The notes under the pieces were generated by a model, which had not been told where the DNA came from, did no database searches, and was given only the letters and a program-made list of their open reading frames with translations. Positions 1 to 64,000 of a DNA stretch of 64,000 bases are shown piece after piece. The stretch is from Dokdonella sp. GTDB taxonomy: Bacteria; Pseudomonadota; Gammaproteobacteria; Xanthomonadales; Rhodanobacteraceae. A program made the translations under genes and the position numbers. The stretch's first letter is position 1. The number at the start of each line of letters is the position of its first letter. Where the stretch lies: assembly GCA_016712865.1 (NCBI GenBank), contig JADJQH010000001.1, positions 248,001 through 312,000 on the forward strand, in the 5' to 3' direction.

Positions 1-737
1 GGCGTCGGGTGTCGGCCTTGGGCCGCGAGGCCGTCTCGGGTCGCCGTATCAAGGAGGCCCAGGTGGCTGTAGACCGAGCGCGGGCTGCGGCACGCGCCTA
101 TGGCCTGCCCGGGGCTGCTGCGGGACGCAGCAACGGTGAATTCACATTGACTGCACCGCACGCCGGACGCCTGACGGAAGATGATTTTGTCGTCGGTCAG
201 CGCATCGAACCCGGCAAGCCGCTGTTTCGTCTCGTTGATGAATCGACCGTCTGGGTTGACGCCAAGCTGCCTTCGGACGCGGTGTCTCGCGTGCAGGCGG
301 GAGCGCCGGCAACCGTTATCGCCGGTGGCCAACGCATGCCCGGGACGGTCATGCACAGCGCGCACCGGACCTCCGAAGCCACACGCAATGCATCTGTTCG
401 TGTGGAGGTGCCAAACCCGGACGATCGACTGCATGGAGGTGATTACGTCGATGTGTATTTCGAGGCCGGCAGATTGGCTTCCGCGCAATCGCAAACGTCA
501 GACTCGCTGTCGGTTCCGAACGGTGCGTTGGTGCAGATTGAAGGGGAGACGGTCGTCTTTCGCCGTGATGAACACGGCGCATTTGCCCCTGTGCCGGTTC
601 GCGTCGGCGATGTCATCGGTGACCACACGGTCATCCGCGAGGGATTGAAAACGGGCGACACCGTCGTCGTGACCGGCGCATTCACCTTGAAATCCCAGAT
701 TCTCAAAGCGCAAATGGGAGAAGGACATGGTCACTGA
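1..737 (+). CDS. RND efflux periplasmic adaptor (CzcB/CusB-like), 5' end outside window
   Basis: This is the C-terminal part of a membrane fusion protein that joins an inner-membrane RND pump to an outer-membrane channel. The reading frame is open to the left edge, so the first possible start (GTG at 9) is probably internal. The visible part has the second half of a lipoyl/barrel-sandwich domain (LTAPHAGRL, then VDESTVWVDAKL) followed by beta-barrel and membrane-proximal segments ending in a His-containing tail (GEGHGH). It ends 30 bp before the RND pump gene and must be in the same operon. The matching outer-membrane protein would lie to the left of the window. The metal cannot be read from the fragment; heavy-metal type is inferred from the pump next door. 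Confidence 0.85.
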   Translation, partial: RRVSALGREAVSGRRIKEAQVAVDRARAAARAYGLPGAAAGRSNGEFTLTAPHAGRLTEDDFVVGQRIEPGKPLFRLVDESTVWVDAKLPSDAVSRVQAGAPATVIAGGQRMPGTVMHSAHRTSEATRNASVRVEVPNPDDRLHGGDYVDVYFEAGRLASAQSQTSDSLSVPNGALVQIEGETVVFRRDEHGAFAPVPVRVGDVIGDHTVIREGLKTGDTVVVTGAFTLKSQILKAQMGEGHGH

Positions 738-767
738 TTCCTTCCCGTCACTGGGCGGAGGTCCGTC

Positions 768-3700
768 ATGTTGAACGGTCTGGTTGAATTTTCCCTGCGC
801 TACAAATTTCTGATCATCATCGTCTTTGCCGTGGTCGCCTTTCTCGGTTTGCGCGCCGTGCACGACGTGCCGATTGATGCGTTCCCGGACGTCACCCCGG
901 CACAAGTTAATGTGTACACGGAGTCGCCCGGCTTGGCCGCTGAGGACGTCGAACTGCTTTTGACAACGCCGATCGAGTCCGCATTGGCCGGCTTGCCGAA
1001 GGTGCAGGAGATCCGCTCGGTTAGCCTGTTCGGACTGTCTTATGTCTCGGTCTATTTCGAAGATGACATGGACATTTATTTCGCACGCCAACTGGTCAAC
1101 GAACGCCTGCAGGAAATCGGTGATCGTTTGCCGCCCGGCTACGGAAAACCCGGCATGGGTCCAAACACCTCGGGCCTCGGTCAGGTGTTCTGGTACACGG
1201 TCGAGCGCGCGCCCGGTGTCGACCCGGCGCAGGTCAGTGATATGGATCTGCGTACCTGGCAGGAGTGGATGGTGCGACTCGTCCTGCGCACCGCGCCGGG
1301 CGTCGACGATGTCTCGTCCTGGGGCGGAGGCGAGCGTGAATATCAGATTCTGGTCGATCCGCAACGCCTCTATGCGCGTGGGCTTGGATTCAGCGATGTG
1401 ATCAATGCGATCCCGGCCAACAACGGTCAGGTCGGTGGCAACGTCATGGATGTCGGACGTGAGCAGTTCCTCGTGCGCGGCCTGGGTCTGCTCATATCGA
1501 CCGCCGATATCGGCGGGATCGTGCTCAAGGCCGAGGATGGCGTGCCGGTGTACCTGCGTGACGTCGCCACCGTGGTGGAAGCCCCCGCGCCGCGATTCGG
1601 TGCGGTGACGCGCGATGGCCAGGAAGTCGTCCTCGGCATGGCCCTGGCCCGTATTGGCGAAAATGCGAAAGCGGTGGTCGAGGCGGTCAAGGGCAAACTC
1701 GACGTCGTACGCGACGCCCTGCCCAAAACCATGGTGCTCAAGCCGATCTACGAGCGCACCGATCTCGTCAACAAGGCGGTAGGAACCGCTGTGCGCGCGC
1801 TGATCGAGGGCTCCATCCTGGTCGCAATTATCCTGTTCCTGTTTCTGGGCGAACTACGCTCGGCCTTGGTCGTGATCGTCACCTTGCCACTGGCCATGCT
1901 GATCGCCTTCATCGGCATGGGCCAAGCCGGGCTCTCCGCCAACTTGATGTCGCTGGCGGGGCTCGCGATCGGTATTGGCATGATGGTCGACGGTGCTGTG
2001 GTCATGGTCGAGAATGCTTTTCGGGTCATGGCCGAACGTCTTGAACATGGCGAAAAGGTCAATCGCACGGCTGCCGTTCTGACCGCGGCCCGCGAGGTCG
2101 CCAATCCGATTGCCTTCGCGATCATCATCATCATCGTTGTGTTCCTGCCCTTGTTCGCACTGGAAGGACTGGAAGGCAAGATGTTCAAACCGATGGCCTT
2201 CAACATCGCCTTCGCCATGGCAGGCTCGCTGGTCCTGAGTCTGACCCTGATCCCCGTGCTCGCTTCCTTGATCCTCAAGCCGAAGCCGGAGCGCGATACC
2301 TGGCTGGTGGCACGAATCAAGCGGGGCTACCGGCCCCTGCTCGACAAGGCGCTCGCCAGCAAACGGATCGTCGTCGTCAGTGCGGTGTTGGCGCTGCTGG
2401 TCAGCCTTGCCTTGTTCCCGTTTCTCGGCAAGGAATTCATGCCGCAGTTGCAGGAGGGTTCAATCATGTGGCGCGTGACCGGCATCCCATCCACTTCGCT
2501 CAACGAATCCATCGCCACCAGCAACACGATCTCGGAGGCGTTCAAGAAGTTTCCTGAAGTGGAAACCACGCTGGCGATGATCGGTCGCGCGGAAAAGGGC
2601 GAGACGGCCGACGTCAACTACATGGAAATCTATACCGCACTGAAACCGGAGGACGAGTGGATCAGCGGGCGCGACATCAAGCAGTTGGAAGAAGCCATGC
2701 AGGAAACGCTCGAGGAAGTGGTGCCCAACGTTGTGCCCGGTTACACCCAGCCGATCCAAATGCGCGTCGAGGAACTGATCTCAGGTGTGCGGGCAACGCT
2801 GGCCCTCAAGCTCTATGGTGAGGATCTGCAGCAACTCGACCGTATCAGTGCCCAGTTGAAAGATGTACTCGCGAACGTCGAGGGTGTTGCCGATCTCTCG
2901 CTGGAGGCGAATGTCGGCAAGCCGCAGATCCGCATCCAGGTCGATCGCGACGAGCTCGCCCGCCACGGGATGAACGCTGATGACGTTTTGACCATCGTGC
3001 GCAACGGTCTCGGTGGCGAACCGGTCAGCGTGCTGCTCGATGGCGTTCGGCGCTTCGATATCGCGGTGCGTCTGAGTGAGGCAACCCGCGACAGCGTCGA
3101 GGCCTTGCGCCGAATTCCATTGCGCTCGGCCACCGGCGCCCTGGTGGCGTTGTCAGAAGTCGCCGACATCAGTGTGGCCGAAGGCTATTCCTTCGTACGT
3201 CGCGAGCAACTGCAGCGTTATGCCGTCATCCAGATGGATGTGCGTGGCCGCGACGTCGACAGCTTCGTCAAGGATGCCGAAGCGGCGATCGGCCAGCAGG
3301 TGACCTTGCCGTCCGGTTACTGGATCGAATGGGGTGGCGCGTTCGAGAATCAGCAGCGTGCCTTGGCCCGACTCGCCTTGATCGTGCCGATCACGATCTT
3401 CTTCATCTTCGTACTGCTCTACACCGCCTTCAATTCGGTGAAATACGCGGTGCTCATCCTAGCCAATGTGCCATTCGCCACCATTGGCGGGCTGCTCGCC
3501 TTGTTCGTCACCGGGCAGTACCTCTCTGTGCCCTCGGCGATCGGATTCATCGCGGTGTTCGGCGTGGCCATGCTTAATGGCATCGTGCTGGTGAGCTTTC
3601 TCAATGAACTGCGCGACAAAGGGCTCGCGGTGCGCGAGGCGGTTCTCCAAGGCACAGCCCTTCGCCTGCGCCCGGTGCTGATGACAGCAAGCGTGGCGAT

Positions 3701-3896
3701 TCTTGGCCTGGTTCCGATGCTGCTGTCGCGCGGTGTCGGCGCAGAAACCCAGCGGCCGCTGGCGACAGTCGTGGTCGGCGGTTTGATCACTTCGACCCTG
3801 CTTACCCTCGTGCTGCTACCGGTTCTCTACGAATGGTTGGAGAACCGCGCAGAACAGCGATCACTCAAGGCAAGAACCGAGGAGGAAACGCCATGA
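768..3896 (+). CDS. Heavy-metal RND efflux pump, CzcA/CusA family (pump 1)
   Basis: A 1042-residue inner-membrane proton-driven transporter, full length for the HME-RND family. It starts with the usual N-terminal helix (LVEFSLRYKFLIIIVFAVVAFLGLRAV) and the periplasmic motif PIDAFPDVTPAQV. The TM4 signature is GMMVDGAVVMVENAFR, which has the Asp and Glu/Asn of HME pumps but does not match the DFGxxVDGAV form of the classical CzcA at the right end of this window, nor the [13 protein letters not shown] form of CusA. Divalent metal export is therefore likely, but the ion is not settled. A GGAGG ribosome binding site lies about 10 bp upstream. Its stop overlaps the next start as ATGA. Confidence 0.92.
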   Translation: MLNGLVEFSLRYKFLIIIVFAVVAFLGLRAVHDVPIDAFPDVTPAQVNVYTESPGLAAEDVELLLTTPIESALAGLPKVQEIRSVSLFGLSYVSVYFEDDMDIYFARQLVNERLQEIGDRLPPGYGKPGMGPNTSGLGQVFWYTVERAPGVDPAQVSDMDLRTWQEWMVRLVLRTAPGVDDVSSWGGGEREYQILVDPQRLYARGLGFSDVINAIPANNGQVGGNVMDVGREQFLVRGLGLLISTADIGGIVLKAEDGVPVYLRDVATVVEAPAPRFGAVTRDGQEVVLGMALARIGENAKAVVEAVKGKLDVVRDALPKTMVLKPIYERTDLVNKAVGTAVRALIEGSILVAIILFLFLGELRSALVVIVTLPLAMLIAFIGMGQAGLSANLMSLAGLAIGIGMMVDGAVVMVENAFRVMAERLEHGEKVNRTAAVLTAAREVANPIAFAIIIIIVVFLPLFALEGLEGKMFKPMAFNIAFAMAGSLVLSLTLIPVLASLILKPKPERDTWLVARIKRGYRPLLDKALASKRIVVVSAVLALLVSLALFPFLGKEFMPQLQEGSIMWRVTGIPSTSLNESIATSNTISEAFKKFPEVETTLAMIGRAEKGETADVNYMEIYTALKPEDEWISGRDIKQLEEAMQETLEEVVPNVVPGYTQPIQMRVEELISGVRATLALKLYGEDLQQLDRISAQLKDVLANVEGVADLSLEANVGKPQIRIQVDRDELARHGMNADDVLTIVRNGLGGEPVSVLLDGVRRFDIAVRLSEATRDSVEALRRIPLRSATGALVALSEVADISVAEGYSFVRREQLQRYAVIQMDVRGRDVDSFVKDAEAAIGQQVTLPSGYWIEWGGAFENQQRALARLALIVPITIFFIFVLLYTAFNSVKYAVLILANVPFATIGGLLALFVTGQYLSVPSAIGFIAVFGVAMLNGIVLVSFLNELRDKGLAVREAVLQGTALRLRPVLMTASVAILGLVPMLLSRGVGAETQRPLATVVVGGLITSTLLTLVLLPVLYEWLENRAEQRSLKARTEEETP

Positions 3897-4222
3897 AGCA
3901 GATCAAGGCATTCGTGCATCGCAACCGGGCGTCGGATCTGGTCCGCGCCCTGGAAGATGCGGGCTTTCGGAAATTAAACCTTTTCGACGTCAAAGGATTA
4001 CTCCGCGCACTACGTGCGCGGGAACAGGAGTACTCGGTGGACTTCGGTGATCGTGTCATCAGCGAAATGCAGATGGAGCTGTTCTGCGAGGACGAGGAAG
4101 TCAGTCGCGCGGTGGAGATCTTCCTCCGTGTCGGTCGGACCGGACAGGCCGCTGCCGGCTGGGTCTATGTCGCCGCCGTGGAGCAGGCCTTTGCCATTGG
4201 TGCGACCGAACCGCCGAGCTGA
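3893..4222 (+). CDS. PII-like signalling protein of metal efflux operon
   Basis: A 109-residue protein with a PII/GlnB-like ferredoxin fold pattern: it opens with MKQIKAFVHRNRASDLVRALEDAGF and contains the alternating strand-helix layout expected for small trimeric PII relatives. The start is fixed by a GAGGAGG site and by the ATGA overlap with the RND pump stop, so the longer upstream frame is not used. PII-like proteins often sit at the end of HME-RND operons and are thought to sense metal or nucleotide and tune the pump; the ligand here is unknown. There is no uridylylation-type T-loop tyrosine that I can place confidently. Confidence 0.75.
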   Translation: MKQIKAFVHRNRASDLVRALEDAGFRKLNLFDVKGLLRALRAREQEYSVDFGDRVISEMQMELFCEDEEVSRAVEIFLRVGRTGQAAAGWVYVAAVEQAFAIGATEPPS

Positions 4223-4310
4223 AGGATTCTGCGAACCGCTGCTCAACCGGCGACGCGGGGTACGCGGACGCCTCTGGACAAATCACACAACTCGTTCCGA
4301 GGAGACACAC

Positions 4311-5216
4311 ATGGGTGCAGGACATGATCATGGCGTAACAGAATCCAGTCACGAGCGCCCGTTGTGGTGGGCGCTCGGCCTGACGGCGATTTTTCTCGTG
4401 GCGGAAATCGTCGGCGGTCTGCTTACCAACAGTCTCGCGCTGCTCTCTGACGCGGCCCATATGGGCACGGACGTCCTCGCACTGGGCATATCCCTGTTCG
4501 CAGTGCGATTGAGCCGCCGTCCCGCCGACGCCAAACGCACCTATGGCTATGCGCGCATGGAAGCGCTCGGAGCGATGGTCAATGGCGGACTCCTGTTCGT
4601 GGTCGCCGGCTACATTCTCTGGGAGGCGGTGGGGCGGTTTCGCGATCCGCCCGAGGTGGCTTCCATGGGAATGCTCGTGGTGGCCGTCGTCGGTCTGATC
4701 GTCAACCTGATCTCAATGCGATTGCTCAAGGCGGGAAGTGGCGAGAGCCTGAATGTCCATGGCGCGTATCTGGAGGTTTGGGCGGACATGCTCGGATCGG
4801 TCGGTGTCATCGTCGGCGCGATCGTCATCCAGTTCACTGGATTCGCGAGGGTCGATCCCATCGTCGCGGTGTTGATCGGACTATGGGTATTACCCAGAAG
4901 CGCATCCTTGATGCGTGATGCCGGGCATATCTTGATGCAAGGCGTGCCAAAGGGCATCGATCTCGACAAGGTTCGTTCGGCGATTGGATCGACTCCCGGC
5001 GTTCGATCGCTTCATGACTTGCATGTCTGGGCACTTGGATCCACGGTGCCCGTTCTCACGGCGCACATCGTCTACGGACCCGACGGCGGAACGGCCGAAG
5101 CCATGCGCGAATCGATTGCCAGTGGATTGAACGAGCGATTCGGAATTCGCAAGGCCACGCTTCAGCTTGAAGCATCCTCGTGCGAGCAAACGGTGACTCA
5201 TGACGCGCCGCCTTGA
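4311..5216 (+). CDS. czcD: CzcD-type cation diffusion facilitator
   Basis: A 301-residue inner-membrane antiporter that exports Zn, Cd or Co into the periplasm. It begins with a short His motif (GHDHG), then six membrane segments. The two metal-site helices show LLSDAAHMGTDVLAL and VHGAYLEVWADMLGSVGV, giving the HxxxD/DxxHxxxD type tetrahedral site of CDF proteins. The C-terminal cytoplasmic domain is present (DLHVWALGSTVPVLTAHIV). The ATG at 4311 was chosen because it has an AGGAGA site and gives the normal family length; the frame is open upstream but not protein-like. It follows the PII-like gene by about 90 bp and is probably co-transcribed. Confidence 0.93.
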   Translation: MGAGHDHGVTESSHERPLWWALGLTAIFLVAEIVGGLLTNSLALLSDAAHMGTDVLALGISLFAVRLSRRPADAKRTYGYARMEALGAMVNGGLLFVVAGYILWEAVGRFRDPPEVASMGMLVVAVVGLIVNLISMRLLKAGSGESLNVHGAYLEVWADMLGSVGVIVGAIVIQFTGFARVDPIVAVLIGLWVLPRSASLMRDAGHILMQGVPKGIDLDKVRSAIGSTPGVRSLHDLHVWALGSTVPVLTAHIVYGPDGGTAEAMRESIASGLNERFGIRKATLQLEASSCEQTVTHDAPP

Positions 5217-5440
5217 CTCGGCGCAGCATCGAGGACCCGAGATCGAATCAGACCGATAAATCTGTTTGGGAATCCGAACCCAGATACCCGGAAATCGAGA
5301 TTGAGAAGTCCTCACTTGGTCCATTCAATCGTTGATTCAGAGCATGAGTATCAGGCGTCGTGCCGTTGAAGGGGTTTCCGAGTGTTTCGACAACACGCAG
5401 AGCGTGTCGTGCCATGCCACTTCTAAGCAGCACGGACTTG

Positions 5441-5854
5441 TCACGTGGGGACGTCGACGTGTTTCAGAAAATCGAGCGTGGGACAGCAATCTCCCTCGCC
5501 GACCTGTGCGCATTCAGCGACCAGATCGACCAGATCGTTTTCCAGTGTGCGGAGCTCCGCCAGGCGTTGCCGAACGTCGGCTAATTTGAGTTCGGTCAAT
5601 TGGCGAGTTTGTTGACACGCTCGCTGGCCTCTGACTGCCAATAGCCCGGAAATTTCTTCCAGGCTAAAGCCCATCGCTTGAGCACGTCGAATGAATAGCA
5701 ACTGTGTTAGGTCTTGCTGTCCGTAGCGGCGGATACCGCCGATCGGGCGACGGGGTTCTTTCATCAGTCCGCGGCGTTGGTAGTAGCGCACCGTTTCGAC
5801 ATGGACATCCGCAGTGGCAGCCAAACGACTGATGGTGAGCGAAACATCGGACAT
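5441..5854 (-). CDS. merR: MerR, mercury-responsive transcription regulator (copy 1)
   Basis: A 137-residue MerR-family dimeric activator/repressor. The N-terminal winged helix (LTISRLAATADVHVETVRYYQRRGL) is followed by the dimer helix. The three mercury-binding cysteines are kept with the exact spacing of Tn501 MerR: Cys (RACQQ), Cys 35 residues later (VAEC) and Cys nine residues after that (GDCC), so Hg(II) is the likely inducer. It is divergent from merT across a perfect dyad. The start at 5854 is preferred over upstream ATGs because the operator half-site supplies a GGAG seven bases before it. Confidence 0.93.
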   Translation of the reverse strand: MSDVSLTISRLAATADVHVETVRYYQRRGLMKEPRRPIGGIRRYGQQDLTQLLFIRRAQAMGFSLEEISGLLAVRGQRACQQTRQLTELKLADVRQRLAELRTLENDLVDLVAECAQVGEGDCCPTLDFLKHVDVPT

Positions 5855-5857
5855 GGG

Positions 5858-5888
5858 TTGACTCCGTACCTTGGTACGGAGGTTAGTA
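5858..5888 (+). promoter_or_regulatory. mer operator-promoter (copy 1)
   Basis: A TTGACT -35 box (5858-5863) and TTAGTA -10 box (5883-5888) are separated by 19 bp, the overlong spacer typical of MerR-activated promoters. Inside it lies a perfect dyad, CTCCGTAC-N4-GTACGGAG (5862-5881), which is the Hg-MerR operator. One arm also forms the ribosome binding site of merR on the other strand. Confidence 0.9.
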
Positions 5889-5895
5889 TGCGCGC

Positions 5896-6252
5896 ATGAC
5901 CAGCCCAAACGCCAAATCACCGATCCCCGCCTTGTGGGTGGCGGCGCTGGCTGCCATCGGTGCTTCGGTATGTTGCGTCGTGCCGCTAGTTTTGGTTGTT
6001 CTTGGTATCAGTGGTGCCTGGATCGCCAACCTGACGGCACTCGACGCCTGGCGGCCCTGGTTCAGCGGGGCCACAGTGATGTGTTTGGCATATGCGTTCT
6101 GGGCGCTGTATGGACCAACTTCGGCTTGCCGCACAGCCGGTGCGTGTGTGGAACCGAAAGTTGTGCGCCGCCGGCGGCGGTGGCTGTGGCTTGCTACGGT
6201 ACTGATCGCAGTATTGCTTTCCTTTCCTTATTACGTTGTCTGGTTTTTCTAG
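5896..6252 (+). CDS. merT: MerT mercuric transport protein (copy 1)
   Basis: A 118-residue inner-membrane protein with three hydrophobic segments that carries Hg(II) into the cytoplasm. The first helix has the Cys-Cys pair (GASVCCVVPLVLV) that accepts Hg from MerP, and a second Cys pair lies in the cytoplasmic loop (SACRTAGACVE). The sequence ends FPYYVVWFF, as in the other MerT copy of this window. It starts 7 bp after the -10 box, giving a very short leader. No merA follows, so imported Hg has no reductase encoded here. Confidence 0.93.
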   Translation: MTSPNAKSPIPALWVAALAAIGASVCCVVPLVLVVLGISGAWIANLTALDAWRPWFSGATVMCLAYAFWALYGPTSACRTAGACVEPKVVRRRRRWLWLATVLIAVLLSFPYYVVWFF

Positions 6253-6262
6253 GAGTCGATCG

Positions 6263-6550
6263 ATGCGCAAATTTATTCTGGCTTTAGTGGCCCTCGCGGC
6301 GACGGGACTAGCGGCTGCGGCCAGTCCCCAAAACGTCGTGCTCGACGTCCAGAACATGACGTGCCCCGCATGCACCCCTTACCATTGAAAAAGCGCTGGA
6401 AAAATACCCGGCGTAACGACTCGTCGAGTTGATGCCAAGGCCGCAACCGTAACGGTGGATTTCGACTCGGAACGCGCAAGCATAGGGGACATAGCCCGTG
6501 TGATAACCGAGGCAGGATTCCCTGCCAAAGCGAGGCCGAGCGGTGGTTGA
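6263..6550 (+). pseudogene. merP: merP, periplasmic mercury-binding protein, frame broken (copy 1)
   Basis: The start codes for a signal peptide (MRKFILALVALAATGLAAAA) and the metal site NMTCPAC. Just after it an extra C in a CCCC run near 6376-6379 shifts the frame into a TGA at about 6387; a missing base after GAAAAA near 6402 restores it, so the rest (PGVTTRRVDAKAATVTVDF to ARPSGG) is in the original frame and total length is still 96 codons. The intact copy at 52059 shows the expected sequence. Either the gene is dead or the two homopolymer indels are read errors that cancel out. Confidence 0.85.
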
Positions 6551-6755
6551 GCCTCAGTTGCAAAGCACTTTGACGTGTCCGTGCTGCGGGCATCAAAGCA
6601 CGGAGACGATGCCGACCAACGCCTGCCAGTTCTTTTATGACTGCGCAGGCTGCGGGGAACTGTTACGCCCCAAACAAGGTGATTGCTGTGTGTTCTGCTC
6701 TTACGGCACGGTCGCTTGTCCGCCCATTCAGCAACAGAAATCCTGCTGCGGTTAG
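6543..6755 (+). CDS. GDCCVxC-domain protein (copy 1)
   Basis: A 70-residue cysteine-rich cytoplasmic protein with paired CxxC motifs: TCPCCGH, CAGCGELLRP and the family signature GDCCVFCSYGTVACPPIQ, ending KSCCG. Proteins of this small family (some are selenoproteins) are found next to mer genes; their job is not established, but they could bind or pass on soft metals. It starts at a GTG overlapping the merP stop, so it is translationally coupled. The second mer cassette carries a close relative at 52345. Confidence 0.85.
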   Translation: MVEPQLQSTLTCPCCGHQSTETMPTNACQFFYDCAGCGELLRPKQGDCCVFCSYGTVACPPIQQQKSCCG

Positions 6756-6998
6756 GGGGTCCCATTCCTCACCTCCATGAAACGCAATTCTTCCAAGAGT
6801 TCGCGCCGTGTAAGTGCGACGGGCTCTTACCCCACCACACGATGATTTATTCGCGGTTGTGACGCCTTATCTCTCGACGAAGAACTTTTGATGAGATCCA
6901 AGGTCGATTGCTCTACGCATGCGACCGCGACGAGAGGCGAATAGCGCGCCCGTCTGTCAGCGGGGCGCAACGTGACACTATGGGTGTATTCTAAGGAA

Positions 6999-7427
6999 AT
7001 GGGATTTCGATCGACATTGCTGCGGGTCGTTTTAGGTCTTGGCGTGATCCTCAACGGATCGCCTTTTGCCATGGCCGCACCATCATTTGGCATGCACGAC
7101 CACTCGCAAACGCAAACGCTCGCGCAGGAAGCTGAGGGCGATCACTTGGCGTTGCCTTCATGCCACGAAACCGCGGCATCGAATTCAAGCAAGGCCAACG
7201 GTCACTCTCCTCTGGGCAAGGGTGCGGCGCTTTCGAAGTCCTCCGCACCAAGTCCCGACTGTTGCAAGTCCGGGCGCTGCAGCTGCGCCTGCGTTCATGC
7301 AGCTGCCACTTTGCCGTCTTTTCTGTGGGTCGTGGTCGCCGAAATCCATGGGTCGGTTATATCCCCCATCGAAGCCGGGCTTCCTGCGCCGATCCTCCCG
7401 CACCTGAGGCGCCCTCCTATCGCTTGA
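6999..7427 (+). CDS. copL: CopL-family metal-binding regulatory protein
   Basis: A secreted or membrane-linked small protein of about 142 residues with a hydrophobic N-terminus (TLLRVVLGLGVILNGSPFAMAA), a His-rich middle and a Cys cluster (PDCCKSGRCSCACVHA). This pattern matches CopL, which lies directly upstream of copAB in Xanthomonas and is needed for copper-dependent expression of that operon. It sits about 120 bp before copA. Start choice is uncertain: ATG at 6999 fits the signal peptide but has a poorly spaced AGGA; GTG at 6972 is possible. Confidence 0.75.
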   Translation: MGFRSTLLRVVLGLGVILNGSPFAMAAPSFGMHDHSQTQTLAQEAEGDHLALPSCHETAASNSSKANGHSPLGKGAALSKSSAPSPDCCKSGRCSCACVHAAATLPSFLWVVVAEIHGSVISPIEAGLPAPILPHLRRPPIA

Positions 7428-7547
7428 GTGTCTGATGGTGCCTTCGGGCACCCCGTCTGCATTCGCTTCGCGTACGCGCGAGGTAAACCGCAGTCTTCGC
7501 CTGCGCGTGGTGCGCAGTCGAACCATCAACACTCCATGGTGATAATG

Positions 7548-9353
7548 ATGAATTCCCGTTTTTCCGATTCCCATGTTGTCGCGCCGATGACGGCCTCCCG
7601 ACGACGATTTCTGCAAGGCCTTCTGGCCGGTGGCGCGGTCGCCACATTGGGGCATAGACAATCATTGGCTTGGGCGCTCGATCCGTCCACCACGGCCCCG
7701 TCTCTATCCGGCAAACAATTCGATCTGAGCATCGGTGAAACGCCTTCCGGCATCACCGGCGCTCATCGTTCTGCCACGACCGTCAACGGGTCGATTCCGG
7801 CCCCAACCTTGCGTTGGCGCGAAGGCGACACGGTCACCTTGCGCGTGACCAATCGGTTGCGCGTGCCGACCTCGATCCATTGGCACGGCATCTTGTTGCC
7901 CACCGGCATGGACGGCGTGCCCGGCCTGAGTTTTGACGGTATCGCTCCGGGCGAAACATTCCAGTATCAGTTCGCTGTCAATCAGACAGGAACCTACTGG
8001 TATCACAGCCACTCGCGTTTTCAGGAACAGACCGGAATCTACGGCCCCATCGTGATCACGCCCAAGGAAGGCGAGCGGTTTCCTACCCAGCAGGACCATG
8101 TGGTGATGCTGTCGGACTGGACCGATGAGGATCCGGAAGTTCTTTTCGCCAATCTCAAGAAGATGAGCGACTACTACAACTTCAATGAACCGACGGCGGT
8201 CGACTTTGCCAACGATGCATTGAAGATGGGCTTTCGCCAGGCCCTGGCCAAACGCAAGATGTGGAATCAGATGCGCATGAGCCCCACCGATCTCGGTGAT
8301 GTGACCGCGCATACCTATACCTACCTGATGAATGGCGCCACTGCGGCTGACAACTGGACCGGGCTGTTCAAGCGAGGCGAGAAAGTACGCTTGCGCTTCA
8401 TCAACGGCTCGGCCATGAGTATTTTCGACGTCCGCATTCCGGGCCTGAAGATGACCGTGGTTGCCGCTGACGGCCAGGATGTCGAGCCGGTCAGCGTGGA
8501 CGAGTTCCGCATCGCCGTCGCGGAGACCTATGACGTGATCGTCGAGCCGAGCGAAGAGCAGGCGTACACGCTGTTTGCGCAGTCGATTGATCGCACCGGC
8601 TACGTACGGGGCACGCTTGCTCCGCGAGCGGGCATGCAGGCCGAGGTGCCTGCGGTTGATCCCCCGCAATGGCTGAGCATGACAGACATGATGGGCGCCA
8701 TGGCCATGGGTAGTGGCATGCAGCATGGAAGCGGCGGCATGGCGGACATGCAGGGAATGAACCACATGGATGGCATGCAAGGCATGGCGGGCATGCAGCA
8801 CGGATCTGCCGAGGGCGGCATGGCAGGGATGGCGACGGCCCATCATGCCCGAACCGAGTACGGACCCGGTGTCGACATGCGTGTCGACATGCCAAGGACC
8901 AATCTCGATGATCCCGGCATTGGTCTTCGCAACAACGGTCGCAAGGTCCTGACTTACTCCGATCTGCACACGATTGGAGGTTCCATTGACCCTCGCGAAC
9001 CCGGCAGGGACATCGAACTGCATCTGACCGGCAATATGGAACGCTACATGTGGTCGTTCGACGGTGAAAAATTCAGCGATGCCAAGCCGCTGCATTTCCG
9101 CTACGGCGAGCACCTGCGCATCATCCTGGTCAACGACACGATGATGCCGCATCCGATCCATCTGCACGGCATGTGGAGCGAGCTCGAAAGTGCCGAGGGC
9201 GAATTCCAGGTTCGCAAGCACACGATCATGGTGCAGCCCGCGCAACGCATCAGCTATCGGGTCAGCGCGGATGCGCCGGGAAGGTGGGCCTACCACTGCC
9301 ATCTGCTCTACCACATGGAAGCGGGCATGTTCCGCCAGGTGGTGGTGTCATGA
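7548..9353 (+). CDS. copA: CopA multicopper oxidase, copper resistance
   Basis: A periplasmic three-domain multicopper oxidase of about 601 residues. It has a Tat signal (SRRRFLQGLLAGGAV), so it is exported folded with copper. The type 2/3 copper ligands are visible as HWHG, HSH, HPIHLHG and HCHLLYHMEAGM. A Met-rich insert between about residues 380 and 430 (MTDMMGAMAMGSGM, MADMQGMNHMDGMQGM) is the extra copper-binding region of PcoA/CopA proteins. Starts at 7536, 7545 and 7548 are all possible. The stop overlaps copB as ATGA. Oxidation of Cu(I) and storage of copper in the periplasm are inferred from the family. Confidence 0.93.
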   Translation: MNSRFSDSHVVAPMTASRRRFLQGLLAGGAVATLGHRQSLAWALDPSTTAPSLSGKQFDLSIGETPSGITGAHRSATTVNGSIPAPTLRWREGDTVTLRVTNRLRVPTSIHWHGILLPTGMDGVPGLSFDGIAPGETFQYQFAVNQTGTYWYHSHSRFQEQTGIYGPIVITPKEGERFPTQQDHVVMLSDWTDEDPEVLFANLKKMSDYYNFNEPTAVDFANDALKMGFRQALAKRKMWNQMRMSPTDLGDVTAHTYTYLMNGATAADNWTGLFKRGEKVRLRFINGSAMSIFDVRIPGLKMTVVAADGQDVEPVSVDEFRIAVAETYDVIVEPSEEQAYTLFAQSIDRTGYVRGTLAPRAGMQAEVPAVDPPQWLSMTDMMGAMAMGSGMQHGSGGMADMQGMNHMDGMQGMAGMQHGSAEGGMAGMATAHHARTEYGPGVDMRVDMPRTNLDDPGIGLRNNGRKVLTYSDLHTIGGSIDPREPGRDIELHLTGNMERYMWSFDGEKFSDAKPLHFRYGEHLRIILVNDTMMPHPIHLHGMWSELESAEGEFQVRKHTIMVQPAQRISYRVSADAPGRWAYHCHLLYHMEAGMFRQVVVS

Positions 9354-10684
9354 AGATCACCATGCAAAATCGATCGAAACGGACCTCACGCGCGGGGGCT
9401 TGTCACACCCTGCGGATAGGCATCGCCGTACTTCTTGTTTCGCCGTTCGCAAGCTGGGCACAAGCGCAAACGCCAACCGGAGAAGACAGGAAAGAGTCGA
9501 GCACTCACCAAGCACACGCCGCAACCAAGGCACACCACGACACCAGGGCTGCCGAAGCCAAGCGCGAGGCAAAATACGCTGACGCGAAGAAGGACAGCTC
9601 AAAGGCCATGGATCCGATGCAGGGTATGGACCATAGCAAGATGGAAGGTATGGATCACAGCCAGATGGAAGGTATGGATCACAGCCAGATGCAGGGTATG
9701 GACCATAGCAAGATGGAGGGCATGGATCACGGCCAGATGCAGGGCATGGATCACAGCAAGATGGATGGCATGGACCATAGCCAGATGCAGGGCAACGATC
9801 CCAGCAAGATGGAAGGTATGGATCACAGCCAGATGCAGGGCATGGACCCCAGCAAGATGGAAGGTATGGATCACAGCCAGATGCAGGGCATGGACCACAG
9901 CAAGATGGATGGCATGGATCCCAGCAAGAAACCGGCCATGGATATGGGCTCCATGAACATGCAGGGTGGGTCCGCACCGCCCGATGCGCGGGACCCTGAC
10001 TATTCCGATGGCGTGGACGCCGGAGCGATGTCCGGCATGGGTGGAATGCATGGTCATTCGTTGCTCGGAAGCGTCATCGTCGACCGTCTGGAGCAATTCC
10101 ACGGCGATGACGCAAACGGTCAGGCCATTGATGCCCAGGCCTGGTACGGCTCGGACCTCAACAAGCTGTGGTTCAAACTCGATGGCGAGCGCAGCGATGG
10201 ACGTCTCGGTGCAACGCGCAGCGAATTGCTGTGGAATCGAGCATTCGCAACCTACTGGGGATGGCAGGCTGGCGCGCGACACGATTTCGGCGAAGGCCCC
10301 GGTAGAAACTGGGCAGCATTCGGATTGCAGGGATTGGCGCCGTATTGGTTTGACGTCCAGGCCACGGCCTATATCGGCGAGGCAGGTCGAACGGCGTTGC
10401 GTGTTGAGGCCGAGTACGAGCTGCTGTTGACGCAACGACTGATTTTGCAGCCCGATGTCGAAGTGAATGTCTACGGAAAGAACGATGCTGCTCGCGGCAT
10501 CGGCTCGGGCTTTTCCGATATCGATGTCGGCTTGCGCTTGCGCTACGAAATCACCCGGAAGTTCGCGCCGTATGTCGGCGTCGTCTGGTCGCGCAAGTTC
10601 GGCAAGACCGCCGACTTCGCGCGAGCCGATTTTGGTCAGGTCGAGGACACCCAGCTTGTCGCTGGCGTGCGCCTGTGGTTCTAA
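9350..10684 (+). CDS. copB: CopB outer-membrane copper resistance protein
   Basis: A 444-residue protein with signal peptide (LRIGIAVLLVSPFASWAQAQ), a long Met/His/Asp repeat region and a C-terminal CopB beta-barrel (from DRLEQFHGDD to LVAGVRLWF, ending in an aromatic residue as outer-membrane proteins do). The repeat region holds 13 copies of an 8-residue unit and is likely to bind many copper ions in the periplasm. It is translationally coupled to copA. In the family the barrel domain is about 230 residues, as here; the repeat is what makes this protein longer. Confidence 0.92.
   Translation: MKITMQNRSKRTSRAGACHTLRIGIAVLLVSPFASWAQAQTPTGEDRKESSTHQAHAATKAHHDTRAAEAKREAKYADAKKDSSKAMDPMQGMDHSKMEGMDHSQMEGMDHSQMQGMDHSKMEGMDHGQMQGMDHSKMDGMDHSQMQGNDPSKMEGMDHSQMQGMDPSKMEGMDHSQMQGMDHSKMDGMDPSKKPAMDMGSMNMQGGSAPPDARDPDYSDGVDAGAMSGMGGMHGHSLLGSVIVDRLEQFHGDDANGQAIDAQAWYGSDLNKLWFKLDGERSDGRLGATRSELLWNRAFATYWGWQAGARHDFGEGPGRNWAAFGLQGLAPYWFDVQATAYIGEAGRTALRVEAEYELLLTQRLILQPDVEVNVYGKNDAARGIGSGFSDIDVGLRLRYEITRKFAPYVGVVWSRKFGKTADFARADFGQVEDTQLVAGVRLWF
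9623..9934 (+). repeat. 13 x 24-bp tandem repeat inside copB
   Basis: Thirteen consecutive 24-bp units encode variants of GMDHSKME/GMDHSQMQ. Units 8, 10 and 13 change His to Pro (GNDPSKME, GMDPSKME, GMDPSKKP). The in-frame 24-bp period means that slippage would add or remove metal-binding units without breaking the gene. Confidence 0.95.
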
Positions 10685-10699
10685 CTCAAGGAACAACTC

Positions 10700-11554
10700 A
10701 TGAAGTCCCACACACGAAAATTTATCGGCGTCATCGTCGGTCTCTCCGTCCTGGCGTTGGCCGCTGGCGTGTTTGTTTGGTCGGGCCTCTACAACATCGG
10801 CGCCGATGATCCGCACTTCCGCCCCACCTACGCGATCCTCGAAACCTTGCTCGATCGCTCGATCGAGACGCGTGCCGCCAAGCTGGAAATACCCGACCTT
10901 TCCGACCCGGCAAAAATCACCCAAGGCGCCGGTAACTACAACGCCATGTGCATCGGCTGCCATCTCTCGCCCGGCATGGCGGATTCGGAATTGAGCAAGG
11001 GCTTGTATCCGGCGCCGCCCAATCTGTCCACGGAAGTGGTCAAACCGGAACATGCGTTCTGGGTCATCAAGCACGGCATCAAGGCCTCCGGCATGCCGGC
11101 CTGGGGCAAGAGCATGGGTGATGACTACATCTGGAACATGGCGGCATTTCTTCAGAAGCTGCCGTCACTGGATGCCGCTGAGTACAAGGCGATGATCGCG
11201 CAGAGTAGCGGTCACTCACACGGCGGTGGTGAAACCGGAGCGCATGAACACTCCCATTCGGAAGGTGAGGCACAACACGACGACGATGGGCAAGACGGCG
11301 GCCATGCTGGGTCAGGATTGGATGAGCATGCCGACAAACACGAAATGCATCCGCAATCCGATGAGGGAAAGTCGTCAGGGGACACTGATGCAATGCCTTC
11401 AGCTCCGGAGGCCCACGAGCAATCGGAGGTGGCGGCCAGTGAATCCGATAAAACGGGCGAAGAGCTAATGACCAAGCATCGGCACGCGGACGGTACGTTG
11501 GAGAGTCATCCGGTCAAGCCGACCGACCCGGCCAATGACGGTCACAAGCACTAA
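10700..11554 (+). CDS. Membrane-anchored cytochrome c with His-rich tail
   Basis: A 284-residue protein with one N-terminal membrane helix (FIGVIVGLSVLALAAGVFVWSGL), a periplasmic class I cytochrome c domain with the heme site CIGCH at residues 84-88 and a likely axial Met in SGMPAW, and a low-complexity acidic/His-rich tail (HSHGGGETGAHEHSHSEG, then HADKHEMH, ending NDGHKH). The heme domain may pass electrons to or from CopA; the tail probably binds copper. It follows copB by 15 bp and is part of the cop operon. Cytochromes of this type occur in other copAB clusters, but a set function is not known to me. Confidence 0.88.
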   Translation: MKSHTRKFIGVIVGLSVLALAAGVFVWSGLYNIGADDPHFRPTYAILETLLDRSIETRAAKLEIPDLSDPAKITQGAGNYNAMCIGCHLSPGMADSELSKGLYPAPPNLSTEVVKPEHAFWVIKHGIKASGMPAWGKSMGDDYIWNMAAFLQKLPSLDAAEYKAMIAQSSGHSHGGGETGAHEHSHSEGEAQHDDDGQDGGHAGSGLDEHADKHEMHPQSDEGKSSGDTDAMPSAPEAHEQSEVAASESDKTGEELMTKHRHADGTLESHPVKPTDPANDGHKH

Positions 11555-11577
11555 AGATTGAAACAGGGAAACCGACA

Positions 11578-12099
11578 ATGAGTACAAGATATTTGATCAT
11601 TTCGCCAATTCTCGTGGTCCTGCTTTTTGCGGCCACACTTGCCAGCGCACAAGGGACGCCCAAGCTGCCATCGCACGCGCACGCCGCCGCAGACACCGCC
11701 GCATCACAGAATGTGCCAGTCGAAGCACAGGCGGCCGCAACGGTTGTTGATCAGTTTGGCACTGCGCTCCAGGCTGGTGACTTGAAAGCCGTCGAGCTGC
11801 TGCTCGATCCCGAAGTCCTGATCCTTGAAAGTGGTGGTGCCGAGCGCAGTAGGCAGGAATATTTGTCTCATCACGCAGTCGGCGACGCCAAGTTTCTGAA
11901 GGAAGCGCATGTCCAACTTCTACGTCGAACAGCCGGGCGCAGCGGCGATCTGGTCTGGGTCGGCAGTGAAAGCGAAATCCATTTCCAGAAAGAAGGTAAG
12001 CCCATCACCTTGCTCAGCACGGAGACCATGGTTCTCAAGAACGTCAGCAGGAGTTGGAGGATCGTCCATATCCACTGGTCGTCTCGACCTCAAAAGTGA
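11578..12099 (+). CDS. Secreted NTF2-like (SnoaL/DUF4440-type) protein
   Basis: A 173-residue protein with a signal peptide (YLIISPILVVLLFAATLASAQG) and one cone-shaped NTF2-like domain: VVDQFGTALQAGDLKAVELLLDP near the start and MVLKNVSRSWRIVHIHWSS at the end, the standard beginning and end of this fold. A short His/Ala linker precedes it. It follows the cytochrome gene by 23 bp and closes the cop operon. The family has no single function; periplasmic copper binding through the His residues is only a guess. Confidence 0.8.
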   Translation: MSTRYLIISPILVVLLFAATLASAQGTPKLPSHAHAAADTAASQNVPVEAQAAATVVDQFGTALQAGDLKAVELLLDPEVLILESGGAERSRQEYLSHHAVGDAKFLKEAHVQLLRRTAGRSGDLVWVGSESEIHFQKEGKPITLLSTETMVLKNVSRSWRIVHIHWSSRPQK

Positions 12100-12160
12100 C
12101 TGCGCGTGTTGACGCGGCTTGACTCTGGACTCGCATCCAGGGTTGAGACTTTGTGGAAGC

Positions 12161-12180
12161 CCGGGAGCGATGGCTCCCGG
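12161..12180 (+). terminator. Stem-loop after the cop operon
   Basis: CCGGGAGC-gatg-GCTCCCGG is a perfect 8-bp stem with a 4-base loop, 60 bp after the NTF2-like stop and 22 bp before the next start. No T-run follows, so it may be a weak terminator or an mRNA-stabilising hairpin rather than a strong stop. Confidence 0.5.
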
Positions 12181-12201
12181 CGCAGTCGTCAAGGACATCT
12201 C

Positions 12202-12612
12202 ATGAGCCAAGAAAAGCATTCTCATCCTTCGCCAACGTCGAACGCATCCAATCCAGCGTGTTGCGCGATCAAGAATTCCGGAGCCGCCAATTCCCGCATC
12301 GATCCGGTGTGCCGCATGACGGTGGATCCGGCGACCGCTTCTCACCACCTGGAACATGCTCGCGAGGACCACTATTTCTGCTCGGCGCGCTGTCTTGAGA
12401 AATTCACCGCGGACCCGGACAAGTATCTGCATACAGGGACGACCTTGGTTGAAGTGGACGCATCCGTTGATGCCATCTACACCTGCCCGATGCATCCCGA
12501 GATTCGCCAGACCGGTCCCGGTTCCTGCCCCATTTGCGGTATGGCGCTGGAGCCGGAAATGCCCCGCCTGGACGAAGAAGAGAATCCGGAACTTCGCGAT
12601 TTTTCGCGCCGC
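12202..12612 (+). pseudogene. Copper P-type ATPase, N-terminal fragment cut by IS21
   Basis: The first 137 codons of a copper-exporting P-type ATPase. It starts with an AAGGA site and has a His/Cys-containing leader, a YHS metal-binding domain (DPVCRMTVDP to YFCSARCLEKFTADPDKYL) and a heavy-metal-binding domain (YTCPMHPEI, CPICGMALEPE), then DEEENPELRDFSRR, which in intact relatives leads straight into the first membrane helix. The IS21 terminal repeat begins at the next base and a stop follows at 12669. The transport, phosphorylation (DKTG) and ATP-binding parts are absent from the whole window, so this is a remnant. Confidence 0.9.
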
Positions 12613-12730
12613 TGTTGGCGCTCGTTGAAAACTGACCATCTCTGCTCGTTGAAAATTGACCAGGGATGAAGGCCGAGGGAGAGCTCCCGCGGCGTGGTCG
12701 GAGTGTAACTCTGAGCGTGAGTCAGTGGGA

Positions 12731-13537
12731 TCAGAAGGGTTCTTCGATCACCTCCTTGTTGGCTCGCTGCTTGGCTTGCTCTCGCGACTTGATTCGGGCT
12801 TTGGCCTGGCCGCTGCTCTGGTGGAATCGGAAGGATTCGTTGCCCGTCTCGACGATGTGGCAGTGGTGGGTCAGTCGGTCGAGCAGGGCCGTGGTCAGCT
12901 TGGCGTCGATGAACACGTTGGCCCATTCGGCAAACACCAGATTGGTGGTGATGATGACACTGGTGTGCTCGTAGAGTTTGGATAGCAGATGGAACAGCAG
13001 CGCCCCGCCGGCTTGTGAGAACGGCAGGTAGCCGAGTTCGTCAAGGATGACCAGATCCAGATGCATGAGCTGGTTGGCCAAACGACCTGATCGTCCCGCT
13101 GCCTTCTCCTGCTCCAACTGATTGACCAGATCGACAGTGGAATAGAACCGCACGCGCTTGCCGTGGCGGGTGATCGCCTGGATGCCCAGCGCGGTGGCGA
13201 GGTGAGTCTTGCCGGTGCCGGTGCCGCCGATCAGGACGATGTTCTCGGCCCGCTCGGTGAACTCGGTGGTGGCAAACACGCTGATCTGCTGGCGATCAAC
13301 CTTGGACCGATCAAACTCGAACCCGGCAAGATCACGATGCACGGGGAACTTGGCGGCATGCATCTGGTAGCGGATCGAGCGCAGACCGCGGTCGGTCTGC
13401 TCGGCGGTGATCAGATGGCGCAGCAGCCACTCGGCCTGTTCGGTGCCGCCGCCGGCGCTGTTCTGCAGTACCTCGGCATAGCTGCTGGCCATACCGTACA
13501 GGCGCAGCTGCTTGAGTTCGGATATCAGATCAGACAT
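12731..13537 (-). CDS. istB: IstB, IS21 transposition ATP-binding protein
   Basis: A 268-residue DnaA/DnaC-like AAA+ ATPase that helps IstA choose and capture target DNA. Walker A is GGTGTGKTHLA, Walker B is LVILDELGY, and a sensor region follows (SVIITTNLVFAEWANVF). It overlaps the end of istA by 8 bp, so the two are translationally coupled. Full length for the family; no damage seen. Confidence 0.95.
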   Translation of the reverse strand: MSDLISELKQLRLYGMASSYAEVLQNSAGGGTEQAEWLLRHLITAEQTDRGLRSIRYQMHAAKFPVHRDLAGFEFDRSKVDRQQISVFATTEFTERAENIVLIGGTGTGKTHLATALGIQAITRHGKRVRFYSTVDLVNQLEQEKAAGRSGRLANQLMHLDLVILDELGYLPFSQAGGALLFHLLSKLYEHTSVIITTNLVFAEWANVFIDAKLTTALLDRLTHHCHIVETGNESFRFHQSSGQAKARIKSREQAKQRANKEVIEEPF

Positions 13538-15026
13538 GGGTCATCTCCTCGCGCAGCGTGTCGTAGCGACGGGTGTCGGTGGTCGGCGGCTCTTCAACAA
13601 CAAGCGATGTGCTGACTGCTTCCGGTGGCGGCCCCTCACTCAGTCGGGCGAGGACATTGAGCACGTGCTCGGCGCTGGGATGCCCTACTTCGAGCACCAG
13701 ATCAACGGCGACCAGCACCCCCTCCAGTCCATGCCGAGGCACCGCCGCCAATACCTGCGCCATGACCCGATCACCGCCTGGGCGGCGCAGCAGCGCACGA
13801 CTGAGACGCTTGAGCGGCTCCGGCATGTCGGCAAACGGCGCGCCGTTGCGCAGCGCGCCAGGCTTGCGCGCGATCAGCGGCACGTAGTGCTGCCAGTCGT
13901 AGACCACGTGGTCGCGCTCGGTCGCCCGCGGGTGCTCGGCGATGACCTCCTGGTCACCCACGATGACGATGCGTTCCGGATACAGCCGCACGCTGACCCG
14001 GTGACCGGCAAAGGCGCAGGGCACCGAGTAGCGATTGCGCGCCGCCGAGACCAGGCACGTGCTCGATACCCGCGCGGGTGATTCGATGTAGCCATCAAAC
14101 GGTGCCGTCATCGGCATCAGGTGCGCCACCTCGTGCTCCAGCGCCTCGGTAATGCTCATGCCGGGAAAGTCCGGATGCGCTGCGCTGCGGCCTTCGATGC
14201 ACTGCGTGGCCAGCCATACGTTCAGCTCGGCGAAGGTGGAGAAGCGCTGCTCCTGCGCGCGCTGCCAGATGCGGCGACGGGAGTCCTGCACGCCCTTCTC
14301 GACACGCCCCTTTTCCCAACCCGAGCCCACATTGCAGAAGTCCGGGTCGATCAGATAGTGCGCCGTCATCGCGGCAAACCGCGCGTTGACGATCCGCGCC
14401 TTGCCGCGGCCCGGCACCCGATCCACTGCGGTCTTCATGTTGTCGTAGATGCCGCGCCGAGCGATGCCACCCAGCCCGGTCAGACAACGCAGATGCGCAT
14501 CGAACAGCATCTCGTGACTCTGCGCCGGGTAGGCCACCAGCCAGAATGCCCGCGATGCGCACAGCTTCATGTGCGCCAGTTGCACCTTGCGCCAGACGCC
14601 GCCAATGACGATGCCTTCCTCGCTCCAATCAAACTGGAACGCTTCACCCCACTCGAAGCGCAACGGCACAAAGGCCGAGCGCGCCGTCACCGCGCCGGAC
14701 TCGGCGCGCCAGGCACGGATCGCCTCCGTGACTCGGGTGTAGCTGCCGGCAAAGCCTTCCGCCTGCAGTTGAGCGAACAGCCGCAGCGCCGTGCGCCGCT
14801 CCTTTCTTGGACGACGGGCATCGATCTCAAGCGCCTGTCGCAACCATTCTCGATGTCCATCGAGTTTCTTTGGGCCAGTCTCGCGCCGGTAGCGCATCTC
14901 GCTGCGGGTCGACTCCCGCAGCCACGCCTTGATCGTATTCCTCGACAGACTCGTTCGTCTGGCGATCTCGCTTATCGACAGCCCCTCGCGGAGCCGCATC
15001 CGTCGCACTTTTGCGTACGTTGCCAT
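13530..15026 (-). CDS. istA: IstA, IS21 transposase
   Basis: A DDE transposase of 498 residues when started at the ATG at 15026 (an ATG 30 bp upstream is also open). The N-terminal HTH is LSISEIARRTSLSRNTIKAWLR. The RNase H-like core has Asp in FQFDWSEEG, Asp in RGIYDNMKTAV and Glu in KGRVEKGVQDSRRRIW. A C-terminal beta domain follows. It is full length and is probably active together with istB. Confidence 0.95.
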   Translation of the reverse strand: MATYAKVRRMRLREGLSISEIARRTSLSRNTIKAWLRESTRSEMRYRRETGPKKLDGHREWLRQALEIDARRPRKERRTALRLFAQLQAEGFAGSYTRVTEAIRAWRAESGAVTARSAFVPLRFEWGEAFQFDWSEEGIVIGGVWRKVQLAHMKLCASRAFWLVAYPAQSHEMLFDAHLRCLTGLGGIARRGIYDNMKTAVDRVPGRGKARIVNARFAAMTAHYLIDPDFCNVGSGWEKGRVEKGVQDSRRRIWQRAQEQRFSTFAELNVWLATQCIEGRSAAHPDFPGMSITEALEHEVAHLMPMTAPFDGYIESPARVSSTCLVSAARNRYSVPCAFAGHRVSVRLYPERIVIVGDQEVIAEHPRATERDHVVYDWQHYVPLIARKPGALRNGAPFADMPEPLKRLSRALLRRPGGDRVMAQVLAAVPRHGLEGVLVAVDLVLEVGHPSAEHVLNVLARLSEGPPPEAVSTSLVVEEPPTTDTRRYDTLREEMTHV

Positions 15027-15144
15027 GGTGTGCACCTCGTCTCCCTGCCGGTCCAAAAGGCCGGCAGGTTAGGTCAGAACACCCTGGTCAATTTTCAGCG
15101 AGCAGAACCCTCGATTTATGGTCAATTTTCAACGCGCAGCAACA

Positions 15145-15996
15145 TTCCAGTCGATCGAACGCTTGATCAGCCCGCTACCGATTCACTATTCGCAGGCCAT
15201 CGTGCTGGCGGTAGTTGGTCTCGCGATCAACCTGATTTGTGCCTGGTTGCTACGCGGTCATCACGATCACGATCATGGCCACGCGCATGGATCCAACCAC
15301 CACGCCGGTAACGATCACGGTCACGCACATCACCACGATCTGAATCTGCGCTCGGCCTATCTGCACGTTCTTGCCGATGCTGCAACATCGGTGTTCGCCA
15401 TTATCGCCCTCGTCGGTGGCATGCTCTGGGGAGCGCGCTGGCTTGACCCGCTCATGGGCATCGTCGGTGCAATTCTGGTGACCGTCTGGGCCATTGGGCT
15501 ATTGCGTGACACGGGAAAAGTCCTTCTCGACGCCGAGATGGATGCTCCGGTCGTCGAGGAGGTTCGCGAGGTGATCGCCGAGTGCGACCCGACAGCGATC
15601 ATCACCGATCTGCATGTCTGGCGGGTTGGCAAAGGCAAGTTTGCGTGCGTGCTGAGTATCGTGACGCATAGCCGCATGAGAGCCGACGACTTCCGAAAGC
15701 ATTTGTCCATACACGAAGAACTGGTGCATGTAACGGTCGAAACGACATCGATTCCCCCTGACGAATTGATCCCAAGCAATTCAGGGTTAAAGCCCCTGTT
15801 TGAAATCAATTTGCTACAGGCTTTTTGGTTCAAATCATACGGGCACTTTTCGAATGCGAAAACGCGGTGGATCGACAGTTCATCGAGTTTCCCAGCAGGT
15901 CCGAGTGACTGGGATGATCTAACCGCTTCCGATCGCAGTGTCACGACACTGATTTGGAGCATTGTCTGTCAAAGCCCCATGTACGTGCTGAAATAG
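15145..15996 (+). pseudogene. DmeF-type cation diffusion facilitator, N-terminally cut by IS21
   Basis: The frame enters from inside the right IS21 repeat, so the native start is lost. What remains is a late membrane helix (QAIVLAVVGLAINLICAWLL), the long His loop of DmeF Co/Ni exporters (HHDHDHGHAHG, then NDHGHAHHHD), metal-site helix LRSAYLHVLADAATSVFAI, another helix and the cytoplasmic domain (IITDLHVWRVGKGKFACVL). The family normally ends soon after VHVTVE; here about 75 unrelated residues follow, so the 3' end also looks altered. The first two or three membrane helices are missing, so transport is unlikely. Confidence 0.85.
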
Positions 15997-16051
15997 TAAA
16001 AGCGGATCCGGGCTTCCTTTTGGCGTTGGAAAATCTTGCATCATTATCCAC

Positions 16052-17122
16052 ATGACGAAATGGTTGAAACAGATTCCGGGGATTGGTCCCGCGTTGCTTG
16101 CGGCGGTGTTTTTTGGCGCAAGCACACCGTTGGCCAAGTTACTCGTGGCCGATGTCTCGCCGATCCTGTTGGCCGGATTGCTATACGCAGGCTCTGGCCT
16201 CGGGTTGGGCACTTGGCTGCTGCTGCGGCGACTGCGCCCGCGAGATGCGAGTTCTGAGGCAGGCCTGCAGCGTCGCGACTTGCCTTGGCTCGCGGGTGCG
16301 GTGCTCTTCGGCGGCGTATTGGGGCCCGTGCTGTTGATGCTCGGGTTGGCATATACCCCTGCGTCGACGGCATCCCTGCTGCTCAATACCGAGAGTGTCC
16401 TGACCGCCCTGATTGCGTGGATCGTGTTTCGCGAGAATGTTGACGTCCGCATCTTCCTGGGGATGCTCGCCATTGTTGCCGGCGGCGTGATCCTGTCATG
16501 GTCCCAGGCGCCCTCGACAGGTTTGCCTTGGGGCGCGTTCGCCATTGCCGGTGCATGCGCGTGCTGGGCCATCGACAACAACCTGACTCGCGTGGTGTCG
16601 GGCGGTGATCCCGTTCAGATCGCCGCGATCAAGGGTGGCGTCGCAGGCACGATCAACATTGCCATCGCGCTGATCATCGGGCAGCGCTTTCCGGGTCCGC
16701 TGCATGTGTTATCGGCCGGAACCATCGGGCTGATCGGCTACGGCGTCAGTCTGGCCGCCTTCGTTTTGGCTTTGCGCCATCTGGGTGCTGCGCGCACGGG
16801 CGCCTATTTTTCCACTGCACCCTTTGTCGGCGCAGCGTCGTCCCTGCTGTTGTTGAGCGAAACTCCCGGACTGAGCTTCTGGATCGCTGGTGCGCTGATG
16901 GCTTTGGGCGTCTGGCTGCATGTCAGTGAGCAGCATGTGCATGAACACGAACATGAGGCGCTCGACCATGAGCACCTGCACACCCATGATGACCACCATC
17001 GACATGCACATGAATTCGAGTGGAATGGGGGCGAACCGCATTCTCACCCGCACAAGCACGAACCCATGATCCACTCGCATCCCCACTACCCGGATCTCCA
17101 CCATCGGCACGAACACAACTAG
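16052..17122 (+). CDS. DMT/EamA-family transporter with His-rich tail
   Basis: A 356-residue inner-membrane protein with ten predicted helices arranged as two EamA repeats (GPALLAAVFFGASTPLAKLL and WGAFAIAGACACWAIDNNLTRV). The last 65 residues form a His-rich cytoplasmic tail (HVHEHEHEALDHEHLHTHDD, HPHKHEPMIHSHPHYPD). DMT proteins usually carry metabolites, but the tail strongly suggests metal handling, such as sensing or export of Ni, Co or Zn. The gene stands alone next to the damaged dmeF. The substrate is unknown. Confidence 0.85.
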   Translation: MTKWLKQIPGIGPALLAAVFFGASTPLAKLLVADVSPILLAGLLYAGSGLGLGTWLLLRRLRPRDASSEAGLQRRDLPWLAGAVLFGGVLGPVLLMLGLAYTPASTASLLLNTESVLTALIAWIVFRENVDVRIFLGMLAIVAGGVILSWSQAPSTGLPWGAFAIAGACACWAIDNNLTRVVSGGDPVQIAAIKGGVAGTINIAIALIIGQRFPGPLHVLSAGTIGLIGYGVSLAAFVLALRHLGAARTGAYFSTAPFVGAASSLLLLSETPGLSFWIAGALMALGVWLHVSEQHVHEHEHEALDHEHLHTHDDHHRHAHEFEWNGGEPHSHPHKHEPMIHSHPHYPDLHHRHEHN

Positions 17123-17190
17123 GCGCTGCATGCTTTTGACAACGTTTGCACTTCAGCGTCGGAACGATTCATTGGTCGTGCGATGAGAAG

Positions 17191-17220
17191 GGTGCAGCAG
17201 TCCCCTTGGACTGCTGCACC
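17191..17220 (+). terminator. Stem-loop after DMT transporter gene
   Basis: A perfect 13-bp stem (GGTGCAGCAGTCC / GGACTGCTGCACC) with a CCTT loop lies 68 bp after the stop. It is a strong hairpin without a clear T-run; a terminator is the simplest reading. Confidence 0.65.
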
Positions 17221-17300
17221 TCAGGGCATTCGGGCAACGCTGAATAAGTCCGAGGAATGCGTTATACGTCTCCACAACACAGCATGATGATAAAGTGGCG

Positions 17301-18263
17301 ATGAAGCAGCAGACGTTGGCGTTGGCCGGTGACCAGAATCAGGGATTTGAGCAGTATCGTCGCCCGACACGACGCGATCTGTTTCTCACGGAGATGGAGA
17401 AGCTGGTGCCTTGGTCGGCCTTGTGCGCCGTGATTGAACCTTTTTATCCCAAGCGCGGCAATGGGCGTCCGCCGGTTGGACTTGAACGGATGCTTCGCAT
17501 GTATTTCGTGCAGCACTGGTTCAATCTGGCCGACGTGGCCAGCGAGGACGCATTGCTGGACAGCACAGCGCTGCGTCAGTTTGTGGGCATTGACTTGGGC
17601 CGCGAGCGCGTACCTGACGGAACGACGCTGTTGAAGTTTCGACGGCTTCTGGAGAAGCATGAGCTGGGCGCCGCATTGTTTGCGCAGGTGAACGAGACGC
17701 TTGCGTTGCGGGGTCTGAAAGTAGGGACAGGAACCATCGTAGACGCCACGATAATCGGCGCACCGAGTTCAACGAAGAACGCCGACAAGGCGCGGGATCC
17801 GGACATGTGCCAAACCCGCAAGGGCCAACAGTGGTACTTCGGCATGAAGCTGCATATTGGTGTCGACAGCCGAACAGGGTTGACCCATAGCGCAGCTGTA
17901 ACGGCAGCCAATGTGCACGACAAGCACCCGTTGGAAGATCTGCTGCATGGCGAGGAGCGCCGGGTCTATGGTGACAGTGCGTACGCCAGTCAAAAGGCGC
18001 TGATCGCGGAGCATGCGCCGCAGGCAAAAGACTTCACCAACCAACGAACCCGCAAAGGCGGCGAAGTCGATGAGGCCGAGCGCTCACGCAACCGGAACAA
18101 ATCACGCATTCGCGCCCGCGTCGAGCATGTCTTTGGCGTCGTGAAACGACTATGGGGCTTCAGCAAAGTGCGCTATCGAGGCTTGGAGAAAAACGCGAAC
18201 CGCAGCTTCGTGATGCTGGGCTTGGCCAATCTGTACCTGGCGCGCCGGAAATTGGCGGCTTGA
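17301..18263 (+). CDS. IS5-family transposase
   Basis: A 320-residue DDE transposase of the IS5 group. The N-terminal region (MEKLVPWSALCAVIEPFYP, RPPVGLERMLRMYFVQHWF) and catalytic residues (Asp in TIVDATII, Asp in VYGDSAYASQ, Glu in RARVEHVFGVVKR) are all present and the frame is intact. A GTG at 17295 is an alternative start. It is followed at once by a palindromic terminator. Confidence 0.93.
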   Translation: MKQQTLALAGDQNQGFEQYRRPTRRDLFLTEMEKLVPWSALCAVIEPFYPKRGNGRPPVGLERMLRMYFVQHWFNLADVASEDALLDSTALRQFVGIDLGRERVPDGTTLLKFRRLLEKHELGAALFAQVNETLALRGLKVGTGTIVDATIIGAPSSTKNADKARDPDMCQTRKGQQWYFGMKLHIGVDSRTGLTHSAAVTAANVHDKHPLEDLLHGEERRVYGDSAYASQKALIAEHAPQAKDFTNQRTRKGGEVDEAERSRNRNKSRIRARVEHVFGVVKRLWGFSKVRYRGLEKNANRSFVMLGLANLYLARRKLAA

Positions 18264-18265
18264 TG

Positions 18266-18296
18266 CTCACTGGGCATCCATTGGATCCCCAGTGAG
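18266..18296 (+). terminator. Palindromic terminator after the IS5 transposase
   Basis: CTCACTGGG (18266-18274) pairs with CCCAGTGAG (18288-18296), and the bases between them (ATCCA-T-TGGAT) are also self-complementary, so the whole 31 bp folds as one long hairpin. It starts 3 bp after the stop codon. Confidence 0.75.
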
Positions 18297-18407
18297 GAAA
18301 AAGTTACCCGCCAATGATCGACAATCCGATCAAAAATTGACGAATGAAAGCCGTTTTTTCATGTTGACGCACGTTGCGTCGCCAGCTCGCACTTGTTCAG
18401 CATATCC

Positions 18408-18668
18408 TTAGCTGTTTTTGCGCGGCACCGTCTCGCCGGCGGCTTTCTTCTCGGCATCGCATTTCGCTTGCAGTGCCTTGATGTCCACGTCCCCCATATT
18501 GTTTGAATAGTGCTCGTTGTCCGCCAGCTGATCGCAGTTCACCGGCTTGGCCTTTGTTACCGGCGGAACATAGTCATCGTGCAAGCTGGGGTCGTGGGCA
18601 TGCGCGCTGGCGGCAAGCAATAGGGTGGAGGTGGCAATGGCAGAAACGAATACGGAACGTAGATCCAT
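18408..18668 (-). CDS. Small secreted protein of RND operon 2
   Basis: An 86-residue protein with a clear signal peptide (VFVSAIATSTLLLAASAHAH) and a mature part of about 60 residues with one His-rich start (HDPSLHDDY), two Cys (VNCDQLAD, QAKCDAEKK) and a basic end. I do not recognise a named family. It is the last gene of the minus-strand block that starts with RND pump 2, separated from the anchor-protein gene by about 70 bp. Periplasmic metal binding is plausible but unproven. The IS5 right end lies immediately after its stop. Confidence 0.7.
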   Translation of the reverse strand: MDLRSVFVSAIATSTLLLAASAHAHDPSLHDDYVPPVTKAKPVNCDQLADNEHYSNNMGDVDIKALQAKCDAEKKAAGETVPRKNS

Positions 18669-18740
18669 GATGATGCTCCAGTTGAGTGGCGCATGGCGCG
18701 CCACGGTTGTTGTGACTATGGGTGGCAAGGGTGACCAGCA

Positions 18741-19399
18741 CTACGGCCGGTGCAGGTCGGGTTGAAATCCGACGGCTTCAACTTCCACGGTGACCGGCTC
18801 GGCACCATGGTTTTTCCAGTACCAGCCGTGGCTGCCCTCGAAGGGGGCACGAAGGTGCCAGAGGATTCGTGCTGAGCGGCTTCGACCGCATAGCTCGTCC
18901 AGGCGTTTTTCACGTTCAAACGCTCACCGTGCATGTCGACAGCCACATCGGCGCTCGCGGTCCAGTGGAACACCAGGCCTTCACCGGTTTTGAGCTGCGC
19001 CTTGACCTCGGCACCCTTGCCCGGTTCCAGGATCACCGTGAGCGTACTGCGACGGAGTGGTCCCGCAACCAAGGAAACAGCACTGGCATCCAGGGACTGG
19101 CCATCCGATTTTCCGAACGCAGCTTCGGCCCTCGCTGCGAGGGCGGCATTCGCAGCATCCGAACCGTCGGTAGCAGAAGTTACCGGCACCTGCCCGGGTG
19201 GTGGCGGGGACGAGGGCGCTTCGGAATTTGCACCGAGCACATCGAGCCCGAGGTGGCCGCCGATTCCGGTGGGGTCGATGCCGTATTCCGCCGGCATGAC
19301 AACCGTTATCAGTAAGAGAGCCGCCAAGGCCATGGACAGGCCGGTGGCCTTGAGTAGGCGCTGAGTGCTGGGAAGATTCTGATTCTGGGAAATGTTCAT
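18741..19399 (-). pseudogene. Transmembrane anchor protein, frameshifted near the 3' end
   Basis: A protein of about 219 residues with a short N-terminus, one membrane helix (LLKATGLSMALAALLLITVVMPAEYGIDPTG in three parts) and a periplasmic beta-rich domain (GPLRRSTLTVILEPGKGAEVK, GEGLVFHWTASADVAVDMHG). The conserved C-terminus (PFEGSHGWYWKNHG, then VTVEVEAVGFQPDLHRP) is found in the next frame; one C is missing from a five-base run at 18843-18847. Without the correction the frame runs to 18716 with an unrelated tail. The family is found beside HupE and czc-like pumps; its task is unknown. Confidence 0.75.
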
Positions 19400-19410
19400 G
19401 CAAGCCTCGA

Positions 19411-20127
19411 TCAGGAAACGAAATAACCAGTGAGTTGATAGCCGATCAGCACGAAGCCGGCGGTCATAAGCAGGGTATTGGCCGCGAAGGCCTGGCGGGC
19501 GAAGGCCGCACGGCGGCGCCAGAAGCCCATCGCGATCAAGATGCCGCCGAGCGCCAGCAACTGTCCCAGCTCAACCCCAACATTGAAGGCCAGGATGTTG
19601 GACACCAGACCATCGGGAGAGAGCTGGAATTCTTGCAGCTTGGTGGCCAGGCCGAAGCCGTGGAAGAAGCCGAAAACCAAAACGGCAAGCTTAGTGTTGG
19701 GCTGGAAGCCGAACCATCGCTGGAATGCGCCGAGGTTATCCAGTGCCTTGTAGACGACCGAAATGCCGATGATCCCATCGACCAGGTAGGCGTTGACGTG
19801 AACCCCGCCAAGCACACCGAATAGCAACGTCGCACTATGGCCGAGCGCGAACAGGGTCACGTAGGCGGCGACCTCGCGCATGTGATACAGAAAGAACACC
19901 ACGCCAAACAGGAAAAGTAAGTGGTCGTAGCCAGTGACCATGTGCTTGGCGCCTAGATACATGAACACGATCAAGTTTTGGCCGCTGCTTTGTTCGAGGA
20001 AGACTTTGTCTCCACCGGCGACCCCGTGGGCAAATGCGGCAGAAGCAACAAAGAGCAGCGTGATCGCGACCCATCCCTGCCAGAAGGGCGAAGTTCGTGT
20101 GGGCATTGCGGGAAATTTGAATGTCAT
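19411..20127 (-). CDS. HupE/UreJ-family membrane protein
   Basis: A 238-residue integral membrane protein with a cleavable start (WQGWVAITLLFVASAAFAHG) and six to seven helices. It has the HupE/UreJ hallmarks KHMVTGYDHLLFLFGVVFF, LGHSATLL and GFFHGFGLA with conserved His and Asp residues that can bind nickel or cobalt. In this setting it is more likely a metal channel or accessory than a hydrogenase helper. It precedes the anchor-protein gene by 11 bp, so the two are co-transcribed. An alternative start is the ATG at 20106. Confidence 0.85.
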   Translation of the reverse strand: MTFKFPAMPTRTSPFWQGWVAITLLFVASAAFAHGVAGGDKVFLEQSSGQNLIVFMYLGAKHMVTGYDHLLFLFGVVFFLYHMREVAAYVTLFALGHSATLLFGVLGGVHVNAYLVDGIIGISVVYKALDNLGAFQRWFGFQPNTKLAVLVFGFFHGFGLATKLQEFQLSPDGLVSNILAFNVGVELGQLLALGGILIAMGFWRRRAAFARQAFAANTLLMTAGFVLIGYQLTGYFVS

Positions 20128-20390
20128 TGATGGTTCCGTTGTGGCGAAAGGATCGAAGCCTCCCTAGCGTGCAGGTCAGCGCGTAGGTAGGTCGTCCAGC
20201 ACGAGCACGAGGACGTGGGCGAGCTGTCCATTGCAGAGGTTTTCGGCCAGATAAGTGCGCGGCGAGAGTCCCCGTCACGGCACCGAGTCAGCCGAGGACC
20301 GGATGGGCAAGCAACCCGCACGCACCAGTGAAAACTGCGATGCGAATACGCATGCGACGGCGAGGGCAAGGGGGAGTAGTTGCAAAGGCG

Positions 20391-21635
20391 TCACTCGTGT
20401 TCGAGTCCCCAGATGAGGTGGGCATCGACCAGCAAGGTGTAGTACGAGCGCAAGGCCAACACTCGGGCATCGAGCGCAGAATCTGCCGCATTCACTGCCT
20501 GCCGACGTGACAGCAGCAGAGTCTGCAAATCGACCTCGCCCAGCGAATAGGCGCGCTGGGTCAGACGAGCATTTTCACTTGTCTTGGTCCCACTTTGTTC
20601 GGCCAACTGCCAACGTTCGAAGCTACCTTTTGCATCGCTATAGGCCTGCGCAACTTCAATTTCGAGCAGTCGCAATTGCCGATCTCGCGCCGCCAGTGCC
20701 ATGTCAACCTGACTCAGCGCTTGTTGCAGTCGCTGATTGCGGTGGCGCCCTGGAATCGGGATGGTCAGGCTCACGCCGATGACCCTCTCGTTGGAGAACG
20801 CCTCAGAAGCGCTATAGACCCCGATGGTCGGATCCGGGATGCGGTCCGCCCGAGCACGTGACGCCGCGAGCTCGGCCTTCTCGAACTCCACTTGGGCGAT
20901 CCGGAGAGGATCGCTGGTACCCAGGATACGTTCCTTCCACACGGACTCAGCCTGAGTAACGGCCTGCGGGTCAGCCAACGTCAATGCGGCCCCATCGGCG
21001 CCCGGAAAGCGGATCCGCAATTTTGCCAGCGCCTTCTCCTCATCTGAAATCGCCAGGCTGAGCTGGCGACTGATCTCGGCGGTATCGGCCTCGATCACAT
21101 TCAACTCCAGCGTGGCGGCATCGCCGGCCCGTCTACGCACTCCCACCACCCGCACGCTTTCCTCACCAAATTTGACCTGTTCCCGCATCAGTTCACGGGC
21201 GCGTACTGCGCCCTGCCAATCCATCCAGAGACCGACAAAGTCTCGGGCTGTCTCATGCATTGCTCCATCAACGCGCGTTTGCGCCAGGTCGATTTCCGCG
21301 TTGCCCAGCCGACGATCGATTGCGCGCTTTCCGGGAAGGCGCACTGTGCGGTCCACGTCCATCGCCCATTCGTTGGATGTCCGGCCACCGCCTTCATAGC
21401 GCCTGCGCTGCGACGACAGTTTGGCGGTGAACTCATAGGGCGATGCGCTGAGCATACCGGCGGCATGGCGGGCGGCTTGCAGGCCGGCATCGGCTTCTTG
21501 AACCGAAGGGTCTTGTCGCAACCACGCTTGCACTAACTCAGTCGGCGGCAACCCTGGGGGCGTCGTGACGTCCAGTACTTCGGCGCGCAGTCCCGGTGAA
21601 AGCGCCAAGAGTACGGCGACCATCAAAACCTTCAT
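20391..21635 (-). CDS. TolC-like outer-membrane factor of RND system 2
   Basis: A 414-residue outer-membrane efflux protein (CzcC/CusC type) with signal peptide (LMVAVLLALSPGLRAE) and two TolC repeats built from long coiled-coil helices. The start overlaps the DUF3240 stop as ATGA, so it is coupled to the pump genes. It lets metal exported by the adaptor-pump pair leave the cell. No N-terminal lipobox is seen. Confidence 0.88.
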   Translation of the reverse strand: MKVLMVAVLLALSPGLRAEVLDVTTPPGLPPTELVQAWLRQDPSVQEADAGLQAARHAAGMLSASPYEFTAKLSSQRRRYEGGGRTSNEWAMDVDRTVRLPGKRAIDRRLGNAEIDLAQTRVDGAMHETARDFVGLWMDWQGAVRARELMREQVKFGEESVRVVGVRRRAGDAATLELNVIEADTAEISRQLSLAISDEEKALAKLRIRFPGADGAALTLADPQAVTQAESVWKERILGTSDPLRIAQVEFEKAELAASRARADRIPDPTIGVYSASEAFSNERVIGVSLTIPIPGRHRNQRLQQALSQVDMALAARDRQLRLLEIEVAQAYSDAKGSFERWQLAEQSGTKTSENARLTQRAYSLGEVDLQTLLLSRRQAVNAADSALDARVLALRSYYTLLVDAHLIWGLEHE

Positions 21636-21934
21636 GCGATTTCTCCTTCAACAGCCAGCGCCGTCATCCAGAAACGGATACCGGTGCCGGCGAAGTCGCG
21701 TCGCAACAGTTCATTGAGCGCGCCAGATTCGTCTTCAGTCACGATGATTTGCACAAACACCATTCGGCTGCGCCCCATCACTTGCTCGCCCGCGCTCAAA
21801 CGGCCGTGCGCAGTGCCGTGGCTGGAGACCGGCGTACTCGTGAAGACCTCGTCGTCGAATGTGGTCAACAACGCGTCGAGGAGTTTTTCTTCCACGTCCG
21901 GGGAACAGATCAACGAGAAGCAATATTTAGACAT
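21632..21934 (-). CDS. DUF3240 protein of RND system 2
   Basis: A 100-residue cytoplasmic protein opening MSKYCFSLICSPDVEEKLLDALL, typical of DUF3240, a small ferredoxin-like family found next to HME-RND pumps and resembling PII/CutA proteins in size and fold. It overlaps the pump gene by 8 bp and the TolC gene by 4 bp. A regulatory role on the pump is inferred by comparison with the PII-like gene of system 1. Confidence 0.8.
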   Translation of the reverse strand: MSKYCFSLICSPDVEEKLLDALLTTFDDEVFTSTPVSSHGTAHGRLSAGEQVMGRSRMVFVQIIVTEDESGALNELLRRDFAGTGIRFWMTALAVEGEIA

Positions 21935-24900
21935 GACGCGCCTCCGATTTGGCGTGTGCGAAGCGTAGATAAAGAATGGGAAGCAGAATCAGCGTCAGCG
22001 CGGTTGCAGTGACCAGTCCGCCGATGACAACGATGGCGAGGGGGCGCTGGATTTCTGAGCCAGGGCCGGTCGCGAATAGCAACGGCACCAAGCCAAACGC
22101 GGTGATCGAGGCGGTCATCATCACCGGTCGCAATCGCCGCTTGGCCCCTTGGGTGACGCATGTCAGCAAGTCGTAGCCCTCTGCATGCAATTGGTTGAAG
22201 TAGCTGACCAGCACCACACCGTTCAATACCGCAATACCCAACAACGCAATGAATCCCACCGAAGCCGGCACCGACAGGTACTCGCCGGTGACCCACAACG
22301 CCACGATGCCGCCGACCAACGCGAACGGGATGTTGCTGAGCACCAACAAGGATTGACGGACCGAACCGAACGTCGAGAACAGGATCAGGAAGATCAGTCC
22401 GATCGACAGGGGCACGACCAGGGTCAACCGTGCTGCGGCGCGCTGTTGATTCTCGAACTGGCCGCCCCAGGTGATGCGGTAGCCGATCGGCAACGTCACT
22501 GCGCTGGCAATTTTTTGCTTGGCTTCCTCAACGAAGCCGACGAGGTCGCGGCCGGTCACGTTGGCAATGACCACGCTGTATCGGCTGCCCATCTCACGAT
22601 CGATCTTGACCGGACCGCTTTCGCGCTTCAGTTCCGCCACACTTTCCAGCGGCACGTTGCCACCATCGGGCGTGGCGATCTGCAATGCGGAGAACTCTGC
22701 GGGCGACAGCCGCACGCGGTCCGGGCCGCGAATCAATATCGGCACGCGCCGATTGCCCTCGATCACGGTACCCGCACGTTGTCCTTCAATCTGGATGCGC
22801 AATGCATCCTGCACTTCCTCCACCGACAGGCCAAACCGGCCGGCTGCCAGGCGATCGACAATCACTCGCAGGTACTGCACACCGTCGTTCTGAACGGTGT
22901 ACACGTCCTGGTTGCCTGGAACGGTCTTCATGATTCCTTCGATACGCGTCGCCAGCTCATTGAGCGTGTCGAGGTCCGGACCGAACACCTTGATCGCGAT
23001 ATCGCCGCGCACGCCGATGATCATTTCCGATACGCGCATGTCGATCGGCTGAGTGAAGCTGTACTTGATGCCCGGCAACTGATCGAGCACTTCGCGGATC
23101 TTGACGATCAGCGCCTCCTTGTTGGCGAATTTCCATTCCTCGCGCGGCTTCAGCACCAGAAATGTATCGGTCTGGTTGAGGCCCATCGGGTCCAAACCAA
23201 TCTCGTCCGAGCCTGCGCGTGCGACCACCCCGACGATCTCGGGAATGTTCTGCATTAGCGCCTGGTGAATCTTCAAATCCAGCGCCGCGGTTTCCTCCAG
23301 GCTGACCGAGGGCAGTTTCTCGATACCCACGATGATGTCGCCCTCATCCATGGTCGGCATGAAGGTCTTGCCGACCTGGGTGTACACCAGCCCGGCAACC
23401 ACCAGCAGCGCACCGGCAACGATGAAGACGACCTTGTGCCGTGCCATCGCCCAATCGAGCGCGGGCGAATAGAGGCCAAGCAGCCTGCGCGGCAACCAAG
23501 GCTCCTCTTGCGATACGTTCTTGATCAGGAACGAGCTGATTACCGGGATCGCGGTGAGAGAAAGCACCAGCGAGCCTGCCAGCGCAAAGGCGATGGTCAA
23601 CGCGACGGGCACGAAGAACTTTCCTTCCAGACCCTGCAGGGTCATCAAGGGCAAAAAGACCGTGATAATAATCAGGATGCCGGCGGTAACCGGAACCGCC
23701 ACTTCGCGAACGGCGCGAAACACGATGTGCAGGCGAGGCACCTTGCCTTTGGTGGGGTCGTGGGCCAGATGTTCCACGACATTTTCGACCACCACGACCG
23801 CCGCATCGACCAACATGCCCAAGGCAATGGCCAAACCGCCGAGGCTCATCAGATTGGCCGACATGCCGGCACCGCGCATCAGGATAAACGTCGACAGGGC
23901 AGCCAGCGGCAGCACCAACGCGACCGTCACCGCGGCACGCACGTTGCCGAGGAATAAGCCAAGCAGAACCAGCACGATCAACGTCGCTTCCAGTAGCGCC
24001 TTGGAGACCGTACCCACCGCTTTCCCGACCAGCTCGGCGCGGTTGTAGAAGACTTTGAGTTCAACGCCCTTGGGCAAGCTGGGCATGATCTCGTCGATCT
24101 TCGCGGTGACGCCATTGACCACTTCGCGCGCATTCGCACCAGCCAAACCCAGCACCAGCCCTTGCACCGCTTCGGCCTTGCCGTCCATCGTCACCACGCC
24201 GTAGCGCGTGGTCGACCCGAGGCGGATTTCGGCGACATCCGCCAGGCGAATCGGCGCCCCGGCCTTGCTGCCGACGACCACGGCGCGCAAGTCGTCCTGG
24301 TCGCGGATGTTGCCTTCGGTGCGAATGAGTAAGACTTCATCGCCCTCGCCAAGGCGTCCGGCACCGTCGTTACGATTGTTGCGCTCGATTCGCTCCTTGA
24401 GGTCGGCCGTGGACAGTCCGACGGCGGCGAGCTTTACCGGGTCCGGGATCACCTCGAAGCTGCGAACGGTACCGCCCAGCGCATTGACGTCGGCCACGCC
24501 CGGCACCGAACGCAACGCGGGACGGACTACCCAATCGAGCAAGCTACGCTTCTCATCGAGCGACATGTCCTTCGCCTCGATGGTAAACATGAACATCTCA
24601 CCCAGTGGCGTGGTGATCGGCGCCATGCCGCCGCTTATTCCGTTCGGCAGGTCGGCCATGATGCCGTTGAGCCGTTCGCCCACTTGCTGGCGAGCCCAGT
24701 AGATATCGGTGCCATCCTGGAAGTCGACGGTGACATCGACCAGGCCGTACTTGGCGACCGAACGCAACATGCGCTGACGCGGAATACCCAGCATTTCTAC
24801 TTCGATCGGGATCGAGATACGTGTTTCGATTTCTTCCGGCGTCATGCCGGGAGCTTTCATGATGATCTTGACCTGGGTGCTCGATACGTCCGGGAATGCA

Positions 24901-25010
24901 TCGATCGGCAGGTTGCGGAACGCATACCAGCCGAATCCGGCCAGTAATACCGTGGCCAACAGAATGAACAAGCGCTGCGCGAGCGCGAACTGGATCAGTC
25001 GCTGCAGCAT
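21927..25010 (-). CDS. Heavy-metal RND efflux pump, CzcA/CusA family (pump 2)
   Basis: A 1027-residue HME-RND pump (start at MLQRLIQFALAQRLF; the upstream in-frame ATG is inside the adaptor gene). It has PIDAFPDVSSTQV, the TM4 motif GMLVDAAVVVVENVVEHL with Asp and Glu-Asn, and a second bundle with FGLVPLLFATGPGSEIQRPLA. The TM4 motif differs from all other pumps in this window, so it probably has its own ion range. It begins 1 bp after the adaptor stop. Confidence 0.92.
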   Translation of the reverse strand: MLQRLIQFALAQRLFILLATVLLAGFGWYAFRNLPIDAFPDVSSTQVKIIMKAPGMTPEEIETRISIPIEVEMLGIPRQRMLRSVAKYGLVDVTVDFQDGTDIYWARQQVGERLNGIMADLPNGISGGMAPITTPLGEMFMFTIEAKDMSLDEKRSLLDWVVRPALRSVPGVADVNALGGTVRSFEVIPDPVKLAAVGLSTADLKERIERNNRNDGAGRLGEGDEVLLIRTEGNIRDQDDLRAVVVGSKAGAPIRLADVAEIRLGSTTRYGVVTMDGKAEAVQGLVLGLAGANAREVVNGVTAKIDEIMPSLPKGVELKVFYNRAELVGKAVGTVSKALLEATLIVLVLLGLFLGNVRAAVTVALVLPLAALSTFILMRGAGMSANLMSLGGLAIALGMLVDAAVVVVENVVEHLAHDPTKGKVPRLHIVFRAVREVAVPVTAGILIIITVFLPLMTLQGLEGKFFVPVALTIAFALAGSLVLSLTAIPVISSFLIKNVSQEEPWLPRRLLGLYSPALDWAMARHKVVFIVAGALLVVAGLVYTQVGKTFMPTMDEGDIIVGIEKLPSVSLEETAALDLKIHQALMQNIPEIVGVVARAGSDEIGLDPMGLNQTDTFLVLKPREEWKFANKEALIVKIREVLDQLPGIKYSFTQPIDMRVSEMIIGVRGDIAIKVFGPDLDTLNELATRIEGIMKTVPGNQDVYTVQNDGVQYLRVIVDRLAAGRFGLSVEEVQDALRIQIEGQRAGTVIEGNRRVPILIRGPDRVRLSPAEFSALQIATPDGGNVPLESVAELKRESGPVKIDREMGSRYSVVIANVTGRDLVGFVEEAKQKIASAVTLPIGYRITWGGQFENQQRAAARLTLVVPLSIGLIFLILFSTFGSVRQSLLVLSNIPFALVGGIVALWVTGEYLSVPASVGFIALLGIAVLNGVVLVSYFNQLHAEGYDLLTCVTQGAKRRLRPVMMTASITAFGLVPLLFATGPGSEIQRPLAIVVIGGLVTATALTLILLPILYLRFAHAKSEARHV

Positions 25011-25011
25011 G

Positions 25012-26124
25012 TTATTCGCCTCCGCTCTCGCCAAGCCAGGCGGCCTTGAGCGCAATCACGCTGGTGATGGCGACTTCATCATCCGCCTCGAGAGGACCGC
25101 TGAAGGTGACGGTCTGACCGGCGCTGCTCACAACCGTCACCGCCTTGGCTGTGAAGCCGTCGCCGCTGCGCACGAACACATAGTCTTCCTTGCCCTGTCG
25201 CACCACCGCGCCTATCGGCACCGTCCAAGCAGCCGCAGTCACCGCGTTGGGCACCAGTGCTTGCACGAACTCCCCGGGGCGCAATTGATCGGCACCCTCG
25301 ATCACATCGGCACGCAGGGTCACCGTCTGGCCCGCGCTGACGGTGGAACCCACGCTGAGTGGCACCGCAACAACGGCACGCTCAGGCACGGTGATTTTCC
25401 GCGTCGTCGCCCCACTCGATGCCCGCGACGCGGGTACCTGTATATCGAGCCACAAGTGCCCGAGCGTCGCCATATGCAACAAGGGCTCGGCGCGATTAAT
25501 GCGCTCGCCGGGTTTGATCTGTATCGACAGCACCGTTGCAGTTGTCTGCGCGAGCAGGGTCAGCCCATCCTGCAAGCTGCCACCGCTCGCGATGCGGTTG
25601 ATGCTGTCAATGTCGAGGCCTGCCAGTCGCAAGGCGGCGCGTGTTTGTCGATCGCGGGCCCCACCACTGTTCGCCGCCGCTTCTGCTTCAAGCACGCGGC
25701 GCCTTGGAATGATGCCTTCGGCGAAGAGTTCGCGCTCGCGCTTCAGTGTCTGTTGAGCGAGCCGGCTGGCGCTCGCTGCCTCCATCAGTTGCAGTTGCAG
25801 CTCGCCAAACTCGGGGCTGGCCAATCGCAACAGCGGATCGCCCGCACGCACGGTCTGGTTCTCGCCGACCAGGATCCTGTCCACCATGCCGGCAACCGGC
25901 GCGCTGACTACCTGTTCGTTTTGTGGGGGCAACACCACCCGCGCCGGATAGGTCATGCCACCCGGTAGCGTGTTGCTGTCCAAACGCTGCACCGTGATGT
26001 CCAGTGACTTCATCTGGGCGGCCGACACTTTGAAGCTATCGGCGGCGTAGGCCACCGGCAGGGCGAGCAACAGTGCAGAGCAAAGTACTGTCTTGGAGAG
26101 GACAGTTCCAAAAAGGCGATTCAT
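25012..26124 (-). CDS. RND efflux periplasmic adaptor of system 2
   Basis: A 370-residue membrane fusion protein with signal peptide (TVLCSALLLALPVAYAAD), lipoyl halves (VVSAPVAGMVDRILVGENQTVRAG and LSIQIKPGERINRAEPLLHM), a coiled-coil hairpin between them and beta-barrel domains. It lacks the N-terminal metal-binding domain seen in the CusB of this window. The open frame upstream of 26124 is low in protein character, so the start is set at MNRLFGTVL. It is the first gene of the operon running to about 18.4 kb. Confidence 0.9.
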   Translation of the reverse strand: MNRLFGTVLSKTVLCSALLLALPVAYAADSFKVSAAQMKSLDITVQRLDSNTLPGGMTYPARVVLPPQNEQVVSAPVAGMVDRILVGENQTVRAGDPLLRLASPEFGELQLQLMEAASASRLAQQTLKRERELFAEGIIPRRRVLEAEAAANSGGARDRQTRAALRLAGLDIDSINRIASGGSLQDGLTLLAQTTATVLSIQIKPGERINRAEPLLHMATLGHLWLDIQVPASRASSGATTRKITVPERAVVAVPLSVGSTVSAGQTVTLRADVIEGADQLRPGEFVQALVPNAVTAAAWTVPIGAVVRQGKEDYVFVRSGDGFTAKAVTVVSSAGQTVTFSGPLEADDEVAITSVIALKAAWLGESGGE

Positions 26125-26623
26125 GAGTGTAAAACTCCGAGATTGCAAAAGAAATATATATGAACGAGGCGCTGCATCGAGCGGAGCCACGGCTTCGCCC
26201 AGCGACTGCGGATGCAGGTGCGCGATCAGGGCAAATCGAGGCGTGGCCGTGGGCAGAACGCCAGCGACGTACTCGCAGGCCAACCCATGTACAGCGAGGT
26301 CCCGTCGTGCGTTTTTAGTTGGATTGGACGTCAGCTCATACGCAGTCGGGATGGCCTTTGCTGGCGATGTTCCTGCAGCAGGTAGCCAGACGATGGTTGA
26401 GCTGTTCGCTGAGTTGGGCGTAGGCGCACGTGCCAGCAAGTGATCTCGCCAACAAGCCACGCACGCAGAAGCACACAACGATTGCATGGCGCGCCTGAAA
26501 GAGACGGCACCACGCGCCCCGGCAAATGCCAAGGCGAGAAACCTAAGCGGAAACAGACCTCACCTCCAGATCGAGACCAACGCAGAAGCAAGCCACCCTG
26601 AAACAGGCAGCGCTACGACGGCA
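26125..26623. other. Region without a recognisable gene
   Basis: About 500 bp upstream of the system 2 adaptor. The open frames on both strands have no protein-like character. It must hold the promoter for the minus-strand operon, but I could not pick out a convincing -35/-10 pair or operator. Confidence 0.5.
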
Positions 26624-26995
26624 TCAGGCGATCGGAGGTCGGAAAAGTGAGGCGAGCTGCGGGGGCCTCGTCGAGGGAAAATCCACCACAGGCAATTTGG
26701 AAGCGGCGGGTACTACCGGCGAAGAAACCCACGCCGTCCAGATGTTGGCCGAAGAACCCGTATCAACCTGGTGCATCAGCCCATGGGCACCCGTAAAGTG
26801 ATCGGGATCAGGAGTTGGGGCGCGGTTGTCAGGTTGGTCATGGCCATGATCGTTGGCACCAGCCAGCGTCGCATGCTCGACATCATGCAGCGTGCTCAAC
26901 TGGTTGAGCATCGGCCGGACCATCACTCCCAGCATCAACAGCACCAGAAAACTGGTGCGCACGGTTGATCGCAGAAGTGAGGAAATGCGGGGCAT
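26624..26995 (-). CDS. Small membrane-linked protein, CzcI/DUF2946-like
   Basis: A 123-residue protein with one N-terminal hydrophobic segment (SFLVLLMLGVMVRPML), a His/Asp-rich middle (HDVEHATLAGANDHGHDQ) and a Pro-rich end (PSTRPPQLASLFRPPIA). The last pattern is common in small proteins encoded ahead of czc-type operons (CzcI and DUF2946 relatives), so I place it there with caution. The start at 26995 gives the cleanest signal-like segment. It lies upstream of the system 2 operon, on the same strand. Confidence 0.6.
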   Translation of the reverse strand: MPRISSLLRSTVRTSFLVLLMLGVMVRPMLNQLSTLHDVEHATLAGANDHGHDQPDNRAPTPDPDHFTGAHGLMHQVDTGSSANIWTAWVSSPVVPAASKLPVVDFPSTRPPQLASLFRPPIA

Positions 26996-27109
26996 CCAAA
27001 TAGAGTACGACACGAGCATGACGTCCACAACCGTAATGCGCAAAGCCCCTCCTTTGCGGAGGCGGCTACTCCCCAGTGACGGGGGTCAAAATAGCAATGT
27101 AGGATCCTC

Positions 27110-27134
27110 GTGTCGACGCCCCGGGGGGCGACAC
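27110..27134. promoter_or_regulatory. Strong inverted repeat in a divergent promoter region
   Basis: GTGTCG (27110-27115) pairs with CGACAC (27129-27134), with a GC-rich middle that nearly continues the stem. It lies in the 377 bp between the minus-strand gene at 26624 and the plus-strand gene at 27373, a stretch with no other gene. It could be an operator or a terminator; no regulator for it is present in the window. Confidence 0.4.
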
Positions 27135-27372
27135 AAGTTCGCGCGCGTTGAACTGACACAATGTTTGGCGCGTCAATTTTGACTTTCATTGAAAGGAATT
27201 TGCGGGAATGGCTTTCTTCTCTCACTGACCGCACCCGCATTCGCGACTGCCAGACGAAGCCTTCGATGAACCTGTGCGTACTAATGCGGTCACATATGGG
27301 CGACTACTCTGCCGGAACCTTCATGTCATTCGCTAAAATGCCGATCAGATCTGGAAGCCCGAAATCGCTGTG

Positions 27373-27753
27373 ATGACCCGCAGAGGCCATCGACGCTTGC
27401 GAGTAGCCATTGTGGTGACGATCTGTCTGTTGATCCAGCAGATTACCCTGGCCGCCTATGCCTGCACGATGACGATGGCCCCGATCGCTTCCGTCGCCAT
27501 GACCGCGAACTGTGCGGCCATGGAGAATCAACGGAACCATCCGCCAACGGCGCTGTGCCAGAAGCACTGCTCGCCTGACCCGACCTCCGAGATCCACCAA
27601 AGCCTTCCGAGCGTGCCGGCGCTGGCATTGCCGCCGGTGACATTTGGCCCCGTGATCTCTCGAATCTCCACCGGTGAGTCTTTCGCGCCGGACAGCTCAC
27701 TTGCCCGGTCGCATCCGCCGCCGCGCCTGCGCTACTGCCGCCTGCTGATCTAG
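27373..27753 (+). CDS. Small secreted Cys/Met protein ahead of cusCBA
   Basis: A 126-residue protein with a signal-like start (LRVAIVVTICLLIQQITLAAYAC) and a mature part holding several Cys and Met (CTMTMAP, TANCAAMENQ, LCQKHCSPD). It ends in a basic Pro/Arg tail. I do not recognise a named family, but size, layout and place resemble small copper-linked periplasmic proteins such as CopL. It lies about 80 bp before cusC and is probably in the same operon. A GTG at 27370 is an alternative start. Confidence 0.7.
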   Translation: MTRRGHRRLRVAIVVTICLLIQQITLAAYACTMTMAPIASVAMTANCAAMENQRNHPPTALCQKHCSPDPTSEIHQSLPSVPALALPPVTFGPVISRISTGESFAPDSSLARSHPPPRLRYCRLLI

Positions 27754-27831
27754 ATCTCCGTCCCGTACCTGCCATTCGTCGCACCGCTTCTGCGATAGCG
27801 ATGCTCTTGCGCTTGTGTGTTCGGAGTTCCC

Positions 27832-29178
27832 ATGAATGTTTTAAAGCTGAGTGCGTGTGTGCCCGTTTTGGTACGCACGCAATGCCCGTCCCTTATTCTT
27901 CGCATCGCCGCCCTGGTGATGGTGATCGTGGCCCCGTTTTCCCGCACGATGGCGGCTGACAACGCACTTACGATCAACGAAGCCGTCCGGCTCGCCGCTG
28001 AACGTGCTCCGATGCTCCTTGCGAGGCAGTCCTCTCGCGTCGCTGCCTCGGAAGACTTGGTGCGTTCCGATGCCTTGCCGGATCCAACGCTCACCTTAGG
28101 CGTGCAGAACCTGCCCATTGGTGGGCAGGACGCGTTTACCGTTTCACGCGATCGAATGACGATGCGGCGGATCGGTCTTTCGCAAGCGTTGCCTTCCCGT
28201 AGCAAACGCGATGCGAGACGCGAATTCGCACACGCTCGGCTTGAACAAGCGGACGCCGAGGCGCTGGCCACTGCACTGGATATCAAGCGCGCCACGGCGA
28301 GAGCGTGGGTACATCGGTGGGCGGCGGAAAAGGAGCGAGATCTACTCGGCGAGCTTCGTGAACAAGCAGGACTATCGGTTCAGGCGACGCAGGCGCGATT
28401 GCGCGGCGGCAGCGGTTCCGCCAGCGATGCATTGGCTGCGCGCAGCGCTGAACTGGAGCTGCAGAACCGGATCGACGAAGCCGATGTCCGCATCGAGCAG
28501 GCTCACGCCGGCCTGGAGCGCTGGTTGGGCGAGCTGCCAGAAAGGGCCCTGGCGCCGCCTCCGGATTTTTCCCGCGCCCCTTTCCAGGAAGCCGAGTTGC
28601 TGGCCGATCTGGATCGTCAAGGCCCGCTGCTGAGCTGGGATGCCCGGGAAGCTGCCGCCGCCGCCGCAGTGGCCCTGGCTCGCGCCGAGAAGCGGCCCGA
28701 CTGGAGTGTCAGCGCCGGCGTGGCGCGCCGCGGCGCTGGCGCATCGAATGTGATCTGGCTGGAAGTCGGAGTGGGACTGCCGCTGTTCTCCGGCAACCGT
28801 CAGGATCGCGGTGTCAGCGCACGCACGGCGGATCTCGATGCCATCCGCGCGACACGCGAGGATGCCCGTCGCATGCAAGCCGAATCCATACGCAAGGATT
28901 TTGCGCTTTGGGAAGGCTTGATTCGCCAAGAGGTTCGCTTGCGCGACACGTTGCTGCCGTTGTCCCGCGATCGCAGTCGCACCGCACTGGCCGCCTACGC
29001 CGGTGGTGCCTCACTGCAGGACTGGCTGGATGCGCGACGCGACGAGATCGACACCCGCATTGACTATGCCGAGGTCCTCGCTCGATGGGGTCAAGCCTGG
29101 GTCGAACTGGCCTATCTGCTGCCGGATACCGATGTGGATTCGGCGCACTCCCCAATCACCCAGGAGTCGACACGATGA
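27832..29178 (+). CDS. cusC: CusC-like outer-membrane factor
   Basis: A 448-residue TolC-family channel with signal sequence (LRIAALVMVIVAPFSRTMAAD) and two coiled-coil repeats (LTINEAVRLAAERAPML; ARAEKRPDWSVSAGVARRG). The ATG at 27832 has a GGAG at the proper distance; an in-frame ATG 15 bp upstream lacks one. The stop overlaps cusB as ATGA. Assignment to Cu/Ag rests on the downstream CusA. Confidence 0.9.
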   Translation: MNVLKLSACVPVLVRTQCPSLILRIAALVMVIVAPFSRTMAADNALTINEAVRLAAERAPMLLARQSSRVAASEDLVRSDALPDPTLTLGVQNLPIGGQDAFTVSRDRMTMRRIGLSQALPSRSKRDARREFAHARLEQADAEALATALDIKRATARAWVHRWAAEKERDLLGELREQAGLSVQATQARLRGGSGSASDALAARSAELELQNRIDEADVRIEQAHAGLERWLGELPERALAPPPDFSRAPFQEAELLADLDRQGPLLSWDAREAAAAAAVALARAEKRPDWSVSAGVARRGAGASNVIWLEVGVGLPLFSGNRQDRGVSARTADLDAIRATREDARRMQAESIRKDFALWEGLIRQEVRLRDTLLPLSRDRSRTALAAYAGGASLQDWLDARRDEIDTRIDYAEVLARWGQAWVELAYLLPDTDVDSAHSPITQESTR

Positions 29179-30701
29179 ACCGTTCACTCAAGCGTCCTGC
29201 CCTCTGGGTCAGTGCCATTCTGGTCATTCTGACGTTGCTCGAAGGGGCCAACTACTGGTTCGGGTTTCGACGGGCTGCCGACATGGATTCCGGCACGAGC
29301 GGCGAAAAGACCGTTCTGTATTGGTACGACCCGATGGTTCCCGACAAGCACTTCGAGAAATCCGGGAAGTCGCCCTTCATGGACATGCAACTCGTGCCCA
29401 AATACGCGCAAACCACTGCCGCCGCCAAGGCCGAACCGATGTACTGGTACGACCCGATGATCCCCGACAAGCATTTTGACAAGCCCGGCAAATCACCCTT
29501 CATGGACATGCAGTTGGTGCCCAAATATCCCGATGGAGCGGGTGACGATGGCGGGTCGATTCGGATAAGTCCCGCCACCTTGCAAAATCTTGGCGTGCGA
29601 ACCAGCCAGGTTGAATCGGGCACCTTATCGGCCGCGGCGCACGTTCCCGGCAGCGTTGCCTGGGACCAACGATCGGCCTTCGAGATCAACGCACGCGTCG
29701 ATGGTGTGGTCGATATCCTTGGCATTCGAGCGCCCTATGAAACCGTGCGCAAAGGCCAGGCGCTGGCCGAGCTGATTGCACCGGAATGGAGCGCGGCTGC
29801 GCAGGAATATCTCGAACTTGGGCGCGCCGAATCTGCCGATGCCCGTGCGTTGCGAAGCGCCGCACGCCATCGGCTGCTGGTACTGGGCATGGACGAGGGG
29901 CAGATCCGCCATTTGCGTGGAGGAAATCCTCGCGTGGTAGTGCGTGCGCCAGCCGATGGTGTCGTAAGCTCGTTACAGGTGCGCCAAGGTCAGCGGGTTC
30001 AGGCAGGCATGCCATTGATGACGATCCATGGGCTCGATACGGTCTGGGTCGAGGCGGCCATCCCGCAAGCCCAGGCGGCCGGTATCGTGCCGGGCACAGA
30101 GGTTATCGCTGAGGTTAGCGCGTTCCCTGGCGAATCGTTCCGGGGTTCGGTCGAGTCCTTGCTTCCCGATCTTGATGCGGGCACGCGAACCCAGATGGCG
30201 CGCATCGTCCTCGACAATCCCGGACACCGGCTCGCACCGGGCATGTTTGCGGACTTGCAGTTCGCAAGCGACACGCGTGATTCCCATCTCTTGATTCCTG
30301 ACGGCGCTTTGATCGCTACCGGCACCGATGCGCGCGTGATTGTGGTCGTGGACGATGGAACGTTCCGTCCCGTGCGTGTGATCGCAGGCCACTCCGCCGC
30401 CGGCAAGACGGAAATCCTCAAGGGACTGAACGTCGGTGATCGCGTGGTCGTCTCGGGACAGTTTCTGATCGACTCGGAGGCAAGCCTGTCCGGCGCGCTG
30501 GACCGCTTGTCCACACCCGACGGAGACATGGGAGGCAGCGGCAACGCCGACGACGGCGGCATGCCCGGCATGGACATGCCGGCACCACAACAACCGCCGG
30601 CGATGGACGCGGACATGCGCAATGACGCCGACGCCATGAAGGACATGGCTGCTGATCGGAACATGCCTGGGACGTCGCAATCACAGGAGCACCCACGATG
30701 A
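29175..30701 (+). CDS. cusB: CusB-like adaptor with a duplicated metal-binding domain
   Basis: A 508-residue periplasmic adaptor of the Cu/Ag export complex. After one membrane anchor ([20 protein letters not shown]) there are two copies of the heavy-metal-binding domain, at residues 49-77 and 90-118, each running from YWYDPM(V/I)PDKHF to [10 protein letters not shown] with a 41-residue period. Then come the lipoyl and barrel domains ([19 protein letters not shown]), and a Met/Asp/His tail ([23 protein letters not shown]). Most CusB proteins carry one such domain, so the duplication should raise the number of Cu(I) sites. Coupled to cusC and cusA by ATGA overlaps. Confidence 0.92.
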
Positions 30702-33700
30702 TTGCGCGCATCATCCACTGGTCGATCGGCAATCGTTTCCTCGTCTTGCTGGCTGCCGCCGCCCTGGCCGTCGCTGGCGTCCTTGCCATCGAACGTACGC
30801 CCCTGGATGCACTGCCGGATCTGTCGGACACCCAGGTGATCCTGCGCACCAGTTGGCCCGGACAAGCGCCGCAGATCGTCGAGGATCAGGTCACCTATCC
30901 GCTGGCGACCACCATGATGTCGGTACCGGGAGCGACCACGGTGCGCGCCTTCTCGTTCTTCGGCGATTCGTACGTCTACGTGTTGTTCGCCGATGGCACC
31001 GATCCCTACTGGGCGCGCTCACGCGTGCTCGAATATCTGAGCCAGGTCCGCGACAAGCTGCCCGAGGGCGTGAGCCCCACGCTCGGACCGGATGCCACGG
31101 GCGTCGGCTGGATCTACGAATATGCCTTGGTCGATCGCAGCGGCCAACATGATCTCGGTGAACTGCGTGGCTTGCAGGACTGGTTCCTGCGCTATCGGCT
31201 CAAGACCGTTCCTGACGTCGCCGAAGTCGCCAGCATCGGCGGCATGGTGCGGGCCTGGCAAGTCGTCGTCGATCCGCAGGCGCTCGCGGCGCGAGGACTG
31301 ACAGTTCAGCAGGTCAAGACCGCGATCCGCGACGCCAATGGAGCCAGCGGGGGTTCGGTGATCGAGCAAGGCGAGGCCGAACTGATGGTGCGCAGTGTGG
31401 GCTACCTGGCCTCACAAGTGGAATTTGAGAGCATCCCCCTGCAGACCGGAAGAGACGGAGTGCCGGTGTTGTTGCGCGATGTCGCCCAGATTCGGCGCGG
31501 ACCGACACTGCGGCGCGGGATTTCCGAGCTTGACGGTCAGGGCGAAGTCGCCGGCGGCGTCGTCATCTTGCGCTCGGGCAAGAACGCACTCACAGCGATC
31601 GATGCGGTCAAGGCGCGCCTGCAGGAGCTCAAAGCCAGTTTGCCTGAGGGCGTCGAGATCGTTCCGACCTACGACCGATCGGTCCTGATCCGCGCCGCGG
31701 TCGACAACCTGTCGCACAAGCTGATCGAGGAATTCCTGGTTGTGGCCTTGGTCTGCGCGCTGTTCCTCTGGCACCTGCGTTCATCGCTGGTCGCGGTGAT
31801 CACATTGCCGCTCGGCGTGCTGGCCGCGTTCATCGTCATGCAATGGCAAGGCGTGAGTGCCAACCTGATGTCTCTGGGCGGCATCGCGATCGCCATCGGC
31901 GCGATGGTCGATGCGGCCGTGGTGATGATCGAGAACACGCACAAGCACATCGAGGCCTGGCAGTTGGCCCATGAAGATCGCGATGAGCCCAGCGCATCGG
32001 AACGCTGGGGCCTTGTTGGTGCGGCGGTGGCTGAAGTGGGCCCAGCCCTCTTTGTCAGCCTGCTCGTGATCACGCTTTCGTTCCTGCCGGTGTTTGCATT
32101 GGGTGCGCAGGAGGGACGGCTGTTCAAGCCCTTGGCCTACACCAAGACCTACGCCATGGCTGCCGCCGCGGGGCTGTCGATCACCTTGATCCCGGTTTTG
32201 ATGGGTTATCTGGTGCGTGGCCGCATTCGGTCCGAGCACGCCAATCCGGTCAATCGTGCGTTGACCGCGGTGTATCGGCCTGCACTAGGCTGGGTCTTGA
32301 AAGCACCAAAAATGGTGCTGTTGGCCGCCGGGATCGTGCTGGTTTCGGCGGTGTTGCCATGGAGCCGCTTGGGCAGTGAATTCATGCCGCCGTTGAATGA
32401 AGGGACGCTCCTGTACATGCCCACCGCGCTGCCCAGTCTCTCTGCAGGCAAGGCTTCCCAGCTTCTGCAACTGACCGACCGGATGCTCAAGACCGTACCC
32501 GAAGTCGAGCATGTCTTCGGCAAGGCTGGGCGCGCCGATTCGGCCACCGATCCCGCACCCTTGACCATGTTCGAAACCACGATCACTTTCAAACCAAAGG
32601 CGCAGTGGCGTGCCGGGATGACGATCGAAAAGCTCAAAGGTGAGCTTGATGCCGCTGTGAGGGTGCCCGGTCTGACCAATCTGTTTGTCTACCCGATCCG
32701 CAACCGCATCGACATGCTCGCGACCGGCATCAAGAGTCCAATCGGCATCAAGGTACTGGGTCCGGATACCCGCCGACTGGAGCAATTGGCATCGCAGATC
32801 GAAGCGGTGGCCAAGGCGGTCCCCGGGGTGAGTTCGGTGATCTCGGATCGCGCTGCAGGGGGACGATACGTCGATATCACCGTGCGGCGAGACGCTGCGG
32901 CCCGATATGGCCTGACACAGGCCGCCGTGCAGTCCTTGCTGGCCATGACCGTAGGCGGGGCACCGATCGACCAGACGGTCGAGGGCCTTGAGCGCTACCC
33001 GATTGTGTTGCGTTATCCACGAATCCAACGCGATTCACTGTCTGCGCTTCGCGAGATGCCGATCGTCACCGCCAATGGCAGCCAGATCACCCTTGGGCAG
33101 GTAGCGGATATCGGTCTCAGCGGAGGTCCGCCGATGCTTAAGAGCGAAAACGGGCAGCTGGCGACGTATGTCTACGTCGATACGTCGAACTCCGATCTTG
33201 TCGCACAAGTCGAAGCGATCCGGCAGGCGGTGGCTGCAAAACTTGACCTGCCCGCTGGCTACACGTTGGCCTGGTCGGGCCAGTTCGAGTATCTGCAACA
33301 TGCCTTGGAGCGATTGCGCCTTGTGGTGCCGGCAACGCTTGGCATCGTTTTCCTGCTGATTTATCTGGTGTTCCGCCGGGTCGACGATGCATTGATCATC
33401 ATGCTCAGCCTCCCGCTTGCGCTGGTGGGCGGGCTTTGGCTGATCTGGCTGCTCGGGCATTCGATCTCGGTGGCGACCCTGATCGGATTTATCGCGCTTG
33501 CCGGCGTGGCAGCGGAATTCGGCATCATCATGCTGCTGTACTTGTGGCACGCGTGGGAAAGACAACTCGCGATAAACCCCGCTGCGGGCGATGCAGAACT
33601 CGATATCGCAATTCGCGAAGGTGCTCTCCAGCGTGTGCGGCCCAAAGCCATGACGATCGCTGTCATCCTGGCAGGCCTGCTTCCAATCATGATCGGGACC

Positions 33701-33862
33701 GGAGCAGGCTCGGAAGTCATGCAGCGCATTGCCGCACCCATGGTCGGTGGCATGATCACGGCTCCCCTGTTGTCGATGCTCGTTATTCCAGCGGCGTTCC
33801 GGCTATCGCGCCGCCGCGACCTTGCGCGACGTGCCCAACACAATTTGAAAGCCATGACATGA
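30698..33862 (+). CDS. cusA: CusA Cu(I)/Ag(I) RND efflux pump (pump 3)
   Basis: A 1054-residue HME-RND pump with the Cu/Ag-type TM4 motif [22 protein letters not shown]-terminal [13 protein letters not shown] and Met residues along the periplasmic path (for example [15 protein letters not shown] and EMPIV) also fit CusA. It forms a tripartite complex with the CusC and CusB proteins encoded just upstream and takes Cu(I)/Ag(I) from the periplasm or cytoplasm to the outside. No CusF or CusRS genes are found nearby. Confidence 0.95.
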
Positions 33863-34192
33863 GCAAGATCGGACTTCTTCTTCCAAAGGAGTGCTGGCAC
33901 ATCGGCAGGACGAAAATTCGTTGCCAAACGTGAAGGACCCACTGCGGTGGTGGTGTGGATCGGTGGTGTTGGACTCCAGAACCAGGGGGTCAATGCCGCC
34001 GATCCGACCGACAGCGCATGTTTTCGAGATGCCGACAGGTTCTCTGGCGATGGTCATACGAAGTGTTCTTTGAGTGGCTAGGTCAGCCGTGGTGCGTTTC
34101 TCACCTAAAACGCACACTACTAGAGATCCTCATCGCAAAAGTTCAATACCAAAACTTAGGAGCAGTCACTCGTTTCTCCGAACCACGCCACC
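33863..34192. other. Region without a gene between cusA and the Ubl locus
   Basis: The 330 bp hold no convincing frame, RNA or terminator. They mark the boundary where the metal genes end and a functionally unrelated minus-strand block begins, so an insertion junction is expected here. Confidence 0.5.
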
Positions 34193-34792
34193 TCATGGAA
34201 AGTGACCTCGCGCAAGATTGCCCAGCCAAATTTCGAATTCCGCCACAGTGTCGAACGGAAAATCCGCGATCTGTGTCGCCCGAAATGTGGCCAGTTGCGC
34301 GGTATTTCGTTCGAGGCCGTTGTAGCCGAACTCCCTCGTCCCGGTGGCGGCTAGCGCGGACATCCACGCGATCACGTGGCCAACATCTGCTTCGAGGTGA
34401 GCCGCGGTGAGCTTCTGTCCTGTGAGCTGCCCATGCAGGATCTTCTTTCGGTACCGATGGATGCGACTGATCTCCGGGGATAACTGCGCATGTGCGACAC
34501 CGATAAGGTCGGCCTCAGTACATCGTGCGAGGCGCACGATGCCTGATAGGAACGTGCTGGGGTAGAGCTGGCGGTTGGCGAGGATCGCTCTGTTGATCGC
34601 GCTCTGCGCTAGCATGTCCAGACCGAAATGTTGCTGGACGAGAAAGCTAAAAAGTCGACGGGTCTGCTTTTCGTACTTCACCCAGGTAAGGATCAGCGCG
34701 TCGACGCGGCGGGTCGACGCCTGTAACTCCCAGATAGCTTGTACGGTTGCGAATTCGCCTTTTAAGGGATCAGGAATGGTGAGTGTGCCCAT
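34193..34792 (-). CDS. HEPN-like alpha-helical protein, possible RNase effector
   Basis: A 199-residue, mostly helical cytoplasmic protein. Near the middle it has RYRKKILHG (residues 113-121), which fits the Rx4-6H catalytic signature of HEPN RNases (Arg115, His120). HEPN proteins are common effectors of toxin-antitoxin and phage-defence systems. It is the last gene of the minus-strand block, 196 bp after the E1-like gene, so it may use read-through or its own promoter. No other domain is seen. An RNase role is inference from one motif and from context. Confidence 0.65.
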   Translation of the reverse strand: MGTLTIPDPLKGEFATVQAIWELQASTRRVDALILTWVKYEKQTRRLFSFLVQQHFGLDMLAQSAINRAILANRQLYPSTFLSGIVRLARCTEADLIGVAHAQLSPEISRIHRYRKKILHGQLTGQKLTAAHLEADVGHVIAWMSALAATGTREFGYNGLERNTAQLATFRATQIADFPFDTVAEFEIWLGNLARGHFP

Positions 34793-34988
34793 TGGGTCTC
34801 CTCATGTAGTTCAAGCGTTGCCAGGCACGTGCTTGAAAGATTGCTGGGGGTCACTATTGCATCGTCAACGAAATACGACCGTGGCGGCAGCGCTTGCGAT
34901 TTCAAGTGATGCCCAAGCAGGAGGGGTAGCAACCTGGACGCCTCCAATTGGAAATTTCGTGCAAGGCGATCACTTGTTCCAATCTACT

Positions 34989-36353
34989 TCATTTGTTGAC
35001 ATCAATGAACGCACATCGCGTGCTTGGAGATGTCGTCGGCGCACCCAGCCGATGTGACAGAGATTGCATCTGGAGGTCGAGGCTGACGTGTGTGCCACCC
35101 CCGTGCAGGGGTCGTACGAGCTCCGCAATGACCAAGCTCGCGGCGACTGCGCCCACGAACGGCGTGGCCACCGCCTTGGTGGCGAGCATCGTCACTCCGC
35201 ACAAATCGCCGCTGTCGTGCGCGAGCTGTTGGTAGGCCTCATTGAGCGTGGCGACCCCTTGGCTTGCCGCCTGTGCAGGCCACAGCTCGCTGGCCGGCCG
35301 CGGTCCGGGCAAGGTATGCATCCGCAGGCTGCGGAAGTCGCGGTAACCGCTGCCCAAACCGGCCTCGATCACCAGCGCGAATGCGGCCGTGTCGAGGTCG
35401 CGCCTCGCGGCGATGTTGTCTACGCCAAACAAGGCGACCGTCGGTTCACCTTGCTGCAGGCGGTGGTGTGCGCCGAACCGGCGTTCAACGAGCTCGATGT
35501 CAAAGCCGATCGCCTCCAGGCGGCGCGCCACCACGCGGGTCTTGCGCACCTTGAGATCGTCGGCACCCACCAGAAGGCAGGTACTCAGGTTCGACGTGGT
35601 AACCCGGTCCACGTCTTGGAGCACGAGGCGGGGGCGTCGATCCTGCGGATACGGCAGCATTCCTAGGACCCATGCGTAGGCTTGGCCTAGATGTCCTACC
35701 CCGACCAGCCACAGGTCGTTGGGCAAGTACGCAAGTCGAGGACCTCGCCATTCGGGCGACTGCCAGTCGGCGACCGCCAACGGATTCCACAAGGACAGGC
35801 CGATTCGGCGGTGGCCTGCCTCGAGTGAGTCTCCGCGTACGTGCGAGAACGCTTCGCTCACCGCTAATGCGCCGGCGCAAACGCCCGCCAGGGGATTGTC
35901 ATCGCTCGTGGTCAGATGGCCGCCGCTGCCGACGGGGGCGATTTGCGCGCACCAGCCATCCCACGTCGGTCGAATGGCGAACGTGGCGCTGGACGGAACC
36001 GCACCGTCCCCGATGAGCAGCGACGGAACGTGCGGGGTCGGGGCGTCGACCACCGTGCCGCCCAGTTGCTGCACAACCTGCGCCGTGGGCAGGCCGGCGA
36101 ACAGGGGCAACCGAAGGAGGGGGGCGAGGTCGCCATCCACCTCCACGCGGCCAAGGAATGCTCGGGACGCGGTGCTAAGCGCCGTTACGAAGCACGCTTG
36201 GCCGGCAAGGGTGTCCGCCCAGCCCGTGCCCAAGTGGATTCGCACGCGATACTGCTGGAAGAGGGCAAGCGCCGCTTCGGGCGTAGTGGCTTCGCCGGCA
36301 TCGAGCGCCAGCTTGGCCAGGCGGTGCATCGAGTCGGAATCGAACTGGTTCAT
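34989..36353 (-). CDS. E1-like ubiquitin-activating enzyme (ThiF fold)
   Basis: A 454-residue protein. Residues 1-200 form an unassigned N-terminal domain. Residues 208-420 are a ThiF/E1 Rossmann domain: nucleotide loop GVGHLG (217-222), DVDRVTTSNLST (247-258) with the Asp and Asn that bind ATP, basic Lys268/Lys271, and FGVDN (309-313). Cys385 in GDLCGVTML is the best candidate for the thioester cysteine. It would adenylate the C-terminal Gly of the Ubl encoded upstream and hand it to the E2. The start overlaps the JAB stop as ATGA. The composition matches bacterial E1-E2-JAB-Ubl operons such as Bil. Confidence 0.85.
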   Translation of the reverse strand: MNQFDSDSMHRLAKLALDAGEATTPEAALALFQQYRVRIHLGTGWADTLAGQACFVTALSTASRAFLGRVEVDGDLAPLLRLPLFAGLPTAQVVQQLGGTVVDAPTPHVPSLLIGDGAVPSSATFAIRPTWDGWCAQIAPVGSGGHLTTSDDNPLAGVCAGALAVSEAFSHVRGDSLEAGHRRIGLSLWNPLAVADWQSPEWRGPRLAYLPNDLWLVGVGHLGQAYAWVLGMLPYPQDRRPRLVLQDVDRVTTSNLSTCLLVGADDLKVRKTRVVARRLEAIGFDIELVERRFGAHHRLQQGEPTVALFGVDNIAARRDLDTAAFALVIEAGLGSGYRDFRSLRMHTLPGPRPASELWPAQAASQGVATLNEAYQQLAHDSGDLCGVTMLATKAVATPFVGAVAASLVIAELVRPLHGGGTHVSLDLQMQSLSHRLGAPTTSPSTRCAFIDVNK

Positions 36354-36841
36354 GCAGTGTCCTCTGCCGCAGCGAACGTAATGAGCGTGGTGACAGGCGG
36401 GCCGCGAAAGCGCTGCCAGCGATGAGCACCCTGGTACAGATACAGGCCGACATCTTCGAGGTGCACGGGCCCTTGGGCGAAGTGGGGAACGATGAGTGCA
36501 AGGTGACCGGCGATTGCGAGCATCGGGTTCTCGCTGTCGCTGCGGCTCTGTCCGGCCCCGTAACGATGGGTGTGCACGTCGGCCACCACATCGAGGTCGT
36601 GGTCGGCGCAGTAGGCCCACAGCCGACCGAAACTGGCGGCGGACAAGTGCACGAAGTCCGCCTGCAGGGCGTCGTGCTGCAGCTGTTCGTACGGAAGGAA
36701 GTGGGTCGCGACACGCCGATCGCGCTGCACCTTGCCCAGCAGAAAGCCGCCGCTCTCGCGCACCCCCGCACCCTGCTGGCGAAGATGCGCGAGGGTCGCT
36801 TGCCACAACGCAGGGGAGAGCTCAAGCAGCGGCGCTGACAT
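36350..36841 (-). CDS. JAB/JAMM metallopeptidase (deubiquitinase-like)
   Basis: A 163-residue Mov34/MPN-type protein. Glu29 in RESGGFLLG and the zinc site HTHRYGAGQSRSD (His90, His92, Ser99, Asp102) make up a JAMM motif that is one residue shorter than the usual HxHx7Sx2D. Such enzymes trim Ubl precursors or remove Ubl from targets. The ATG at 36841 was chosen because it gives the normal MPN length; the frame continues upstream as a shadow of the E2 gene. It overlaps the E2 gene by 20 bp and the E1 gene by 4 bp. Confidence 0.87.
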   Translation of the reverse strand: MSAPLLELSPALWQATLAHLRQQGAGVRESGGFLLGKVQRDRRVATHFLPYEQLQHDALQADFVHLSAASFGRLWAYCADHDLDVVADVHTHRYGAGQSRSDSENPMLAIAGHLALIVPHFAQGPVHLEDVGLYLYQGAHRWQRFRGPPVTTLITFAAAEDTA

Positions 36842-37292
36842 GGTCGTGGCCTTGCAAGAGGTCGTGGACGACTTCCAGGTAGTGCGAGATCCCCTTCGCC
36901 GGTTTCCAGATGAGCTGGGGATACTGAGACAGCCATGCATCGTGACCGACCAGGCTCTCCCGGTCGCAGGGCAGGTACAGGGCATGTCCGTTCTTCCACT
37001 CAGGCCTGAAGGCCAGGCGCATGCACTCGCCACCGGTGGGCCAGCGTGCAGCGGCCAGGTGACAATCGCCTTCGAGGTCCCAGAAGCCGCCGGTCGGCGC
37101 AATAGCCGGGAAGCCTTTGCAGTTGAGCCGGAGCACGAACTCCTGCCCGTCGGGTGCGAAGACGCCCACGAAGACAAACGGCCAGTCGACCCGGTGAAAT
37201 CGCCAGCGCCCCCGATCCTGGCCCGACAGGAAGCGCGCCGACGCGAGGTCGGCGCGCAAGGACAGCTCATCCGGCGATACCTGCGCGGCCAT
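36822..37292 (-). CDS. E2-like ubiquitin-conjugating protein
   Basis: A 156-residue single-domain protein with an E2-type order: N-terminal helix (LSLRADLASARFLS), beta strands (FVFVGVFAPDGQEFVLRL), the Pro-rich loop FPAIAPTGGFWD, then LYLPCDRESL, in which Cys109 is the likely active-site cysteine, and C-terminal helices (GISHYLEVVHDLL). It would accept the Ubl from the E1 next door and move it to a target lysine. It begins 1 bp into the Ubl stop (TGATG). Similarity to a defined E2 subfamily needs a profile search. Confidence 0.78.
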   Translation of the reverse strand: MAAQVSPDELSLRADLASARFLSGQDRGRWRFHRVDWPFVFVGVFAPDGQEFVLRLNCKGFPAIAPTGGFWDLEGDCHLAAARWPTGGECMRLAFRPEWKNGHALYLPCDRESLVGHDAWLSQYPQLIWKPAKGISHYLEVVHDLLQGHDHVSAAA

Positions 37293-37798
37293 CAGCCGTT
37301 GATCCGGTGTGCAGGCACCAGGTCGAACACGATGGAGCAGTTGGGGTGCTGCACCAGGGCACCAACGTGGGTGTCCATGTCCGGCTGCTCGTTGGAGCCG
37401 GCGATCTGCAAGACGTGCTCAGCGATGTCGCCGGCCTTCATGCCGAACTGGCGCCCAGCCCACTGACGAATGCGACCGATCGTCGTCGCAGGGCGGAAGC
37501 GGTGTTCCTCCGTGCGCCCCCCAAAACGAACCCCGACCGTCACGTGCTTGCAGCGATGCAAGTGGACGCGCACGCCGTGGCCCTGGTTCAGGTCCTTGAC
37601 ACGTCGAGGCGACGGGGCGTCCTCGTCGTCCGCGTCATCGTCCTCGACGGAAAGCGAAAGCTCTAAGGCGTCGGTGCCAGGCGGCAGCAGGGCAAGGGCG
37701 GCGCGCTTGAGATCGGCGATGGTGGCGTGGCCGTCGATCTCGACCAGCTTGATGTCGGAAAAGTGCTCCGACTGCACATAGACACGGGTACTGGACAT
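37292..37798 (-). CDS. Two-domain ubiquitin-like modifier (multi-ubiquitin type)
   Basis: A 168-residue protein of two beta-grasp domains in tandem. Domain 1 is about residues 1-82 (TRVYVQSEHFSDIKLVEIDG; ADLKRAALALLPPGTDALEL; acidic loop DDDADDED). Domain 2 is 83-168 (KHVTVGVRFGGRTEEHRF; TTIGRIRQWAGRQFGMKAGD; NCSIVFDLVPA). It ends in Gly (HRING), so the native C-terminus could be activated without trimming. Two fused Ubl domains recall ISG15 and the BilA protein of Bil. The ATG is preceded by AAGGAG at 9 bases. It is the first gene of Ubl-E2-JAB-E1. Confidence 0.85.
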   Translation of the reverse strand: MSSTRVYVQSEHFSDIKLVEIDGHATIADLKRAALALLPPGTDALELSLSVEDDDADDEDAPSPRRVKDLNQGHGVRVHLHRCKHVTVGVRFGGRTEEHRFRPATTIGRIRQWAGRQFGMKAGDIAEHVLQIAGSNEQPDMDTHVGALVQHPNCSIVFDLVPAHRING

Positions 37799-37804
37799 GC
37801 GGTG

Positions 37805-37855
37805 TTACTCCTTTGGGTTGGAGCCGCGCGTTTTTGCGTGGCTCTTAAGGAGTAA
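37805..37855 (-). promoter_or_regulatory. Nested stem-loop covering the Ubl ribosome binding site
   Basis: On the minus strand TTACTCCTT (from 37855-37847) can pair perfectly with AAGGAGTAA (37813-37805), and the second arm contains the AAGGAG of the Ubl gene. Within it a second hairpin forms from GAGCC/GGCTC arms (37821-37844). A transcript coming through from the helicase gene would hide the ribosome binding site. A transcript starting from the promoter motif at 37852-37882 might lack the first arm. Confidence 0.5.
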
Positions 37856-37882
37856 GTCGCAGTGAATCCCAAAAATCGGAAA
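37852..37882 (-). promoter_or_regulatory. Bipartite promoter-like motif upstream of the Ubl operon
   Basis: Reading the minus strand: TTTCCGATTT, 11 bases, TGCGACTTAC. The same two 10-base boxes with the same 11-base gap occur at 42607-42637. Seen as hexamers TTCCGA and GACTTA, the spacer is 17 bp, as in a sigma70-family promoter. Likely recognised by the sigma-like protein of this locus. Confidence 0.7.
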
Positions 37883-37900
37883 CCAATCCGCCGCGTGACG

Positions 37901-40900
37901 CTACGCAGGGCAGTACAGGAAGTGCCGGCATCCCGGGCACACCCACGAACTGGGCGCCGCGCTGAACTGACCGACCGATAGTGCCTGCGCGAAGTGCGTC
38001 AAGTTGAAGTCCGGAACCAGATGCCCATACGCCACGACGGGCTCAGTCTGGCGTGTGCTCAGAACATGCAAGCTGCCTTGGAAGCGCAGCGGCGGGTACG
38101 CCTCATTGAGATGTTTGAGCACCCATCGGATGGCCTTGTGCTGCTTGGCCAGTGGGCTGGACGGCTGCGCGCGCACAAAGTGCAAGGTAACCGCATTGCC
38201 TTGGCGCGTGATGCGGTGTGAAATCACACGAATGGGTAGCCCGTCGCACACCACGTCAACCGGGGGCGCCACCGCCACGCGGTCGGCGCCGGACCAGGCG
38301 CGTCCGGCCTGCAAGAGCTGGTCGGCGTACGCCCGAAGGTGCGGCCTGGTCACCTCATAGTCCTCGGGAAGCCTGCTCAGTTCGAGTTTCACGTCGTTCA
38401 CCGGCGTCGAAACCTCGCCTCCGTGCGGCACGAAAAGCTCGCGCAAGACCGCGGACTCGATGCGTACGGCCGGATGCAATCCCGCCGCTGGCGTCAGCTG
38501 CCTCACTTCGTCGTAGTAGTAGCGACGAGGACACGTGCGGTACGTCACGAACTCCTTCAAGCCCACGGGCAAGGAGGGCCCTTGTGCGGTCCGGTGCGTG
38601 GTGCTGGTGGTGTCGGCCTGGACCCGCGTGCCGACGACACGATCAAGCAAGTGAGAGGCGCGCTGCACCGTAGGCGTGCACGCCGCCTTGTAGTAGCTCT
38701 TCTCCTCGTACAAGGTCAGATGCGAGCGCGCACGCGACAGGGCGACATAGAGCTTGTTTGACGCCTCGGACTTGGCTTCGTCCACGCCGCCGGCCGTCTG
38801 CGTAAACGCAGCGGGAAGCCAGGCTGCGTCGTCGGACCGCTCGAAGTGGCGGGCGTCGACGTCCATCAGGTGAACGGCTTCAAACTCCAGTCCTTTGCTC
38901 TGGTGGATCGTCATCACGGCCACCGCCTCCAGCCGCTCGGCTTCCGGCGGCGGAATGCGCAGATCGCGGTCCTCCGCCAGACGCAAGCGCCGGCGCAGCC
39001 GGGTCAGGAATGTGCCCACGGTCTGGTAGGCGCGGCCACCGTCAGGAACGCGCAAGTAGTAGATGATCTGCCAAAGCGCGAGTCGTCGCGTCACCGCTTG
39101 CAAGTCGTCGCCCGCTTCGTATGCCCCGAGCCATCCGGTGCGATCGAACAGCACCGTGCACGCGACGTCCCAAGGCGAGTCGCGTGCGCTCAATCCAGCA
39201 AAGGTTTCGCGCCACCGCTGCAACGCAACTACGCCCGCGACGGACAGGCCGATCGGCGGAGCGGTGAGCCAAGATAAGGGCTCGGGGCGGGTACGTCGAA
39301 GATGGGCAAGCAGAAGGTCCAGGTCTTCGGCGGGCAGGGCCAATCCCGGCAATTGCGCGATCCGCACGAGCGCACTTCCCGAGCGATCGACAAACAATTG
39401 CAGCAGCGCCAGCAGGTCTTTCACCTCCGGGCGTTGAAAGATGTCGCCCAGATGCAACACCGGAATGCCGGCGGCCACCAAGGCCGCCGCCGCGGCATCG
39501 CAGGTGTCGTGCCTGCTGGCCAGGATCACCTGGTCGCGATAGGCGACGCCTTGGGCCTGCAGCCCGCGCACGCGAGACCAGCTCGCCATGGGCGATGCTC
39601 GGGTCATCGCAGCTCACAAGTGTCGGACGCAGCCCGCCTTGGCCCCTGATCGGCGCGACGCCGTCCAGCGGAAGCACGCCCTGCAGCGGATTGTCGTCGC
39701 GGCCAGTGTGCTCCACGAGCCGAACGATCTCCTCGAAGCTGCGCCAGTTGCCGTTGAGTCGAAACACGCGGTGCTTGGGAAAATCATCCTCGAAGCGAAC
39801 GATGTTGCGCATTGATGCGCCGCGAAAGCGGTAGATCGCCTGGCGCGGATCGCCCACCACCCACAGGCTGTCGGCGTTGGCCGCGAGCGCCTTCACCAGC
39901 TCGGCGCTGGCGCGGTTCACGTCCTGGTATTCATCGACCAACATGTGTCGGAATCGTCCGACACTGGGCAAGAATTCGCCCATCCCCGCGCCCAGCGCTC
40001 GGGCGGGCAGCATGATGAGGTCACCAAAGTCGACGAGCCCGCCATGGGCCCGCAACAGTGACTCGTAGTGGCGGTAAAGCGTGGCTACGTCGCGCTCTCT
40101 GGCGAGCCGGTCCGCGTCACTGCGAGCGGCGCTGTCTTCCACCATCGTGCCGAACGCCTCGGCATCCAGCAGTTCGTCCTTGGCGCGCTGGGTCGTCTTG
40201 ACCACCTGATCCAGCCAGGGCAGCGGATCGCCCAATGGGTTGAACGACCGCAGGGGCAGGCCGTAGATATGCGGTTCGAGGAGGGCGATCTGCGCCATCT
40301 TGTCCGCCACGCCGAACTCGGGGCGCAGCCCGAATCGTTCATGGTTCTTGCGGAGGAATTCCAGCCCGAAGGCGTGAAAGGTCCCCACCCACATTTCATG
40401 CGCGCCAGGCACCCCTGCGGCCTCGAGGCGGTCGACCAACTCTCGCGCGGCGCGGTTGGAAAACGTCAGGACCAGCAGTTCTGCTGGCATGGTGCCGTTA
40501 GCCAGCAGGTGCTCAATGCGCATGAGCAAGGTGGCGGTTTTGCCGGTACCCGGTCCGGCGACGACAAGGGAGGTCCGCGCATCCGAGCGCGCGGCATCGC
40601 GTTGCTCGATCGTCGGGGACAGCGCTGGCTCCGGCGATTCCTCCGAGATGGCGTCGTGCGGCAGTAGGACAGCATCCAACAGCTGCTGGCGAACCAGTTC
40701 GAGTGGCAGTTCGAGCTCCGCGGCAATTTGGCCCGCCGTCCGACCGGCATCGAACAGGGCGCGCGCCAGAGCGTGGGGCAACAGAAGGTCCCGCGCGAAG
40801 AGGTTGGCTTGCAGCTCGGCCCGCTCACGAGCGCCGTACGCTTCGACGCGCTTGGCGCCGAGGGTGTCGTCCTCGGCCGGATTCAGGTGGCTGACGATGA

Positions 40901-41213
40901 CTTTCCGGCAGCCCTCCTGCTCTTCAGGGTGCAGCACCCAGTGCCCGAACTCGTGCGCCACCAGAAAGGCCCGCTCTGGTACGTCCACGTCATCGCGGAC
41001 AATGATTTGGCGAAAGGCGCGGACCAGCACTGCGTCGGCTCCGCTCAACGCTGAATCGTCCGGCCGCGCCAGCGTGATATCAAAATCCTCGGCGTCCACC
41101 GCGGCAATGCACGCGATCAGGTCGCTGGAGCGAATGCCGGTTGGCGTGGCTTCGCCGCAGTGCCGCTCGCGCAACTGCTGCGCCGCTAGCCGCGCTTGCC
41201 GAAACGGTGTCAA
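37901..41213 (-). CDS. ImmA/IrrE-type peptidase fused to UvrD helicase and Fe-S nuclease; frameshifted
   Basis: A composite protein of about 1,100 residues. Residues 80-150 are a zinc peptidase of the ImmA/IrrE type (HEFGH at 87-91, then ERAELQANLFARDLL, with the third ligand in ExxAN). From 200 on comes an SF1 UvrD/Rep helicase: GPGTGKT at 220-226, HAFGLEFLRKN, VDEYQDVN, VVGDPRQAIYRFRGA; motifs V/VI (MTIHQSKGLEFEAVHL, NKLYVALSRARSHL) lie in the second frame. The C-terminus has Cys in YRTCPRRYYYDE and CPGCRHFLYC, the four-Cys pattern of Fe-S RecB-like nucleases. The frame breaks near 39566-39576 in a GCGCACGCG stretch (one base lacking). Coupled to the upstream regulator by ATGA. Confidence 0.82.
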
Positions 41214-41830
41214 GACGGGCGGCCCCGATCCTGCATCGCGCGCAGCCGGGCCTTTTCTGCCTCGTCAACGGCGAGCGCACTGATCGCGTCCTCCCACGAC
41301 TCGCCGGCGGTCATGGTCGGCTTGTCCGCAGCTTTGTAGCTGCGATGCAACGCCACCTGGGGCCCCAGTTCTTCCGAAAGCAATGTCACTGTGACATTCA
41401 AGAACTGCGCGAGTCGGTCCAGCACCGCCCGAGGCGGATCGATGATCATCCGCGTCAGAATTTTGCTTAGAAGCACCGTCGAGCCCACACCAGTCGCCTG
41501 TGCGGCCGACCTGAGGCGTTGCCCGGCCAGCGCCCCAATCGCCTTGCGAACCGCGTCAGCGCCCTCCAGGACGGGCGGGGCATACAGTTGATTGAGCACG
41601 CGGCTCTGCAGGCGCATGACGGAAGCGTCGGAAACCTCCAGTTCGGACTCGGCCGGTTCGGGCAGGGCGTCTTGCGCCATCCAGAGCGCGGAGAACTCCA
41701 AGATCTCCTCGCGATACTCCGCGTGCGCTTGACAGGCTTGGACGATCATCTCGGGCGTCGGCGCGTTGTCTTGCTGAAACAACGCGTCCAACACGTCCTC
41801 GAGCGAGGGATTACGGTTGGGCGAAGTCAT
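41210..41830 (-). CDS. HTH (XRE-like) regulatory protein between sigma and helicase genes
   Basis: A 206-residue soluble protein. The N-terminal half is helical and acidic (SLEDVLDALFQQDNAPTPEMI; YREEILEFSALWMAQDALP). The C-terminal half has a segment that reads like a Cro/CI HTH (GQRLRSAAQATGVGSTVLLSKILTRM in two parts, then LDRLAQFLNVTVTLLSEELG). Its position, overlapping the sigma-like gene before it and the ImmA-type peptidase gene after it, suggests a repressor or anti-sigma that the peptidase could cleave, as in ImmR/ImmA pairs. That role is inference. Confidence 0.65.
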   Translation of the reverse strand: MTSPNRNPSLEDVLDALFQQDNAPTPEMIVQACQAHAEYREEILEFSALWMAQDALPEPAESELEVSDASVMRLQSRVLNQLYAPPVLEGADAVRKAIGALAGQRLRSAAQATGVGSTVLLSKILTRMIIDPPRAVLDRLAQFLNVTVTLLSEELGPQVALHRSYKAADKPTMTAGESWEDAISALAVDEAEKARLRAMQDRGRPS

Positions 41831-42558
41831 ATGTTGAACTCCTTGTTAATCTTGTCTTTGATGCTTCTTTCGTAGTTGTTGATGGTGCGCGGGTTGACGC
41901 CGAGTGCTGCGGCGATGTCCTTGATCTTCATCTGTTGGCGCCACAACATCACGAAGACCGAATACTCCTTGCGCGTGAGCAGGGTCTGCAGGAGAGCATG
42001 GAACTGCTCGAACTCCCGCGAGTGGCCAAGGGCCACATCCGGCGTCCATTCGTCCTGCAAAGCGGTGTCCCCGTCGCCGCCGTCCTCGTCGCTGCCTTCG
42101 TATTCGCGCTCCGCTTGGTGCCATTCTTCGAGGCTTTCCATCCGCGAGCGACATTGCGCCAGGATCGAGCGCAAGAACGAGATCGACTGGTTCTTGAAAA
42201 AGACGCCGAACCGGCGCGCGGCGAACTGCGCGTTCTTGTCCTTGAGCAGGCGTTCCCATACGTACGCGGACAACTCGTGGGCGGCCTCGTCGATGTGGGA
42301 AAAATGCTGGGGGACCAAGCTGTTCTTGAGTGCGAACGACCGGGAGCGCCGCAATATCCGCCGCGATAGCGCGCTGCTGAACAGCCCAACGCGGGTCGTG
42401 CTCCCCGCGGCCCGAGCGACCTGGAACTGTCGTACGAGCTGCTCCTCGCGGATGAAAAGCGGATCGTCCCAGTCTGCGCAACTCAGGCGCTCGACCAGTT
42501 CCCGGTCCGCCAAGTTGTCCAGATTTTCTGTTTCAGATGTGTCCATCGCGTCGTCCAT
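41827..42558 (-). CDS. Sigma-70-family-like factor of the Ubl locus
   Basis: A protein of about 243 residues. The middle (DEAAHELSAYVWERLLKDKN, FFKNQSISFLRSILAQCRSR) resembles sigma region 2; an acidic linker (EGSDEDGGDGDTA) follows; the end is a clear region 4 HTH (LLTRKEYSVFVMLWRQQMKIKDIAAALGV, then NPRTINNYERSIKDKI). The start at MDDAMDTSE is preferred since the promoter-like motif at 42607-42637 ends 48 bp upstream, which rules out a start at 42627. Overlaps the HTH gene by 4 bp. Probably regulates its own operon and the Ubl operon. Confidence 0.72.
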   Translation of the reverse strand: MDDAMDTSETENLDNLADRELVERLSCADWDDPLFIREEQLVRQFQVARAAGSTTRVGLFSSALSRRILRRSRSFALKNSLVPQHFSHIDEAAHELSAYVWERLLKDKNAQFAARRFGVFFKNQSISFLRSILAQCRSRMESLEEWHQAEREYEGSDEDGGDGDTALQDEWTPDVALGHSREFEQFHALLQTLLTRKEYSVFVMLWRQQMKIKDIAAALGVNPRTINNYERSIKDKINKEFNI

Positions 42559-42606
42559 CTTGTTAGCAGGGTCCCCACCGCCACCGTGGCGTACATCCCC
42601 TAGTAC

Positions 42607-42637
42607 GTAAGTCGCAGGCCGCGACACAAATCGGAAA
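42607..42637 (-). promoter_or_regulatory. Bipartite promoter-like motif upstream of the sigma-like gene
   Basis: The second copy of TTTCCGATTT-N11-TGCGACTTAC, all 20 box bases identical to the copy at 37852-37882 while the 11-base gap differs. It is about 48 bp before the sigma-like start and suggests autoregulation. Confidence 0.7.
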
Positions 42638-42733
42638 TCGGGTCTTCACCGACGGCGAGGGCACTGAAAGCGGTTTCGAGGCACGCTTCCGGGATCGCCG
42701 GGCCAGAGTGCGGTCGACGCAATGGGCGGGCGG

Positions 42734-42985
42734 CTACTTGCGCTCCCCAGGATGCTGCGTGAGCACGCTGCCGGCCAAGGTCTTGGTGCTAGCGTTGGTC
42801 CGGCCGTCGTTGAGCGCCTTCGCTGCGGTTCGGACCGTGGTCGCCGTGGATGACTTCGTCGTGCGCGCCGGGGCGAGGGCGCTGCCCGCCAGACTCTTGG
42901 AGGTCTTGCTGGCGCCACTGTTTCGCAGCACCAAGGACGCCGTGCGCATCACCTTGTGACCTGGGCACTCGTTCTTTTTGGTCAT
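42734..42985 (-). CDS. Small basic Ser/Thr/Ala-rich protein
   Basis: An 83-residue, strongly basic low-complexity protein with one Cys (MTKKNECPGHKVMRTASLVL) and repeating S/T-K-x patterns: SKSLAGSALAPARTTKSS, then NASTKTLAGSVL. The phrase K(S/T)LAGS occurs twice, about 38 residues apart, suggesting a duplicated motif. I do not recognise a family. It follows the subtilisin gene by 74 bp on the same strand. It could be a substrate, inhibitor or DNA-binding partner of the protease/ATPase pair; this is a guess. Confidence 0.55.
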   Translation of the reverse strand: MTKKNECPGHKVMRTASLVLRNSGASKTSKSLAGSALAPARTTKSSTATTVRTAAKALNDGRTNASTKTLAGSVLTQHPGERK

Positions 42986-43059
42986 ATCGCGTCTCCGTAG
43001 GGGCGAACGGAGCGCGACGGGCTGCCCTTGGGCCCGCCGTGAGATCGAACTAGTGAGGC

Positions 43060-45258
43060 TCATGGGCTGCCACCCACAGGAACCTGCACCTCGACAGGCA
43101 AGGTCTGGAGGACCGGGAATTCCGTCTGGATCCGCGTCATGAGATCGACGACCCCTGGGGCCTGCAGCGTCACGATCAGCGCGTAGGGCATAGGCACGGC
43201 GTCTTCCGTGCGGACCGCTTCACTCTCGTCGCGCACCTGGTAGTTGATGTGGAAGTAGGGCGATTCCAGCTCGTCGGCATTGACCGTGCAAGAGTTGTTC
43301 AACACGGTGTCCCAGCGCATGGCGTCGCGACGCAGTTCTTCTTCGGACTTGTACATGCCGGTGCCGAACAGGGGCAGGCTGTTGCCCGGCGCCTTGTAGC
43401 AGCGCACCCACAGTCCCGCCCGCGTGTAATTGATTGCGTGGGCCGAATCGACCGGCGCGCGGTAACAGAACGTCGCGCCAATGCGCACCTTGGTGCCGGG
43501 AGGCAGACCTTTTGGCACGGGGATCAACGCCTTTTGCGGATGACCAGGACGCGTGATGCCCTGGTATACCACGCGCACGACATCGAGCGGTGTATACAAA
43601 ATCCCCTCCGGATCGAGAGGAATTCGCCCCCAGCCCACATCCGCTCGCTTGTGACTGCGCCGGTACTCGGCCGCGTTGATCAGCAGGGCCTGCAGCGTGA
43701 TCGGGGCAAAGCGCGACTGACTGAGAACGTCGATTCCCACCGCAGTGCGCAGGGCCAAGGGGCTCGCAAAGCTGGTGCCACCCACGGCAACGACGCCACC
43801 GGCCAACGGGCTGTACACCGGCAAGGGCTCCCCGTTGGATCCTCCGAAGGCAACCACATCAGGTTTCACAAAGCCCGGACTGCGCCCGGGTCCGGTGGCG
43901 CTGTACGGGGCGCGATTCCATTTCTTTCGGCGGGTGTCAGCTGCGCCGATCGCAAACACGTTCACGGCGTCTCCCGGGGGCTGGATGCGGCCGAGCTCTC
44001 CGCCCAGCGCACCGTTGTTACCGATGGCCGCCGTACACAACGTGCTCCCATCAGCGAGTTCGGTGTCCAGTCGCGAAGTCCACTCGTGGATGTCGTCATC
44101 AAAGAAGGTAGCCACAGGGCCGAGGCTGATGTTGGCGAAGCGGTAGGGGCGACCCGCGGTGCGGGCACTGCGCAAGGCAGTGACGATGCGATCGAGCACG
44201 TCGAGGGCCTGCTCCGGGCTGTCCGTCGTGGGCAGCACGCGATGGTGCTCGACCGCCCACGGTGGCGTGGGCAATATCCCTTGCTTTGGGTCGACCGGAC
44301 CAAACAGCAGCGCGGAGGTGACGTTGACTCCATGGGTCAGGTCGCCGACGGCGGCCGGTGGCAAACCTGAAGCGGCCAGTTCGACCACGTGACTACCAAA
44401 CGCTTGCGCGGTACCGCCGTCGAACACCGCCACGCGCGGCCCGTGCGGGGTCGGCATCGGCGCCGGCAAGCTCAACTTGGGATACGAACGGCCCAAGGCT
44501 GCCGTTAGATCGAGTTCCTCGCGCAGGCGCGGCATCGAGCGCACCAGCCGGATGCGTTCGAAACGAGCGAGCTCCGGCACCTGCGCTGCGGGCAAGTGCA
44601 CGGCCACGAAGGCCAGCCCGGGGACGAAGCGGAAGCCCCTCAGACTGATTTCACCGCCGAGCTGCAGCACCAGCGTCTGGAACGCGGCGAGGATGTCGGC
44701 GTCGTTTTCTCCTGCGTGCAAGGTGACGTGCACGAAATTCGGCCATGGAGTTTCGGTGTCCAGCCGCAGCTTGGCGTTGCTTGCATAGGCGTGAATCGAC
44801 TCGATGTGGGTGAACTCTTCCTGGCGGCCTTTACCGATCGCCGGATCCTGGAGGTAGCGATCCATCACCTCAAACTCCTCTGGCGTTCCTGCCACCAGAA
44901 TTTCGGCGGTGTCCTGCGCCCCCGGCTTGCCACCTTGGCTGATCCGTGGCGTGACGCGGGTCGTTCGCGAACCCAGGATGGTCAAACCCGCGTCGCGGAG
45001 GATGTGGGCGGGGAAGTGGGTTTTCGCAAGAAAGGTGGGATGAAGGGTTAGTTGCGCCGTAATCTCACCACGGGGGGAAAATCTACGGGACACTGCTCGC
45101 GCCGCGCCGGCGACGGCGGCCAACTGAGGATGCAATGTCTCGCGCGCATCTGCGATTGAGTAGGGGTGCCACTTCGGTCCGCCCCCCTGGGGCCACGACA
45201 AGGAACCGATGAGTTCTTGCCCGTTGGCTATCAGCACGTTCCGAGGGGTTGCGGCCAT
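43060..45258 (-). CDS. Subtilisin-like (S8) serine protease
   Basis: A 732-residue protein without a signal peptide, so it is probably cytoplasmic. About 260 N-terminal residues of unassigned fold precede an S8 domain with the catalytic triad Asp (RVAVFDGGTAQ), His (DLTHGVNVTSALL) and Ser (GGTSFASPLAL), plus the oxyanion Asn region (AAIGNNGALGG). About 170 residues of beta-rich sequence follow. A well-spaced AGGAG marks the start. It lies 10 bp after the AAA+ gene; such AAA/S8 pairs recur in accessory regions and the ATPase probably controls the protease. Confidence 0.9.
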   Translation of the reverse strand: MAATPRNVLIANGQELIGSLSWPQGGGPKWHPYSIADARETLHPQLAAVAGAARAVSRRFSPRGEITAQLTLHPTFLAKTHFPAHILRDAGLTILGSRTTRVTPRISQGGKPGAQDTAEILVAGTPEEFEVMDRYLQDPAIGKGRQEEFTHIESIHAYASNAKLRLDTETPWPNFVHVTLHAGENDADILAAFQTLVLQLGGEISLRGFRFVPGLAFVAVHLPAAQVPELARFERIRLVRSMPRLREELDLTAALGRSYPKLSLPAPMPTPHGPRVAVFDGGTAQAFGSHVVELAASGLPPAAVGDLTHGVNVTSALLFGPVDPKQGILPTPPWAVEHHRVLPTTDSPEQALDVLDRIVTALRSARTAGRPYRFANISLGPVATFFDDDIHEWTSRLDTELADGSTLCTAAIGNNGALGGELGRIQPPGDAVNVFAIGAADTRRKKWNRAPYSATGPGRSPGFVKPDVVAFGGSNGEPLPVYSPLAGGVVAVGGTSFASPLALRTAVGIDVLSQSRFAPITLQALLINAAEYRRSHKRADVGWGRIPLDPEGILYTPLDVVRVVYQGITRPGHPQKALIPVPKGLPPGTKVRIGATFCYRAPVDSAHAINYTRAGLWVRCYKAPGNSLPLFGTGMYKSEEELRRDAMRWDTVLNNSCTVNADELESPYFHINYQVRDESEAVRTEDAVPMPYALIVTLQAPGVVDLMTRIQTEFPVLQTLPVEVQVPVGGSP

Positions 45259-45268
45259 GCGAATTCTC

Positions 45269-46360
45269 CTACTTGTGCAGCCAGCGTGAGACGGTGGCGG
45301 CGCTCACGCCAACATGCTTAGCGATTGCGCGTGTAGACAAGCCATCGGCATGTAGGCGTTTGACCAGCAGCCATCGCTCACTTTCGGCTGGATCGGTCGC
45401 ACTAGGCAGTGCCAATCGAATCAATACGTCGTCCAGCTCGCCGCCGTTGATGGCGATTTCGCGCCGCGCCCGGGTCACCAGCCGACTCGCGTCTGAGAGC
45501 GGCTTTCCGGCGAATGCCGGCGCGATCTGCCGGGAGACTGCGTGGCCGGCCCCCAAGTTGGAAAGCAAAGCCTCAACCTGACGGGTCGTGCTGTCGGGGA
45601 AGCGCAGCCAGATATCAAAACGGCGAAAGACGGCGCGATCTAGCAGTTCCTCGTGATTGGTGGCCGCCACAAGCAACGATGTCCCTGGCCATTCGTCGAT
45701 GGCTTGCAGCAGCACGTTGACGACGCGCTTGAGCTCGCCAACGTCTTGGCCGTCGTCCCGTCGCTTGGCCAAGGCGTCGAATTCATCTAACAACAAGACG
45801 CACGGCTGAACCTTGGCATGAACCAGCACGCGGGTGAGGTTGGTGCCGGTCTTGCCAAGCAGACTGTTGACGGCGGCCGCAAGGTTGAGCGTGATCAAGG
45901 GGAAGTTCAGCTGTTCGGCAAGATAGGTCGCGGCGAGGGTTTTGCCGACGCCAGGTGGTCCGGATAGCAAGACGGTGCGAGAGGGCGACAGGCCCGCTTC
46001 ACGCAGACGATCGGCATGCCGCCATTCATTCACCAGGCCGCCCAGGATTTCGTCGACCTTTGGAGGCCACACGGGCTCGTGCTCAAGAAAGGCGGGAAAC
46101 TGTATTGAGGTCAAGGCGAGGTTGCTGTCGGAGTCGACGGGGCTGACCAATGCTTGCTGAGCCGCGCCGTCGCGTGCGAGCGTCAGGCGAGAACTGTTTG
46201 CCTCGGTTAGCGCTCTAGCTAGCAAAGGTGTCAAGGCAGACTTCTCTCGCCGCAAGCGGGCAATCAATCGGCTCAAGCGCAACTGGAACGCAGCAGCGTT
46301 GCCGGCGCAACCCTCCCGGACAAGCGCCAACCATTCGGCCTCGGAAGATGGTATCGACAT
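45269..46360 (-). CDS. AAA+ ATPase with C-terminal HTH, partner of the S8 protease
   Basis: A 363-residue ATPase. After a helical N-terminus come Walker A (LLSGPPGVGKTLAATYLAE), Walker B (CVLLLDEFDALAKRRDD), sensor 1 (LLVAATNHEELLDRAVFRRFD, with the Arg finger), a lid domain, and a final HTH (LSTRAIAKHVGVSAATVSRWLHK). It belongs to the classical FtsH/katanin-like AAA group by pattern. The start at 46360 is preferred because AAGG lies 5 bases before it; an ATG 18 bp upstream is also open. The HTH could bind the direct repeat just upstream of the gene. Confidence 0.87.
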   Translation of the reverse strand: MSIPSSEAEWLALVREGCAGNAAAFQLRLSRLIARLRREKSALTPLLARALTEANSSRLTLARDGAAQQALVSPVDSDSNLALTSIQFPAFLEHEPVWPPKVDEILGGLVNEWRHADRLREAGLSPSRTVLLSGPPGVGKTLAATYLAEQLNFPLITLNLAAAVNSLLGKTGTNLTRVLVHAKVQPCVLLLDEFDALAKRRDDGQDVGELKRVVNVLLQAIDEWPGTSLLVAATNHEELLDRAVFRRFDIWLRFPDSTTRQVEALLSNLGAGHAVSRQIAPAFAGKPLSDASRLVTRARREIAINGGELDDVLIRLALPSATDPAESERWLLVKRLHADGLSTRAIAKHVGVSAATVSRWLHK

Positions 46361-46380
46361 GGGAGCCTTCTGTTTCATGT

Positions 46381-46396
46381 GTTGCACAGTGTTGCA
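46381..46396. repeat. Short direct repeat upstream of the AAA+ gene
   Basis: GTTGCA occurs twice at a 10-bp interval, that is one helical turn, 20 to 36 bp before the AAA+ start. It is a possible operator, perhaps for the ATPase's own C-terminal HTH. Small size keeps confidence low. Confidence 0.3.
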
Positions 46397-46441
46397 TGTC
46401 ATTATGAAACAGCGCAAGAGCCCCTCGAGGTGCCTACCGGG

Positions 46442-47524
46442 CTAGGGTTCGAGCAAGCGCGCCGCTGGGTTGTCTGCTGCTCCACCGGTTTGAAAATACC
46501 CAATCACACTCGAAACGGCCCGATGTTCCGTCATAGCCATCACCGCGCCCAATGCAATGCCTTGCCGCCCGGCCTCGGTCACAAACCCCGACCGAAGACT
46601 GTGTCCCGCAAAGTCACCCTCCAAACCGGCGAGTCGCGCACGCCGCTGGACGATTTCGCCAACGGCGGCCGGTGAGAGAGAAGGGCCAACGCGAGTCTTC
46701 CAGAGCCGCCGAAATATCGCCCCCTCAGTGATCGCGGCCCGTTCCAGCCAGGCGGCAAGTGCATGCGCACTACGATCAAGAATGGGCTTGTCGGGCGTCG
46801 ACGCCGATGTTGGCCCGGCCTGCTGTGTCTTGCTGTGTTCAAGTCGGAAGATGAACGAATCTAGCCCAGTGCGTCGCAGATCGTGCATTTGCGCCGCCGC
46901 AATCTCGCTGCGCCGGCGGCCGCCACTGGCAAACCCAAAATGGAGCAAGGCGCAATCGCGGAGGCCTTCAAGAGATTCATCGCACGTGGCCAGCATCGCT
47001 TCGAGTTCGGTCTTGGTGATCGCGGTTTTCTTGGCCGGCCGCTCACCGCGCTTGACGGCGGCTCGTCGGGCGCGGCTCAGCACCGTGCGTACTGCTGGCT
47101 GTTCGCACGGATTGGCTAGGCGCTTGAGTTTGTGGGCCGTCGACAGCACCGCCACGCGATGGACCACGCTGGTCAGCTTCCAAGGGCCGACCTTTACCTT
47201 CAGGCCGGCGGTGACCAGGGCCCGATCGATTTCGGATGGCAGCTCCCACGTCAAACCGGTTTTGCCGCGGCGAGCGACGTGATCGACGACAAATTGGATG
47301 ACGATCGCCTCGTCGAGGGGCAGGGCGAGTTCGACGCCATAGCGGGCGCGGTGCCAGCCGGCCCAGTAGCGCAAGGCGGTGGCGTAACTCCGCGTCGTAT
47401 TGGCGGCTGCGGCTTCGGCGAGCAGCTCACGCACCGCCTCGGCGGCACTGGCAGCCAGTTGTGCCGGCAGGATCATCGCGTGGCTCGGCGAAGCGAGGGC
47501 AGGGATGCGCTTTTTCTGTTTCAT
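46442..47524 (-). CDS. TnpS-like tyrosine recombinase (cointegrate resolution)
   Basis: A 360-residue tyrosine recombinase with an N-terminal SAM-like core-binding domain (ANTTRSYATALRYWAGWHR) and the catalytic set Arg (GGRRRSEIAAAQ), HxxR (HSLRSGF), His (EHRAVSSV) and Tyr (VIGYFQTGG). It is divergent from a KfrA-like coiled-coil gene across 102 bp with a palindrome. This is the tnpS/tnpT arrangement of Tn4651/Tn5041-type Tn3-family transposons, in which the two resolve cointegrates at the site between them. The start at 47524 gives normal family length. Confidence 0.8.
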   Translation of the reverse strand: MKQKKRIPALASPSHAMILPAQLAASAAEAVRELLAEAAAANTTRSYATALRYWAGWHRARYGVELALPLDEAIVIQFVVDHVARRGKTGLTWELPSEIDRALVTAGLKVKVGPWKLTSVVHRVAVLSTAHKLKRLANPCEQPAVRTVLSRARRAAVKRGERPAKKTAITKTELEAMLATCDESLEGLRDCALLHFGFASGGRRRSEIAAAQMHDLRRTGLDSFIFRLEHSKTQQAGPTSASTPDKPILDRSAHALAAWLERAAITEGAIFRRLWKTRVGPSLSPAAVGEIVQRRARLAGLEGDFAGHSLRSGFVTEAGRQGIALGAVMAMTEHRAVSSVIGYFQTGGAADNPAARLLEP

Positions 47525-47561
47525 AATATGTAGTCTATAATATGACATAGGCGGCGTACCA

Positions 47562-47582
47562 GCGATAATCATCCCTTATCGC
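47562..47582. other. Palindrome between tnpS and tnpT, candidate resolution core
   Basis: GCGATAA (47562-47568), 7-bp centre, TTATCGC (47576-47582): a perfect inverted repeat of the size used by tyrosine recombinases as two binding arms around a crossover spacer. Nearby is a direct repeat of ATAATATG. The likely site of TnpS-mediated recombination. Confidence 0.7.
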
Positions 47583-47626
47583 GAGTACAGATTCCTCAGG
47601 GCAGGGCGGACACACAGGAGACCCCG

Positions 47627-48572
47627 ATGGCGCGTTCCGGCATCACCCAGGCGCAAGTCAATGAAGCCGCCGACGCACTGCTGCGCGCCGGCGAACGCCC
47701 TACGATCGAGCGCGTGCGCCAGGTCCTCGGCACCGGGTCACCCAACACGGTCGTGCGCCTATTGGAAGTCTGGTGGAGTGAGTTGGGGCAAAGACTGCTG
47801 GAGCATGAGGCCAAGTTAGCGCTGCCGGATGCCCCTGATTCCGTCGTTACCGCTGCCTCGCAGCTCTGGCTCACCGCCCTTGATGCGGCAAAAACTATCG
47901 CTTTGAGCGCCCTGGAAGGGGAGCGGGAGCAACTAGCCGCCGAGCGGCAAGCGCACATTGAAAGCGCACAGATCCTCGAAGCGGAATCCACTCACGCGCG
48001 GGAGCAGGCCGAGCTCGCTACGGCCGCACGCTCTCAGGCTGAGACGCGGTTCGCGGATCTTGAACGCCTCGCCGCGACACAGTCGGCCCAACTGCTGGAC
48101 CTCCAGGCGCAGCGGGACGCCGTTCAATCGGATCGCGACGCCCTGACGTCTCGAGTAAGCGAACTTCAAGGAACAATTGAACAGATCCGAACGGATGCAA
48201 CAGCGGAACGGCACGCTTTGGAAACCCAGGCGCGGCTCAATGAAGACCGCTGGATGCAGGAAGTGGATCGCGGTCGCCAGGAAGTCGCGCTACTGCAGAA
48301 AACGCTCTCACGCCGGGAGTCAATCCCGGCACCCGCGGTTGAATCGACCGACGAAGATCGAAAACTTCGCTTCGTGCCCAAGGGCCTTGCAACCTTGCAA
48401 ACGCTTGGGTATCACAGTCGAAGAGCTTGCCGCTTTGCTAGGTGTGAGTCCTCAGAGCATCTATAACTGGCAGACGGGGAAATCCGTTCCCAGACGAGCG
48501 CAGCTTGAGAAACTGGCGTCCATTCGTGGCATGGGTAAGCGTGAAGCGGAAGCTCTCCTCGCGAGCAACTGA
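47627..48572 (+). pseudogene. TnpT-like KfrA_N coiled-coil DNA-binding protein, frameshifted
   Basis: The N-terminus is a KfrA-type DNA-binding domain (ITQAQVNEAADALLRAGERP, then VRQVLGTGSPNTVVRLLEVWW), followed by a coiled coil of about 170 residues rich in E, A, Q and R. The expected C-terminal HTH (RLGITVEELAALLGVSPQSIYNW) lies in another frame, reached by a shift at about 48400 (gcaacc-ttgcaaacgc), so the first frame ends at 48466 with an unrelated tail. TnpT stimulates TnpS at the resolution site. An AGGAG site precedes the ATG. Confidence 0.75.
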
Positions 48573-49037
48573 GCCGGAGTGGTCGATCCTTGCTTCTCAC
48601 CGTCGTCCTTGGCCCTAAGTTTTCCACGTTGCGCCATTCGTGGACCGTTGTATGTGGCGTCCGCGACAACTGGCGCGCCTATTTTGGCGTCAAATGCTCT
48701 GAACCATAGCGTTGTTGGCCCGCAACGACTGACGGGGAGCAGCTATCAGAGCGACATCGGCTGCGCCGAGCGTACGAGTCGGAGGCGGTTTTGTTGGCGG
48801 ATATATGAATCGGGGCGGTTTATCCGTCGATCTCTGAATCTGGGGAGTTTGTTGGAGGTATCCGGATGGGTTGTCTAGCCATGCGGGGGTGGTTCGTGGT
48901 CGTCAGACATCAGTTCGAGGCGCTGCCAAACTCGCGGGTGTTGGCGGCCTTGCGCATCTGCCGAGGCCCGAAAGCGTACCACAATGCATATTATGTTAAA
49001 TACAAGAGACGGCATAACCTAGGATTGCCGCAGGAAA
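48573..49037. other. Region without a recognisable gene
   Basis: 465 bp after tnpT hold only short, unconvincing frames and no clear inverted repeat of a Tn3-type end. It could be decayed transposon sequence. Confidence 0.5.
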
Positions 49038-49313
49038 TCAGACCCTTTTGTTCCCAACGCAGCGCACCGGCCGGCCGTTTCGGGTTATCTGCTCATAGGT
49101 TGGGACGCCATCCTGGACTCGCATTCGAACCACCAGGCCCGAAATGCAGCGTTGATCCGGGCCAAGCTTCGATGCGGCGAATTCCTTCACCATCTGGTTG
49201 ATTTCTGCTCGGGCACGGTGCTCCTTGATCTCCGGCACGACAACAAACGCGACGATAATCGCGACAGCAACTGCGGTGATCGCACCTGCGATCTTCGACT
49301 CTGCACTAGCCAT
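49038..49313 (-). CDS. Small membrane-anchored protein of unknown function
   Basis: A 91-residue protein with one N-terminal membrane helix (AGAITAVAVAIIVAFVVVPEI), then a charged helix (HRARAEINQMVKEFAASKLG) and a short domain with two Cys (DQRCISGLVV, RPVRCVGNKRV) that could form a disulfide in the periplasm. The pilin-like or pseudopilin-like layout is only superficial. No near neighbour shares its strand, so it stands alone. Confidence 0.55.
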   Translation of the reverse strand: MASAESKIAGAITAVAVAIIVAFVVVPEIKEHRARAEINQMVKEFAASKLGPDQRCISGLVVRMRVQDGVPTYEQITRNGRPVRCVGNKRV

Positions 49314-49441
49314 GAATTTCTGGTTCCTGTATTTACCCCAGTCTAGCTGCTGACCTGGATGAATGGTGCACCGCCATCGTTCGGCAGCAAAAAGCGCAGA
49401 CAGAACCGCTAGCTAATCAACACCCGACTCCGTCAGCATTC

Positions 49442-50897
49442 ATGGATCAACCTTCGACATTCGACCCCGCGAGTCTTGAACTCTCCCTCGATGAAATGAG
49501 AACGATGACGCACGCTGTCTTCGCTCATGTGTTGAGGCATCACGCCGGCTTGTCGTCCATGCCAAGCTGCGGTGACCTGGAAGACATCGAGTCGCTATGC
49601 CGCTCCTTGCGCGAGCCGGTTCCCGAGCATGGCGAGTCCGTGGACAGTCTGTTGCAACTCCTGTTCGAGGACTGGATCCCACGATCATTCGGAACGCCAG
49701 GTCCCGGCTATCTCGCCTACATTCCCGGCGGTGGCGTGTTTCCTGCGGCATTGGCCGACTTCATCTCGGCAACAACCAACCGCTACACCGGAATCTGGCA
49801 GGCGGCCCCGGCGTTGGTGCAACTGGGAAGCCAATGCCCTGGACTGGTTGCGTGATGCCATGCAGTTTCCGCCCGAGGCGCGCGGCCTGTTCACTCCCGG
49901 TGGCTCGATGGCCATGTTCAATGCCATCGCCTGTGCACGGGAAAAGCTGCTGGGTACGGAAATCCGGACCGGCACGGTGTTTGTGTCATCGCAAGCCCAT
50001 CACAGCATCGCCAAGGCGGCGCGGCTGGCCGGCATAGCCCATGACCGCGTGCGAACCATCGACGTCGACGGCAACTACCGCATGCGAATCGATGCCTTGC
50101 AACATGCCATTGAACGGGACCGTGGCGATGGCCTGAAACCTTTCATGGTGTTTTCCACCGCGGGCACCACCAACACCGGTGCGGTCGATCCGTTGGATGC
50201 CATTGCCGATGTGGCGGCGCGTGAAGGACTCTGGCATCACGTCGACGGCGCCTATGGCGGTTGTTTCCACCTGGTGCCGGAATTGCGCCACCTGCTGGCC
50301 GGCTTGCCGCGTGCCGACTCGCTCACTCTTGACCCGCACAAGGGCCTGTTCCTGCCTTACGGCACCGGGGCGCTGCTCGTTCGCAACGGCGAAGACCTGC
50401 GCGCCCTGCACGCTTCCCATGCCGGCTATTTGCCGGACAACCAGCTCGAGTTCTACGACCCCGCGCAGTACGGACCGGATCTGTCGCGTGGATTTCCCGG
50501 CCTGCGCGTGTGGATGTGCCTCAAGATTTTCGGCGCGGCCCGCTATCGTGCCGCCATCGCGGAAAAGCGCGAACTGGCCGTATGGGCGGCGCAGCAGATT
50601 GCAGCGATCCCGGGCATCGTCATGGATGCCCTGCCCCAGCTTTCACTGTTTGCCTTTCACCTCGAAGGCAAGGGCCTCGACACTCTCGACGCACAGAATC
50701 AGGCAACACGAGAACTGATGGAGCGCGTCACCCGACGCGGCAAGGTGATGCTGACCGGCGCCCAGGTGGGCGAACGTTTTCTCGGCCGTGTGTGCGTGTT
50801 GAGTTTCCGCACCCGTCGCGCCGAGATGGAAACCTGCGTGCAGCATCTTGTCGAGGAGGCCGCTGCGCTGGTGGCGCAAGCTGCCGAACAGACTTGA
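49442..50897 (+). pseudogene. Group II PLP-dependent decarboxylase, frameshifted
   Basis: A composite of about 485 residues related to aromatic-L-amino-acid and glutamate-type decarboxylases. The first frame carries the start (PASLELSLDEMRTMTHAVFAH) to QAAPALVQL; an extra G in a GGG run near 49828 moves the frame, and the rest (EANALDWLRDAMQFP; FTPGGSMAMFNAI; HVDGAYGG; LTLDPHKGLFLPYGTG with the PLP lysine) continues in the next frame to VAQAAEQT. Only one base is wrong, so the break may be recent or a read error. No relation to the metal genes is apparent. Confidence 0.85.
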
Positions 50898-51110
50898 GCC
50901 GATGCGCTTTTGCGGCCCAGCCGGTTCGCGGACACAAGCACAATTGTTTGGTTTGGGAAAATCCACCAGCCGGTATCATGCTGCTTGATCGTTCCAAGAC
51001 ACAGATCAGAAGCGCGCAGATACATTTCGCTTGGATTGGTTCCGGATGATGTGATTTGTGGTGACAGCAATTTGTCAGTTCCCAGCGATGACATACCAGA
51101 CAGCCCAGCC

Positions 51111-51137
51111 GTCACCCCGGCGAAAGCCGGGGCCCAT
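51111..51137. repeat. REP-like hairpin in a 344-bp gene-free stretch
   Basis: CCCCGGC (51115-51121), GAAA loop, GCCGGGG (51126-51132) inside gtcac...cccatc. This is the short REP-type palindrome scattered through Xanthomonas-like chromosomes. The rest of the 50898-51241 stretch shows no gene. Confidence 0.7.
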
Positions 51138-51241
51138 CGTGATCTTCCAGCCGGTCAGAAAATCGAAATGGGTTCGGGGTTCAGCCGAGATACGTGTAAA
51201 AATGCCCCATAGAACTCAAATAGTTCTTTTGGAGCAATAAG

Positions 51242-51646
51242 TTAGCCGATATTTTCTGCCAGCCGACCGAGGGTCGGACACGCTTCACCAGTTGCCGCGC
51301 GACACTCTTCGATCAAGTGTTCCAAATCGGCTTCCAGTCGCCGCAACTCTTCCAGGCGCTGCCTGACCTCGGCCAATTTCCGCTCGGTCAGCTGCAGTGT
51401 CTGCTCGCAGGCGCGCCGGCCTTTGACTTCCAGCAAGCCCGCAATCTCGTCGAGTCGGAACCCCACCGCCTGGGCTCGGCGGATGAAATGAAGCCGGCCA
51501 ACATCGTCGGTGCCGTAGCGTCGTATGCTGCCCTGTGGGCGTTCGGGCTCCTGCAGCAGCCCCCGTCGCTGGTAGTAGCGAACGGTTTCGACATGCACAC
51601 CGGCGGCTGCGGCCAGTCGGCTGATCGTCATTGCATTGGCGGCCAT
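51242..51646 (-). CDS. merR: MerR, mercury-responsive transcription regulator (copy 2)
   Basis: A 134-residue MerR-family regulator closely related to copy 1 (MTISRLAAAAGVHVETVRYYQRRGLLQEP). Cysteines: RACEQ, then 35 residues later EEC, then GEAC eight residues on (nine in copy 1 and Tn501), so the third ligand is shifted by one position. Hg(II) sensing is still likely. Start at MAANAMT (51646) with GGAG from the operator arm upstream; the ATG at 51631 is also possible. Confidence 0.92.
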   Translation of the reverse strand: MAANAMTISRLAAAAGVHVETVRYYQRRGLLQEPERPQGSIRRYGTDDVGRLHFIRRAQAVGFRLDEIAGLLEVKGRRACEQTLQLTERKLAEVRQRLEELRRLEADLEHLIEECRAATGEACPTLGRLAENIG

Positions 51647-51650
51647 CGGC

Positions 51651-51681
51651 TTGACTCCGTACTTAGGTACGGAGATTACCA
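51651..51681 (+). promoter_or_regulatory. mer operator-promoter (copy 2)
   Basis: TTGACT (51651-51656), 19-bp spacer and TTACCA (51676-51681), with the perfect dyad CTCCGTAC-N4-GTACGGAG (51655-51674). The dyad arms are identical to copy 1, so each MerR can probably act at both promoters. Confidence 0.9.
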
Positions 51682-51688
51682 TGTCGCC

Positions 51689-52048
51689 ATGGCCTGGCAG
51701 CTCCCTTCCCGATCCTCCCTACCCGCCCTTCTGGGGGCTACCGCGGCAGCTATCGGTGCGTCTGTGTGTTGTGTGGTTCCCTTGGTGCTGGTCCTGATGG
51801 GCATCAGCGGAGCATGGATCGCCAACCTCACTGCCTTGGATGCATGGCGCCCTTGGTTCAGCGTGGTCACATTGGTGTGTCTGGGCTGGGCATTCTGGAC
51901 GCTGTATCGCCCGGCAGCACGATGCCAGGCAGACGGTTCTTGCGCCGACCCAGTGCAATTACGCCGACGCCGGCGCTGGTTATGGATTGCCACCGGCCTG
52001 ATCGCGTTGCTGCTGCTTTTCCCCTACTACATAAGCTGGTTCCTGTAA
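51689..52048 (+). CDS. merT: MerT mercuric transport protein (copy 2)
   Basis: A 119-residue three-helix inner-membrane Hg(II) importer. Cys-Cys pair in GASVCCVVPLVLVLMG; second pair in the cytoplasmic loop (RCQADGSCADP); ends FPYYISWFL. The ATG at 51689 follows the -10 box by 7 bp; the frame is open far upstream through the merR shadow, which is not used. The core from IGASVCC to DAWRPWFS is almost identical to copy 1, so the cassettes share a recent ancestor. Confidence 0.93.
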   Translation: MAWQLPSRSSLPALLGATAAAIGASVCCVVPLVLVLMGISGAWIANLTALDAWRPWFSVVTLVCLGWAFWTLYRPAARCQADGSCADPVQLRRRRRWLWIATGLIALLLLFPYYISWFL

Positions 52049-52058
52049 GGAGTTCCCG

Positions 52059-52352
52059 ATGCGCAAGATCCTCCTTGGTTTGATCCTCACAGCATCGATG
52101 GGGTTGGTCTTCGCAGCCACTCCCAAGCAGGTCACACTTCGTGTGGAAAATATGACCTGCCCGGCATGCAGTATCACGATCGAAAAAGCGTTGGATAAAG
52201 TCCCGGGCATAACGGCACGCCGTATTGACACCCAAACTGCCACCGTGACGGTGGCATTCGATGGCGAGCGCACCAATGCGGTCGCCATCGCGAAAGCCAT
52301 CACCGATGCCGGCTTTCCTGCCACCGCCAAGGCGAGCGCGAGTGGTGGCTGA
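52059..52352 (+). CDS. merP: MerP periplasmic mercury-binding protein (copy 2)
   Basis: A 97-residue protein with signal peptide (LLGLILTASMGLVFAATP) and a heavy-metal-associated domain with the site NMTCPACSITIEKAL. It picks up Hg(II) in the periplasm and passes it to MerT. It is intact, unlike copy 1, and gives the reference for reading the damage there. Overlaps the next gene. Confidence 0.95.
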   Translation: MRKILLGLILTASMGLVFAATPKQVTLRVENMTCPACSITIEKALDKVPGITARRIDTQTATVTVAFDGERTNAVAIAKAITDAGFPATAKASASGG

Positions 52353-52566
52353 CGTGCAGTTGCAAAGCACGCTCACGTGCCCGGCATGCGGGCACCAGGC
52401 GACCGAAACCATGCCCACCACGGCGTGCCAATTCTTTTACGAGTGCTCCGCCTGCCATACCCTGTTGCGCCCGAAGACAGGTGATTGCTGCGTGTTCTGT
52501 TCCTACGGCACGGTGCCGTGCCCGCCCATCCAGCAAAACAATTCCTGTTGCGGCAATACAGGTTGA
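52345..52566 (+). CDS. GDCCVxC-domain protein (copy 2)
   Basis: A 73-residue cysteine-rich protein with TCPACGH, CSACHTLLRP and GDCCVFCSYGTVPCPPIQ, ending NSCCGNTG. It starts at one of two adjacent GTGs (52342 or 52345) inside the end of merP. It is close to copy 1. Its stop lies only 6 bp from the stop of tnpA on the other strand. Confidence 0.85.
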   Translation: MADVQLQSTLTCPACGHQATETMPTTACQFFYECSACHTLLRPKTGDCCVFCSYGTVPCPPIQQNNSCCGNTG

Positions 52567-52572
52567 CGCACG

Positions 52573-55533
52573 CTACGCCGCCAGGGCGAGCTCGATTTCG
52601 TACGGCTCCGGAAGCGCGTCCACATCGATCAAGTAATCGCCGAAGCGCTTCACATGGCTGGTCACATAGGGACTGAGTGCAGCCACGTCCTCCTGGGTGA
52701 TCTTCCAGCCTGCTCGCATAAGCGTCTTGATGATGCGGGTCTGTTCGACCACGTTATGAAAGATGACGGCGTTGGCGACCAAGTCGTTGTACTTGACTGC
52801 CTTCTCCTGTTCGAGCGGATCGTTGTCGGCGATCACGCCCTCTCCGCCGAAGAAGAAATACTTGGAAAACCCGTTATAGGCTTCGACCTTGTTGGTGGAG
52901 GCCGTGATCTGCTCGCGCAACTCTCGATCGGAAATATATTGCAGCAGGAACAACGTGCGCACTGCGGCACCGAGTGCCCGGAAGGCCTGGTACAGCCGGT
53001 TCTTGCGGCTGTAGTTGCCCAGCTTGCGCAACAACGTCGACGCCGCGATCTTGCCGGACTTGATCGACAGCACTACCTGCATCAGATCCTTCCAGTGGGT
53101 CTCGATCAGATCCCAGTCCACGTCTTCCCGGAACAGCGCGTCGATGTGCTCGTAGCGGCTGTCCTCCTCCGGACGGAAGAACCGGTAATCGCGCCAGTTG
53201 CGGATGCGCGGCATCAGCTGGATGCCTAGCAGGTGCGACAGACCGAACACCGGTAGCGATTGTCCCTGGGTATCGGCGTGGACGGTGTCGGGTTGGATGT
53301 CGGAGGTGTTCTTCAGCAGCCCGTCGATGATGTACACCGCTTCCCAGACGCCGCACGGGATAAAGTGGCTGAAGAGCGCTACGTAGGTGTCGGACACGTG
53401 GTGATAGGCAATGCCGCCGTAGCCGCCATAACGGATGTGGTACGACGCCAGCAGGTTCTGATCGTACAGGTCGTACTTGGTGCCGTCGGCGGCGGCGCGC
53501 TTGCCATCACCCCAGAATTTGGGGAGCTGCAGGCCGGCATAGCTGTTGATGATGTCGCGACAGGCCGCTGCGAGCTTGTTCGAATCCACGTGGCGGCGAT
53601 TGACGAACGACAGCATGTGCGCAGAAGCGGCGCCGCGCAGGTGCCGTGCGGCTTGGGCCGGCCCGAGGTTGCAGCCATAAGTGAACGCCGTCAGCACGTA
53701 GCGCTCAGTCGGCTGGTCGACCTTGGCATCGGAGCCAGACAGTGGCCCGAAATGCCGCGTCCAGCGGGTCCAGTGGGCCACATCGCACAAGATCTCGATG
53801 ACGCTGCGCTCGCGCAGACGTTGGAGGATCGCGGTCTCCAGGGCGCGGGCGCCGCTGCTCATGTCCTTGGCCTTGTGGCGTTTGAGTACCGGCAATCCAT
53901 CTTCGCCGATGATCACCTGGCCGTTCTCCAGATAACCCTGATCGGTCAGGTCCGCGACCTGTATCAGCTTGGACTGCAGCGCATTGACGAAGCCCACGGC
54001 CGAGGCGGGCAAGCCCACCTGGCGACAGTAGTCGTCCAGCAGCGGTTCGCACTGCTCCCAAGGCAGCAACTGCTCGCGGTAATCGGCGTAGGTTTCCGAA
54101 CCGCGCACGGCCACGTCGCCGGACTTCAGCTCGTTGGCCAGTGAGGAGAACACGCACACCTCGAACAGACGGCGGTGGACGCGTTCCTCGCCCTGCTCGG
54201 TGCGGTGGGTGATGGTTTTTCGCCAGAGGTGTGTCGTGAACGCCAGATCGACCGGTTCGTCGAGCCAATCGCCGCGGGTACGCTCCTGCGACAGGATCAG
54301 CTCGATGGCATCCATCAACGAACGGTCTTCGGTGGTGGATTCCAGGTCCAGCATGCGCACCATGCGCAGGATCGTGGCGCGGTGGCTCTTGTAGAACGGC
54401 CACAGCAGCGGCAGATGGTTGTCGCCGCTATGGGCGGCGATGGCATCGCAATCGGCCTGCAGGGTCTGGACGCCCCCGCGTGTGCTGACCAGGCGGCGGA
54501 TTTCCCGCCCCGCGTCGGTGTCGCCCGGGTGACGATCGAGCACCTGGATCACATCCGACATCGTGGCCACGATGGCCTCGGTCTTCTCGCGGTAGCGCGC
54601 ACGCAACCGCTCCAATTCCTCCTTGCCGCGGTTGTGGAGGTTGCCCATGCGCTTGATGAACATCTCGGCCAGGTCATCGCGGGTCTGCACCCGGGCACGA
54701 TGGATCAGGCACAGCAGGAGCGCATGTCGCTTGGTCGGGCCGAAATCGCGCAGTTCAGCCGCGTCCAGCGCCCGGGCTTCGGCGGCAAAGTGCTTGCGCT
54801 TGAGTTCGGGTACGCCCTCCAAATGTTGCTCTTCGCCTACCAGTTCGCCCAACTGGGCGACATGGTCGATCAGTTCCTGGAAGTGCTGCAGCGAGGAGCG
54901 TTTTGGCAAGCGCTTGATGGCCTGCAGCGGACTCTTGATGCGAGCGTCGGTGACGACCAGCAGATCGTCCAGCCGTTGCTTCTCGTCCACCGTCAGTCGC
55001 GCGTCGATGAGGGCGAAGTAACGACCGTTGACCAGGGCGCGAATCCGGCGCGCCAAGCGGTCCAGCGCCGAAAACGCCGGCAGCTCGATGCGGTCGCGCA
55101 CGAGTTGTTCGATCGCCACATTGATCAGGTCGGCCGGGTTGTCCATGACGGCCGCGGCTTCGTGGATGGCGCGGGCCGCCACGTCGAGTCCGCCATCGGC
55201 ATAGGCCCGCACCTGCAGATAGGTCCGGATGCGCTGGAAATAGCGGTAGCGCTTGTTTGGCGCGATGTCGGCGGGCTTGATCTGGACCCGGTACCGCAGG
55301 GCATTGCGCAGGTGCCGGACGACCGCGGCGGGCACTTCATCGATTGCGGGGAAGTAGCCTAGTCGCTGGAAGGATTTCAGCAGCAGGGCCAAGGTCAATC
55401 GATGGCCGGGTTGCCGGGCGCTGTCGGTGATGAAGGCCAATTCGGCGTCGGTCGGCGTGTAGGCGGCGACGAGTTCCCGGACGACAGGGTTGCGCTTGAA
55501 TTGCGGGTACGCGGTCCGTTCGATCGACGCCAT
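52573..55533 (-). CDS. tnpA: Tn3-family transposase TnpA
   Basis: A 986-residue replicative transposase, full length for the Tn3 family. N-terminal DNA-binding part (PTDAELAFITDSARQPGHRL), then the RNase H-like catalytic region with Asp in WGDGKRAAADGTKYD, Asp in DTVHADTQGQSLPVF and Glu in NDPLEQEKAVKYNDLVAN. It starts 15 bp after the tyrosine recombinase stop and is in the same operon. Terminal inverted repeats of the transposon could not be identified; the 3' end abuts the mer cassette rather than a visible end. Confidence 0.95.
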   Translation of the reverse strand: MASIERTAYPQFKRNPVVRELVAAYTPTDAELAFITDSARQPGHRLTLALLLKSFQRLGYFPAIDEVPAAVVRHLRNALRYRVQIKPADIAPNKRYRYFQRIRTYLQVRAYADGGLDVAARAIHEAAAVMDNPADLINVAIEQLVRDRIELPAFSALDRLARRIRALVNGRYFALIDARLTVDEKQRLDDLLVVTDARIKSPLQAIKRLPKRSSLQHFQELIDHVAQLGELVGEEQHLEGVPELKRKHFAAEARALDAAELRDFGPTKRHALLLCLIHRARVQTRDDLAEMFIKRMGNLHNRGKEELERLRARYREKTEAIVATMSDVIQVLDRHPGDTDAGREIRRLVSTRGGVQTLQADCDAIAAHSGDNHLPLLWPFYKSHRATILRMVRMLDLESTTEDRSLMDAIELILSQERTRGDWLDEPVDLAFTTHLWRKTITHRTEQGEERVHRRLFEVCVFSSLANELKSGDVAVRGSETYADYREQLLPWEQCEPLLDDYCRQVGLPASAVGFVNALQSKLIQVADLTDQGYLENGQVIIGEDGLPVLKRHKAKDMSSGARALETAILQRLRERSVIEILCDVAHWTRWTRHFGPLSGSDAKVDQPTERYVLTAFTYGCNLGPAQAARHLRGAASAHMLSFVNRRHVDSNKLAAACRDIINSYAGLQLPKFWGDGKRAAADGTKYDLYDQNLLASYHIRYGGYGGIAYHHVSDTYVALFSHFIPCGVWEAVYIIDGLLKNTSDIQPDTVHADTQGQSLPVFGLSHLLGIQLMPRIRNWRDYRFFRPEEDSRYEHIDALFREDVDWDLIETHWKDLMQVVLSIKSGKIAASTLLRKLGNYSRKNRLYQAFRALGAAVRTLFLLQYISDRELREQITASTNKVEAYNGFSKYFFFGGEGVIADNDPLEQEKAVKYNDLVANAVIFHNVVEQTRIIKTLMRAGWKITQEDVAALSPYVTSHVKRFGDYLIDVDALPEPYEIELALAA

Positions 55534-55548
55534 GCAGGTCCTCAGCGG

Positions 55549-56505
55549 TCATGGGGATGGCAGTGCCGGTGCTGGCAGCCGGGCTTCGATGCGTTGGCGT
55601 GCGAACGGATCGCCGCCGTCGAGGTAACGCATGGCCGAGTGCACGTCACGCCAGCCGACGTATTCCATCAGCGCCTTGACGTCCCAGCCGTTTGCGTTGG
55701 CCCAGCCGGCGAAGCCGCGGCGCAAGGAATGGCTGCTGTAGTCCTCGGCATCGGGAAGGCCGGCAGCAGTGAACAGGCGGCGCAACAGCGGAATCAGGCT
55801 GTTGGGGTGTAGCGGCGCCTCGCTGATGCGGCCCCAGCGATCGACACTGCGGAACAACGGCCCCTGCGTCAGGTCGGCCGCGGCCGTCCATTCGGCGGTC
55901 GCTGTCACCGGACACAAACGTGACAACGCCGGCACCTTGTATGTATTACCCATGGCCTGACGGTCGCTCTTGCTGCGCGACAGGAAACAGGTCATGCCTT
56001 CGCCTGGAACCAGGCGCAGGTGTTCGACCTGCACACGGATCAGTTCGTCACCACGGAAGCCTCGCCAGAAGCCGAGCAGGATCAGGGCGCGATCACGCCG
56101 ATGGCGGAGTGCGTCCGCGCAATCACCGCGCTCCCGCGCAGTCGCAATCGCAGTGCCAAGCCAATCGTCCACCTGTGCGAGTCGGGTCAACTGCAGCGGT
56201 TCGGCCTGTTTTTCGACCGAGGGGTGAAGGGTCTGAATTCCCTTGAGCACCTTGCGCACCACCGGCGCCTTGGTCGGATCGACGAAGCCCTGTTCGGTAT
56301 GCCACTGCGCCAATGCCGCCAGACGTTGTCGGAGCGTGTTGTTCGCCAACTGGCCGGCGTACTCGGCCAGATAACGGGCCACGCTGTCGGCGGTCGCCGG
56401 CAAATGACCGCCCCATTCGATCTCGAAATGCCGCACCGCCGAAGCGTAACTGCGCTGCGTGTTTGCACGGGTCGCAGCCTCCAGGTACCGGTCCAGCGTC
56501 GTCAT
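55549..56505 (-). CDS. Tyrosine recombinase (TnpI-like) of the Tn3-family transposon
   Basis: A 318-residue tyrosine recombinase: core-binding domain (TRANTQRSYASAVRHFEIEW), Arg (GFWRGFRGDELIRV), HxxR (HSLRRGFAGW), and Tyr in SAMRYLDGGD. In the Tn3 family such enzymes (TnpI) resolve cointegrates in place of a serine resolvase. The start at 56505 overlaps the stop of the MerR-type gene as ATGA, so its translation depends on the regulator's mRNA. It is distinct from the TnpS-like enzyme at 46442. Confidence 0.88.
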   Translation of the reverse strand: MTTLDRYLEAATRANTQRSYASAVRHFEIEWGGHLPATADSVARYLAEYAGQLANNTLRQRLAALAQWHTEQGFVDPTKAPVVRKVLKGIQTLHPSVEKQAEPLQLTRLAQVDDWLGTAIATARERGDCADALRHRRDRALILLGFWRGFRGDELIRVQVEHLRLVPGEGMTCFLSRSKSDRQAMGNTYKVPALSRLCPVTATAEWTAAADLTQGPLFRSVDRWGRISEAPLHPNSLIPLLRRLFTAAGLPDAEDYSSHSLRRGFAGWANANGWDVKALMEYVGWRDVHSAMRYLDGGDPFARQRIEARLPAPALPSP

Positions 56506-56930
56506 GCGCGGCACCTGGCGTTGGTGCATTCCGACGCAGCCCCCATCTCACGCAGGGCATTGAGGATGGTGCAATGTCCACGCTCGCCGCCGGCACATTC
56601 GGCGATCACGCGTTCCAGTTCCGTGGCCATGCGGTGGAGTTCGTCGATTCGCTGGCGGATGTCGGCCAAGTGCGTGCGAGCAATCACATCGACATCGCCA
56701 CAGGACATTTTGGAGTCGTCGTCCAACCGCAGCAGGCTGCGGATTTCCTCCAGACTGAAGCCCAGTTCGCGCCCGCGGCTGATGAAGCGCAGCCGCTCCA
56801 CCTCGGCCGGGCGATAGGCGCGGTAGCCACTGGCGGTCCGTGCCGGCGGCGGCATCAGCCCGACACGCTCGTAGTAGCGGATGGTTTCCAGGTGGCAGCC
56901 GCTGGCTGCGGCGGCGTCACTGATTTTCAT
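56502..56930 (-). CDS. pbrR: PbrR/CadR-type MerR regulator
   Basis: A 142-residue MerR-family sensor for soft divalent metals. HTH ISDAAAASGCHLETIRYYERVGL; Cys77 (KMSCGDV), Cys112 (VIAECAGG) and Cys120 (RGHCTILNAL) match the metal-site cysteines of CadR/PbrR/ZntR, and Cys12 is also kept as in PbrR. Starting at 56930 gives an AAGGG site with correct spacing; the ATG at 56936 would not. It is divergent from pbrT, so Pb(II) is the favoured inducer, with Cd or Zn possible. It heads the operon containing the recombinase and tnpA. Confidence 0.88.
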   Translation of the reverse strand: MKISDAAAASGCHLETIRYYERVGLMPPPARTASGYRAYRPAEVERLRFISRGRELGFSLEEIRSLLRLDDDSKMSCGDVDVIARTHLADIRQRIDELHRMATELERVIAECAGGERGHCTILNALREMGAASECTNARCRA

Positions 56931-56939
56931 TCGCATCCC

Positions 56940-56970
56940 TTGACTCTGTAGCTACTACGGACTTTACGCT
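56940..56970 (+). promoter_or_regulatory. pbrT promoter with MerR-type 19-bp spacer
   Basis: TTGACT (56940-56945), 19 bp, TACGCT (56965-56970). The spacer holds an imperfect dyad centred on CTGTAG-cta-CTACGG-like bases (TAG-cta-CTA core). The layout fits activation by the divergently encoded PbrR-type protein. Confidence 0.8.
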
Positions 56971-57023
56971 GTGCCTTCGCTGGTGCCAACTCGGGACTGG
57001 CACATTCAGGTGTGTCCGCGCCT

Positions 57024-58985
57024 ATGTCCCGGCTTGTCGCTCTGATCCCGGTCATCTTGTTCGCCACACTCGCATGGGTGGCCGCCGCCCTTCCAGCCAG
57101 CGCCGCCGAGCCGGGCCAAGCCAATCCGCGCCAAGCCTGGCAAATGCTCGATTACATCGCGGTGGACTATGCCGGCGCGGTCCAGCACGGCCGCATCGTC
57201 GCGCCAGGCGAATACGCCGAAATGCAGGAGTTCGCCGGCGCGGTACGAACACAGCTGGCGGCCCTGCCGGTCACCCCGAAGCAGCCGGCATTGGTTGCGC
57301 AGGCCGATCGGCTAGTGGCGGCAGTGACGGCCAAGGCCGAGCCCGTGGAAGTGGCGGAGCTCGCCCGTGGGCTGGCTGACGATGTGCTGGCCAGCTACCC
57401 GATTGGAGCGGTGCCGGCTGCACCGCCCGAACCGGCCCGTGTGGCCGCTCTCTACGCTCAACAGTGTGCGGTCTGCCATGGTCCCACCGGACAAGGCGAC
57501 GGCTCAGCCGCCGCGGGTCTGGATCCCCCGCCGATTGCCTTCACCGACGCCGCCCGCGCCGCCCAGCGCACGCCGTTCGCCTTGTACGAGGTGATTTCGC
57601 AAGGCGTACCGGGCACCGTAATGGCCAGCTTTGCCGCGCTGCCCGAGAACGACCGCTGGGCGCTGGCGTTCTACGTGGGCAGCCTGGCGTATTCGCCGCA
57701 GGCGCGCGCCGACGGGGAGGCGTTGTGGCGCAAGGATGCCGAGCTGCGCGGGCGCATTCCCACGCTCGAAGCCTTGACGCGCACCAGCGAGGCCGAGCTG
57801 GCCGCTTCGGTGGGCGCCGCGCAGGCCTCGGCGATCATCGCCTACCTGCGCTCACGACCGCAGGCGGTGAACGAACCGGTCGCCGGTAACACTGGGCCGT
57901 TCGCGCTGGCGCGGCAGCGGCTGGCCGACAGCCAGCGCGTCTATGCCGCCGGCGACACTGCACAGGCCCGATCTTTGGCCTTGTCGGCCTACCTCGATGG
58001 CGTGGAACCGGTCGAGCCGACGCTGGCCACGCGCGATGCCGCTTTGATGCGGGACATCGAAACCGCCATGGCCCGGTTTCGCGCACAACTGGGCCAGAGC
58101 ACCGCACCGGCAGAGGTGTCGGCGCAGGCCGTGCAGATCACTGCGCTGTTCGATCGCGCCGAGGCGGTGCTGCAAGACACGCATACCGATACCACCACTG
58201 CCTTCCTCGGCAGTTTCACCATCCTGCTGCGCGAGGGCCTGGAAGCACTGCTGATCGTGATCGGCATGATTGCCTTCCTGCGCAAGGCCGAGCGCCGCGA
58301 GGTGTTGCCCTACGTGCATGCTGGCTGGGTTGGCGCGCTGCTGGCCGGCGCGGCGACGTGGGCGGCAGCGACCTACCTGATCGACATCAGCGGCGCCAAC
58401 CGTGAAGTGACCGAAGGCGTGTCGGCGCTGTTCGCCGCAGCTGTGCTGCTCAGCGTGGGCATCTGGATGCACCAGAAGAGCCTGGCAGGCCGCTGGCAGC
58501 AGTACCTGCACGCGAAGATGTCGGCCGTCTTGACGCGGCGCTCGGCGATCTTCCTGTTCTTGCTGGCCTTCGTCGCGGTCTACCGTGAGGTGTTCGAGAC
58601 GATCCTGTTTTACATCGCCATGTGGAGCGAACAGGCTTCCGGCGCGATCATCGCGGGCCTTGTGTCCGGAAGCGTGGTCCTCGCCGCAGTGGCGTACTGG
58701 ATGCTGCGTATGAGCAAGCGCCTGCCGATTGGCCGATTCTTCTCGATCAGTTCGATCCTGATCGCGGTACTGGCTGTAATCCTGGTCGGAAAAGGCGTCG
58801 CCGCCTTGCAGGAGGCTGGCTGGGTTTCGCAGGCCCTCATCCAGGCACCGCGCATCGAATGGCTGGGCCTGTACCCGTCCTGGCAATCGTTGCTGGCGCA
58901 GTTGGCCGTGGCGGTGGTCGCGGTGATCGGCTTCCTCTTCAACACCCGGTCCGTGCCGACACCAGCACCTACTCCAAAGCCCTGA
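57024..58985 (+). CDS. pbrT: PbrT-like lead uptake protein: cytochrome c fused to FTR1 permease
   Basis: A 653-residue protein. Signal peptide (VALIPVILFATLAWVAAALPASAAEP in two parts), periplasmic cytochrome c domain with heme site CAVCH (Cys147, Cys150, His151) and a Met in PGTVMASF, a helical linker, then an FTR1-type permease with seven membrane helices. Both REXXE metal motifs of FTR1 are present: REGLE in the first permease helix and REVFE further on. In pbr operons it takes up Pb(II). The ATG at 57024 is favoured over the GTG at 57012 because it puts the signal peptide at the N-terminus. Confidence 0.9.
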   Translation: MSRLVALIPVILFATLAWVAAALPASAAEPGQANPRQAWQMLDYIAVDYAGAVQHGRIVAPGEYAEMQEFAGAVRTQLAALPVTPKQPALVAQADRLVAAVTAKAEPVEVAELARGLADDVLASYPIGAVPAAPPEPARVAALYAQQCAVCHGPTGQGDGSAAAGLDPPPIAFTDAARAAQRTPFALYEVISQGVPGTVMASFAALPENDRWALAFYVGSLAYSPQARADGEALWRKDAELRGRIPTLEALTRTSEAELAASVGAAQASAIIAYLRSRPQAVNEPVAGNTGPFALARQRLADSQRVYAAGDTAQARSLALSAYLDGVEPVEPTLATRDAALMRDIETAMARFRAQLGQSTAPAEVSAQAVQITALFDRAEAVLQDTHTDTTTAFLGSFTILLREGLEALLIVIGMIAFLRKAERREVLPYVHAGWVGALLAGAATWAAATYLIDISGANREVTEGVSALFAAAVLLSVGIWMHQKSLAGRWQQYLHAKMSAVLTRRSAIFLFLLAFVAVYREVFETILFYIAMWSEQASGAIIAGLVSGSVVLAAVAYWMLRMSKRLPIGRFFSISSILIAVLAVILVGKGVAALQEAGWVSQALIQAPRIEWLGLYPSWQSLLAQLAVAVVAVIGFLFNTRSVPTPAPTPKP

Positions 58986-59001
58986 ATCCGAGGACATCCC
59001 G

Positions 59002-59610
59002 ATGAGCGATTGCGGTTGCCACCACGAAGCAAAAAACGCCCACGAACGCCGGGTACTGACAATCGCGCTGACGCTTAACGCCGCCATGGCGGTGATCGGC
59101 TGTGTGGCCGGTTGGATCGCACAATCCACGGGCCTGCTGGCCGATGCGCTGGACATGCTGTCCGATGCCACGGCCTATGCGATCGGCCTGATCGCCATCG
59201 GGCGTACCGCCCGTTTCAAGGCCAATGCGGCCTGGCTGAGCGGCAGCGTGCTGCTGGTGCTCGGTGTTGGCGTATTGATCGAAGTGGGACGTCGCGTGCT
59301 GCACGGCGCTGAGCCGCTGAGTGGTTGGATGATCGGCACCGCACTGTTATCGCTTGCCGTGAATGTCTACGTGCTGCGTCTACTGGCGCCGCTGAAGTCA
59401 GGCGAGGTGCATTTGCGAGCGACCTGGCTGTTTACCCGCGCCGACGTGGTGGCCAACCTCGGCGTGATTCTTGCAGGCGTGCTAGTGCTGTGGCTCGGCT
59501 CGCCCTATCCGGACTTCATCATCGGCACCTTGATCGGCCTGTACGTTATCAAAGAGGCTGTGGAAATCCTCGGTGATGCGCGCCGCGCCCAACGCGAGGC
59601 CAACGCATGA
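59002..59610 (+). CDS. Short CDF-type cation transporter without a cytoplasmic domain
   Basis: A 202-residue inner-membrane protein: a Cys/His start (MSDCGCHHEAKNAHERR), six helices, and CDF metal-site motifs LLADALDMLSDATAYAIG and WLFTRADVVANLGVILAG, with Asp in place of several usual His. The dimerising cytoplasmic domain is missing and the frame ends right after helix six, yet the gene is intact and coupled to czcC (ATGA). Such short forms are found beside pbr/czc genes. Export of Zn, Cd or Pb is inferred. Confidence 0.82.
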   Translation: MSDCGCHHEAKNAHERRVLTIALTLNAAMAVIGCVAGWIAQSTGLLADALDMLSDATAYAIGLIAIGRTARFKANAAWLSGSVLLVLGVGVLIEVGRRVLHGAEPLSGWMIGTALLSLAVNVYVLRLLAPLKSGEVHLRATWLFTRADVVANLGVILAGVLVLWLGSPYPDFIIGTLIGLYVIKEAVEILGDARRAQREANA

Positions 59611-60892
59611 CGGGCAGATGCGTGGCGCACCGCGTCCTCGTCGCGGCGATGATCGCAATCGGTAGCGTAGGAGGTGTTCAGGCCCAGCAACGCCTGACCC
59701 TGGGCGACGCCATCGCCCGCGTCGCCAGCGCGCATCCGGATATCCGCTTGATCGATGCCCGCGCGGCTGTGCTAGCAGCCGAACGCGAGCGCGCCGCGCA
59801 ACGCCCGCCGTGGACTGTCGGTGCCGAGATCGAGAACGCATTCGGCACCGGCGCGGCCCGCGGCCTGGACGAGGCCGAACTGACCCTGACGCTGGCCTCG
59901 GTGCTGGAGCGTGGCGGCAAGCTCGATGCCCGCCGCGTCCTGGCGCAGAGCCGCATCGATGCTTTGGCCGTGCAACGCGAAACGCGGCGATTGGACCTGC
60001 TTGCCGAGACGGCACGGCGCTATCTCGCCGTCGTCGCTGCCGACCATGCCCGTGCACTGGCGACACTTGATGTCGAGCAGCGCCGACGCACGGTGGCCGC
60101 CGCACGACAGCGCTTGCAGGCGGGTGCTTCGCCGGAGTCGGTGGTGCTTACCGCGCAAGCGGCGCTAGCCCGTGCCGAACTCGCCCGCGATCGCGTGGCG
60201 CAGCAGCGAACTGCGGCTCGCCAGCACTTGGCGGCATTGTGGGGCGAGCGAACCCCTGCGTTTGATGCCATTGCCGGCAATCCGTTGATCCTGCCGACGA
60301 TCGCCTCGCTGGATACGTTGACGGCTGAATTGGAGCACACGCCCGAAATCACGCAGTTCGCTGACCAGCGCCGCATCGGCGAAGCCCGTCTGCAACTCGC
60401 ACGTTCGGCAGCCAAACCGGACCTGAACTGGCAGGTCGGCGTACGTCGTCTGCAGGAGACTGATGATACCGCCTTGGTCGCCGGCCTATCGATGCCGTTG
60501 GGCAGCCGCTCTCGCGCCCAGCCGGAGATCCGCGCCGCCGAAGCGGAGTTGGAGGTGTTGTCGATCGAACGCGAGGCCAAAGGCCTGTCGCTGTACTCGA
60601 CATTGGTAGAAGCGCACGGCCGCTACACCGTGGCGCAAGCCGAGGTCGACCGCCTGCAGGACGACGTGCTGCCCAAGCTGACCCGCGCCGAAAAGGCGGC
60701 CGAGCGCACCTACCGTGCCGGCGCGATCAGTTACCTGGAATGGGCGCAACTGCAATCCGAGCAGACCGCCGCACGCCAACAACAACTCGACGTTGCGCTT
60801 GATGCGCAACGCGCCCTTATCGAAATCCAGCGACTCACCGGTCAGGCCATGGTTGCCTCGGTCGTTGGCGCTTCCTCCGGAGATTCCATCCC

Positions 60893-60896
<4 letters not shown>
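59607..60896 (+). CDS. czcC: CzcC outer-membrane efflux channel
   Basis: A 429-residue TolC-family protein with signal peptide (VLVAAMIAIGSVGGVQAQ), two repeats with long helices (LTLGDAIARVASAHPDIRL; EAELEVLSIEREAKGLSLYS) and the usual end (QRALIEIQRLTGQ). The start overlaps the CDF stop and the stop overlaps czcB, giving a tight operon. It is the outer-membrane exit of the czc complex. Confidence 0.92.

Positions 60897-64000
<3,104 letters not shown>

Follow-up and report, generated by a model that had tools for sequence, protein, structure and literature searches.

The conditions under which bacteria turn on their ubiquitin-like immunity are little known. The 64,000-nucleotide stretch of Dokdonella sp. 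DNA analyzed here (the window) carries a bil operon, and the question that it raises is how the expression of this operon is controlled and which of its neighbours belong to the system. We propose that the locus is probably a seven-gene, two-promoter immune operon in which bil expression is under the control of three upstream genes that we call SIG, MID and HEL.

The Bil core operon

The four core genes are encoded on the minus strand, with each neighbouring pair overlapping. They encode BilA (37292-37798), a two-domain ubiquitin-like modifier of 168 residues whose last residue is Gly168; BilB (36822-37292), an E2-like protein of Pfam family DUF7665 with Cys109; BilC (36350-36841), a JAMM deconjugase whose start is an internal ATG of a longer ORF; and BilD (34989-36353), an E1-like ThiF enzyme with Cys385. 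The corresponding PADLOC matches (9.1e-56, 1.2e-59, 2.1e-58 and 9.5e-173, respectively) span nearly the whole of each model. The earlier note, which gave no strand, had described a tightly overlapping set of Ubl, E2, JAB and E1 genes, placed it with the Bil type and regarded the basic pathway as known, and on all three points we agree. The core is of an already known type: BilABCD is presented as a four-gene operon in the excerpt of PMC11354881, and the four proteins, their order and their catalytic residues are identical in kind here.

The catalytic residues named by the earlier note are conserved in nearly all of the 85-89 loci compared, the number depending on the protein and all aligned rows being counted, window included. 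Cys109 of BilB is present in 85 of 87 rows, the exceptions being L008 (Leu) and L034 (Ser), and His117 in 87/87. Glu29, His90, His92 and Asp102 of BilC are each found in 88/88 rows, and Cys385, G218, G220, H221 and G223 of BilD each in 89/89. Gly168 of BilA is conserved in 84 of 85 rows, with one gap, and the protein ends at this position in 55 of the 85. The two Ubl domains ascribed to the modifier were recovered as well, as the BilA profile aligned along tandem ubiquitin (3.5e-17, summed across eight segments of a polyubiquitin construct) and matched diubiquitin at 0.0017; none of its 32 matches was an entry named BilA. The BilC family profile matched the solved BilC structure 8tyx (1.4e-15). 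Among solved structures the BilB and BilD profiles had no match, and BilD searched alone, not as a profile, matched only ThiF (0.003). BilD was not found in 50,697 phage records at 1e-5. A class-wide draw of 369 genomes contained it in its own genome only, so that BilD is too rare in this draw for a rate to be derived. No RNA family at the gathering threshold and no tRNA was found in the window.

The upstream genes and the paired promoters

Upstream of bilA and on the same strand lies a module that is new to us, SIG-MID-HEL. SIG (41827-42558, 243 residues) is a sigma-70-family factor (ECF-like) with sigma2 and sigma4 regions. Its start was assigned to a downstream ATG because the longer ORF, which extends to 42627, overlaps the promoter. 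As a single sequence it matched the NCBIfam sigma70-ECF model at 3.3e-8 with 33.3 bits, below the cut-off of 42.9, and its family profile matched AlgU in the PDB (1.7e-10). The AlphaFold2 model of SIG (pLDDT 88.5) gave fold matches that, as far as shown, were sigma factors; with the models of both SIG and MID, Foldseek returned nothing at E 0.001 or better. MID (41210-41830, 206 residues, pLDDT 87.1) overlaps SIG and HEL by 4 bp each and consists of an N-terminal helical domain and an XRE-type HTH (residues 91-155) that resembles DdrO, CapH and SinR, a similarity that is not significant.

The third gene, HEL (37901-41213), combines an IrrE/M78 peptidase, a UvrD helicase and an Fe-S nuclease-like C-terminus, with Pfam matches to M78, UvrD-helicase and UvrD_C. 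Among the aligned relatives the HExxH motif is present in 43/44 and the third ligand, a Glu, in 44/44, as are Walker A, the DE of motif II and the four Cys; the PD-(D/E)XK motif is degenerate. The helicase part resembles GajB and the DRT-associated helicase of PADLOC defence systems. In the window HEL is split into two ORFs (39042-41213 and 37901-39607) because of a 2-base deletion relative to the sister contig L011, which is 99.97% identical, and in this strain the HEL-based sensing arm may be broken by the deletion.

The neighbourhood survey covered the retained BilD relatives, 83 further relatives from the scan being set aside. SIG, MID and HEL precede Bil in that order in 70 of the 75 loci with enough upstream DNA, and these loci span six phyla. 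SIG and MID occur together in 73/75 and are both absent from the remaining two; three loci that retain them lack HEL. The gap between HEL and BilA is short (86-218 bp, median 108). In six other Bil loci the place of the module next to bilA is taken by an HTH+ImmA/IrrE pair (L139, L140, L143) or by an HTH-IrrE fusion-like ORF (L049, L064, L141). The module is also found upstream of an IS66 gene in L098 and of some multiubiquitin - DUF6791/ThiF - DUF6527 operons. The latter, which have another modifier and other enzymes, we take for a candidate Bub group, and they resemble polyUbl group 6e of Iyer 2006.

SIG and bilA are each preceded by a copy of the bipartite promoter TTCCGATT-N14-CGACTTA, both on the minus strand and both exact matches (42608-42636 for SIG and 37853-37881 for bilA, at whose edge lies position 37882, where the earlier note had ended the locus). 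The pattern had 0 matches in 100 shuffles, and these two are the only exact copies in the 3.75-Mb genome. Twelve further genomes yielded 18 exact copies, which correspond place by place to the known bil-locus copies, and 0 in the backwards control. In distant relatives the promoter sequence differs, yet the two copies within one locus remain similar: in 34 of 38 clusters the pair from one locus scored better than pairs combined across loci did on average (Wilcoxon p=3.5e-7), and TTCCG stands upstream of both SIG and bilA in 61/69 loci vs 3.0 in shuffles. The Bil loci L066 and L077, which have no HEL, retain the paired motif. Against mononucleotide shuffles, none of ten multiubiquitin loci had a common promoter of the SIG/bilA type, the best (L095) being equalled by 8 of 100; L142 had a best motif score of 18, for which there is no shuffle control. 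The promoter sequences of the bil loci speak in favour of a predicted autoregulation of SIG at a cognate promoter of the -35/-10 type.

Directly 3' of the bilA promoter lies an inverted repeat (37821-37844, minus strand), a possible operator or 5' leader hairpin. Its RNA fold has an energy of -14.6 kcal/mol and a z of -3.4 in the window, and z is -1.9 and -1.3 in two relatives. By eye, no similar repeat was seen at the SIG promoter.

A proposed control circuit and its alternatives

At the level of sequence, the identity of the genes, their conserved order, their active-site motifs and the pairing of co-varying promoters are established, and a role of SIG as the operon's sigma factor is well supported. 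To the earlier note, the novelty seemed to lie in a broader set of partner genes and in the regulation, and SIG-MID-HEL with its promoters bears this out. In the circuit that we propose, SIG would be a dedicated sigma factor for the bipartite promoters of its own gene and of bilA and, since it would read both, would generate positive feedback. MID would keep SIG and/or its promoters off. The helicase and Fe-S nuclease-like part of HEL would meet abnormal DNA (single strands, ends, stalled forks) such as arises in phage replication, and this DNA, as the signal, would turn on the fused IrrE/M78 zinc peptidase. The peptidase would then cut MID, its presumed substrate, and the freed SIG would transcribe SIG and bil. 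BilD would activate the two-domain modifier BilA, BilB would attach it to targets and BilC would take it off the conjugates. The Bil literature gives phage structural proteins as the targets. Conjugation would be expected to defend this host.

Of the other readings, the one that survives best, unlikely as we hold it to be, has MID as a CapH/DdrO-like DNA-binding repressor on the promoters and not as an anti-sigma factor, so that HEL cleaves MID and SIG then acts; input and output are unchanged and only the middle step differs. MID does have an XRE-type HTH, many of the folds nearest to MID are repressors, an inverted repeat adjoins the bilA promoter, and other Bil loci use HTH+IrrE with no SIG found there. 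However, MID carries its extra N-terminal helical domain, it travels with SIG (both or neither) as expected of an anti-sigma factor, and by eye the SIG promoter showed no comparable repeat. We give distinctly less credence to the idea that HEL serves as an antiviral effector or recruits targets for conjugation, in concert with Bil; it would unwind or attack phage DNA or cleave phage proteins, and SIG and MID would be the sole regulators. The three loci with SIG and MID that lack HEL would fit this, as would the likeness to GajB and the DRT-associated helicase, but the nuclease motif is degenerate, a regulator-like HTH+IrrE pair or fusion occupies the same place elsewhere, and HEL is grouped with SIG and MID, with a promoter between it and bilA. 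That the three genes form a separate system, a chance neighbour of Bil in defence islands, is very improbable given the fixed order, the short gap to BilA, the 70/75 loci in six phyla and the SIG-type promoter immediately before bilA, even if the module also precedes multiubiquitin operons and the IS66 gene of L098.

Control of bil by SIG-MID-HEL, the reading that we prefer, has precedents in known systems. PprI/IrrE is activated by ssDNA and cuts DdrO (PMC10904395, in excerpt), and CapP cuts CapH upon ssDNA (PMC13373217, in excerpt). The likeness lies in the pairing of an HTH protein with an adjacent zinc peptidase of the IrrE type before an immune operon: HEL carries the IrrE-family HExxH zinc peptidase (Pfam M78), and an HTH+IrrE pair occurs in three Bil loci that are more distant. 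CapH and CapP are a stand-alone pair, whereas here a sigma factor joins the set and the peptidase is fused to UvrD and an Fe-S nuclease-like part. CapK + CapS is a DNA-damage-responsive pair before Bub operons and five Bil operons; as excerpted in PMC13373217, it comprises a kinase and a STAS-domain repressor, with no sigma factor, peptidase or helicase. The type III CRISPR system Calp (CalpL-CalpT-CalpS) shares the logic of a sensor protease, a cleaved anti-sigma and a freed sigma, but in the excerpt of PMC12751052 its protease is Lon-SAVED and cA4-activated, and its parts are unrelated to SIG-MID-HEL.

The PADLOC models for Bil comprise four genes, whereas three further genes and a second promoter are near-constant in this branch. 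Among the titles listed in a full-text literature search, none described SIG-MID-HEL; Chambers 2024, Lau 2022, Gong 2025 and Ye 2026 lay outside its scope. The circuit offered is a concrete one (input DNA, protease, inhibitor, sigma factor and two promoters), its genes are common to most Bil loci of the branch, and the findings suggest that four-gene Bil constructs omit the natural control. If true, the protease-helicase fusion would be an unusual route from DNA damage to a transcription signal. It is a tentative idea, in our view almost evenly balanced, that SIG-MID-HEL represents a further family of DNA-damage controllers, made of an IrrE-helicase-inactivated nuclease sensor, an HTH anti-sigma and a private sigma and common to two Ubl pathways.

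Neighbouring genes

The HEPN-type gene that the earlier note had joined to the operon (34193-34792, minus strand) does contain the letters R115-x4-H120, and appears from homologue searches to be a lineage-specific neighbour outside the system. The HEPN fold is putative; no family of Pfam, NCBIfam or PADLOC matched the ORF as HEPN. A survey of co-occurrence gave a negative answer: among L003-L098 its sole homologue was in L011 (phmmer, E up to 1), tblastn at 1e-3 found none in 72,556 plasmids, and it occurred in just one of 274 genomes from the class, its own. It begins 196 bp past BilD, in contrast to the overlapping operon genes, and the bipartite promoter has no exact match upstream of it. 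We rejected it as a Bil partner because it does not co-occur outside the sister contig. The neighbouring IetAS-like pair was likewise rejected as part of the system, the exact SIG promoter being absent before it. The flanks, with RND-type efflux genes as judged by eye, fit the description as a "metal island" fairly.

The Bil operon and its neighbours

The four-gene core of the window is with very high confidence a Bil operon. Its genes overlap tightly, as the earlier note had proposed, and all lie on the minus strand; the PADLOC models for BilA (the ubiquitin-like modifier), BilB (E2-like), BilC (JAMM deconjugase) and BilD (E1-like) match at nearly full length. The residues that had been picked out as functional are kept across the aligned relatives: Cys109 of BilB, read as catalytic, in 85 of 87 rows, Glu29, His90, His92 and Asp102 of BilC in 88/88, Cys385 of BilD in 89/89 and the C-terminal glycine of BilA (Gly168) in 84/85. 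The alignment of the BilA profile runs along tandem ubiquitin, in line with the two ubiquitin-like domains claimed, and for BilC the family profile hits the solved structure 8tyx (1.4e-15). Two BilB proteins, at loci L008 and L034, have Leu and Ser, respectively, in place of the catalytic cysteine. BilA extends 2, 4 or 6 residues beyond the conserved glycine in 30 of 85 rows (for example at loci L004, L006 and L009) and ends there in the other 55, so a tail that BilC must cut off before activation cannot be a general feature. We agree with the earlier note that the basic pathway is of a known type; since Bil is already a known system, the core is not new.

A neighbouring gene had been described as a HEPN-type partner of Bil. 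The letters R115-x4-H120 are present in its product, but no HEPN model matches. In a co-occurrence survey (phmmer on all ORFs of loci L003-L098 and the window) the gene's only carriers were the window and L011 (Lysobacterales bacterium 63-13), a sister contig with 99.97% identity. No match was found among the plasmids searched, and among 274 genomes of the class only its own genome carries it. The HEPN-like gene is a local neighbour.

The Bil operon has an IetAS-like pair as neighbour: a subtilisin-like S8 peptidase with an AAA ATPase (43060-46417, minus strand; NCBIfam matches below cut-off). A tyrosine integrase lies beside the pair (46442-47572). The window also holds three RND-type efflux genes recognised by eye (768-3896, 21927-25055 and 30698-33862), a Tn3-family transposase (52573-55533) and an IS21 IstB gene (12731-13537). 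The defence genes lie inside a mobile region, seemingly rich in metal resistance.

A three-gene module upstream of bilA

The space between bilA and the IetAS-like pair is occupied by three genes with 4-bp overlaps: SIG (sigma-70-family factor), MID (XRE helix-turn-helix protein) and HEL, which matches Peptidase_M78 (IrrE), UvrD-helicase and UvrD_C. HEL (37901-41213, minus strand) is split into two ORFs in the window by a 2-base deletion relative to the intact copy of L011; this may be a real mutation, the strain's sensor being broken, or an assembly error.

The BilD alignment was scanned against a species-genome collection, which gave 163 relatives, and the best 80 of these, 8 plasmid loci and the window made up 89 loci. 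The denominator was the 75 of them in which 5.8 kb or more precede the BilC ORF. Profiles built from 8 loci with one iteration detected SIG in 73, MID in 73 and HEL in 70 of these 75, the module being complete and in order in 70, in a sample that is biased to close relatives and whose loci are not all independent (window/L011 and L003/L026 are near-copies). Interrupted copies were scored as present, namely HEL of the window, HEL of L044 (two pieces) and SIG of L008, of which a fragment remains next to an IS256 transposase gene. Among the five loci without HEL, L007, L066 and L077 keep SIG and MID, while L049 and L064 have none of the three. The HEL tree covers Pseudomonadota, Chloroflexota, Acidobacteriota, Planctomycetota, Nitrospirota and Thermodesulfobacteriota.

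Of the 14 loci left out, 13 are close to a contig end. At six contig-end loci (L022, L033, L051, L067, L084 and L085) HEL precedes BilA as far as the DNA reaches, and at four (L013, L034, L048 and L081) the upstream DNA is too short to judge. L020 has no HEL within 2.5 kb before BilA and carries the exact promoter; in L036 other genes precede BilB; L040 has SIG in opposite orientation at the contig edge, MID and HEL being absent. L029, with 10 kb upstream, lacks the module as well as BilA, BilB and BilC and is therefore a BilD relative alone.

A paired promoter motif and a proposed circuit

The gap between HEL and BilA is short (86-218 bp, median 108, in 75 loci with both genes). It contains a motif, TTCCGATT-N14-CGACTTA, that also occurs before SIG. 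The window has two exact copies, both on the minus strand, before bilA (37853-37881) and before SIG (42608-42636), against none in 100 shuffles. As the motif was derived from these same loci, its presence there was expected and its absence elsewhere is the test. The whole own genome contains these two copies only (backwards control, 0), and the 18 exact copies in 12 relatives' genomes were each placed at a copy already known from a bil locus (control, 0); six of the 12 have a single exact copy, and their second promoter departs from it at a few bases. An inverted repeat, GAGCC...GGCTC (37821-37844, minus strand), directly follows the bilA promoter, has similar counterparts in beta/gamma relatives and may act as an operator or form a leader hairpin.

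Distant loci carry a changed motif, for example TTTCCGGGT...CGATCA or TTTTCCTTTT...CTCGGTTTA, and the two copies of one locus tend to change together. We compared both regions in the 69 loci where they were readable, which form 38 clusters at 70% HEL identity. In dinucleotide shuffles the best 30-base match averaged 17.9, with a 99th percentile of 21. The real pairs reached that percentile in 38 of the 69 loci and outscored every shuffle in 9; 12 scored 18 or below, which is no improvement on the shuffled mean. For 34 of the 38 clusters the own pair scored above the mean against other loci's U2 regions (Wilcoxon p=3.5e-7), and it ranked in the top 5% for only 13. TTCCG stands before both genes in 61/69 loci, against 3.0 in mononucleotide shuffles. 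Of the loci without HEL, L066 and L077 retain the motif pair, equalled by 0 and 1 of 100 shuffles, and in L007 it is weak (11/100). Non-palindromic two-block sites that co-vary in pairs are expected of a sigma factor and its promoters. SIG is probably the dedicated sigma factor.

In the circuit that we propose, and consider somewhat favoured as a whole, HEL would detect abnormal DNA, its peptidase would remove MID, and SIG would transcribe its own operon and bil. Precedents for this logic come from three papers: ssDNA activates PprI/IrrE, which then cleaves DdrO (PMC10904395), CapP acts likewise on CapH (PMC13373217), and with Calp, anti-sigma cleavage frees a sigma factor (PMC12751052). The second paper also places CapK/CapS upstream of five Bil operons; 'IrrE' and 'metallopeptidase' do not appear in it, and 'UvrD' appears three times, in the passages covered as the name of the host repair protein. 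The polyUbl operon paper (PMC1779556) mentions no helicase, UvrD or sigma. The core belongs to a known system and what would be new is the regulatory module, the novelty of which is not proven.

Distant Bil loci and multiubiquitin operons

Eight further plasmid loci were examined, mostly with more distant BilD, bringing the coverage to 16 of 37 plasmid records. Only L142 has SIG-MID-HEL. In L139, L140 and L143 a helix-turn-helix gene adjoins an ImmA/IrrE peptidase gene, the arrangement being divergent from bil in L140 and L143; L139 was reportedly among the Bil operons that the original defence screen tested. Divergent genes are also present in L141, for an XRE protein that includes an IrrE-like part (3e-7), and in L144, for a helix-turn-helix protein; nothing was recognised beside Bil in L145 and L146. 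Divergent ORFs resembling HTH-IrrE fusions also occur in L049 and L064 (weak phmmer matches, 4e-4 and 2e-5). The place beside Bil is taken by HTH and IrrE in several architectures, which is the best argument for MID and HEL doing the job of CapH and CapP.

A tblastn search with HEL matched 135 plasmids. We opened seven that lacked a BilD match, and six have SIG-MID-HEL before a multiubiquitin-type operon, called from annotation in five and from Pfam matches of the E1 and DUF6527 genes in L094. In the seventh, L091, the module precedes a short BilA remnant. In L098, a locus found with MID, it precedes an IS66 gene. As a less biased sample, multiubiquitin was sought in 398 Pseudomonadota genomes and found in 12, one of these on a 3.4-kb contig; of the remaining 11, four carry the ordered SIG-MID-HEL module (L126-L128 and L136), the E1 of L128 and L136 not being found with the query used. 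No promoter common to SIG and the modifier was found in multiubiquitin loci with the module. In the HEL tree, built by a quick method and with one long branch, the Bil and multiubiquitin groups stand apart with one change. A PD-(D/E)XK nuclease gene and then a UvrD helicase gene lie directly downstream of the Bil operon in L143 (10484-16431) and of the multiubiquitin operon in L092 (11947-15264); in L097 a PD-(D/E)XK nuclease gene lies behind a transposase.
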